From assembly GCA_031259215.1 (NCBI GenBank), contig JAIRLU010000054.1:1-39446 (forward strand): a DNA stretch of 39,446 bases, written 5' to 3'. The position numbers and the translations under genes are program-made. This DNA is from Treponema sp. (GTDB lineage Bacteria > Spirochaetota > Spirochaetia > Treponematales > Breznakiellaceae). Under the pieces are notes generated by a model. It was not told the DNA's origin and ran no database searches. It saw nothing but the letters and a program-made list of their open reading frames with translations. This document shows, piece by piece, positions 1 to 39,446 of this stretch (positions are counted from its first letter, which is position 1; the number at the start of each line of letters is the position of its first letter).

Positions 1-387
1 AAGGCGGCCTACGACGGGGGTGTAAGCGCCATCTTCAGCATCAACCGCGTGAGCCTGCCGTTCACGGAAAACCGCAAACGCGGCAGAAACAACCTGCGCC
101 TGACGGTCGACAACCTGATGCGCTTCATGGCGGTGGTCCGATACAATTATTATCCGTGTATTGTCGTAAACATTGTTTGCTTCCAGGCAATCAAACCATT
201 CACCCGGCAGGTGAAAAGCCGCCGCGTAAACATGATAATGGGCATTCCCCGAAAACCGCCCGCCGCCTTTGTCTGTTACCGCTGTTACCGGAACATACAT
301 CGGCGCCTGCTGGAGCGCTTTGCGTTCCTTTATCGCAACCGCCAAACCGTCGCATACAGCCGGAACGTTATACGACATAAAATCTGA
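1..387 (+). CDS. Glycerate kinase, C-terminal end (partial, abnormal tail)
   Basis: The reading frame is open from base 1 and stops at 387. Its first ~47 residues (AIFSINR, then LTVDNLMRF) resemble the last stretch of bacterial glycerate kinases, which phosphorylate glycerate. Family members normally end a few residues after this point. Here the frame continues about 80 more residues (roughly from base 145) through DNA that belongs to the first attC-like site, so the natural stop seems to have been lost or replaced. The 5' part lies outside the window. It may be a chromosomal gene truncated by the cassette array, or a gene carried by the preceding cassette. The family call rests on a short segment. 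Confidence 0.5.
   Translation, partial: KAAYDGGVSAIFSINRVSLPFTENRKRGRNNLRLTVDNLMRFMAVVRYNYYPCIVVNIVCFQAIKPFTRQVKSRRVNMIMGIPRKPPAAFVCYRCYRNIHRRLLERFAFLYRNRQTVAYSRNVIRHKI
165..373 (+). repeat. attC-like recombination site, copy A
   Basis: The right half is clear. A side hairpin GGAGCGC-TTT-GCGTTCC (312-328) is followed by the conserved block CCGCCAAACCGTC, then CAGCCGGAACGTTATAC, whose R'-type core GTTATAC is 367-373. The same block closes copies B and C. The left boundary is uncertain. I place it at CGTAAAC (165-171) because the sequence there (TCGTAAAC) is roughly complementary to the right core region (GTTATACGA). No AGGACTG motif follows it, unlike in B and C. Confidence 0.5.
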
Positions 388-1314
388 AATTTACGGGGGC
401 GGCGGCATCCGTGCCGCCGTTGCGGAACACCATTAAATAACAGTTTTATGAAATCAAACGCATAAAAAAATACTTTGTTGCCAAAATAAAGGAGAAAAAA
501 ATGGCAAGATGTATTGAATGTGGTAGAACGTATAGTCCTATTAGTGGAACTGTTGCTGCTGGGCATACGAGAACTGATCTTTATTGTTCAGCTAAATGTT
601 AGCGAGCAGGGGAAGCGGCGAAAAAAGTCAGGGGGGCGGAGCAGGCTGCAGACATGGGGCGTGCCCTTAGACTGATTGGAATAGCATTTATGGCACTGGT
701 GGCAGTGTTTACAGTGCTTTGTTATAAATTTCCAAAATTTCTAAAGGGAAAAAACAAAAAGCTGTTGTATGCCTATATTATCTTATGGGTTGCTCTTGGT
801 GTTGGCGCAATAGTTTATTTTTCATTTTTTTCTCCGGAAGCAGTTTCCGGTATTAAAACCAAAATTGTTTCAGCTTCTTGTGAAACACAGGATGAATTTG
901 TTACAATCCTTAAAGAAGCATCTTCTAAAGCATCATGGAATGTGATAGAAGGTGAAGAATTTACTACTTATTCCAGGCAAGCTCGTGACGCGGTTAAAGA
1001 GAGAAATTCTGTACTTAAGGATGCCGTATATTTGGTGAGACTTCCAGACAAAATAAATGTTTATGTTTGGTTCAAAACTGAAGACCAAATAACAGCTTAT
1101 GTCTATAAAACAAAATGAAAATGGCACAGATTTTACGGCGCATAACAGGACTGCATGCGCTTCGGGGCCTAAAGGCCCCTCGGCCTCCGCAATGGCTAGG
1201 TCATTCCGCTACGCTTCATTCCCACGCCATTGCTCCGGCACAGTTTGTCGGCCTTGGTCTTTGCTTCGCAAAGCCCTTATCCGGACCGCCAAACCGTCAT
1301 ATACAGCCGGAACG
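368..1314 (+). mobile_element. Integron-like gene cassette 1
   Basis: The unit runs from the core of attC-like copy A to the core of copy B (about 947 bp) and holds one broken gene in the orientation expected for a cassette. Its 5' end TTATACGACATAAAATCTG (368-386) is matched 16/19 as an inverted repeat by 1127-1145, directly left of the R'' box of copy B. The mismatches are mostly transitions. This repeat is private to the cassette. A cassette circle would bring the two arms together at the recombination site, which is the behaviour expected of cassettes excised by an integron integrase. No integrase gene is in the window. Confidence 0.55.
501..1118 (+). pseudogene. Zinc-ribbon membrane protein of a gene cassette, interrupted by in-frame TAG
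   Basis: A strong ribosome site (AAAGGAG) precedes ATG 501. The frame encodes a zinc-ribbon-like start with CIEC (residues 4-7) and YCSAKC, then a TAG at 600-602 (codon 34). Reading past it, the same frame continues without a break to 1118: a short charged linker, two hydrophobic segments (about LIGIAFMALVAVFTVLCY and LYAYIILWVALGVGAIVYF) and a soluble C-terminal domain of about 90 residues. Whole length with readthrough would be 205 residues. The internal ATG at 654 has no ribosome site, so 501 is the natural start. The simplest view is a nonsense mutation in a zinc-ribbon/two-TM protein; amber readthrough is less likely. The region is far more AT-rich than the chromosome genes. I do not recognise the C-terminal domain. 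Confidence 0.6.
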
Positions 1315-1320
1315 TTATGC
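1140..1320 (+). repeat. attC-like recombination site, copy B
   Basis: The R''-type box GCATAAC (1140-1146) is followed by AGGACTG. The right end is CAGCCGG-AAC-GTTATGC (R' core 1314-1320). GGACTG and CAGCC pair with one extrahelical A, the asymmetry typical of attC L boxes. The interior is palindromic: GGGGCC-TAAA-GGCCCC near 1164-1179, GCAATGGC paired with GCCATTGC, and CTTTGC-TTC-GCAAAG (1259-1273). At 181 nt it is long for an attC but within the known range. Confidence 0.65.
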
Positions 1321-2177
1321 GAAATGGGGGCTAAAATTTGTTTGAATATTTTGAATAATTATGTAAAGTGGCTTCCCCACTAGTCGACAAACGAAATAAG
1401 TAAATGTATTGTTGAAAAAAGAGAGGCATATGAATAAAATTTTTGCATTATGTGGAAAGCCTGGTTCAGGTAAAAGTTATATAGCAAATAAAATTGCGGA
1501 ACATTATAAAAGTATAATATTTTCCGCGGATAAATTAATGAAAGAGAAGTATTTGAAGATAAATTAAAATTATGTAAAGAAATGATTTATGAAATAACTG
1601 ATAATATATTGGAAAATACACAAACAAATATAATATTTGATTTTGGTTTTTGGACGAGAATGGAAAGGAAAAATATAAAAGAACGGTTTAAAAATTATAA
1701 TGTAATATTTGTATATACAAATACAGCCGATAATATACGGTGGGAAAGGGTGGAAAGGAGGAACAATGAAGACTGTATAAATAATTATAATTTTGACAAA
1801 GAAACATTTGATTTTTTATCAAATTTTTTTGAAGAATTTTCTGATGATGAAGAATATATTATATTTGAAAATATGAAGAAATTAATTGTGAAAATAAATA
1901 AAAAAGGAATAAGAAATTATAAAGAGTAACATAATGATGTACGCCCCCACTTCGCATAACAGGACTGTTAGCGCTTCGCCGCCAGTAGGCGGCTCGTGGT
2001 TCCGGCTGGCTAGGTCATTCCGCTACGGCAACTTCGTTGCCGCCGCGTCCCAGTTTCGCTTGGGAACATTCCCAATCCGTTGATCCGGTACAGTTTGTCT
2101 GCCCTGGAAATGCTGCGCATTTCCTTATTCGGGCCGCCAAACCGTCGTCGAACCGCAGGTTCGCTACAGCCGGAACG
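1315..2177 (+). mobile_element. Integron-like gene cassette 2
   Basis: The unit runs between the cores of attC-like copies B and C (about 863 bp) and holds one frameshifted kinase-like gene. Its 5' end TTATGCGAAATGGGGGC (1315-1331) is matched 16/17 as an inverted repeat by 1943-1959, next to the R'' box of copy C. The single difference is an A/G transition. The arm sequence differs from that of cassette 1, so the complementarity belongs to the cassette and not to the shared site. Confidence 0.55.
1430..1929 (+). pseudogene. Small P-loop kinase/ATPase (AAA_33-like) of a gene cassette, frameshifted
   Basis: ATG 1430 follows GAGAGG. The first frame gives MNKIFALCGKPGSGKSYIA, a Walker A motif near the N-terminus (GKPGSGKS), then stops at a TAA near 1565. 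The continuation lies in the +2 frame: from about 1546 (EVFEDKLKLCKE) it runs open to 1929 with DFGFWTRMERK and VYTN..RWERVERRN, the shape of AAA_33-type zeta-toxin/kinase-like proteins (about 166 residues in all). The join falls in the run ATGAAAGAGAAGTATTTG, where one missing G would restore the frame. Very AT-rich DNA and its position between two attC-like sites mark it as a cassette gene. No convincing slippery site for programmed frameshifting is visible. Confidence 0.65.
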
Positions 2178-2183
2178 TTGTCT
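1954..2183 (+). repeat. attC-like recombination site, copy C (last of the array)
   Basis: R''-type box GCATAAC (1954-1960) followed by AGGACTG; right end CAGCCGGAAC then GTTGTCT (2177-2183). The altered last bases are expected if this is the final site of the array, since they derive from the flanking chromosome. The 230-nt interior carries extra hairpins: GCCGCC-AGTA-GGCGGC (1978-1993), GGCAAC-TTC-GTTGCC (2027-2041), TCCCAG..CTTGGGA (2048-2065), GGAAATGC-TGC-GCATTTCC (2106-2124) and CGAACC..GGTTCG (2149-2163). Shared blocks with copy B include GGCTAGGTCATTCCGCTACG and CCGCCAAACCGTC. Confidence 0.65.
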
Positions 2184-2545
2184 GAATCAAGAATTTGGAA
2201 CACCTACTATTTGAGCATAACCAGGTCCAAAAGGGAATTCCATGGCCGGATCCTACGGTCATATTTCCTTGCTTGCCAATCGGTTATAATTCCCTCCATG
2301 TAACCAGTTTCCCCATGAAGCGGCTTGATACCGTACGCATTCCTGATAAGCCGAACTTAAGCCTTTCCGGAAAAATGAATAATCCGTAAGCGTTTTCGTT
2401 AAAACATACCCGCCAACACACGTGGTTTCACCCAGTAAAATAAACAAGAGTAAGCACAAAAAGAAAATGTGCCGCGGTATTCTCATTAAAATCATGCCGC
2501 TTTGAGCACATTGCCATTTACCTGGACAGCTATTCCTTTGAACGT
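2184..2545. other. Intergenic stretch after the cassette array, no supported gene
   Basis: No ribosome site, hairpin-plus-T-run or family motif was found. The one notable frame (minus, 2259-2495, 78 residues) has a hydrophobic start but no ribosome site and no recognisable domain. Confidence 0.4.
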
Positions 2546-3925
2546 TCAGGGTGTATGAGCGCCCGGCGATTCCTCCTGCTGAAAACGCTCGATGAGCCCG
2601 GCAGTCTCACCGTCTTTGACCAGGCCGGCTGCTAGGGCTCCGATAATCGCCGCGCCAAAACCAGCCCCATCAAAGCGGGGCGTCCGAACCGCCAGATTAA
2701 ACTGCCGCCTTATGGCTTCAACAAACATATCGTTTTTCCGGGGAGCATTTCCGGTAACCGTAACCGATGAAAGTCCCTGGGATTTTACAAAACCGGCAAG
2801 TTCCCAGACAATGCCGTCTATGGCGGCCAGTACGAGATTCCCCAAATGGAGATTGTCCAGACATATACCGGTAATCGAACCCCGCTTTGCCGTGTCCTGC
2901 CGGGTACCGTTGAGGGTGGTTTCAAAAACCAGGGATGGGTTCCCGTCCACGGCCCTGGCTGCCTGCTTCATCAGCGTAAACACCCCCTCCTCTTCAATAC
3001 AGCCACCTGACGCAAGAATAATTTCTTTTATAAGACCTGCAAGCGCCTCGTAACTTTTTCCTGCGGCCAGGGTAGCCCCTACTTGAAGGTAGCCTTTTCC
3101 CAGATAGGGACGAAGTTCCATGCCCGAAGGGCATACGGGTTTTGGGGAAAAGAAAGATATTTGACCGCTGGTGCCAATGCTGACCAGGCAGGCGTCTTCC
3201 GGATAGGGCATAACACCGAAAAAGCCCGCTTGATTATCCCCCACCGGATACGCCACAGGTGCACCACCGCCTGAACAAAGCCCGGCTGAAAGGCAGCCGG
3301 CCACTGAAAAGTGCGGGGCCCTATCGAGGAAGGCTGGACAATCAGGGGACAAGACCTCCCTAAGCAGCTCTGTCCGGCAGAAACCCTCAGGCGTACAGGC
3401 GCCAAAACTTGCCAGTATGCTGTCATCGGTCATGGAAAGCGGACCGCCCGTAAGACTTCCGGCCACCAGCTCGGTTATTCCCATAAGCCGCCGCGCCCCT
3501 GCGGGAACCCGGTCAAAAAGACGGTTCGCGTAATGGGTGAGGAGTCCTACACCGGCAGCAAGCCGCACGCCGGTCTTTGCTTCCAGCACCTCCTGGGGAG
3601 TGCGGTTGTTCCAGGGTTCCACCCCGCGGCGGTCAAGCCAGTTATAGAGCGGAGACAGGGGCCGCAGCGCTTCATCAGTATACACCATGCCGTGAACCTG
3701 GCCGGTAATGCCCACAGAAGACAGCGGCTCTTTTACCCGGCGTAACAGTTCCTTTACCGAAGCAACTATACCCACCGCATCCTGCTCATAGGCGTAGGGG
3801 TTATCCCTGGGGATTCGATGCACCGGCACGGAAAAGCGTTCTGCTACCCGGAAATTTTTTATATCCAACAGGATAAGTTCCAGATTGGTAGTGCCTAAAT
3901 CAATCCCAGCCGTATAAGTGCACAT
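2546..3925 (-). CDS. FGGY-family carbohydrate kinase (sedoheptulokinase/xylulokinase-like)
   Basis: ATP-dependent sugar kinase of the cytoplasm. The 459-residue protein starts with the phosphate-1 motif GIDLGTTNLELILLD, followed by GITGQVHGMVY, YNWLDRRG, GDNQAGFFG, LVSIGTSGQISFF (phosphate-2) and VTGNAPRKNDMF, in the family order. The GQ(M/V)HG and NWLDRRG wording is closest to sedoheptulokinase-like members, but the substrate cannot be read from sequence. I chose ATG 3925 because it begins right at the conserved domain and follows AAGGTTGAG; an upstream extension to 4084 would run through the intercistronic hairpin. It is the last gene of an operon after two sugar permeases, so it probably phosphorylates the imported sugar. 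Confidence 0.85.
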   Translation of the reverse strand: MCTYTAGIDLGTTNLELILLDIKNFRVAERFSVPVHRIPRDNPYAYEQDAVGIVASVKELLRRVKEPLSSVGITGQVHGMVYTDEALRPLSPLYNWLDRRGVEPWNNRTPQEVLEAKTGVRLAAGVGLLTHYANRLFDRVPAGARRLMGITELVAGSLTGGPLSMTDDSILASFGACTPEGFCRTELLREVLSPDCPAFLDRAPHFSVAGCLSAGLCSGGGAPVAYPVGDNQAGFFGVMPYPEDACLVSIGTSGQISFFSPKPVCPSGMELRPYLGKGYLQVGATLAAGKSYEALAGLIKEIILASGGCIEEEGVFTLMKQAARAVDGNPSLVFETTLNGTRQDTAKRGSITGICLDNLHLGNLVLAAIDGIVWELAGFVKSQGLSSVTVTGNAPRKNDMFVEAIRRQFNLAVRTPRFDGAGFGAAIIGALAAGLVKDGETAGLIERFQQEESPGAHTP

Positions 3926-4066
3926 GACAATCTCAACCTTACATGAATTCGCCGTGGGGTTCAATACTTTATCGCTGCCGCTGGTATAAGCAGACGCAGA
4001 AGAAGCGCCGCACCCGATGAGTTCCCCTATGATGCTTTGAAAAAAATTGAAGGGCCTTAAAACGAT

Positions 4067-4101
4067 GAGATAGGGTCTGTGCATAGGAGAGACCCTATCT
4101 C
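4067..4101 (-). terminator. Intercistronic 12-bp hairpin between permease and kinase
   Basis: A perfect 12-bp inverted repeat, GAGATAGGGTCT paired with AGACCCTATCTC, has an 11-nt loop. On the minus strand it is followed by ATCGTTTTAAGG, a weak T-run. It lies between the permease stop (4116) and the kinase start (3925). It may be a partial terminator that lowers kinase expression, or a 3' stabilising structure for the permease message. Confidence 0.5.
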
Positions 4102-4115
4102 TGTGGCTTACTCGG

Positions 4116-4964
4116 CTATTCTTTAACGCCGCCCATAGCCACGCCGGAAATGATAAACCGGGACATGAACACGTAGAAGAGAACTATCGGAACAATTGAC
4201 ACCGCGATACCCAGGTAGATGCCGCCGTATTCGGTACGGTAAATATCACCCCGGAGGGCTTGTACCAGCATGGGCAAGGTGTACTTTCTCTGGGTTGAAA
4301 TGAGGACAAAGGGCGTGAAGAAGTTGTTCCAGCTGGCCACAAAGGCGAAAATAGCCTGCGCGGCAATGGCCGGGCTCAAAATCGGCAGAACCACCCTGTT
4401 AAAAGTGAGGAATTCCCCTGCACCGTCGATACGGGCCGCCTCGATCAATTCTTTGGAAAGCACTGCCTGCATGTATTGCCGCATGAAGAGCACTGTCCCC
4501 GCTGCCGCGATACTCGGTATGATGAGGGGGATGTAGTTATCCAGCAGGTGGAGCCGGGACATGAACTGATAGAAACCGATGAACGAGAGGGACGCCGGCA
4601 GCATCATGATGACCAGAATAATCGCCCACAGTGCAGTGCGGCCTTTGAAACGGTACACATGCACCCCATAGGCGGTCATGGAGGAAAAGTAAACGCACAA
4701 CACCGTAGAACACACCGCAATAAAGGCGCTGTTGAAAAAGCCCTGCCAAATCTGGAAACCCCGTCCGGTAAGCACCTTCCAGTTGTAAAGCATATTGGTT
4801 CCGGGAATAAGCGAAATTCCCTGATTGATCTGTTCCGTGCTCCGGGTGGCGTTCACCAGCAGCAGATAAATAGGCACAATCGAAAGGAGCACGAAAAACA
4901 CCATCAAGACGGAAATACTCGTCCGTTGAATGGTCAAAGAAAGTTTATACGATGATTTTTTCAT
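4116..4964 (-). CDS. CUT1 sugar ABC transporter permease, MalG type
   Basis: Inner-membrane permease of 282 residues with about six hydrophobic segments. It carries the cytoplasmic EAA loop EAARIDGAGEFLTFNRVVLP (about residues 185-205) that docks the ATPase, and the C-terminal family ending with VLFYVFMSRFIISGVAMGGVKE. Members import mono- or oligosaccharides with a MalF-type partner, a binding protein and a shared MsmK/MalK-like ATPase. The start ATG 4964 follows AAAGGGGG and overlaps the stop of the upstream permease by 4 bp, so the two are translationally coupled. No ATPase gene is present here, as is common for CUT1 systems that share one. Confidence 0.9.
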   Translation of the reverse strand: MKKSSYKLSLTIQRTSISVLMVFFVLLSIVPIYLLLVNATRSTEQINQGISLIPGTNMLYNWKVLTGRGFQIWQGFFNSAFIAVCSTVLCVYFSSMTAYGVHVYRFKGRTALWAIILVIMMLPASLSFIGFYQFMSRLHLLDNYIPLIIPSIAAAGTVLFMRQYMQAVLSKELIEAARIDGAGEFLTFNRVVLPILSPAIAAQAIFAFVASWNNFFTPFVLISTQRKYTLPMLVQALRGDIYRTEYGGIYLGIAVSIVPIVLFYVFMSRFIISGVAMGGVKE

Positions 4965-5926
4965 GAACGGCCCCCTTTCTTTTTAAGATCCGATCTATCC
5001 TGCATGAAGAAGAAGATTAACAGCGCCAGTATCAAGGTGATGATAAACACGCCGATTGAAATCGCTGCGGCGTAGGAATAGTCGTTTACCCCTTGGAATG
5101 CCAGATTGTACAGATACACCGTGGTTGTCCTAATTTTGAAATCCGGCGCGCCCCGCATGTCGGTGAGCAGGAAGGGGACTTCCAGCATCTGCATACCGCC
5201 GATCATGGATGTTACCAGGGTGTACAGCATGATGGGACGGAGCAGGGGCAGGGTGATTTTCCAGGTGATCTGCCGGGAATTCGCGCCGTCAATGACCGCG
5301 GCCTCGTTCAGGGAAACGGGAATACTCGTAATCCCTGCCATGAGGAGAATCACCGTTTGCCCGTACCACATCCACCATTGGATAAACGAAACAATACCCC
5401 GGGAAATCGGCACCGAACGGAAGAAGTTAAACGCCTCCTGAACGATTTGCCCGTCCCGGACCACTTCCGCATAGATACCGAGGCTTTGCAAAAACTGGTT
5501 CACCGGGCCCACGGGATACGCGAAAAGACTGCGGAAAAGCATCGCGACCGAAGCCGCGGTCAGCAGATTCGGCATGTAGATAATCGCCCGAACCGCGCCG
5601 CATCCCTTTAACCGTAAGGTAACATCGGAAAACCAGATGGAAAGCAGGAACGCGATGCCCAACTGGGGCACGAAGTTCCAGCCCCACATGATAAAGGTAT
5701 TCCCCACCGCGCCCCAGAAATAGGGATCCTGGACGAGCCGGGAAAAATTGGCAAGACCGGCCAAGTGAAAGCTGGGATTTAATCCTTTCAGATCGGTAAA
5801 AGAAAGAAACAGGGTGTACACGGTCGGATACAGGTTGAATCCTGCGAAGACAAGAACAAAAGGCAGAACAAAAAAATACCCCCACTTTTGGATCCGCACT
5901 TCGTTCCCGCCGATTTTGGTTTTCAT
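4961..5926 (-). CDS. CUT1 sugar ABC transporter permease, MalF type
   Basis: Inner-membrane permease of 321 residues with about six membrane segments and the EAA loop EAAVIDGANSRQITWKITLP (about residue 210). ATG 5926 follows TAGGAGG at good spacing. It is the first gene visible in the operon permease-permease-kinase. CUT1 operons usually begin with the solute-binding protein. Here the upstream DNA is instead a three-hairpin repeat (6012-6140) and a decayed chemotaxis receptor gene, so the binding-protein gene may have been lost or lies elsewhere. Confidence 0.9.
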   Translation of the reverse strand: MKTKIGGNEVRIQKWGYFFVLPFVLVFAGFNLYPTVYTLFLSFTDLKGLNPSFHLAGLANFSRLVQDPYFWGAVGNTFIMWGWNFVPQLGIAFLLSIWFSDVTLRLKGCGAVRAIIYMPNLLTAASVAMLFRSLFAYPVGPVNQFLQSLGIYAEVVRDGQIVQEAFNFFRSVPISRGIVSFIQWWMWYGQTVILLMAGITSIPVSLNEAAVIDGANSRQITWKITLPLLRPIMLYTLVTSMIGGMQMLEVPFLLTDMRGAPDFKIRTTTVYLYNLAFQGVNDYSYAAAISIGVFIITLILALLIFFFMQDRSDLKKKGGRS

Positions 5927-6011
5927 GGTGCCTCCTATAAAAACTCCCTCCGCACTGCGAAGAGGCGACTGGAATGTGAGGGTTTACCACGGGGCTATCT
6001 ATCGCATCAAT

Positions 6012-6140
6012 GGACTTGTTCAATAACCCGGTTGGTTATCTGCCAACCTGCGGTTAGCTTGCAAGTCTTGCAAAATGCTCCGCATTTTGCTGTTTTTAAG
6101 CGGAAGTTGTTCAGAAACTGAGGTTTCTGAACAACTCTAT
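6012..6140 (-). repeat. Three-hairpin dispersed repeat, copy 1 (inverted)
   Basis: On the minus strand it reads TAGAGTTGTTCAGAAACC with its hairpin partner GTTTCTGAACAAC, then GCAAAATGC-GGA-GCATTTTGC, then a third hairpin ending GGGTTATTGAACAAGTCCA. The left arm of the third hairpin is disrupted by about 20 extra bases (CTAACCGCAGGTTGGC). It sits just upstream of the sugar permease operon. Confidence 0.8.
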
Positions 6141-6387
6141 TATAGCATGGCTGGAGTGAGACCCTATCACGGCAGTCGCCGGCAGCCGTTCCGCGGCTTA
6201 ACCTCCCGTAGGGAGAACCGTATAAACCAAGTACCACCAGCTTAGCATACCCATTGGAAGACCATGAATCTTCTGCTCTGAAGGACGGGGTATGAGGCTC
6301 ACGGGAATAGATCCTCAAACGCCCGGCCACATTCAGGCTATCAAGGAGCAGGCAGGGAATCAGTTCAGGCCGGTCAAGGAATCACCG

Positions 6388-6690
6388 GTAGTACAAATTT
6401 ACAAAAAGTCTTCACGTTATTCAAAAAATAGCCCAGGACTCAGAGGGTCTTCTGGAATTAAGCGGGTCATAAAACAGTGCAAGCCAGACAAGGCTCTTAA
6501 TCCATGAACGCCGCAATAGAAGCAGCTCACCCAGGAGAAGCAGGAAAAGGATTTGCCCTCGTCGCCGGTGCAACCGAAGACATCAGGGGACATGCTTAAC
6601 ACCATTACAGAATCCACCAATTCCATAGCCCAATCAGCCGAGGGGTCCTATCAACACCCTGATGGAGGAAGGGTCAAAGTTTAAGGTGTA
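6388..6690 (+). pseudogene. Methyl-accepting chemotaxis protein, decayed 3' remnant
   Basis: Translated pieces in different frames match the signalling tip of chemotaxis receptors: VIQKIAQDSEGLLE, then SASQTRLL, then MNAAIEAAHPGEAGKGFALV (from 6504) and ITESTNSIAQSAEGS, with a final MEEGSK-like piece. The MNAAIEAAHAGEAGKGF tip that contacts CheA and CheW is nearly universal, so the assignment is firm. A TAA (about 6470), a 1-bp shift near 6503 and another stop after GHA break the frame. The ligand-binding half is absent. It ends directly before the methyltransferase gene. Confidence 0.8.
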
Positions 6691-6789
6691 GGCATGGATG
6701 GCCGAGAGGCTCCGGAACTTTCTTGTGCCTTTATCCGTTCATGGGAGGGAAGCATTCACCATACCCGTAGAATATACTATAGTATCCTT

Positions 6790-7980
6790 ATGTGCCAGAT
6801 GATGAGCGCCCTTGCCCTCTGTGGGGTGGGTGCGGAAAAGATCCTTTCCAATGAATTAAAGAAGCTCGGCCTCCCCGTACTGAGCGCGGTTTTTGGTAAG
6901 GTTCGTTTTAAGGCGGATCTGCAGGGTCTGTACCGGGCCTTGATGAGCCTGCGCACTGCGGATAGGGTCCTCTTGGAAGCAGGGTCTTTTCCTGCCTTTG
7001 ATTTTGACGCCCTCTTTGAAGGGGTACGAGCAGTCCCGTGGGAAGACCTCATCCCTCAGGGAATGGGAGTGCGGGTTGCTAAGGTCCGGGTAAACCGTTC
7101 TCAACTGCACGCCGTTGCCAGCGTACAAGGAATCGTACACAAGGCTGCGGCAGACCGGCTTTGTCAGCACCGGGGGCTGAATCGGCTTCCTGAACAGGGA
7201 AAACAGGGGGACCTGCGGGTATATATCGAAAAGGATCAGGTTTCCCTCCTCTTGGATCTTTCAGGAGAGCCCCTTTTTAAGCGGGGCTACCGTACTGAAG
7301 GGGGTATCGCGCCTTTGCGGGAGACCACTGCAGCGGCCATCTTGCTCCTCGCCAAGTGGCGACGGAAATTCCCCCTGTACGATCCCTTTTGTGGGTCTGG
7401 TACCATTGCCATAGAAGCGGCCCTGTACGCCTGGGATATGGCGCCGGGACTGGGCAGGGATTTTGCCCTTTCAGACCTTGCTCTGGGGAGCAGGGACCTG
7501 GAACAGGCGGTCCGGGAAGAGCTGTTGGGCCAGGTGGATTTTTCCCGGATTATCAGGATATATGGAAGCGATGAGGATCCCCGGGCCGTATCCCTTGCTC
7601 AATCCAACGGTGTGCGGGCCTATGAACTGGCCCAGGGGAGAGGAGCCGCGGGAAGGGGTATACGGCCAAAATTACCCTTGCCCTGGCTACCGGATTTTAG
7701 GGTATGCCCCCTGCAGCAGCTCAAGGCTCATTACCGTGCTAATGAAAGTCCGGGGTTCATTATTACCAATCCGCCTTATGGGAAACGCCTGGGAGACCGG
7801 GAAAGTGCAGAAACCACGTACCAGCACATGGAGATCCTCTCCCGAAAGTTTCCTGGATGGAAACTGGGAGTCATTACGAACCATCCGGGTTTCGAGTCTT
7901 TCTTTGGTAACAAGGCGGACTTCGGTAGAGACCTTACCCACGGTGCCATCCCTTCATATTTTTTTCTTTTTACGTTATGA
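6790..7980 (+). CDS. THUMP-domain class I RNA methyltransferase (RlmL N-terminal/YpsC family)
   Basis: SAM-dependent methyltransferase of about 396 residues, probably modifying 23S rRNA guanine as in RlmL. The N-terminal part (LALCGVGAEKILSNELKKLG, then MGVRVAKVRVNRSQLH) is the ferredoxin-like/THUMP RNA-binding region. The catalytic part has the SAM loop DPFCGSGTIAIEAA and the active-site motif NPPYGKRLGDRE. Start choice is uncertain. The frame opens at ATG 6694 after AAGGTG, but the first 32 residues look unrelated and overlie the decayed receptor end, while the conserved domain starts at ATG 6790 or 6802. A TATACTATAG sequence lies just before 6790, so a short or leaderless message is possible. 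Confidence 0.85.
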   Translation: MCQMMSALALCGVGAEKILSNELKKLGLPVLSAVFGKVRFKADLQGLYRALMSLRTADRVLLEAGSFPAFDFDALFEGVRAVPWEDLIPQGMGVRVAKVRVNRSQLHAVASVQGIVHKAAADRLCQHRGLNRLPEQGKQGDLRVYIEKDQVSLLLDLSGEPLFKRGYRTEGGIAPLRETTAAAILLLAKWRRKFPLYDPFCGSGTIAIEAALYAWDMAPGLGRDFALSDLALGSRDLEQAVREELLGQVDFSRIIRIYGSDEDPRAVSLAQSNGVRAYELAQGRGAAGRGIRPKLPLPWLPDFRVCPLQQLKAHYRANESPGFIITNPPYGKRLGDRESAETTYQHMEILSRKFPGWKLGVITNHPGFESFFGNKADFGRDLTHGAIPSYFFLFTL

Positions 7981-8028
7981 TGCTGAGCGCAGAAGCACTA
8001 CAAGAGACTCGTATCCAAGGAGCAGGTC

Positions 8029-8643
8029 ATGTCCATTATGATAGCCCATGAAAAGCGGCGGCGGGAAATTTTAGAACATGCCTTGGACGTTTTTATAGAT
8101 GAGGGATTTGAGGCTACCACGTTCCAGAAAATCGCGGATCGCTGCAGGATTACCCGGACGACGCTGTATCTGTATTTTAAAAACAAAAAAGATATTTTTA
8201 ATTACAGTATTAAACAGCTCCTGGATGAAGTGGAAGACCACATTCTCCGAGTGCGCCACGATACCAGTCTGAATGGGGCGGATAAGCTTATTCGGGTGTT
8301 ATCGGTGATTATGGACCGGCTGGAAGAAAACCGTCAGCTTCTGTCGGTGATCCTGGATTATCTGCGCTGCCTTTCCAAAGGAGATACCAACCCGGAAACC
8401 AGCGTCCGTCGCCGGACCATCCGGTTGCGCCATATCCTGGCAACTATGGTAATCGAGGGCATTCGGGAGGGAGCGTTCAGGCCGATTACGGTGAGAAACG
8501 CGGATGATCTCTTGTACGGCCTGTTGGAGGCCGCGATCTTCCAACTGACCGTACTCAACCGTCCCTCGGTGGAAGCGCTGAAACAAGCCGCAGCCTTGGC
8601 CATTCGGCAGATGCAGGCTGATTCCCCACCAGCATCTCCATAA
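8029..8643 (+). CDS. TetR/AcrR-family transcriptional regulator
   Basis: DNA-binding repressor of 204 residues. The N-terminal helix-turn-helix reads ILEHALDVFIDEGFEATTFQKIADRCRITRTTLYLYFKNKKDIF in the sequence (about residues 14-57), classic TetR wording. The C-terminal ligand domain is divergent. ATG 8029 follows AAGGAG with good spacing. It begins 48 bp after the methyltransferase on the same strand and could be cotranscribed. The next genes on the strand are the formate dehydrogenase cluster, 700 bp away, but no operator was found that links them. Confidence 0.9.
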   Translation: MSIMIAHEKRRREILEHALDVFIDEGFEATTFQKIADRCRITRTTLYLYFKNKKDIFNYSIKQLLDEVEDHILRVRHDTSLNGADKLIRVLSVIMDRLEENRQLLSVILDYLRCLSKGDTNPETSVRRRTIRLRHILATMVIEGIREGAFRPITVRNADDLLYGLLEAAIFQLTVLNRPSVEALKQAAALAIRQMQADSPPASP

Positions 8644-9100
8644 AGGGATGTGGACGAGTCGTTCTACATACAGTCCCTTCAGAGATTTTTCATGTTTTTA
8701 GCTTTTGTAAGCTGCCAGTCCAGAAGTACTTCAATGCCTAGTACCTTGCTTAGCCTAAAACCCCTGTCATTCAAAAAACACGAACCTCACGAACCAGCAC
8801 GAACGGAACAGGGCAACCTGCAGGTCGCTGGGTGTTTCATCTTGAGCGGTTTGTTCAACGGGTAGGGTACGTCAGGTAAAATCACCCCCTTGTCTCAGCA
8901 CAAGTTCGTGCTGTTCGTGGGATGACCGGCCAATTCTTCAAGGGTTCTATCGGCTCTCAAAGGACGACCGGATCGGTTCGTAGGGTTCGTGGTTCTTCTT
9001 AACCCTGCTTTTAGGCCAATCAACCTACGAGGGTGTCGAACTCAGGGTATGCTTAAAAGCGCAATGCCTCGGGTTACCTGATAGCCCTGAATAAAAATGC
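8644..9100. repeat. Intergenic region with TTCGTG-type short inverted repeats
   Basis: No gene is supported. Near 8780-8805 are three CACGAAC words (CACGAACCTCACGAACCAG then CACGAAC); near 8904-8921 and 8975-8996 are inverse copies (GTTCGTGCTGTTCGTGG and GGTTCGTAGGGTTCGTGG). These could pair over more than 100 bp. Such GTTCGTG strings occur in several bacterial genomes as low-complexity intergenic repeats; function unknown. Confidence 0.45.
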
Positions 9101-9128
9101 TTGACAACCCATGAGCTGATGGTATACT
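9101..9128 (+). promoter_or_regulatory. Sigma70-type promoter of the fdhF-hydA cluster
   Basis: TTGACA (9101-9106), a 16-bp spacer and TATACT (9123-9128). A second TATACT lies at 9135-9140. It precedes fdhF by about 215 bp with no other gene between, so the message has a long leader. Confidence 0.7.
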
Positions 9129-9141
9129 AGGTACTATACTA

Positions 9142-9344
9142 TATAGAAATCAATATCTGGTTATGCTATTTTGAGTATGCCTTTGGTGAGCAGATAGAAA
9201 CATAGATACCAAGAGAGGCGTTCACCAAAGTAGAGGCGCAATTACAGACATTCTAGGCCGGGGGATAATTCACGGTAAGCCGGTTTAGGGGTGTATGGTA
9301 ATCCTTATCGTACAGGTGTACGAAAAAAAGAAGGAGGGTACGCT
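9142..9344 (+). promoter_or_regulatory. Structured 5' leader of fdhF, possible regulatory RNA
   Basis: The ~200-nt leader contains a perfect stem CTTTGGTGA (9181-9189) paired with TCACCAAAG (9222-9230), and a GGCCGG / GCCGG pair nearer the gene. Formate dehydrogenase and molybdenum cofactor genes are often controlled by Moco RNA elements, but I could not match the conserved core of that riboswitch here. The structure is seen; the function is a guess. Confidence 0.3.
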
Positions 9345-11540
9345 ATGGCGAGCACGGACTCAGTACAAGAAATTCAGACGACGTGTTGCTATTGTGGTGC
9401 AGGGTGTCAGCTCTTGTTTACCGTTGATAAAGGAGCAAACAAGATCCTTGATGTTCATCCGGTATGGGGTAGAACCAACGAGGGCACGGCATGTCTTAAA
9501 GGCTGGTATGGCTGGGATTATCTCAATGATCCTCAGATCCTTACCACGCGTATTCGGGAACCGATGATCCGAAAAGGAGGGAAGAAATCGCCCTTGGAAG
9601 TGGTCAGTTGGGACGAAGCTATCAAATTTGTAGCGGATAATCTTCTGCGGATCAAGAAAAAATGGGGTCCGGATGCGTTCCTGGGGGCTGCTTCGGCTCG
9701 GGGACCGGGTAATGAAGCAGGGTATATCACTCAAAAATTTACCCGGGCAGTTATGGGGACCAACAACATCGACCATTGCGCTCGGATCTGCCACGCCGCG
9801 TCGGTGGCCGGTTCCCGGCAGACCATTGGGGAGGGCGCCATGTCCCTCTCTATCCCGGAAATCGAAGATGCGGAAGTCATCTTCAACATTGGGTATAATG
9901 CTGCGGCCTCCCACCCCATTGTGGCTCGCCGGATTGTCAAGGCCAAGGAGAAGGGCTGTTGCATCATCTGTGCAGATCCCCGGATCACCGAAACCGCTCG
10001 GATTGCGGACCTCCACCTCCAACTCAAGGGGGGGACCAACGTAGCCCTCACCAATGGCTTGGCCCATGTGATCATCAGCGAGGATTTGTATGATAAGGAG
10101 TTTGTCAAAGCCCATACCAAGGGATTTGACGAGTTCTGGGAAATTGTTAAGGACTATACCCCTGAAAAAGTAGCCCAGATCACCGGACTTTCCGCGCAAG
10201 ATATTCGTTTCACTGCCCGGAAGTACGCAAGTTCGAAGCACTCGGTGATCCTCTGGGGCATGGGCATCACCCAATTCTCCCAGGGAGTGGAAACCGTTAA
10301 ATGCTGTTGCAGCCTGGCCATGCTTACCGGTAACTTCGGACGCTATGCCTGCGGGACCGGCCCGGTGCGGGGTCAAAACAACGTCCAAGGTGCTTGCGAC
10401 ATGGGGGATCTCCCCGATGTGTACCCGGGTTATCAGAGCGTTACTGATCCGGCGATCCAGGCGAAGTTTGAGAAAGCCTGGGGGGTAAAGCTGGACAACA
10501 AGGTAGGCATTCAGCTTACCCGGGTTCCTGAATTCGTGATACATCAGCCGGATCCCGCAAAACGGATCCATGCCTACTATATCACCGGTGAAGATCCGGC
10601 TCAATCAGACCCGGATTTGGAAGAGATTCGGGAAAGCCTGAATCAGATTGACTTTGTGGTGGTCCAAGATATTTTCTGGAACAAGACCGCAGAACACGCC
10701 GACGCTATCTTGCCTGCCACTGCCTGGGGCGAACACGAGGGGGTGTACACCAGTTCCGATCGGGGCTTCCAGCGGATCCGTAAGATCCTGGAACCGGTGG
10801 GTAACGTCAAGACAGACTGGGAGATCACCTGCCTTATTGCCACTGCCATGGGGTATCCCATGCATTATAACAACACCGAAGAAATCTGGAACGAGATGAT
10901 CGATCTGTGTCCCAAGTTCACCGGCGCTACCTACGAGAAGATTGAGCGCCAGGGCAGTGTCCAATGGCCCTGCTGGGACAAGGGGCCTGAAGATAAGGGA
11001 ACCATGTTCCTCCATAAGGGGGGTAAATTCGCCACCCCCGATGGCATAGGCATCTTGAAAACCTCTCCCTATCACCCGCCCACGGAAGTGGAAAACAACG
11101 AGTTCCCCCTTACCCTCTGTACGGTACGAGAAGTGGGGCATTATTCGGTGCGAACCATGTCAGGGAATTGCCGTATGCTCCGTAACCTGGAAGACGAGCC
11201 GGGCTGGGTGGAAATGTCCCCCACGGATTGCGTCCACTTGGGTGTAAAAGAAGGGGATATTGTCAAAATTCTCTCTAAACGAGGCTATGCCTATACCCGT
11301 TGCAAGCCTACGGAACGGGTCAAAACCGGGGCAGTGTATATGACCTATCAGTGGTGGATTGGAGCCTGTAATGAGCTTACCATATCCTCTCTGGACCCCA
11401 CCAGCCGTACCCCAGAGTACAAGTACTGTGCGTGCCGGATAGAAAAGATCCCAGACCAGAAGTGGGCTGAAGAAGAGGTGGCTCGTCGGTATGCGGATAT
11501 CAGGAAGCGGATGCACATTGTCAAAGGGGTGGTAGCATGA
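9345..11540 (+). CDS. fdhF: Formate dehydrogenase H-type catalytic subunit, cysteine form (HDCR)
   Basis: Molybdopterin enzyme of 731 residues that interconverts CO2 and formate. The N-terminus binds one [4Fe-4S] cluster (C14, C17, C21, C50). The segment HCARICHAASVAG places Cys149 (TGC at 9789) where E. coli FdhF has selenocysteine 140, with the catalytic His150 next to it. The rest follows the bis-MGD family through to a C-terminal MopB-like domain. ATG 9345 follows GGAGGG; the frame extends to 9291 without support. Its stop overlaps the next hycB start by 4 bp. With HycB-type ferredoxins and an [FeFe] hydrogenase downstream, it fits the hydrogen-dependent CO2 reductase of acetogens. No selenocysteine paralogue is present in the window. 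Confidence 0.95.
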   Translation: MASTDSVQEIQTTCCYCGAGCQLLFTVDKGANKILDVHPVWGRTNEGTACLKGWYGWDYLNDPQILTTRIREPMIRKGGKKSPLEVVSWDEAIKFVADNLLRIKKKWGPDAFLGAASARGPGNEAGYITQKFTRAVMGTNNIDHCARICHAASVAGSRQTIGEGAMSLSIPEIEDAEVIFNIGYNAAASHPIVARRIVKAKEKGCCIICADPRITETARIADLHLQLKGGTNVALTNGLAHVIISEDLYDKEFVKAHTKGFDEFWEIVKDYTPEKVAQITGLSAQDIRFTARKYASSKHSVILWGMGITQFSQGVETVKCCCSLAMLTGNFGRYACGTGPVRGQNNVQGACDMGDLPDVYPGYQSVTDPAIQAKFEKAWGVKLDNKVGIQLTRVPEFVIHQPDPAKRIHAYYITGEDPAQSDPDLEEIRESLNQIDFVVVQDIFWNKTAEHADAILPATAWGEHEGVYTSSDRGFQRIRKILEPVGNVKTDWEITCLIATAMGYPMHYNNTEEIWNEMIDLCPKFTGATYEKIERQGSVQWPCWDKGPEDKGTMFLHKGGKFATPDGIGILKTSPYHPPTEVENNEFPLTLCTVREVGHYSVRTMSGNCRMLRNLEDEPGWVEMSPTDCVHLGVKEGDIVKILSKRGYAYTRCKPTERVKTGAVYMTYQWWIGACNELTISSLDPTSRTPEYKYCACRIEKIPDQKWAEEEVARRYADIRKRMHIVKGVVA

Positions 11541-12052
11541 ACTGTTTTATAAAAGCAAATCCGCTCCGGTGTATCGGATGCAGAACCTGTCTGATTAGCT
11601 GTGTCGTTGCCCATGAAGGGAAGCGGATCTTTGAAATAGACCCGGATGGGTATGCCTTTAACCCTAAGCTCTTTATGGTCAAGACCGCCCTGGTGAGCGC
11701 TCCCCTGCATTGTCGGCACTGTGAAAATCCGGCATGTAAAACCTCCTGTACTTCCAATGCCATCAGTATTGTGGACAACGTGGTGCTTATCAATACCAAG
11801 AAATGTATTGGCTGTAAAAACTGTGTGATCGCCTGTCCGTTTGGGGCAGTGGAGATCGTGGAAACCGGTGAGGTACAGACCGATGGCTCTATCAGAAAGG
11901 TGGCAAATAAATGCGATCTGTGTCTGGGGGTCGCAGATTCCCCATCCTGTATCCGAGTTTGTCCCACCGAAGCCCTGACCCTGGTTACGGAAGAGGCGAT
12001 GGAACAGAGTTTAGCGGAAAAACGCCGGAACGCGGTGCAGTATCAGGGGTGA
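11537..12052 (+). CDS. hycB: HycB-like four-cluster ferredoxin subunit of the HDCR
   Basis: Electron-transfer subunit of 171 residues with 16 cluster-type cysteines in four sets: CIGCRTCLISC near residue 12, CRHCENPACKTSC near 59, CIGCKNCVIACP near 92 and CDLC...CIRVCP near 128. This is the HycB/HydN pattern for four [4Fe-4S] clusters. ATG 11537 overlaps the fdhF stop (ATGA), which implies coupled translation and a stoichiometric partner. In the HDCR such subunits carry electrons between formate dehydrogenase and hydrogenase, and in Thermoanaerobacter kivui they form filaments. Confidence 0.92.
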   Translation: MNCFIKANPLRCIGCRTCLISCVVAHEGKRIFEIDPDGYAFNPKLFMVKTALVSAPLHCRHCENPACKTSCTSNAISIVDNVVLINTKKCIGCKNCVIACPFGAVEIVETGEVQTDGSIRKVANKCDLCLGVADSPSCIRVCPTEALTLVTEEAMEQSLAEKRRNAVQYQG

Positions 12053-12190
12053 TGAGGGTATAGATAGGCGAACAGATCGGGCGTAAGGCCCCAGGGGCTG
12101 AACTCAGTATCGTTCGTAGTGACGAAACGAGAAGATACAAAAGAACCGATAGGGGTCATTAAAGAGAAGGTTTATACCTTATTCATTGAT
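12053..12190. other. Spacer between hycB and repeat copy 2
   Basis: Nothing recognised apart from a short imperfect pair GTATCGTT / ACGAGAAGATAC. With the following repeat and remnant it forms a 700-bp break inside an otherwise tight operon. Confidence 0.3.
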
Positions 12191-12321
12191 AGAGTTGTTC
12201 GGAAACCTCAGTTTCCGAACAACTTCCGCTTAAAAAACGATAAAAAATGTGGATTTTATTAAGAAATCCGCATTTTTTGGAGACTTGTTCGATAACCAAC
12301 CGGGTTATCGAACAAGTCCAA
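12191..12321 (+). repeat. Three-hairpin dispersed repeat, copy 2
   Basis: First hairpin GTTGTTCGGAAAC-CTCA-GTTTCCGAACAAC, second built on AATGTGGATTT / AAATCCGCATT, third ACTTGTTCGATAACC-AACC-GGGTTATCGAACAAGT. It sits inside the formate dehydrogenase cluster, between two hycB-type genes, and may act as a partial terminator or RNA processing site. Confidence 0.85.
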
Positions 12322-12419
12322 TGACGAGCAGGTTCATACTTTTGCTTGTACGCCCGTGGATTTAGAGAAACCTGCCATAGGGTATGCCTGAAGGGTATTT
12401 GCGGGATACCAGGGAGATT

Positions 12420-12707
12420 CAGGGCTTATCCTGGGGTAGAACGGTTCAGGAGCTTCGCTTAGGTATAAAAGCCGGGGAAGCTCCTGTTCCTTCTGTATAT
12501 GAAGGAGATGTTTCCCTTTAACTGGAGCGGGCGGTGGTCAAGGCGATGGAGAAGATGCAGATACAGCATAGCAATCCAGAAGGGAAAGCCTTTATATGTA
12601 GCCGCAGACGAGCCCTCACATGGTTTATGATGATTGAACGTACCGGGGTGAAGCGCTTATTATGCCGTGGGGCAGTGAGGCGGGCCAAAGCACAGGGGAT
12701 AACCTGA
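12420..12707 (+). pseudogene. Possible fdhD remnant (sulfurtransferase for formate dehydrogenase)
   Basis: One frame, broken by a TAA near 12519, reads RTVQELRLG..., then VYEGDVSL, LERAVVKAMEKM, GKAFICSRRRALTWFM, and RTGVKRLLCRGAVRRAKAQGIT to a stop at 12707. Spacing and wording loosely follow FdhD (an RTG-like segment, ED(V/I)xRHNAVDK, then GRxxxEM...AGIPxLxSRxAPTxxAxxLA...GIT). The HDCR cluster of Acetobacterium woodii has fdhD between hycB genes, which fits the position. The similarity is weak and read by eye; it could be unrelated. Confidence 0.33.
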
Positions 12708-12765
12708 GCGGGCCTTTTAAGGCGGGATTATATGTATAGCTATACCCATAGTGAAGGGATTATTG

Positions 12766-13080
12766 ATGGAAAGGTGGAACATGAATACCGGAGGGACCTT
12801 TGAACCGCTATTGATACGATGTACGGGGTGTATGCAGAATCCCTGTACCCTATCTTGCGGGAGTAATGCGGTAGTTTATATCCGGGGGGATCTGCTATTG
12901 GAGGCTCATAAATGCAGCGTTTGTGAGCGGTTTCAAGAAGTGGCAGGTACCTGTACTGATGGTATACCTCCCTGTATTACCACATGTCATCATTCGGAAG
13001 ACAAAGTTGTGCTTGAAGTCCTGAGTGGAGCACAGAAACGAATAAAAAATGCGGATCTTTTACCGCTGCTGACCTTGTAA
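12766..13080 (+). CDS. Reduced HycB-like ferredoxin (internally deleted, two cluster sets)
   Basis: A 104-residue protein (GTG 12751 and ATG 12781 are other possible starts; ATG 12766 follows GAAGGGA). Cysteines form one complete set CTGCMQNPCTLSC and a second, split set KCSVC...GIPPCITTC, matching the second and fourth sets of full HycB. The N-terminal set is absent. Between LLLEAHK and CSVC the third set, about 40 residues in the neighbouring HycB proteins, is precisely missing. It could be a decayed copy or a compact two-cluster protein. It lies between the remnant and the next full hycB in the same direction. Confidence 0.6.
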   Translation: MERWNMNTGGTFEPLLIRCTGCMQNPCTLSCGSNAVVYIRGDLLLEAHKCSVCERFQEVAGTCTDGIPPCITTCHHSEDKVVLEVLSGAQKRIKNADLLPLLTL

Positions 13081-13192
13081 TGCACTATGTCTTGGACCAA
13101 GGGCTTGTGAGAGAGGAAAGCCCTGTGAAACCCATGGTATCTTTCCGGAACCGTAAAAGATTCCGGATAACCCTTTGAGAAGAGGTATTTTG

Positions 13193-13780
13193 ATGAATGG
13201 AGAGCAATCTTGTTTTGTGTTGGCAGATTTGGAAAAATGCATCGGTTGTAGGGCCTGTGAAGTCGCCTGTTTTGCCGCCCATCAGCCGGGGCAACTAAAA
13301 ACCGTTGGGGCGGTTACCACCCCGGTTATTCCCAATCTGTACCTCACCGTGTCGGAACGGGGCCGTATGCCGGTACAATGTCATCATTGTGAAAATGCGC
13401 CCTGCTTACGTTCTTGTGCAACGGGGGCTATTGAACGCCAGGATGGAACCGTTGTAATCAACCGGAAAAAATGTATTGGTTGCAAGAATTGTGTTATGGC
13501 TTGCCCCTTTGGGGCTATTGCAATTCTGGGGGCTAAGGACATGGAGGGGATACGCGATATTTTTGGCCCTGCCGGTGTACCCCAGGATCAAGGGGTCCTT
13601 CGGTTTGTCCACAAATGCGATCTTTGTACTGGTAAACAGGATGGCCCTGCGTGTGTGGCAATCTGCCCTAATCAGGCATTGCGTTTGGTTGATGCGGCTG
13701 TGGAAGTAAACGACAAAAGAATCAAGGCAACCACGGCGCTGGAAGGCGTATCGGACATCGTAAAACAAGGGAGGCAGTAA
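13193..13780 (+). CDS. hycB: HycB-like four-cluster ferredoxin subunit of the HDCR (second copy)
   Basis: A 195-residue polyferredoxin with four [4Fe-4S] sets: CIGCRACEVAC near residue 17, CHHCENAPCLRSC near 64, CIGCKNCVMACP near 97 and CDLC...CVAICP near 143, plus a longer helical C-terminal tail than the first copy. ATG 13193 follows GAGAAGAGG; 13175 is a weaker in-frame start. It ends 3 bp before the hydA ATG. By position it corresponds to the hydrogenase-proximal HycB of the HDCR. In T. kivui the equivalent subunit has a C-terminal helix used for filament assembly; whether this tail does the same is inference. Confidence 0.92.
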   Translation: MNGEQSCFVLADLEKCIGCRACEVACFAAHQPGQLKTVGAVTTPVIPNLYLTVSERGRMPVQCHHCENAPCLRSCATGAIERQDGTVVINRKKCIGCKNCVMACPFGAIAILGAKDMEGIRDIFGPAGVPQDQGVLRFVHKCDLCTGKQDGPACVAICPNQALRLVDAAVEVNDKRIKATTALEGVSDIVKQGRQ

Positions 13781-13783
13781 ATC

Positions 13784-15172
13784 ATGGCGGTTATTCAAAT
13801 TGATAAAGATATTTGTACCGGATGCCAGGAATGTAGTAAAGTATGTCCGGTATATGCGATTGAAGGTAATCCGCATGAACCCCAGACCATCGTTACCGAG
13901 CGGTGCGTCATGTGCGGACAATGTGTACAGAAGTGCAAGTCGTATATTTCCCTGATTGACCATGGAGTAACGGTTTATGCTCAAAAACGGCAAGAACGGA
14001 ACCTGCCCGATACGGTAACGGAGCCCTTGTTTGCTGCGTATAATGTGAGTCATGTAGAGGAGGTCATCAAAGCATTGCAGGACCCGAATATATTTACTAT
14101 GGTCCAGGCCGCGCCGGCAGTGCGGGTTGGTATTGCCGAAGACTTTGGCTTGCCCCTGGGTACCTTGGCATCGGGAAAAATGGCCGCAGCCTTACGGCGG
14201 CTTGGGTTTAACAAAGTCTATGATACCAATTTCACCGCGGATTTAACCATTATGGAAGAAGGTACCGAATTAGTGAAGCGGGTTACGGAAAAAGGGGTGC
14301 TTCCCATGTTTACCTCCTGTTGTCCAGGGTGGGTGAAATATATGGAAAATAACCATCCTGAACTGACAAAACACCTTTCTTCCTGTAAGAGTCCCCAGCA
14401 AATGGCCGGTGCGGTTTTTAAGACCTATGGAGCAAAACTCAATGGGGTGGATCCGGCTAAGGTATTTACCGTATCGGTTATGCCCTGTACCTGTAAGGCC
14501 TTTGAATGTGACCGGGAAGAGATGAAGGATAGCGGGTATAAAGACGTGGATGTGGTCATTACCACCCGGGAATTGGCGTATATGATTAAAAAGATGGGTA
14601 TTGAGTTCTCTGCACTCCCCGATGAACCCTTTGACCAGCCTTTAGGGGAATATACCGGTGCCGCTACCATCTTTGGGGTTACCGGCGGGGTTATGGAAGC
14701 GGCCATACGCACCGGATATACCCTTATCACCGGCAAGGAACTGAGTGACCGGGATGTGGATATCCTCCCGGTTCGTAGTACTGAAGGATTCCGTACTGCG
14801 GATATTAAGGCCGGGGATCTAACCTTAAAGGTGGGGGTGCTGACCAATTTAAAGAATATCGATCCGATCATCGAGCAACTACAGAACGGTACGTTGAACT
14901 TGCACTTTGTGGAAGTGATGACCTGTCCAGAAGGTTGCGTGAGCGGTGGTGGACAGCCTAAGCTCTTGGTGGACAGTGATAAACCTGCGGCCTATGAAAA
15001 CCGCCGGAAAGCCACCTTTGACCATGATAAGGCGTTGCCTCTGCGGAAGTCCCATGTCAACCCGGCGATCACCCAAATATATAAGGACTTTTTGGAGAAA
15101 CCCAACGGGAAACTCTCCCACAAGCTCTTACATACCAAGTATAAGGGCGGTTCGGCGAGCCATCACGAATGA
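13784..15172 (+). CDS. hydA: [FeFe]-hydrogenase catalytic subunit of the HDCR
   Basis: Hydrogenase of 462 residues that oxidises or makes H2. Two N-terminal [4Fe-4S] sets (C11/14/17/21 and C41/44/47/51) feed the H-cluster domain, which carries TSCCPGW (residues 177-183), MPCTCKAFE (233-241) and EVMTCPEGCVSGGGQP (the last ligand set). Motif 3 differs slightly from the usual MACPGGC. There is no N-terminal [2Fe-2S] domain and no flavin domain, so electrons must pass through the HycB partners, as in the HDCR HydA2. ATG 13784 follows GGGAGGC. The H-cluster maturases HydEFG are not in the window. Confidence 0.95.
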   Translation: MAVIQIDKDICTGCQECSKVCPVYAIEGNPHEPQTIVTERCVMCGQCVQKCKSYISLIDHGVTVYAQKRQERNLPDTVTEPLFAAYNVSHVEEVIKALQDPNIFTMVQAAPAVRVGIAEDFGLPLGTLASGKMAAALRRLGFNKVYDTNFTADLTIMEEGTELVKRVTEKGVLPMFTSCCPGWVKYMENNHPELTKHLSSCKSPQQMAGAVFKTYGAKLNGVDPAKVFTVSVMPCTCKAFECDREEMKDSGYKDVDVVITTRELAYMIKKMGIEFSALPDEPFDQPLGEYTGAATIFGVTGGVMEAAIRTGYTLITGKELSDRDVDILPVRSTEGFRTADIKAGDLTLKVGVLTNLKNIDPIIEQLQNGTLNLHFVEVMTCPEGCVSGGGQPKLLVDSDKPAAYENRRKATFDHDKALPLRKSHVNPAITQIYKDFLEKPNGKLSHKLLHTKYKGGSASHHE

Positions 15173-15178
15173 TTCGGC

Positions 15179-15218
15179 AAGCCTCCTTCTCCTTAGCCGA
15201 GGAAGGGGGCTTATCTTT
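15179..15218 (+). terminator. Likely terminator after hydA
   Basis: AAGCCTCCTTC pairs with GAAGGGGGCTT (11 bp, one G-T pair) across a 12-nt loop, followed by ATCTTTAAG. The T-run is short, so termination may be partial and mobA could still be read from the same promoter. Confidence 0.5.
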
Positions 15219-15253
15219 AAGGGGGGCGAGCGGGACTGGAGTAACCCGGGTGT

Positions 15254-15871
15254 ATGGTAATGGGAAGTGCCTTGATCTTGGCGGGCGGCCGAGGTACCAG
15301 AATAGGATATGACAAAAAAAAGTTGGAATTACGGGGAGAAACCGTAATAGCCAGCCTTATAACAAAGCTACAGCCCCTTTTTAGCGAAGTGTTGGTATCG
15401 AGTAATGAACCTTTTACCCATGATCAGGTAGTCGTTCTCCAGGACGAGCTTGGGGCAGGGCCGCTGGCAGGGATATATCGAGGGCTCACCTATTGCAGGA
15501 GTGCGTATCTCTATGTAGTTGCTTGTGATATGCCGTTTATCTCCCTGGCGTATATACGGTATATGCAGGAAGTGATCCGTAAGAAACAGGTGGACGCCTG
15601 TGTTACCCGTAGGGCAGATGGTTTTTATGAACCCTTTAATGCTTTTTTCAATAAGTCTTGTCTTAAACCGATGTATGAGGCCTTGGTAGGGCATACCTAT
15701 AAGATCAGCACCCTCTTGGATCGCTTGCAGTTGCATATCATTGATGCCTCCAGGCTTAACGGGTTTAATCCGGAAGATATGTTTTTTAATATCAACTATC
15801 AAGAAGATTTGGAACTGGCGAAGAGCAAAGCTCAGAGCTGCTCTCTCGAAAGGGAGGCCTGTTCATACTAA
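15254..15871 (+). CDS. mobA: Molybdenum cofactor guanylyltransferase
   Basis: Adds GMP to molybdopterin to make the MGD cofactor that FdhF needs. The 205-residue protein opens with the nucleotide-binding loop LILAGGRGTRIGYDKKKLEL, followed by DELGAGPLAGIYRGL and VVACDMPFI, the MobA motif order. Two in-frame ATG codons (15254 and 15260) are possible; GGAG lies rather far upstream of both. Its place right after the HDCR genes fits dedicated cofactor supply. Confidence 0.85.
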   Translation: MVMGSALILAGGRGTRIGYDKKKLELRGETVIASLITKLQPLFSEVLVSSNEPFTHDQVVVLQDELGAGPLAGIYRGLTYCRSAYLYVVACDMPFISLAYIRYMQEVIRKKQVDACVTRRADGFYEPFNAFFNKSCLKPMYEALVGHTYKISTLLDRLQLHIIDASRLNGFNPEDMFFNINYQEDLELAKSKAQSCSLEREACSY

Positions 15872-15893
15872 GAAAATATGGTATGCTCAAACC

Positions 15894-16223
15894 ATGAAAA
15901 TATCCCAGGAACAACGGAAAAAAATTATCCGCCTTTTCCCCATACAACGAGGAAATGTCAGAGTCGATAACGACCGTTTCCTTGACGCAATCATCTATAT
16001 CTGTGAGAACGGCTGTACATGGCGCTCCCTCCCCGTATCCTTCGGCCCGTGGCATACTATCTATGTCCGTATCAATCGCTGGGCAAAAAGCGGTGTTCTG
16101 GAACGGGTGTTCCAGGCCTTGCGAGAAGAACACATAACAGACAAATCCATACGCGTGGTTTCCCTGGATTCACGTTCCATAAAAGTACATCCTGACGCTA
16201 CAGGAGCATTAAAAAAAAGGTAG
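15894..16223 (+). pseudogene. IS5-family (IS427-like) transposase ORFA, orphan fragment
   Basis: A 109-residue frame with the wording of IS5-family ORFA: RRLFPxxRG-like start, FLDAIIYICENGCTWRSLP, GPWHTIYVRINRWAKSGVLERVF and DSRSIKVHPDATGALKKR. In complete IS427-type elements an A-rich slippery site at this point leads into ORFB, which holds the rest of the catalytic site. Here the run TTAAAAAAAAGG is present (about 16209-16220) but no ORFB follows, so the element is truncated and inactive. The terminal repeats are not identifiable. A three-hairpin repeat starts 118 bp downstream. Confidence 0.75.
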
Positions 16224-16340
16224 TGTGCAAAAGATGAGGAGTTCTTGGTAAAGAGCGTGATAAAGTGTGGTCTCTAAAGGAATTATAGTGAGAAGAAACA
16301 GATGAACAACGCCTTTCACCCACTACTGATTTTTTTTATT

Positions 16341-16472
16341 AGAGTTGTTCGGAAACCTCAGTTTCCGAACAACTTCCGCTTAAAAAACGATAAAAAATAT
16401 GGATTTTATTAAGAAATCTACATTTTTTTGGAGACCTGTTCGATAACCAACCGGGTTATCGAACAGGTCCAG
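16341..16472 (+). repeat. Three-hairpin dispersed repeat, copy 3
   Basis: Nearly identical to copy 2. The third hairpin reads ACCTGTTCGATAACC-AACC-GGGTTATCGAACAGGT: both partners of one pair have changed relative to copy 2 (T-A to C-G). The middle stem is ATGGATTT / AAATCTACAT. It lies between the IS fragment and the 3' end of glnN. Confidence 0.85.
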
Positions 16473-16618
16473 TAAAACAAGGGATCATTCCCTGGAAAGG
16501 GAACATTTTTCAAACGCTAGAAATGAACCGGATTTTTTACAAAACCTTGCTCCTGATTAAGAGAGAAACATATCGGGGCAGACCTCCCTGAGGGACTGAT
16601 CCTACCCCCGAAGTGTTC

Positions 16619-18739
16619 TTAGAGCTTAAACAGGAGTTCTTCGTAACCCGGGAAGGGCCAGGCATTCTTGGCGACTAGTTTCTCCAACCCATCCCCCCGA
16701 ATCCGAACCGCATCCATAGCAGGTCGTACTTTCTCAAAATACGCCTTAGCCTTGGTAAAGGGATCCTCCACTTCCTGAGCCTCTGCCAAAACCATTTCCA
16801 ACTTGGCGGTTTCATCATAGAGTTCTGCCGCAAGCTCAGCAATACGTTTGACCCGTTTCGCCTGGGGTATATTGGTAGCGCCCACAGAGGCCAAAGCAGC
16901 CGCGTCTTGGGCGAGGGTACCTGCATACGTGGTGGCTGCCGGGAATATATAACGTCGAGCCATATCTATGGTAACCCCGGCTTCGATATTTATCTGTTTT
17001 GCATATTTTTCCAGATAAATATGATACCGGCTCTCCATTTCATCTTTGGAGAACACCTGGTGAGCTTCAAAGAGCGCTATGGTTTCGCTTCGGGTAAGCA
17101 CCGAAAGGGCATCTACGGCGTTCCGTACATTGGGGAGCCCCCGCCGTTCCGCTTCCCGGACCCATTCCTCTGCATAACCGTTACCATTGAATACCACCCG
17201 TCGGTGTTTAGCATAGGATTCTTTGATGATAGTCTGAATCGTCTCGTTTTTATTACCCCCTTTCTCAAGCTTATCGGCAAATTCGGACAGTACCTGGGCC
17301 ACTGCCGCATTAAGATAGGTATTGGGAGTAGCAATGGACTGGGAAGATCCCACCATGCGAAACTCAAACTTGTTGCCGGTAAAAGCAAAAGGACTAGTTC
17401 GGTTCCGGTCAGATACGTCTTTCGGCAAGTTGGGCAGGCTCGTAACTCCTAGCTTTATTACCGCCCCTTCTTCGGTTTTAACGCTACTTTTTCCTTCCGC
17501 AATGTTGTCCAAGATTTCCGTTAGCGGTCCGCCAAAGAAAATGGAGACAATCGCTGGGGGTGCTTCATTGGCCCCCAGTCGGTGATCATTGGCAGAAGTA
17601 GCCGCGGAAGCCCGGATTAAGAGGGCATAGCGGTCCACTGCTTCTACCACTGCCGCCGCAAAAAGGAGAAACCGGGCATTAGACTCAGGGTTCGCTCCAG
17701 GATCAAAGAGGTTAATCCCGTCATCAGTAGCTATAGACCAGTTGTTATGCTTCCCAGAACCGTTTATCCCAGCAAAGGGCTTCTCGTGGAGCAAGCCTTC
17801 CATGCCGTGCCTACGGGCCACATTTTTGATGGTTTCCATAACCAATTGGTTCGCATCCACTGCTACGGTGGTATTGGTAAATACCGGGGCAATCTCAAAC
17901 TGGTTGGGAGCTACCTCGTTGTGCTGGGTCTTGGCCGCGATTCCCACTTTCCATAACTCGGTGTTCAGTTCCCGCATGAATCCTGCGACTCGTTCCTTGA
18001 TGGCCCCGAAATAATGATCCTCCATTTCCTGGCCCTTAGCAGGCATAGAACCAAACACGGTCCTGCCGGTAAGGATGAGATCCGGCCGCTGGTCATAGAA
18101 GGCTTTATCCACCAGGAAGTATTCCTGTTCCGGTCCCACCGTGGTGTACACCCGTTTAGAGGTATCATTCCCCAAGGCCCGCAGCACCCGAATCGCCTGT
18201 TTACTCAAGGCATCAATGGACTTAAGCAACGGCACCTTCTTATCCAAAGCCTGGCCGTAGTAACTGATAAAAGCAGTGGGTATGCACAGGGTTGTACCGG
18301 TCTGATCCTGCTTGAGAAAGGCAGGACTGGTAACATCCCAGGCAGTATATCCCCGGGCCTCAAAGGTGGCCCGTAGCCCTCCGGAAGGGAAACTGGATGC
18401 ATCCGGCTCACCCTTGATAAGTTCTTTACCGGAAAACTCCATGAGGACCCGACCGTCCATAGTAGGGGCAATGAAGGAATCGTGCTTCTCCGCGGTAAGC
18501 CCGGTAAGGGGGTGGAACCAGTGGGTATAGTGACTTGCGCCCTTGGCCAAGGCCCAATCCCGCATGGCCGCTGCCACCACTTCCGCCACTTCCAGGGTTA
18601 GTTCCTTTTCCCCTCCCTGAACCGCCAGAATTTCCTTGTAAATATTCTTAGGCAGTCGTTCCCGCATGACTGCATTAGAAAAACAGTTAGAACCATACAA
18701 AGCAGTTACCGGCGTCTTGGTAAAATCAACAATACTCAT
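16619..18739 (-). CDS. glnN: Glutamine synthetase type III
   Basis: Cytoplasmic enzyme that makes glutamine from glutamate, ammonia and ATP. At 706 residues it has the length of the large GSIII class, not the ~450-residue GSI. The GSIII-specific N-terminus (HYTHWFHPLTGLTAEKHDSF) and catalytic-core pieces (TVGPEQEYFLVDKAF, KTQHNEVAPNQFEIAPVF, GINGSGKHNNWSI, NDHRLGANEAPPAIVS) are all present, with a helical C-terminal part. ATG 18739 follows GGGAGGATGA. A promoter-like pair lies about 110 bp upstream. It is followed on the same strand side by glnK and amtB, forming a nitrogen-assimilation neighbourhood. Confidence 0.95.
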   Translation of the reverse strand: MSIVDFTKTPVTALYGSNCFSNAVMRERLPKNIYKEILAVQGGEKELTLEVAEVVAAAMRDWALAKGASHYTHWFHPLTGLTAEKHDSFIAPTMDGRVLMEFSGKELIKGEPDASSFPSGGLRATFEARGYTAWDVTSPAFLKQDQTGTTLCIPTAFISYYGQALDKKVPLLKSIDALSKQAIRVLRALGNDTSKRVYTTVGPEQEYFLVDKAFYDQRPDLILTGRTVFGSMPAKGQEMEDHYFGAIKERVAGFMRELNTELWKVGIAAKTQHNEVAPNQFEIAPVFTNTTVAVDANQLVMETIKNVARRHGMEGLLHEKPFAGINGSGKHNNWSIATDDGINLFDPGANPESNARFLLFAAAVVEAVDRYALLIRASAATSANDHRLGANEAPPAIVSIFFGGPLTEILDNIAEGKSSVKTEEGAVIKLGVTSLPNLPKDVSDRNRTSPFAFTGNKFEFRMVGSSQSIATPNTYLNAAVAQVLSEFADKLEKGGNKNETIQTIIKESYAKHRRVVFNGNGYAEEWVREAERRGLPNVRNAVDALSVLTRSETIALFEAHQVFSKDEMESRYHIYLEKYAKQINIEAGVTIDMARRYIFPAATTYAGTLAQDAAALASVGATNIPQAKRVKRIAELAAELYDETAKLEMVLAEAQEVEDPFTKAKAYFEKVRPAMDAVRIRGDGLEKLVAKNAWPFPGYEELLFKL

Positions 18740-18851
18740 TCATCCTCCCTAATAAAATAAGAAAATACTCCATGGTAATACTAAGCAAAAGCTGTGCCAA
18801 ATACATAAAAGAACCAAACGGCGCTTCTATTGCTCTAGCATAATTGTATCC

Positions 18852-18880
18852 ACTATAAAATACTATAACCCCCTTGTCGA
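18852..18880 (-). promoter_or_regulatory. Likely promoter of glnN
   Basis: On the minus strand TCGACA (18875-18880), a 17-bp spacer and TATAGT (18852-18857), about 113 bp upstream of the glnN ATG. The remaining gap 18881-19188 shows no gene. Confidence 0.5.
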
Positions 18881-19150
18881 GGGCTCCTCCTCCCCTGTCT
18901 AGGACTTGGACATCTCCTTAATATAAGTGAGGCAATTTCAAGATCTGACCCTTGGAACGTGCCTCCCGTAAAAAAATACCACCATCCTTTTTAATCCATA
19001 AAAAGCAAAAGTCCCTTTTTTACCTATACGAGCCCTTTCCCCCTATAAGATAAGAGAATAAGCACCTTTGGAAAGGACAGCCGCAAAAAGAATTATCAAC
19101 CAACCAACCCTGTTATGTATCATGTTACTACAAATAAGTAGGAAGATATC

Positions 19151-19182
19151 GGGAGGGCAGGGTATAGAACCGATACCCTCCC
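19151..19182 (-). terminator. Hairpin just after glnK
   Basis: GGGAGGG can pair with CCCTCCC, or GGGTAT with ATACCC, directly after the glnK stop. No T-run follows on the minus strand, so it may be an mRNA end-stabilising hairpin or a factor-assisted terminator. Confidence 0.35.
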
Positions 19183-19188
19183 AAAGGA

Positions 19189-19530
19189 TTAGCCAATGGC
19201 TATGGCTCCGGTCTCCCCGGTCCGTATCCGGATACATTCCTCAATAGGAAGCACAAAAACCTTTCCATCTCCGATCTCGCCGCTCCGGGCGCCTTTGATG
19301 ATGGCATCCACCGTGGGTTTTACGAAGGTATCATTCACCGCAATTTCAATACGGACCTTCTTTAAAAGGTTGACTTCTATTTCAACCCCCCGGTACTGCT
19401 CGGTATATCCCTTCTGCTGACCGCAGCCCATGGCATTGGTAATTGAAATCTTGTAGACCTCAGCCTTGTACAGTTCCTGCTTAACCTCATTCAACACATG
19501 AGGTTGTATATAGGCAATTATCAATTTCAT
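19189..19530 (-). CDS. glnK: PII nitrogen regulatory protein without Tyr51
   Basis: Trimeric signal protein of 112-113 residues that senses 2-oxoglutarate and ATP/ADP and blocks the ammonium channel. The T-loop reads [25 protein letters not shown]; the B-loop and C-loop wording ([24 protein letters not shown]) is normal. Aligned without gaps to E. coli PII, Tyr46 is kept but position 51, the uridylylation site, is Ile. So it is probably controlled by ligand binding alone. It starts 12 bp after amtB in the same operon (amtB first, the reverse of the usual order) with a GGGGGTGG ribosome site. Confidence 0.92.
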
Positions 19531-19542
19531 TTTTCCACCCCC

Positions 19543-20898
19543 TTACATGTTGCTGAAAATCTGGAAGCCCGAATAGGCTTCGGCCTTGTGTTCAGCCAGA
19601 TCCAGCCCTATGGACTCTTCCTTGGGGCTCACCCGGAGACCCGTTATTGCCTTAATGGTAACGAAAAGGGCCAGACTAGTGAGAGCAGCCCATGCCCCTA
19701 CCGAAAGGATCCCCACCAGTTGTATGCCCAACTGACGGAGTCCGCCTCCGTGAAGAAGTCCGAGCGCCACCCCTTCCACATTACCCCAGATACCAACCGC
19801 TAGGGTACCCCAGATCCCGCAGGTCAGGTGCACTGACGAAGCCCCCACCGGATCATCAACTTTGAGGATTTTATCAATAAATTCAACCGATAGGACCACC
19901 AGGACCCCGCCGATAAGACCGATAATGATGGACGCTCCGGGGGAAACCACCGCGCAGGGAGCGGTAATAGAAACAAGTCCCGCAAGAAGGCCGTTCAAGG
20001 TCATGGAAGCATCGGGCTTCTTGAACCAAGACCAGGAGAAGAAGAGAGCACTCACCGCGCCGGCTGCGGCGGCCAAGGTAGTGGTCACGCAAACCCGGGC
20101 GATAGCAAGACCGCTCCAAATCCCACCTTCGCCCACGGTGGCGATGCCCGTGGACGCGCCGTTAAAGCCGAACCATCCGAAGAAAAGCAGCAGAACGCCC
20201 AAGGCCGCGTAGGGAATATTGTGGCCCGGGACGGCCTTCACCGATATTTTACCGTCGGGACCTTTCACGTATTTCCCGATACGGGGCCCAAGAACGATTG
20301 CGCCCATAAGAGCGGCCCAGCCGCCCACGGAGTGGACTACCGTAGAACCGGCAAAATCGTGGAATCCCAGATTGGCAAGCCAGCCGCCGCCCCATACCCA
20401 ATGGCCTGAAATGGGGTAGATAAAGGCCGAAATAAAGCAGGTATAAATCAGGTAGGATTTAAACTGAGTCCGTTCTGCCATAGCCCCCGACACAATGGTT
20501 GCCGCGGTGGCGGCAAAAACCACCTGAAAAAACCAGCTTTTGTAGAAGTTCCCACTGTCAAAATCCAGAGACATGGGCCCGTTAAAGAACTGATCGGTCC
20601 CGATGAGGCCGCCCAGGGCATCCGTCCCGTACATGAATCCCCATCCCAGAGCCCAATACACAATAGCCCCAAAACAGAAATCCATTACGTTTTTCATGGT
20701 GATGTTGGTAGCGTTTTTTGCCCGGGTTAAGCCGGTCTCAACTAACGCAAAGCCCGCCTGCATGATAAAGACCAGGATAGCCCCGATAAAAAGCCAGACC
20801 ATATCAAGCGAAAATCCCAGAGATTCAATACCTTCCTGCGCAAAGACAGAAGCGCCTACAAGTACAAGTAGAGCTAGACAGAATAGTTTCTTCCGCAC
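19543..20898 (-). CDS. amtB: Ammonium transporter
   Basis: Inner-membrane ammonium channel of 451 residues with a signal-like N-terminus (LFCLALLVLVGASVFAQ) and eleven or so membrane helices. The twin pore histidines are visible in FHDFAGSTVVHSVGG and SSVHLTCGIWG. The GTG start at 20898 follows GAGGAGG at good spacing. The C-terminal tail (VSPKEESIGLDLAEHKAEAY) is the part that contacts PII proteins, and glnK follows directly. Together with glnN it imports and fixes ammonia. Confidence 0.95.
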   Translation of the reverse strand: MRKKLFCLALLVLVGASVFAQEGIESLGFSLDMVWLFIGAILVFIMQAGFALVETGLTRAKNATNITMKNVMDFCFGAIVYWALGWGFMYGTDALGGLIGTDQFFNGPMSLDFDSGNFYKSWFFQVVFAATAATIVSGAMAERTQFKSYLIYTCFISAFIYPISGHWVWGGGWLANLGFHDFAGSTVVHSVGGWAALMGAIVLGPRIGKYVKGPDGKISVKAVPGHNIPYAALGVLLLFFGWFGFNGASTGIATVGEGGIWSGLAIARVCVTTTLAAAAGAVSALFFSWSWFKKPDASMTLNGLLAGLVSITAPCAVVSPGASIIIGLIGGVLVVLSVEFIDKILKVDDPVGASSVHLTCGIWGTLAVGIWGNVEGVALGLLHGGGLRQLGIQLVGILSVGAWAALTSLALFVTIKAITGLRVSPKEESIGLDLAEHKAEAYSGFQIFSNM

Positions 20899-21364
20899 CT
20901 TTCATTCCTCCTCAATAATATTATGAAGTATTTAAGCAGGGACCGTGCCAACCTGATCAAAGAATTGATTTTTCTCTGAGGTTACGGTGAAAGTATCGCA
21001 CTTTATATTCCAGGCGGTCCGTTGTACCAGGAGAAACCTCCCTTTCTAGGCAAGGACAATCCTTCTCGGTCATAGGGTATAGGTACATTTTCATACATAT
21101 ATGTATGAAAAAAAACAAGCCTTATACATTTTTGTAGGATCAATACCGTAGCAGGGGTATCCTATCAAGAATTTCAGAGCTTTTTTCAGCAAGTATCCCT
21201 ATCGGTTATTGGTTCTCCTTAAAATTGGTCTTTGAAAAAGACCAATGGGTACCGTTTATTTAAACTACCGATACCGTGCATACAGGTCTGTTTTGGATAA
21301 TAGACTCGCACGCTTTTCTTGTTCATGATGCATCCATTACCTATTGAAGAATCCATCCTTAAAT
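20899..21364. other. Upstream region of amtB
   Basis: No gene is supported. Besides the palindrome at 21088-21111 the region holds AT-rich DNA and no clear hexamer pair that I would defend as the amtB promoter. Confidence 0.35.
21088..21111. promoter_or_regulatory. Perfect 24-bp palindrome upstream of amtB (candidate operator)
   Basis: The half-site is TTTTCATACATA, repeated inverted with no spacer. It is followed on the plus strand by an A-run, not a T-run, so it is not a plus-strand terminator. On the minus strand it lies about 190 bp before the amtB start. It may be a binding site for a dimeric regulator; which one is unknown. Confidence 0.4.
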
Positions 21365-21490
21365 AGCGTTGTTCAAAAACTGAAGTTTTTGAACAAATTT
21401 CGATAAAAAACAGCAAAATGCGAAGCATTTTGCAAGACGTGTGTCGGACTAAAGGCCACGATAACCAACCGGGTTATCGAACAAGTCCAA
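21365..21490 (+). repeat. Three-hairpin dispersed repeat, copy 4
   Basis: First hairpin GTTGTTCAAAAAC-TGAA-GTTTTTGAACAA, second GCAAAATGC-GAA-GCATTTTGC, third ending GATAACC-AACC-GGGTTATCGAACAAGTCC with about 15 extra bases in the left arm. All stems remain paired in spite of sequence changes from copies 2 and 3. The rest of 21491-21652 shows nothing. Confidence 0.82.
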
Positions 21491-21652
21491 TAATATAGGC
21501 TTTACGGAAAGCAATACAAACACCAGCACCCATGAGAAAGCCTTCGTATGATCCTGTCATTTTTTAAAGCCTACCAGCAGGGTTTCAAGTAGGGATACGT
21601 CGTGCCGGTCAGCCCCAGGAATGCAAAGTATCCAAAATAACGCTACCAGGCT

Positions 21653-24124
21653 TTAGGGATACAAAAACTGTTCTATGTGCCGGAGTATGGTTTTAAAGTC
21701 CTGAAAACTGGTTCTGGTTTTAGGTAGGGAACGAAGGAAGTACGGGCCGTACCGTTTCCAAAGAACCCGCCCATCTAGGACCACCACCACTCCATGATCG
21801 CTGGAACGGCGCATGAGCCTGCCGAAACCTTGCTTGAACTTCATCACCGACTCAGGGAGGGATAGTTCCATGAACGGATTAGCCCCCTGTTTTTGTAGGG
21901 CTTCACAACGGGCTTCGAATACCGGTTCATGGGGGGACCTGAAAGGCAGACGGCAGAGGACCACCAGGCGCAGGGTATCGCCGGGGGCATCCACCCCTTC
22001 CCAGAAAGAATCCGTGGCAAAGAGGACGCTCTGCTCATCCTCAAGGAAGGTCTTCAAAAGCCGGTTCCGATCATCATCTCCCTGTTTAAGACAACGGATT
22101 CCCTCCGACTCGAGGACGGGAACTGCGGCAGTATAGGCGCTCCTGAGCGCCTCATAGGAGGTAAAGAGCAAGAGGGCAGACCCCCCTGCACATTGAACGA
22201 GGGCCAGTGAAGCCTGATCCACAAAGGCTTGGTAAGGGTCTTGGTCAGGCAAAGGGGCGTCTTTGGGTATGGCCAAGAGCACTGAGGAGGAATAGGGGAA
22301 GGGAGATGGAAACTGCCCGGTAAGCACCGGCCGTTCGCGGACCAGACTCAGCCCGCAGCGTGCATTCCAATAGGCAAAGGAATCAGCCACCGTCAAGGTA
22401 GCGGATAGGCAGATCACCGTCTTATGAGGCTCAAAGAGGGCGTCCTTCAGGGAGGGAGCCACATCAATGGGGCTTACGGTAAATACTGCCCAGGGCCCTT
22501 TGGAGGGGCTGGTACTGCTACTGAAATGCCGTTCTATCCACAGGACCTCTGCGGTACGGTCCTGGAATTCGATAAAAGCCGTACAAATCGTCCCGATGGT
22601 ATCAAGCCGACGGAGGATGGCTCTGACTTCCCAGTCCACGGCAGTATCTTCATCCTGAGGGTCCAACTGATCCAGCATTTCTCGGATACGGCCGGTAAAG
22701 GTAAGGAGGTGACCACGGAGCGCGGTAAACTGAGGAACCAGAACCGCCTGGATACTCCTTTCCCGGGAGGGAGTCAAACGGAAAACCCCTTCGGTACGGC
22801 AGAGTTCCAGGGCCGAACGATCCAGCGTATCTGCTGTATCCCGGATGAGCCCTATGGCAGCTTCAAGCGCTTCAAGACGCGGTTCAGCAGATACCAGGGC
22901 TGCCAAGGTACGTAAAAAGCCCAAGGGGGTTCCTCCGCGGGTGTGGCGATACAGCCGTCCCAAGTGGCGATTGATCCCAAGACGGCTAAAGTTCTGGGAA
23001 AAAAATGCCGTAGCTGCTCCCTCCAGGGTATGGGCCTCGTCGAGGATGATCCGGCTGTAAGGGGGAAGCACCACCGTATGGCTGTACCCGGCCCCTTCAT
23101 GCCGAGCAGCGAGATCTGCAAAGAGCAGGTGATGGTTTACCACCAGAATCCGGGCATCTGCTGATGCTTTACGCAGGGCAAGGACGAAACAGGCTTCCCG
23201 TTCAGGGCAGCGCATACCCATACAGCAATCCGCTTCAGCACAGATTCGGGACCACAGCCCTTCTTTGGGCATGAAGGAAAGGTCTGAACGGCTTCCGGTC
23301 TTGGTGGTCTCTGTCCAGGCACGGATGGCGTGGAGGTCTTCGTACTCTCCATCAACCAAGAGACCCTGCTCCTGGAGGGCCTCTTCAAGCCGACGACGGC
23401 ACAGGTAATGCCCCCGTCCTTTAATGAGAACAACTTTGAGCTTCTTACCCTTTTTTTCTCGGTTCTCGATGGCTGAAGCCACCAGGGGTATGTCTTTTTC
23501 ATAAAGCTGCTGCTGCAAGGTGATGGTAGCCGTGGAAATCACCATTCGTTCATCATTGGTAAGGGCATACGTCAGGGCAGGGAGGAGGTAGGCGAAGGAT
23601 TTTCCTACTCCGGTTCCTGCTTCTGCTGCCACCAGGGCATCGTCGTTAAAACCTTGGATAATGAGCCGCATAAGCTCAAGCTGGGAATGACGATGCTCGT
23701 AAGCAGGAAGTTTTTTAGCTATGGCCCCTCCCCCTTCCAGGGCGGCCATGATGGCCGAGGCATTCAGCTTCTTATGGATCTGTTTCTTGATGGGTTCGGT
23801 TACTACATAGACCTGCTCCACCTGGTTATCCACGATGAAGCAGCCCACCCCTACTTGGGCAGCCTGGGCTGCGATGGCCAGATCCGCATCGCTGGGGATA
23901 AGCAGGCCTGAAGGGTGGTTGTGGATAAAGACATCTGCGGTTTCGAGTCGTGTATCCACGGCGAGGACCTTATCTTCCCTGCCCCTGGCGCTCACTTCAA
24001 TGGTGGCAACCAGACCCTTCTTGTCTAGGAAGCCCAGGGCAAAGACCTCATTCCCGTGGGCATCCTGGATTTCCGCTTGTAGTTGGGCGATACATGGTTC
24101 TGAGAACCGTTTTATAGCCTGCAT
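21653..24124 (-). CDS. DinG/XPD-type helicase with N-terminal RadC-like JAMM domain
   Basis: About 823 residues. The N-terminal ~110 residues are a RadC/JAB-type domain with an apparently intact metal site (Glu26, HNHPSG at 68-73, Asp81). The rest is a superfamily 2 helicase of the DinG/Rad3 kind: Walker A EAGTGVGKS (168-176), a four-cysteine iron-sulfur patch (YLCRRR, then DCCMGMRCPEREACF), VVNHHLLFADL, LDEAHTLE, and the late motifs FATDSFWEGVDAPG and GFGRLMRRSSDHG. Such helicases unwind forked or R-loop DNA 5'-3'. ATG 24124 follows GGAAG; a GTG at 24142 is also possible. The fusion suggests a joint role in replication-fork repair; the substrate of the JAMM part is unknown. Confidence 0.9.
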   Translation of the reverse strand: MQAIKRFSEPCIAQLQAEIQDAHGNEVFALGFLDKKGLVATIEVSARGREDKVLAVDTRLETADVFIHNHPSGLLIPSDADLAIAAQAAQVGVGCFIVDNQVEQVYVVTEPIKKQIHKKLNASAIMAALEGGGAIAKKLPAYEHRHSQLELMRLIIQGFNDDALVAAEAGTGVGKSFAYLLPALTYALTNDERMVISTATITLQQQLYEKDIPLVASAIENREKKGKKLKVVLIKGRGHYLCRRRLEEALQEQGLLVDGEYEDLHAIRAWTETTKTGSRSDLSFMPKEGLWSRICAEADCCMGMRCPEREACFVLALRKASADARILVVNHHLLFADLAARHEGAGYSHTVVLPPYSRIILDEAHTLEGAATAFFSQNFSRLGINRHLGRLYRHTRGGTPLGFLRTLAALVSAEPRLEALEAAIGLIRDTADTLDRSALELCRTEGVFRLTPSRERSIQAVLVPQFTALRGHLLTFTGRIREMLDQLDPQDEDTAVDWEVRAILRRLDTIGTICTAFIEFQDRTAEVLWIERHFSSSTSPSKGPWAVFTVSPIDVAPSLKDALFEPHKTVICLSATLTVADSFAYWNARCGLSLVRERPVLTGQFPSPFPYSSSVLLAIPKDAPLPDQDPYQAFVDQASLALVQCAGGSALLLFTSYEALRSAYTAAVPVLESEGIRCLKQGDDDRNRLLKTFLEDEQSVLFATDSFWEGVDAPGDTLRLVVLCRLPFRSPHEPVFEARCEALQKQGANPFMELSLPESVMKFKQGFGRLMRRSSDHGVVVVLDGRVLWKRYGPYFLRSLPKTRTSFQDFKTILRHIEQFLYP

Positions 24125-24401
24125 AGGATTGCTTCCGAACACGCCAGGTGTTTATGAGGCCCACTGTTTGCATACATGATTGAAGATACTATGGATGAAA
24201 AGGCTCTCGCAAGTCTTTTTTCGTAACCCTGCACGGGGTCAACAGGCTGCATTTAAAAGACTTGAAAATAACCCCACATCAAAATCTAAACTTGACTCAC
24301 AAAAATAGTAAGGGGTATTTGGAGAAGCATTGGTTCGGAGATTGCTCGTTTCCCTGCAACCCTCGTAAGGCAAAATCCCTGGTCCATCCCTACTATGTTC
24401 T

Positions 24402-24860
24402 ATGAGACCATTACGTTTGCTCAAACAAGGAGTATGGTACGAAATCCACACCCGTATCAACAACCGGGAACCCCTGTTCCGTAAGCCTCGGGCTTTGGGG
24501 CTCTTTGCCAAGGTCTTCCATGAGACGAAAGGGCGGTTTGTTTTCGAGATTCGGGGCTTGCGTCTTGGGGACGACAGGCTTACGTTTTATATCAAGCCTG
24601 CGGAGGGCATGGAACTTCCGGCTATCATGAAATGGCTGAAACAGGTGTTTGCCCAGCGGTACAACCGTGCCCAAGCACGGGAAGGGCATATCTGGTGAGA
24701 CCGGTATAGGTCGCGGATACTTGAAGGGGAACCGTCTGAAGCGGAGCTTGGGGGGAAAGAGGATATGAGTATAAGGGTCAGACCCCCTTATAGGGAAGCG
24801 GAGACCAAAACCGCTTTTCTACTCCTGTTCCCGCTTCCCCTTGTCCCGACACCCGGATAA
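24402..24860 (+). pseudogene. RAYT/IS200-like Y1 transposase relative, TGA-interrupted and without HUH motif
   Basis: The first frame (24402-24698) reads GVWYEIHTRINNREPLF, FVFEIRGLRLGDDRLTFYIKP, AIMKWLKQVFAQRYNR and GHIW, the order of REP-associated tyrosine transposases. The place of the catalytic HUH (usually NHVHLL) is occupied by DDRLTFYI, so it cannot cut DNA. A TGA follows GHIW, where relatives have Gly-Asp-Arg-Tyr-Trp. Past the TGA the frame continues DRYRSRILEGEPSEAELGG to 24860, clearly the family's next motif. So the gene is a nonsense-broken, catalytically dead relative. No ribosome site is evident. Dead HUH relatives may be retained as host proteins, but this copy is broken. Confidence 0.6.
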
Positions 24861-25003
24861 GGAGCGCCTATTCGCCCCGTGTTCTATAGCGGTTCCCCTG
24901 TTTGTCCCCAAGAGCAAACTCCTTGGGGAAAAGTCTGTCCTAGAACAGGCAATAAATACAAATATGGGTCAGGTTTAGGGCTTATTGCCTAAGGGCTATT
25001 CGA

Positions 25004-25066
25004 TTGGCTCAAAAAGAAGTCTTTATGAGCCAGCAAGAAATCTCGATGAACCAGCAAGAAGTCTCT
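25004..25066 (+). repeat. Three tandem 21-bp units
   Basis: Units begin at 25004, 25025 and 25046; the last two read ATGAGCCAGCAAGAAATCTC and ATGAACCAGCAAGAAGTCTC, and the first and a partial fourth are more diverged. In one frame they encode heptads AQKEVFM, SQQEISM, NQQEVSG. No start or ribosome site is convincing; it may be a remnant of a repeat protein. The remaining gap (24861-25187) shows no gene. Confidence 0.5.
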
Positions 25067-25187
25067 GGGGCTCAAAAAAAATACCGGTGAATCCCTTTTC
25101 CGGTATCTCAAGATGTTTGCTATGGGTATCTTCCTCGTCTTTTTTGAAGGGTTGTGCCCATCACTATGGGGTGAACCCTTCTTTAAT

Positions 25188-25298
25188 AGAGTTGTTCAAA
25201 AACTTCAGTTTTTGAACAAATTCCGATAAAAAACAGCAAAATGCGGAGCATTTTGCAAGACTTGTGAGATAACCAACCAGGTTATCGAACAAGTCCAA
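25188..25298 (+). repeat. Three-hairpin dispersed repeat, copy 5
   Basis: First hairpin GTTGTTCAAAAAC-TTCA-GTTTTTGAACAA, second GCAAAATGC-GGA-GCATTTTGC, third GATAACC-AACC-AGGTTATC flanked by GACTTGT and GAACAAGTC. It ends 9 bp from the 3' end of the next minus-strand gene and could act as its terminator. Confidence 0.83.
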
Positions 25299-25307
25299 TA
25301 AGTACTG

Positions 25308-27380
25308 CTACGTACTGCTTTTTTTCCCTACGGCCCGTCGTTCTTGTATGACCTGCTTGAAAAGGGCATTGGCGTCAATTTTCTCATCAACTCCAAACTG
25401 GGGTATAATCCCTTCATCATTCACGCTCCGGAAGAGGGGTTCGTCATTATGCTCGTATGCCCAACTGTTGTAGCTATTGACCAAATGATCCAGCACGGTG
25501 GTAACCGCTAAGGTAAAGTATATCAGGGATGCGTTGTTTCTCTTCTTCGCCCCTAACAGCATATTGAGGCGCAGGGAAAGGGGATTAGATACCTGGAAAA
25601 CATAGGACTTCCAGGGGTTCTCGATCCCCTCGCAGCTACCTTCGCCTTCCGTCCATCCAGCCTTCTTGGTCACCAAGTCGATTTTAGCTGCTACAGTGCT
25701 AAGACAGTGACGCAATCTTCTCACCTCAGGATACACTGCGGTTATGCTACTTTTCTTAAAAGGGGAAGTTGATAAATTTTCAATTTTATAATAGGGAAGA
25801 TAATAAAGCCGCTTAATCCACTGCAATTCATTGTATATACGTTTCGCATAGGATGATGTCCTGGATTCTACCGAGGTATCTAAAAGGCGGCAATACTCTT
25901 GTAAACGGTTCAGGTATTCCTTGTTAAAGACAACTTCAAAGTCACGCCAATTCTCTAAGATATCTTCCATGATTTGCCCAATCGGCTCTGAAGACTCACC
26001 GGCTCCAAAAATCGTGCTAAAGGATACATACCGAAGTCCCGTAAACAACTCCTCTAAAATACGCATTAATATCACCACCTGCAGGAGCGGATCCCGAGGG
26101 GCAATCAGTTCATACCCTTTCCCTAAATCAAAAACTTTTGCAAAATACGCATAGAGATCAGGATACGTCGAGAGTTTATCCCAACCAGCCTTGGGAAACA
26201 GGGATTCCAGGATTCTCAGGCCCCGCTCAACCGCTTTTCGTTCCGATTCATCCTCTGCTTGCTGGGCCACGGCTTTATTATCCGTTTCCTGGGTATTTTC
26301 TGACTTCTCTTCTTGATGAGCTTCAGTGCTGTTTTCGTCACTTAGCTGAATATTGGGAAGAATGCGATCTTCCTCACTCACCCCGAGAAAAGCCATGATG
26401 CGATTTTTTCGTGCTGAAAAGAATTGCTCATAAGGTATCCATCTATCTGATACTAATTTCAGAAAGAGGGGATATAAGAGGTACTTGATATCCTTGCGTA
26501 TGATCGTATACGCGTCTAGGGCAGCACGAATAAGCTTCTGATACTTCTCCTTCGCTTCTATAGGATTTTCTATGTATAAAAACTTATACAACAACTTATA
26601 CGCTTCGGTAATATGAAAGTCTGTGGATAATTCTTCTAAGATAAAGAGGGGTCTATAAATATCCCGCACGATATCTGCACAATCAATGGTTCTAACATGC
26701 CGTGGATGGCTCTGTATTCGAGCCATGACATTGGTAATCCGTTCAATATTCCAATATCGAATGGTATCCAACACGGTGAATACAAATAAGGACATTTTTT
26801 TGAGCTGTTCGTTACGACGGAGATTATTCCGGGGAAACATGGTCCGGGTAGAAATCACCAAGAGTTCTATCTGTTTATAATATTCGTTCAGTCTTTGGGT
26901 AACAAACAAGGGACTTACCAAATCAGGAGCTTCCTTAAAGAAACTGAACATGGACACTAAGACCAGTCTAAGGGACTTTATATCAAATTCCGCTTGCGCC
27001 GCATATCGATCCATCTTGAGCCGCTCACTATAGCTTGCCTTAACCGGCACTTGCGGATCATCCCCGGTATCCGCTGCTTTATTGCCCACCTTTTTTTTTC
27101 TGGTACTTTCGTTAACCGCCTTGGGCGCGGAAACTGATTCTACCCGTGCTCTTTGACTTTGGGAAGTATCGCTCCGAGTATTCGATGATCCAGAATGAAT
27201 ACGGGGGGATCCAGACCTTCTCGGGACGCTTACCTTCGGGTTCGAGGACTTTTCAGTCCCCACTTCTCCACCCAGCATTTTAGCCAGCCGTTTGGCTTCC
27301 TGTTCATCAATAACCCCTAATTTGTCCCGGACCCGGTCTAATTCACCTGGAGCGTATATTGCCTTGTTTTGCTTTGCCAT
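25308..27380 (-). CDS. Hypothetical protein, 690 residues, not recognised
   Basis: I do not recognise this protein. It starts with a charged segment (LDRVRDKLGVIDEQEAKRLAKMLGG), then a low-complexity Ser/Arg/Lys-rich stretch (about residues 35-115), a long mostly helical region (about 120-345), an acidic Glu/Gln/Ser-rich linker (about 350-385) and a second helical region to the end. No signal peptide, membrane segment or nucleotide-binding motif was seen, so it is probably cytoplasmic. ATG 27380 follows AGAAGG at long spacing; TATACT lies just upstream. The long uninterrupted frame and ordinary codon use argue that it is real. It precedes the repeat at 25188 and follows the DUF2804 gene on the same strand, 67 bp apart. 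Confidence 0.75.
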   Translation of the reverse strand: MAKQNKAIYAPGELDRVRDKLGVIDEQEAKRLAKMLGGEVGTEKSSNPKVSVPRRSGSPRIHSGSSNTRSDTSQSQRARVESVSAPKAVNESTRKKKVGNKAADTGDDPQVPVKASYSERLKMDRYAAQAEFDIKSLRLVLVSMFSFFKEAPDLVSPLFVTQRLNEYYKQIELLVISTRTMFPRNNLRRNEQLKKMSLFVFTVLDTIRYWNIERITNVMARIQSHPRHVRTIDCADIVRDIYRPLFILEELSTDFHITEAYKLLYKFLYIENPIEAKEKYQKLIRAALDAYTIIRKDIKYLLYPLFLKLVSDRWIPYEQFFSARKNRIMAFLGVSEEDRILPNIQLSDENSTEAHQEEKSENTQETDNKAVAQQAEDESERKAVERGLRILESLFPKAGWDKLSTYPDLYAYFAKVFDLGKGYELIAPRDPLLQVVILMRILEELFTGLRYVSFSTIFGAGESSEPIGQIMEDILENWRDFEVVFNKEYLNRLQEYCRLLDTSVESRTSSYAKRIYNELQWIKRLYYLPYYKIENLSTSPFKKSSITAVYPEVRRLRHCLSTVAAKIDLVTKKAGWTEGEGSCEGIENPWKSYVFQVSNPLSLRLNMLLGAKKRNNASLIYFTLAVTTVLDHLVNSYNSWAYEHNDEPLFRSVNDEGIIPQFGVDEKIDANALFKQVIQERRAVGKKSST

Positions 27381-27447
27381 ACCTTTAAGTATACCACCTT
27401 CTTTACATTTTGAAAATCCAGTTTAACCCTATTTACCCCTTTAACGC

Positions 27448-28497
27448 CTATACCCGCAGGTATAGGTGCTCTCCTAAACCCCAGAGATTCCGCACGTGAA
27501 TCGGTTTCCCCTCACCGTCCAGTACCATGCCGTTATAATACCCCAAGGGAGTATCATACTCGGTCTTGGTTATCACCATATTAAGTCCGCTACGGATCGA
27601 TTCCCGAGGAGTAAAAACCAGATCCACCATCCCCTCCATATCCTGGATTATCCAATCCGATTGGATCCCCTCCTGCATGGTAATATGCACCGGCGGCAGC
27701 GGGCTTAACTGTCCATCCACCCAGAGGGCATTTTCATTATTTTTAAACGTCTCTTTTGCCTGATTTTCCGCGACACTGAAACCAAAGCTGCGGTTTTCAG
27801 TATCAAACCCAAAGCCGGTACACCACACCGAACACATCCGGTAGGGATAATACCCCTTAAAATCACCAAAAAAACCCAAGGTCTTGGCAGGATCCAAAGC
27901 GATGTGCCGGCCTCCGAATACCATGTCTCCCCTGACAGGCGCAAGAACCTTATACGCATACATGCACCGCCGTTCGGTAAAGAGGAGATTCACCCCCATA
28001 GGAGTAACCTTGTTTCTATCCACATCGTACTCTACATGGGCAGTAAAGGAAGGACGTTTACGGGTCGCCTCAATATCCAGATCTACCCGGATGGTCCCTG
28101 CATCAAGCCAGTCATGGATACGGAAAAAAAACCCATAAGACCGGCTATCAATAGAAGCATTGGAAAGGGTTCGGGGCATCCGCCACCCGCTCAAGGGCAT
28201 GATCTTTCTGAACCGCAGCCGTTCTTGGGTATTTTTATCGTATAAAAAGACCTGGGCCCACCGGTACCATTTAACATTACAGAGCATCGCTTCAAGATAA
28301 AACCGATCATCCTGAATGACAAAAGACTCCCATTCTTTAATGCGAGAATCCAGCATCCATCGAGGCAAAGGCCATGAAAAAGGCCGTTGTATGGCCATGA
28401 GATCCACCTCATCAAAGGCCTCGGTCCAGGTTCCCTGAAGGGGTTTTCCCTCTTTAATGGGACTGGTCCTCTTGGGCTGTATTTCCCTTATATACAT
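27448..28497 (-). CDS. DUF2804 family protein
   Basis: A 349-residue soluble protein whose wording (REIQPKRTSPIKEGKPLQGTW, RPFSWPLPRWMLDSRIKEWE, KTLGFFGDFKGYYPYRMCSVWCTGFGFD, NRSFGFSVAENQ, NENALWVDG) matches the DUF2804 family, as recalled. Members are widespread in spirochetes and other bacteria and have no established activity; the beta-rich appearance resembles lipocalin-like carotenoid-related folds but this is only an impression. No signal peptide. Same strand as the 690-residue protein; the 259 bp upstream (28498-28756) shows no gene. Confidence 0.75.
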   Translation of the reverse strand: MYIREIQPKRTSPIKEGKPLQGTWTEAFDEVDLMAIQRPFSWPLPRWMLDSRIKEWESFVIQDDRFYLEAMLCNVKWYRWAQVFLYDKNTQERLRFRKIMPLSGWRMPRTLSNASIDSRSYGFFFRIHDWLDAGTIRVDLDIEATRKRPSFTAHVEYDVDRNKVTPMGVNLLFTERRCMYAYKVLAPVRGDMVFGGRHIALDPAKTLGFFGDFKGYYPYRMCSVWCTGFGFDTENRSFGFSVAENQAKETFKNNENALWVDGQLSPLPPVHITMQEGIQSDWIIQDMEGMVDLVFTPRESIRSGLNMVITKTEYDTPLGYYNGMVLDGEGKPIHVRNLWGLGEHLYLRV

Positions 28498-28756
28498 ATA
28501 CTTCTTCTACTGCTTCGAAGGTAGCATACTTTTTTTGCCAAGTATACCCATCTGGGCTAGGACCGAGGCATCGAAGAATTTTAGAGGTACCCAGGATAAA
28601 CCCGGAACAGCATGACCTGTTGGCCTTATCGGGCTGAAGCACCCCTGGTGAGGGGGCCATTCCTGTGGAAGGAGCCGGCTCTGGGGGAGGGGCATCTCGA
28701 CCCCCGCTCCCGGAAGTTTTCTATGCCTTTATCCTACGGAGAGCAGAAACCTATGA

Positions 28757-29635
28757 TTAGACCGACTTCCCCTTCTTCTCAATACCGCAGGATAGGGTAT
28801 AGAGGACTAAGGCCAGGGCTGCTGGGACGCCTAAGAGGGCCGTAGCAGGAAGTCCTCCCCAGCCTTGCATACCCAAGCCCATATATTCGGCTAAGGCAAA
28901 TACCAAGGCGGCCAGCATGGTTCCTCCCACACGGCGGAAACCCAGGTATACCCCGGCTAAGGCTATCCAGCCCCGTCCAGCCACACCCCCCGGGGCATAG
29001 ACCCCTACCCTAAAGGTCAGGGCTGCACCGGCTAAGGCGGCAAGAAAAGTCGCCGCAGCCCAGGCCCCTGCGTGGTATCGGTCGGGGCGAATCCCCCGTT
29101 CCTGAGCCGCCTCTGGGGAAGCCCCCGCGGCCCGTAAGCGCAAGCCCAGGGAACTTCGGCTGATGATGAGGCTGGCAATGACGCTGCTCACCCAGGCCAC
29201 ATACACAAAGGGAAGCTGCCCTGAAAGCAGAACTCCCAAAACCGGGATATCCTCCACCAGAGGAAGCGATACCGGACCAGGTATGGATATGCCGGAATTC
29301 CGTAAAACTCCCTTGGTACCAAACCAGGTAATAGAAAGCGCATCGGTGATACCTCCGGCAGCGAGATTCAGGGCAAGCCCTACAATAAAGGGATTGGCTC
29401 CAGTAAACCTGACAAACCGAGCCAAGGCCCAGCCGCAGAGGGCCGCCGTCAGGGCGGTGATACCGGAACCCAAGAAAACCGACCCCGTCTGGATCGCGAT
29501 AATCCAGGCAAAGAAAGCCCCTAAGGTCATAAAGCCTTCGATGAATATCCCCAGGGCCCCGGATAACTCGGTACATAGGGCACCTAAACTTGCCAGCATG
29601 AGCGGGGCAGCTACGGTACATATACTGGAAATCAT
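28757..29635 (-). CDS. rfuD: Riboflavin ABC transporter permease (second)
   Basis: Inner-membrane permease of 292 residues with about eight hydrophobic segments, of the BmpA/nucleoside-type ABC family (YufQ-like). Motifs include GALGIFIEGFMTLGAFFAW and GLRLRAAGASPEAAQERGI, the cytoplasmic loop facing the ATPase. Its start overlaps the end of the first permease by 4 bp. The FMN riboswitch in front of the operon points to riboflavin and not nucleosides as the substrate. In Treponema pallidum the same four-gene set, RfuABCD, imports riboflavin. Confidence 0.85.
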   Translation of the reverse strand: MISSICTVAAPLMLASLGALCTELSGALGIFIEGFMTLGAFFAWIIAIQTGSVFLGSGITALTAALCGWALARFVRFTGANPFIVGLALNLAAGGITDALSITWFGTKGVLRNSGISIPGPVSLPLVEDIPVLGVLLSGQLPFVYVAWVSSVIASLIISRSSLGLRLRAAGASPEAAQERGIRPDRYHAGAWAAATFLAALAGAALTFRVGVYAPGGVAGRGWIALAGVYLGFRRVGGTMLAALVFALAEYMGLGMQGWGGLPATALLGVPAALALVLYTLSCGIEKKGKSV

Positions 29636-30693
29636 ACCGAGGTCCTGCGCTTTACGAGAGGAGGGGTAACCCGAACCGTGGCGAGGAGCAACACCAGGGC
29701 CTGAATGAATGCGGCCGTTTCAAAGTTGAGTCCCGTGGCCAACAGCGCGGCATCAGAACCGGCCTTGAGGGCGCCGTAGACTAAGGCCGCAGGGATCAAC
29801 GCCAGGGGGCGGTTCCGGGCAATGAGGGCCACCGCGATGGAGGACCAGCCCAGGCCACCGGGAAAGCCCAGGTGGCAACGACCGTAGGTTCCTGCCACCG
29901 CAAAAAAACCGGTAAGCCCCCCCAAGGCTCCTGCAATACTCATGGCCGGTATCCAGTAGGCCTCTGGCTCAATACCGCCATACCGGGCAAAAGCCGGGGC
30001 TGCGCCGGCGATGTTAAACCGATATCCCCAGATGGTCCTATTGATAAAAAGGTGCCCCGCCATGATGAGGAGCAGGGCGAACATGAAGGAAATCGAGAGG
30101 CTTGAGGGAGGCAAGAGGCGAAGGAGTAGCCCCTGTTCAGCGATGGGCGCCATGGCCAAGAGATTTCCCTTTGGATCCCGTAAGGGCCCTGCAATGAGGT
30201 AATCCACTACGGGCGTAATGGCCTGGGTAAGCAGGAAGGAGCTGATAAGCTCATGGGCGCCAAACCCCTTCTTGAGGAGACCTGCCAGAGCCCCCAAAGC
30301 ACCTCCGATGGCCAAAGCCATAAGCCCTGCAAGGCCCAAGGCTCCCCATCCCAGGAAACCCTCCCCTTTGAGCAGTACCATGGATGCGACCAAACCCCCA
30401 AGATAAATCTGACCTTCCCCTCCTAGATTGAAACAGCCTCCCCGGAATGCGATGGTCATGCCCAAAGACGCGGTGAGCAAGAGCCCTATATAATCCAGGG
30501 TATTTCCCAGAAACCAAGGGGATGACCAGGGACCCAGGAAAAAGGCGCGGATGGTTTTTGCGGGAACCGGTGCATTGAACCCCATGATGAGTAGGATCAA
30601 GAGGATCGCCCCCCCCAGGGCAATCAAGGCCCCAAAAACCGGTCCGGGGATGAGTAGCCGGTATCCCTTTGGGGGTGGCTCATACTGCCTCAT
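29632..30693 (-). CDS. rfuC: Riboflavin ABC transporter permease (first)
   Basis: Inner-membrane permease of 353 residues, YufP-like, with about nine hydrophobic segments and the conserved GGCFNLGGEGQIYLGG and YRFNIAGAAPAFARYGGIEPE loops. ATG 30693 follows GGAGGG at good spacing and lies inside the end of the ATPase gene (14-nt overlap); an open frame extends further upstream, but only inside the ATPase gene. It pairs with RfuD to make the membrane channel of the riboflavin importer. Confidence 0.86.
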   Translation of the reverse strand: MRQYEPPPKGYRLLIPGPVFGALIALGGAILLILLIMGFNAPVPAKTIRAFFLGPWSSPWFLGNTLDYIGLLLTASLGMTIAFRGGCFNLGGEGQIYLGGLVASMVLLKGEGFLGWGALGLAGLMALAIGGALGALAGLLKKGFGAHELISSFLLTQAITPVVDYLIAGPLRDPKGNLLAMAPIAEQGLLLRLLPPSSLSISFMFALLLIMAGHLFINRTIWGYRFNIAGAAPAFARYGGIEPEAYWIPAMSIAGALGGLTGFFAVAGTYGRCHLGFPGGLGWSSIAVALIARNRPLALIPAALVYGALKAGSDAALLATGLNFETAAFIQALVLLLATVRVTPPLVKRRTSV

Positions 30694-32341
30694 GGACTGA
30701 GCCCTCCTGAATACTACCCACCATGGCCTGGCCAATGCGTGTTTTGTATACATCCATAGGCAGGATTCCCTTGTTACAGGGATCCAGGGTAATGTGTGCA
30801 GAAAATGCACCGTTCCGTACTACCAAAATGGTATCCGATACGGCTACCAACTCCTCCACATCGGAGGAAAAGAGGAGCACCCCCCTCCCAGGTTTAACAT
30901 ACCGGCGCAGTTCCTCTCTCAGGCGTTCCCGGTTTTTTCGATCCAAACCCCAGCCCGGTTCTGCCAAAATAAGGAGGGAGGTCTTTTCCGCCAATTCCCG
31001 GGCCAGTAGGATCCGCTGCAGCATACCCCCGGAAAAAGCATGGGCTCTGGTTTTAAAAGACCCTGCAACCTGGGCCTGGCCCATGATGCGGGCAGCCCAA
31101 GAATCGAGAAACCCTTGTTCCATAATGCCCCATTTTCCCAAAAGCCCCTTTCGGGAACGGGGATGGGCGTGAATGATAATGCTGTCTTGCAGGGGCAGTT
31201 GGGGAGCTAGGGCGCTGCCGGTTCTGTCTGCACTCAAGTAGGCCCCTCCAGCCTCACGGAAGGTATGGATCCCCTTCCCCGCCAGTTCCCGGCCGTGGAG
31301 CCTTATGGTTCCCCCGGAGGGCGTAAGAAAGCCACTCAAGGCTAATTCCAGGGTTTCAAGCCCACTGTCCCGAACTCCGGCAATTCCAAGGATGGTACCT
31401 GGAGAGAGTTTTAAGTCGATCTGTCGTATGAAGGGTCTCCCCGGGACTTCTACAGAAAGCCCTTGCACGACCAGAAGGGGTTCTGAGGATATTCCCCTAC
31501 GAGGAGGAGGCAGCGATCGGGTATGGGAACTATCCGCACCGAGAGTCCTGTCCTTTACCGGCCTGCTTTCCTTATGAGGATCGATACCGAACATAAGCGC
31601 CTGTACGGTTTCATTCTGCAGGGACCGGGCGGATTGGCTCGCCTGGGTTTTTCCCTTCCGCAAAACCGTTACCCGGTCGGCAATCGCCATGGTTTCTTCC
31701 AGTTTATGCGAGATGAGCGCCAACCCTTTTCCTTCTGTTCTGAGTAGCCTAAAAAGCGCAAAAAGCCCTTCGGTTTCTCTGAGGGTAAGGACCGCAGTGG
31801 GTTCGTCGAAGATGAGGTACTGGGCCTGCCGGAGCAAGAGGGCCAGGACCGCGGTTTTCTGCCGCTGGCTTACGGTGAGATCCCTGGTATCCCGCTCAAG
31901 GGGCAGTTCAAAACCCCAGCGCTCTGAAAGGTCCCGGACCTGATTACGGGCCTTTCGAGGGTGCAAAAACCCAGGGAACCCTGGTTCTGCACCGAGTATA
32001 CACGCTTCCCAGACCCTAAACCCCGGGGTTACATGGGGATGCTGACGGACCATACCGATACCCACGGCCAAGGCATCGGCAGGGCTTGTAAAGCGCTGGG
32101 CCTTCATATCTACCCATATCCTACCGGCAGTGGGGGCCATATATCCCGCCATGATGTGCATCAGGGTGGATTTCCCTGCACCGTTTTCTCCGAGGAGGGC
32201 GTGTATCTCAGCCCTGTGGAGATCAAAATCGGTAGTATCCAGGGCATGAACCCCATTAACAGGAAAATATTTCTGTATACCCTGCAACTGTACACCTGTT
32301 CCCGGTACCCCTTGTAAGGGTATCGCCCTTGTACATACCAT
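30680..32341 (-). CDS. rfuB: Riboflavin ABC transporter, double ATPase subunit
   Basis: A 553-residue protein with two ABC domains (YufO/MglA-like). The N-terminal domain has an intact Walker A (GENGAGKST, residues 51-59), Walker B DEPTAVLT and an atypical signature (LTVSQRQK). The C-terminal domain has a degenerate Walker A (GVRDSGLE instead of GxxGxGKS) but a normal signature (FSGGMLQR) and LAEPGWGLD. Such asymmetry is common in this family. The start ATG 32341 is 8 bp past the rfuA stop, with GGAGG overlapping the rfuA end, so translation is coupled. Confidence 0.87.
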   Translation of the reverse strand: MVCTRAIPLQGVPGTGVQLQGIQKYFPVNGVHALDTTDFDLHRAEIHALLGENGAGKSTLMHIMAGYMAPTAGRIWVDMKAQRFTSPADALAVGIGMVRQHPHVTPGFRVWEACILGAEPGFPGFLHPRKARNQVRDLSERWGFELPLERDTRDLTVSQRQKTAVLALLLRQAQYLIFDEPTAVLTLRETEGLFALFRLLRTEGKGLALISHKLEETMAIADRVTVLRKGKTQASQSARSLQNETVQALMFGIDPHKESRPVKDRTLGADSSHTRSLPPPRRGISSEPLLVVQGLSVEVPGRPFIRQIDLKLSPGTILGIAGVRDSGLETLELALSGFLTPSGGTIRLHGRELAGKGIHTFREAGGAYLSADRTGSALAPQLPLQDSIIIHAHPRSRKGLLGKWGIMEQGFLDSWAARIMGQAQVAGSFKTRAHAFSGGMLQRILLARELAEKTSLLILAEPGWGLDRKNRERLREELRRYVKPGRGVLLFSSDVEELVAVSDTILVVRNGAFSAHITLDPCNKGILPMDVYKTRIGQAMVGSIQEGSVHEAV

Positions 32342-32348
32342 GAACGCC

Positions 32349-33434
32349 TCATTCCTCCAACTGCAAGACCCCTGAACGGATCTGTTCTATCAAGATCCGC
32401 TGCTTTTCCCGGATAGGGGCGCTTACGGAAGCCTGATAATCTGAATCCGCCTCAATAAAATCAACGTATCCTTCGGCGACTCCTAAAAGCTCCGCCTTAC
32501 CAAAGGGAAGGGTGCCATCCAAGAACCGGATGGTTTGTTCATAGGCAGCCTTATCTTGGTACACTACCGCGCTACCTACCACCGTACCAGGCCGTACCCC
32601 GTAGCCGTTAGTATCAAACCAGACCACTTTGGCCCCGGCTTCAAAGGCCGCCTGAACCACCCCCTCGTTGGCTCCTCCGGCAATCGTGAGGATTACCTTT
32701 ACCCCTCCCCGTATCATGTCCGCGGCAAGCTCCGCACCTTTACCCGCATCAAACCAGTTCCCCACTACTCGAAAATCTACGGTACACTTCGGATCTACCT
32801 GCTGCGCTCCCTCCCGGTACCCTGGCAGTATCACCTCGTTCATGGCAGGGTATTCCTGACCTGCCACTAAGCCAACCCGAATGCCCGGACTGCTTTCGTG
32901 CCCGGCTTCTTTTGCCACCAGGGCCGCGATATGCCCCGCCATATATGCCTGTTCCCGTTGCTTATACCGCAGGGTGTAGATCTGGGGGTTTCCTGTAAGC
33001 GCTCCATCCAAAAGGAGAAACCGCTGTTTTGGAAATTTGGCGGATACTGAAGCGGCAATGGCAGGAAGGGATGGATTTGAAGATACGATAAGATCGTAGC
33101 TCCCTGAGGCTGCCAAGGCAGTGATCCGACTTTCCCATTCGGCTTGGTTAAACCCACCTTCAATAACCGTAACGGTAATCTTGCGCTGGGAGGTACTTTT
33201 TTCTGCAGCCCCCTGTTTGACCCCTTCTGCCAACATCTCATAGATGGGACTTCCCGACATGACTCCAGGAATGAATACCGCGATAGAAGGATGGAGTCCC
33301 CGGTCTCCGGATCCTTTTGTGGATGCATCGTTGCTTCCCAGGCCAAACCCCTTGCTACCGCCAACCCATAGCAGCAGCGAAAAAACCAGCATGATTCGCG
33401 GCATACCCCGGTATTTCCACGCGTGTTGTTTCAT
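32349..33434 (-). CDS. rfuA: Riboflavin-binding BMP-family periplasmic protein
   Basis: Binding protein of 361 residues of the basic-membrane-protein family (RfuA/PnrA fold). Motifs include VFIPGVMSGSPIYEMLAEGVKQGA, DLIVSSNPSL, LRYKQREQAYMAGHIAALV and WFDTNGYG. ATG 33434 follows CCGGAGGG; the longer frame to 33527 would run back through the terminator. The first ~30 residues form a signal peptide (RIMLVFSLLLWVGG), but there is no lipobox cysteine, unusual for spirochete binding proteins, which are normally lipidated. First gene of rfuABCD, behind an FMN riboswitch, which makes riboflavin the likely ligand. Confidence 0.85.
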   Translation of the reverse strand: MKQHAWKYRGMPRIMLVFSLLLWVGGSKGFGLGSNDASTKGSGDRGLHPSIAVFIPGVMSGSPIYEMLAEGVKQGAAEKSTSQRKITVTVIEGGFNQAEWESRITALAASGSYDLIVSSNPSLPAIAASVSAKFPKQRFLLLDGALTGNPQIYTLRYKQREQAYMAGHIAALVAKEAGHESSPGIRVGLVAGQEYPAMNEVILPGYREGAQQVDPKCTVDFRVVGNWFDAGKGAELAADMIRGGVKVILTIAGGANEGVVQAAFEAGAKVVWFDTNGYGVRPGTVVGSAVVYQDKAAYEQTIRFLDGTLPFGKAELLGVAEGYVDFIEADSDYQASVSAPIREKQRILIEQIRSGVLQLEE

Positions 33435-33463
33435 AAAAACTTCCCTCCGGTTACTTAGGGGTA

Positions 33464-33491
33464 ATAAAAAACCCCGGATGAAATCCAGGGT
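33464..33491 (-). terminator. Intrinsic terminator of the riboswitch leader
   Basis: On the minus strand CCCTGGAT-TTC-ATCCGGGG followed by TTTTTTATT: an 8-bp stem with one G-T pair, a 3-nt loop and a good T-run, between the riboswitch and the rfuA start. This is the arrangement of FMN riboswitches that stop transcription when FMN is plentiful. Confidence 0.8.
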
Positions 33492-33551
33492 ATAGGTGAA
33501 GAGGCAAGGCTTCCGAAACCTTCTCATGGTTCATGGGAATCACGAAAGCTC

Positions 33552-33713
33552 AATTTTCTTCCATCCGGACTATACCGTCGGCACCGGAATCTCACCGGTT
33601 CAGTTTAGGGTTTCTCTTTTTCCGTAAAAACCCTAAAGTCGCGGGCTATACCGCCGGTTGGGATTGGTACTCTACCATCGCAATGGTATGCACGCACCCG
33701 ACCCTGAAAATCG
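33552..33713 (-). ncRNA. FMN riboswitch (RFN element)
   Basis: On the minus strand the conserved FMN-aptamer blocks appear in order: GGGTCGGGTG, ACCGGCGGTATAGCCCGCGA, then ACCGGTGAGATTCCGGTGCC, GACGGTATAGTCCGGATG and GAAGAAAAT. The closing P1 stem is GATTTTC paired with GAAAATT. Two variable arms (ACCATTGCGATGGT and GGGTTTTTACGG...AACCC) fit the known secondary structure. It senses FMN and controls rfuABCD. Confidence 0.93.
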
Positions 33714-33720
33714 TACCTTC

Positions 33721-33750
33721 AAGATACTCCATTTACTACGGTGAAGTCAA
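33721..33750 (-). promoter_or_regulatory. Promoter of the rfu operon
   Basis: On the minus strand TTGACT (33745-33750), an 18-bp spacer and TATCTT (33721-33726). Transcription would begin a few bases before the riboswitch P1 stem. Confidence 0.6.
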
Positions 33751-33896
33751 GGAAGGATCCAGGTATGTCCAGAATCGATAGACGGGTCTCCCTCAAAGGA
33801 GCATAGACCCTCCCCTCTTGTTTCTGGGGGGTTCCCCTTGTAATCTTCCCGTATCCGATTTTCTTTTATAGAAGTATATTTTATGGAGGATTTTTC

Positions 33897-34676
33897 ATGG
33901 AGAATTTTTTAATTAATACCTTTGAACCACAAGAGGGTCTGTGGTACTGTTGGAACGTGAACGGCGCCTTGGGGTACCTGAAAAAAGAAGGATCCCTCTG
34001 GCAAACCGCTTTTCAGGTAGTGCTCTTTAAGGACATGACCGATGATTTCTACGGACCCTACGAGGCGGTTCCCCCAAAAGCGCTTCCCCGCTCGGTTATG
34101 GTAGGACCGGGAACCGGCCTTACCCTGCACCCGATGGTGAGTGAAAGACCCTACTTACTACCCATGCAGGAGAAGATCTGCCTGGTTCCCGCTGCAGAAG
34201 TTCGTTTGACCCTGCTGTTTCCGCCGGTGTTGTCCTTTGAGACGGTGGATAATCAGCGGATAGCTGCCTTCACGCCCTTCACCTGCTCGGAAGCCTGGTT
34301 TGGGGATGATACTGCATCGGGGATGCTCTGCATCTCCCTCCCAGCCCATTGCATCATCTGGGATCATGAGGCGGCCTGCACCGCCCCCCCCGCTTTGATC
34401 CGTTGCCCCTTGGTAATCCGGAACCGTTCCAAAACACCGCTTGAATTGGACCGCTTGGCTATTTATACTGAACCTTTGAGCATTTATGAACATGAGGGCA
34501 GCTTATGGTCCGATACGGTAGCTTTGGATTCCATCGTCGGGGGGAATATCGAAATGAATGTGCTCCCAGAGACACCCGAATCATACCGGAAGATCCGCGT
34601 AGCTGCACGGAACGGCATGAGAGATATACTCATCCGTCAAGGCGCGGACTTCATAAAGAACATAACCAGTCTGTAG
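33897..34676 (+). CDS. DUF432-like hypothetical protein
   Basis: A 259-residue protein without membrane segments. Its composition (IRCPLVIRNRSKTPLELDRLAIYTE, YEHEGSLWSDTVALDSIVG) and location directly before an MscS channel recall DUF432 proteins, which accompany mechanosensitive channels in archaea and bacteria; I am not certain of the family. ATG 33897 follows TGGAGGA. It ends 10 bp before mscS, so the two are cotranscribed and it may modulate the channel. Confidence 0.6.
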   Translation: MENFLINTFEPQEGLWYCWNVNGALGYLKKEGSLWQTAFQVVLFKDMTDDFYGPYEAVPPKALPRSVMVGPGTGLTLHPMVSERPYLLPMQEKICLVPAAEVRLTLLFPPVLSFETVDNQRIAAFTPFTCSEAWFGDDTASGMLCISLPAHCIIWDHEAACTAPPALIRCPLVIRNRSKTPLELDRLAIYTEPLSIYEHEGSLWSDTVALDSIVGGNIEMNVLPETPESYRKIRVAARNGMRDILIRQGADFIKNITSL

Positions 34677-34686
34677 GGAGCCATAC

Positions 34687-35517
34687 ATGGATACTACCAT
34701 TCTTTCAGAAGCGGTAACGCAGTTTTCCGAGGAAACCAAGCCTTTGGATCTCATCGTCAGGATCATGCAAACCCTGGTCATGGTTCTCATCATCCTCATC
34801 GTGTTTAACCTGATCCAGTTCATTCTGGGGAAGGTCCTCAAGGGCAGGATCAGCGAACAACGCACGTTCATAGTCAAGAAGGGCATCCGGTACACCGGGC
34901 TGGTCATGGCAGTCCTCTTTGTCTTTAAAACTATGGGTATTGATACTTCAGCTATCCTGGGAGCAGCAGGAGTTGCAGGAATTGTCTTTGGGTTTGCCGC
35001 GCAGACCTCCATGTCCAGTTTTATTTCAGGACTGTTCATCCTCTCGGAACGTCCTTTCCAGGTGGGGGATGCCATTACCGTGAATACCATCACCGGGATC
35101 GTCATGTCTATGGACCTGCTTTCCGTGAAGATCCGTACCTACGATAATCTTTTCGTCCGTATTCCCAACGAAACCATCATCAAAAGCAACCTGATAACCG
35201 TTACCCGGTTTCCCATACGGCGGATGGATCTCAGCCTCACCGTACCCTATGCGGAAAACCTGGAACGGGTTCGGGACGTCCTTTTGGATGTAGCAGCTCA
35301 GAACATCTACTGTCTTGACAACCCCCCTCCCCTTTTCGGGATAGATAAATTCGACCGGACCGGGGTGGTTTTGCTCTTTGGGGTGTGGTTTGAGAAGACC
35401 AACTATTGGAACATCAGGAATTCGATACTTATAGGCATTAAACAGCGGTTTGAACAGGAACATATTGAAATCCCTTATCAAAAGATTGATATTTGTATTA
35501 AGCAAGATGTTTCGTAA
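34687..35517 (+). CDS. mscS: MscS-type mechanosensitive ion channel
   Basis: Inner-membrane channel of 276 residues that opens when membrane tension rises. Membrane segments TM1 (about 24-46), TM2 (about 70-85) and TM3, the pore helix [28 protein letters not shown], are followed by the beta domain ([10 protein letters not shown], then VRIPNETI) and the C-terminal alpha/beta domain. ATG 34687 follows TAGGGAG. The next gene, ftsH, begins 14 bp after its stop. Confidence 0.93.
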
Positions 35518-35531
35518 TAAGGAGGGATTGG

Positions 35532-37454
35532 ATGGGTGAGCGAAAAAACAACAAGCATAAGGGGTTCAAATTCCCCTTTGGCGGTCCTCCGCTCCCCAAT
35601 CCCAAACCCTTTGGCGGCTGGAAATTCTCTATCATCTATATTTTGATCCTGGTGGTGGGGATGAGCCTCTTTAACTATGTCTTTATGAAACGGGTGAACC
35701 CGACCATTGATTTTTCCGAATTTAAGGCCAAGATCGCCTCTGGGGAGATTAAACGGGTGGAACTTACCGATTCCTATTTTACCGGCTATACTTCCCAGAA
35801 AAGGGAACTTCCTCCAGGGCCTTCTATTAGAAACCCCTACATGGCAACAGCAGAGCCGGTGTATCGTACGGTGCCCCTCAATGATCCGGATCTCATCAAG
35901 CTCATGGATGAAAAGCAGGTGGCCTATTACGCGGTTTCCCGGGAGGGAAGCGCCATCTTGAATATCATTTTTAGCTGGGTCCTGCCCATTGCCTTTTTCT
36001 TTTTCATTTGGCGTTTTCTCATGAAACGTTTGGGAAACATGGGGGGTAATGTGTTATCCGTGGGACAGAACCGGGCGGTGATCGTGGCGGAAGGGGATAT
36101 TGTTACCCGCTTCTCCGATGTGGCCGGGGTTGACGAGGCGAAGGAAGAACTGGTAGAGGTGGTGGATTTCCTCAAAAATCCCAAGAAATATACCGACATC
36201 GGAGGCAAGATCCCCAAAGGGGTCCTGCTCGTAGGGCCTCCAGGGACCGGAAAAACCCTCTTGGCCCGGGCCGTGGCAGGGGAAGCGGGGGTGGCTTTTT
36301 TCCGCATGAGCGGCGCGGATTTTGTGGAAATGTTTGTCGGCGTGGGTGCGGCCCGGGTTCGGGATCTCTTCAAGCAAGCCCGGGACAAGGCTCCCTGTAT
36401 CATCTTCATTGATGAGCTGGACGCCATCGGCAAGAGCCGGATCAATAACATCGCCGGAGGTAACGATGAGCGGGAACAGACGTTGAACCAACTGCTGGTG
36501 GAAATGGATGGGTTTGACGCCACGAGCGGCCTCATCATCCTGGCCGCCACCAACCGGCCCGATGTCTTAGATCCGGCTCTGCTGCGGCCCGGACGTTTTG
36601 ACCGGCAAGTGCTGGTGGACCGGCCTGACCTCAAAGGCCGGGAAGCGATCCTGCGGATTCATTCCAAGGCCGTCCGGCTTAGTCCTCAGGTGGACCTGGA
36701 TGCCATTGCCCGGCTCACTTCCGGTTTTGTAGGGGCCGACCTCGCAAACATCGTCAACGAAGCGGCGCTCCTAGCGGTCCGAGGAGGGAGAACCCAGGTT
36801 ATTCAGAAGGACTTTGAAGAGGCTATCGAGAAAACCGTGGCAGGACTCCAGAAAAAGAACCGCATCATATCCCCAGATGAACGCCGGATCGTGGCTTTCC
36901 ACGAAACCGGCCATGCCTTGATAGCAGCCTTTACCCCAGGTTCAGATCCGGTGCAGAAAATCTCCATTGTGCCTCGAGGTTTTGGAGCCCTGGGGTATAC
37001 CCTACAAATGCCGATAGAGGACCGCTACCTTATGACTGAAGAGGAACTTCTGGGTAAAATCGATGTGCTCCTCGGCGGCCGGGCGGCAGAGGAACTGATC
37101 TTCGGTAAGATCTCTACTGGCGCGGCCAATGATCTCACCAAAGCCACTGATATTGCCCGCCGGATGATCACTGATTACGGCATGAGCAGCCGTTTCAAAA
37201 ACGTGGCCCTGACCCAGCGCGGGGCAGGGATGTTGGGCGGGCCCCAGGCCTCGGAACCCCTGTTACACCGGGAATACTCTGAAGCAACCCAGCAGTACAT
37301 TGATGAGGAAATTGCCCATATCCTGGAAAAACAATACGCCCGAGTCAAGGACGAGCTTTCCCACAATAAGGCCCTCCTCAACACCGTAGCAGGTCTTCTC
37401 CTGGAAAGGGAATCTTTGGACGAAAAAGAGTTTAAGGACATTATTTCTGGGTGA
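35532..37454 (+). CDS. ftsH: ATP-dependent zinc metalloprotease FtsH
   Basis: Membrane-anchored AAA+ protease of 640 residues that removes damaged or short-lived membrane and soluble proteins. N-terminal membrane segment (about 31-50), periplasmic part, second segment (about 142-162), then the AAA module with Walker A GPPGTGKT (235-242), Walker B IFIDEL (291-296), the second region of homology ([19 protein letters not shown]) and the zinc site HETGH (457-461). ATG 35532 follows AAGGAGG. The C-terminal end is shorter than in E. coli. Third gene of the plus-strand group with mscS. Confidence 0.97.
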
Positions 37455-37545
37455 AGTCGGTTACGTGGCATGAGGGGGGTACGCCGGTTGGGGTTGTGGC
37501 AAGAAACACCGGGTTTGTAATACACCGTAGCGACTGGGTAAAGGG

Positions 37546-37575
37546 GAAGGGGGTTTTCTAGGCCCCTTCATTTTG
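37546..37575 (+). terminator. Hairpin between ftsH and mnmG, close to the mnmG start
   Basis: GAAGGGG (37546-37552) pairs with CCCCTTC (37563-37569), followed by ATTTTG. The T-run is weak. The stem lies where the mnmG ribosome site should be, 10 bp before the ATG, so it could also control translation. Confidence 0.4.
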
Positions 37576-37578
37576 TAT

Positions 37579-39446
37579 ATGGATTATGACGGTATCATTG
37601 TAGGCGGAGGCCATGCGGGCATAGAAGCGGCCTTGGCCTTTACCCGCCTGGGATTCACGGGGCTGCTCATCACCCAAAACCCTGACCGGATCGGCGCGCT
37701 CTCATGCAATCCTGCAGTGGGGGGACTTTCTAAAGGTAACCTGGTTCGGGAAGTAGATGCTTTGGGCGGCGAAATGGGGAAACTCATTGACACCAGCAGC
37801 ATTCAGTACCGGATCCTCAACCGTTCCCGGGGGCCTGCGGTACAAGCCCCCCGTGCACAGGCGGATAAATGGGCTTACCAGGCAGCGGCCCGATCCGCCC
37901 TGGAAAGCCAGAAGGGACTTTCGATCCTGATGGATACGGTGCTTGACCTTTTAGTGGCAGCATCTCCGGACCGTGTCCAGGGGGTCCTCACCGAGCGGGG
38001 GCGCTGCTTCCGCGCCCCGGTGGTGATCCTCACGACCGGTACGTTCATGGAGGGAAAGATCTTTATCGGCGACTATGACGCGCCTCAAGGCCGCCTGGGA
38101 GAAGGGGCGGCTCTAGGACTGGGGATCAGTTTGCGGCGCCGAGGGTTTCCCTTGGGTAGGCTCAAAACCGGTACCCCTGCTCGTATCGCGGGGAACAGTA
38201 TTGATTATGCCCAGTTGGAACGGCAGGATGGCGAAGAACCTGCGCCCTTTTCCTTTGATGTGGACCCTGGGGTCTTGTTAGACCGGCCTTCGGTTCCCTG
38301 CTGGATCACCTATACCACGCCCCAAACCCATAGGATCATCCGGGAGAATATCCATCGATCCCCCTTGTACGGCGGTAAAATCCGCGGGGTTGGTCCCCGG
38401 TATTGCCCCTCTATTGAAGACAAGGTGATTCGATTCCCGGAACGGGACCGGCACCATATTTTCATTGAGCCTGAAGGTCTTACCACCCATGAAATGTACC
38501 TGAACGGCGCCTCCAGTTCCCTCCCGGAAGAGGTCCAACAGGATTTCATCCACAGCATTCCCGGTCTTGAGGAAGCCCGGATCGTGAGACCCGCATACGC
38601 CGTGGAATACGATTACCTTGACCCCTTGGACCTCTTCCCCACCTTGGAATCCAAGCGTCTTAAAGGTTTATTCGTGGCAGGTCAGACCAATGGCAGTTCC
38701 GGTTATGAAGAGGCCGCGGCTCAGGGTATCATCGCAGGGATCAACGGGGCCATGCAGCTCCGGGGAGAGTCGCCCTTGGTTTTAAGCCGGGCTGAGGCGT
38801 ATATCGGGGTCTTGATCGATGACCTTACCACCTTGGGCACCACCGAACCCTACCGGATGTTCACCAGCCGGGCAGAACACCGCCTGGTATTACGCCATGA
38901 CACGGCGGATGTCCGGCTCTCTTCCAAGGCCCGAAAACTGGGCCTTGTGCAGGAACAGCGCTGGGAACGGTTCCAGCGAAAAACCCAAGCCCTGGAGGTG
39001 ATCCGGGAACTCTTGCGAAACCGCACCGTACCGGGTCTTCGGGAACAGGAGCGTTCCGGCGCTGCCTTGAGTCTCCGGCCTCATGGGGGCGCTACCCTGG
39101 AACGAACCTTGACGGACACGGCAGTGCACCTGGAAGAATTGCTCCCCTATGCCCCGGAACTCGCGGCCTATCCCCCGGAATGGCTTAATTCTGCGCGGCT
39201 GGATATAAAATACGCGGGGTATTTGGAAAAGGAAACCCGCGCGGTTGCCCGGAACGCCAAAATGGAAGCCATCAAGCTGGATCCGGCCTTAGATTACCGG
39301 TCCATCCCCGGTCTTTCCGCAGAATCCAAGGAGAAACTCTCCCAGGTTCAGCCCCTTACCCTGGGCCAGGCCGCCCGGATTCCCGGAGTCCGTCAGGGGG
39401 ATGTGGCGCTGCTCATGGTATTGGCCCGGACCAAGCACGCACCGGC
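37579..39446 (+). CDS. mnmG: tRNA uridine-5-carboxymethylaminomethyl modification enzyme MnmG (3' end outside)
   Basis: FAD enzyme that, with MnmE, modifies the wobble uridine of several tRNAs. The frame runs from ATG 37579 past the window end with 622 residues visible, close to the usual 620-640. It has the FAD-binding [52 protein letters not shown] and LKTGTPARI. The conserved catalytic cysteine sits in [10 protein letters not shown]. The late MnmE-contacting part ([10 protein letters not shown]) is present. A TTG at 37573 is another possible start. Confidence 0.97.

Follow-up and report, generated by a model that had tools for sequence, protein, structure and literature searches.

A RadC-like JAB domain fused to an iron-sulfur DinG/YoaA-type helicase in Spirochaetota

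The locus and the fused gene

We analysed a contig of 39,446 nt (JAIRLU010000054.1, assembly GCA_031259215.1), hereafter the window, from Treponema sp. (Breznakiellaceae), a termite-gut spirochaete. In this window, a single gene encodes a JAB/JAMM domain at the N-terminus, followed by a complete iron-sulfur DinG/YoaA-type helicase (Table 1). The reading frame on the minus strand is open from a GTG at 24142, and its stop codon ends at 21653. Because a GGAAG Shine-Dalgarno-like stretch lies about 7–8 bases upstream of the ATG at 24124 and the alignment of most relatives starts at this residue, we regarded the ATG as the better start, in agreement with the gene end given in an earlier sequence-only reading of this DNA. 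Residues are numbered from the ATG (823 aa) unless the 829-aa numbering from the GTG is indicated; the two are offset by 6 residues.

Table 1 Features of the window discussed in the text
Feature	Position	Strand	Description or basis
RadC-like DinG gene	21653..24124	-	823 aa, ATG start; AlphaFold2 mean pLDDT 88.7
N-terminal JAB/JAMM (RadC-like) domain, residues 1–120	23765..24124	-	Pfam, AlphaFold2, Foldseek, ligand survey
DinG/YoaA-type XPD-like helicase core, including FeS cysteines	21656..23743	-	Profile and Foldseek matches
Leader with GGAAG Shine-Dalgarno-like sequence	24125..24145	-	Precedes the ATG; sequence reading
Molybdopterin oxidoreductase, then [FeFe] hydrogenase	9291..15172	+	Possibly a formate-hydrogen system
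Type III glutamine synthetase, P-II protein, ammonium transporter	16619..20898	-	Nitrogen assimilation cluster
Short IS200-like (Y1_Tnp) transposase ORF	24402..24698	+	Perhaps a fragment
690-aa protein	25308..27380	-	No Pfam match
BMP/PnrA-type lipoprotein, ABC ATPase, two permeases	28757..33527		
FMN riboswitch	33549..33715	-	97.8 bits

No conserved neighbours or operon partner that include the window gene were found, and the adjoining genes are not DNA repair genes. The nitrogen assimilation cluster lies just downstream of the helicase gene, and the transposase ORF just upstream of it on the opposite strand. Further along the window, the FMN riboswitch stands directly upstream of the lipoprotein and transporter genes, an arrangement resembling an RfuABCD-type operon for riboflavin uptake.

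A YoaA-like helicase and a divergent JAB domain

The helicase part was identified by a Helicase_C_2 match (E 8.7e-43 in the whole protein), and the best structural match of the predicted model in Foldseek was the E. coli DinG-ssDNA complex (6FWR, E 1.8e-41). Its motifs, Walker A GTGVGKS, DEAH, SAT and QGFGR, showed no or almost no variation in 110 homologues, and the cysteines C248, C307, C312 and C318 (829-aa numbering) were intact in all 168 homologues collected. These data bear out the four helicase cysteines and the iron-sulfur DinG helicase of the earlier reading as regards cluster and motor, but the family needs amending: in the profile search the YoaA model scored 513.7 bits and the DinG models 340–450 bits, which places the helicase closer to YoaA than to DinG by sequence. 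The score remained under the 680-bit cut-off of the YoaA equivalog model NF053712. The DnaQ/DinG models aligned only from profile position 216–240 onward, that is, with the helicase part, so no DnaQ exonuclease domain is present. HolC, the E. coli protein by which YoaA is recruited (PMC11981726), was found in 0 of 59 relatives, while the E. coli and Caulobacter control genomes did match. The predicted model terminates in a helix (residues 810–821), a candidate for the C-terminal alpha7 helix of YoaA. By homology, the protein would be a fork/R-loop helicase.

The N-terminal part was predicted with a mean pLDDT of 90.4 by AlphaFold2, and Foldseek placed RadC (2QLC, E 5.5e-5) at the top of its matches, followed by AfJAMM, AMSH, Rpn11 and PfJAMM1. 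The Pfam RadC family matched the whole protein at 25.6 bits (cut-off 22.1) and the domain alone at 32.1 bits, and all 55 diverse fused domains that were scanned had it as their best family. With RadC as the best PDB match of the predicted fold and with conservation throughout the phylum (see below), the fusion is not a product of chance. The metal set consists of E26, H68, H70, S78 and D81 (E32, H74, H76, S84 and D87 in the 829-aa numbering), and the fused domain thereby keeps the E, HNHP(SG), S and D residues that form the JAMM site of RadC proper. In 18 stand-alone RadCs from the same and related spirochaete genomes, E, HNHPSG, S and D were invariant, as were three further motifs, GxxN, HPRE and LDH. 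The latter three were missing from the fused domains in the alignment of JAB-bearing homologues. These comparisons indicate that the fused domain is, in sequence, a divergent, RadC-like JAB rather than RadC proper; the RadC-type fusion described earlier thus stands as a fusion, and the assignment to RadC itself is weakened.

Most of the same genomes, with or without the fusion, also have a separate gene for a true RadC, among them the genome of the window. This coexistence rules out the fused JAB as a substitute for RadC and, together with the differing motifs, suggests that the two probably do different jobs. It is accordingly quite improbable that the fused JAB runs the same reaction as stand-alone RadC and that the fusion reports directly on RadC function, despite the uniform Pfam assignment and a profile-profile probability of 97.8% to true RadC over 69 columns. 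Having lost the RadC motifs and coexisting with a separately encoded true RadC, the fusion, which had been offered as a functional hint, can inform on RadC only indirectly.

Conservation, distribution and loss of the JAB domain

The homologue set comprised 168 non-redundant proteins from Spirochaetota, most of the termite-gut sequences coming from metagenome-assembled genomes. Of these, 144 carried the JAB domain, excluding one (L119) that the script had counted with the domain and that inspection showed to be JAB-less. The full E/H/H/S/D set was kept in 142 of the 144. In one exception (L063), from a single metagenome-assembled genome, the first histidine is replaced by arginine; the other (L199) is a Treponema-group copy with a decaying JAB domain that has lost the glutamate and the first histidine, a natural damaged-site version. 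E26 and S78, kept in 143/145 and 144/145 alignment rows, respectively, were as conserved as the ligands. The metal residues had been described as intact, with the proviso that their loss in most relatives would point to a structural role only; the survey across spirochaetes confirmed the site and found damage in just these two copies.

The mean pairwise identity was 0.44 for the JAB part and 0.46 for the helicase, and in 17 close pairs dN/dS ranged over 0.03–0.31 and 0.05–0.23, respectively, so purifying selection acts on the two parts to a similar degree. Ligand retention, identity and dN/dS together indicate that the domain is clearly constrained, above all in its catalytic set. Since the metal site is almost perfectly preserved across the phylum, the JAB domain probably functions as an enzyme and not as a scaffold alone.

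The order was represented by 194 genomes, of which nearly all were more than 90% complete; a manual count found the fused-type domain in about 134 and missing from 60. The scores were sharply bimodal, nearly all fused copies having E values below about 1e-24 and stand-alone RadC values of about 1e-9. No free-standing fused-type domain was found in these genomes, save for copies truncated at contig ends or broken by a frameshift. In one homologue (L026, genome G028) the JAB and the helicase lie in two frames, with a frameshift near residue 96–102 that reflects an assembly error or decay. In a genome of the same genus (G007, L051), only protein residues 7–61 were found, and the adjacent sequence that was retrieved has no helicase part.

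A phylum-wide search recovered the full-length fusion in deep-branching families as well, and JAB-less helicases in several groups. In a tree built from the helicase alone, JAB-bearing proteins occurred on all deep branches, 21 homologues lacked the JAB domain entirely with the helicase core intact, and parsimony required 6 changes for JAB presence. The fusion therefore looks ancestral in Spirochaetota, and at least six losses of the domain appear to have occurred, in Treponema groups from termite guts and in others of Treponema; the exact number is soft because the tree was built quickly and contains some long branches. Loss was mostly all-or-none: the JAB-less proteins start at the domain boundary (about residue 118–124) with the motor intact, as expected of clean removal of the whole domain, and the decaying Treponema-group copy described above is the only partly decayed one. 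Coupling of JAB loss to RadC loss was not seen, one genome (G020) excepted.

We also looked for a trace of the domain interface in helicase columns that changed after JAB loss. Of 144 conserved columns, 27 deviated in at least one JAB-less lineage, compared with 10 in matched controls; none deviated in more than 3 of 8 groups, and no clear signal emerged. A phage or plasmid origin was likewise considered and rejected. Among the matches listed, those from phages and plasmids cover the helicase alone, and the RadC-DinG fusion was found at 0 of 67 RadC-like viral loci. One of these 67 holds a neighbour version of the pairing: on a viral contig (L256, 3994–6874) a true RadC gene precedes a 580-aa DinG/XPD-type helicase by about 650 bases on the same strand.

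Possible reactions and comparison with known systems

The reading that we favour, with a probability of about one half, is that this RadC-like DinG combines an ATP-driven iron-sulfur XPD/DinG-type helicase with a catalytically competent, zinc-dependent JAB domain acting on the exposed strand or on adducts. The helicase would load on ssDNA at forks, flaps or DNA-RNA hybrids and unwind, presumably in the 5' to 3' direction of its family. The JAB domain occupies the N-terminal position taken by a DnaQ-type exonuclease in the DinG proteins of Gram-positive bacteria. As part of genome maintenance, it would hydrolyse a bond either in the strand that has been exposed or in something attached to that strand. 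Here we infer the zinc, the hydrolase activity, the nucleic acid substrate and the maintenance role. The retention of the ligands in a domain whose pairs average only about 44% identity supports a hydrolase, as do the dN/dS values, the mostly all-or-none loss, the lack of intact free-standing copies, the closeness of the fold to RadC and then to JAMM enzymes, and the positional equivalence to nucleases argued in PMC5512222; the dispensability of the domain in several lineages and the uninformative gene neighbourhood count against it, as does the known chemistry of JAB enzymes, all of which cut peptide or isopeptide bonds according to PMC5512222 and PMC11981726.

More tentatively, the JAB domain may be a nuclease or nucleotide hydrolase, dependent on zinc, acting on the strand that the DinG/YoaA-type motor unwinds. 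It would then be, to our knowledge, the first JAB fold shown to have a nucleic-acid chemistry, and this activity would account for an ancestral repair enzyme of spirochaetes that can do without HolC. It is somewhat unlikely that the domain is instead a metallopeptidase for a protein met by the helicase, be it one bound to DNA, its own fusion partner or a ubiquitin-like modifier. Its metal set is identical to that of the JAMM deubiquitinases, several peptidases follow directly behind RadC in the Foldseek search, and the characterised JAB enzymes are peptidases (PMC5512222); but RadC-type JABs are argued in the same paper to be without the groove for a ubiquitin tail, and in the neighbourhood no dedicated ubiquitin-like partner gene adjoins the helicase gene.

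A structural or recruitment module, contacting ssDNA, SSB or a polymerase and holding zinc for folding only, is less likely still. Repeated JAB loss leaves an apparently functional helicase, and a YoaA-like helicase whose 59 relatives all miss HolC would need another recruiter. MPN- folds without ligands are, however, common among JAB relatives, and ligand damage was confined here to the two copies; a structural zinc would not require the non-ligand catalytic glutamate E26 or S78, whose retention disfavours this role. We retain the hydrolase acting on the exposed strand or its adducts as the working model. Of the bacterial proteins that lack a known reaction, RadC and its JAB relatives rank with the most widespread, and the fusion offers a tractable enzyme in which the motor supplies likely substrates, a natural cut boundary lies at about residue 118–120, and natural JAB-less and ligand-damaged homologues serve as built-in controls.

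Several known systems resemble the window protein. Stand-alone RadC (PF04002; PDB 2QLC) has the JAB fold and the E...HNHPSG...S..D pattern in common with the fused domain and differs in carrying GxxN, HPRE and LDH. YoaA (NF053712) provides the best-scoring helicase model, yet the cut-off is not reached and its partner HolC is missing. ExoDinG (S. aureus DinG, PDB 8ZEF/9II8) likewise joins a DinG helicase to an N-terminal hydrolase domain, which is a DnaQ exonuclease there and a JAB here. The same domain pair as in the window protein occurs in the RadC fusions to DinG/RAD3-like helicases noted by Iyer and colleagues (PMC5512222), who, seeing nucleases at the equivalent position in related fusions, proposed a nucleic acid-processing role for RadC-type JABs; their passages on these fusions do not give a survey of metal ligands or domain loss.

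The closest system is the "RadC-like DinG", a named subgroup in section 3.8 of Cheng 2025 (PMC11981726) with an example from Desulfuromonas soudanensis. As described there, it was modelled with zinc, DALI gave proteases and not nucleases, HolC is absent, and research on the subgroup is stated as nil. Both it and the window protein have an N-terminal RadC-like domain with an E, H, H, D site, a YoaA-like helicase with an FeS domain and no HolC, and we found no architectural difference from that description. The main text of that paper does not name spirochaetes, and the window member comes from a termite-gut Treponema-type spirochaete; our genome-collection scan returned spirochaetes only, and the distribution beyond Spirochaetota is taken from the literature. 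The fusion and the nuclease hypothesis (PMC5512222) and the subgroup name (PMC11981726) are thus already published, and the window protein adds a new member to the subgroup. Our additions are a survey of the metal ligands, an estimate of selection, the finding of repeated clean loss and a comparison of RadC motifs.
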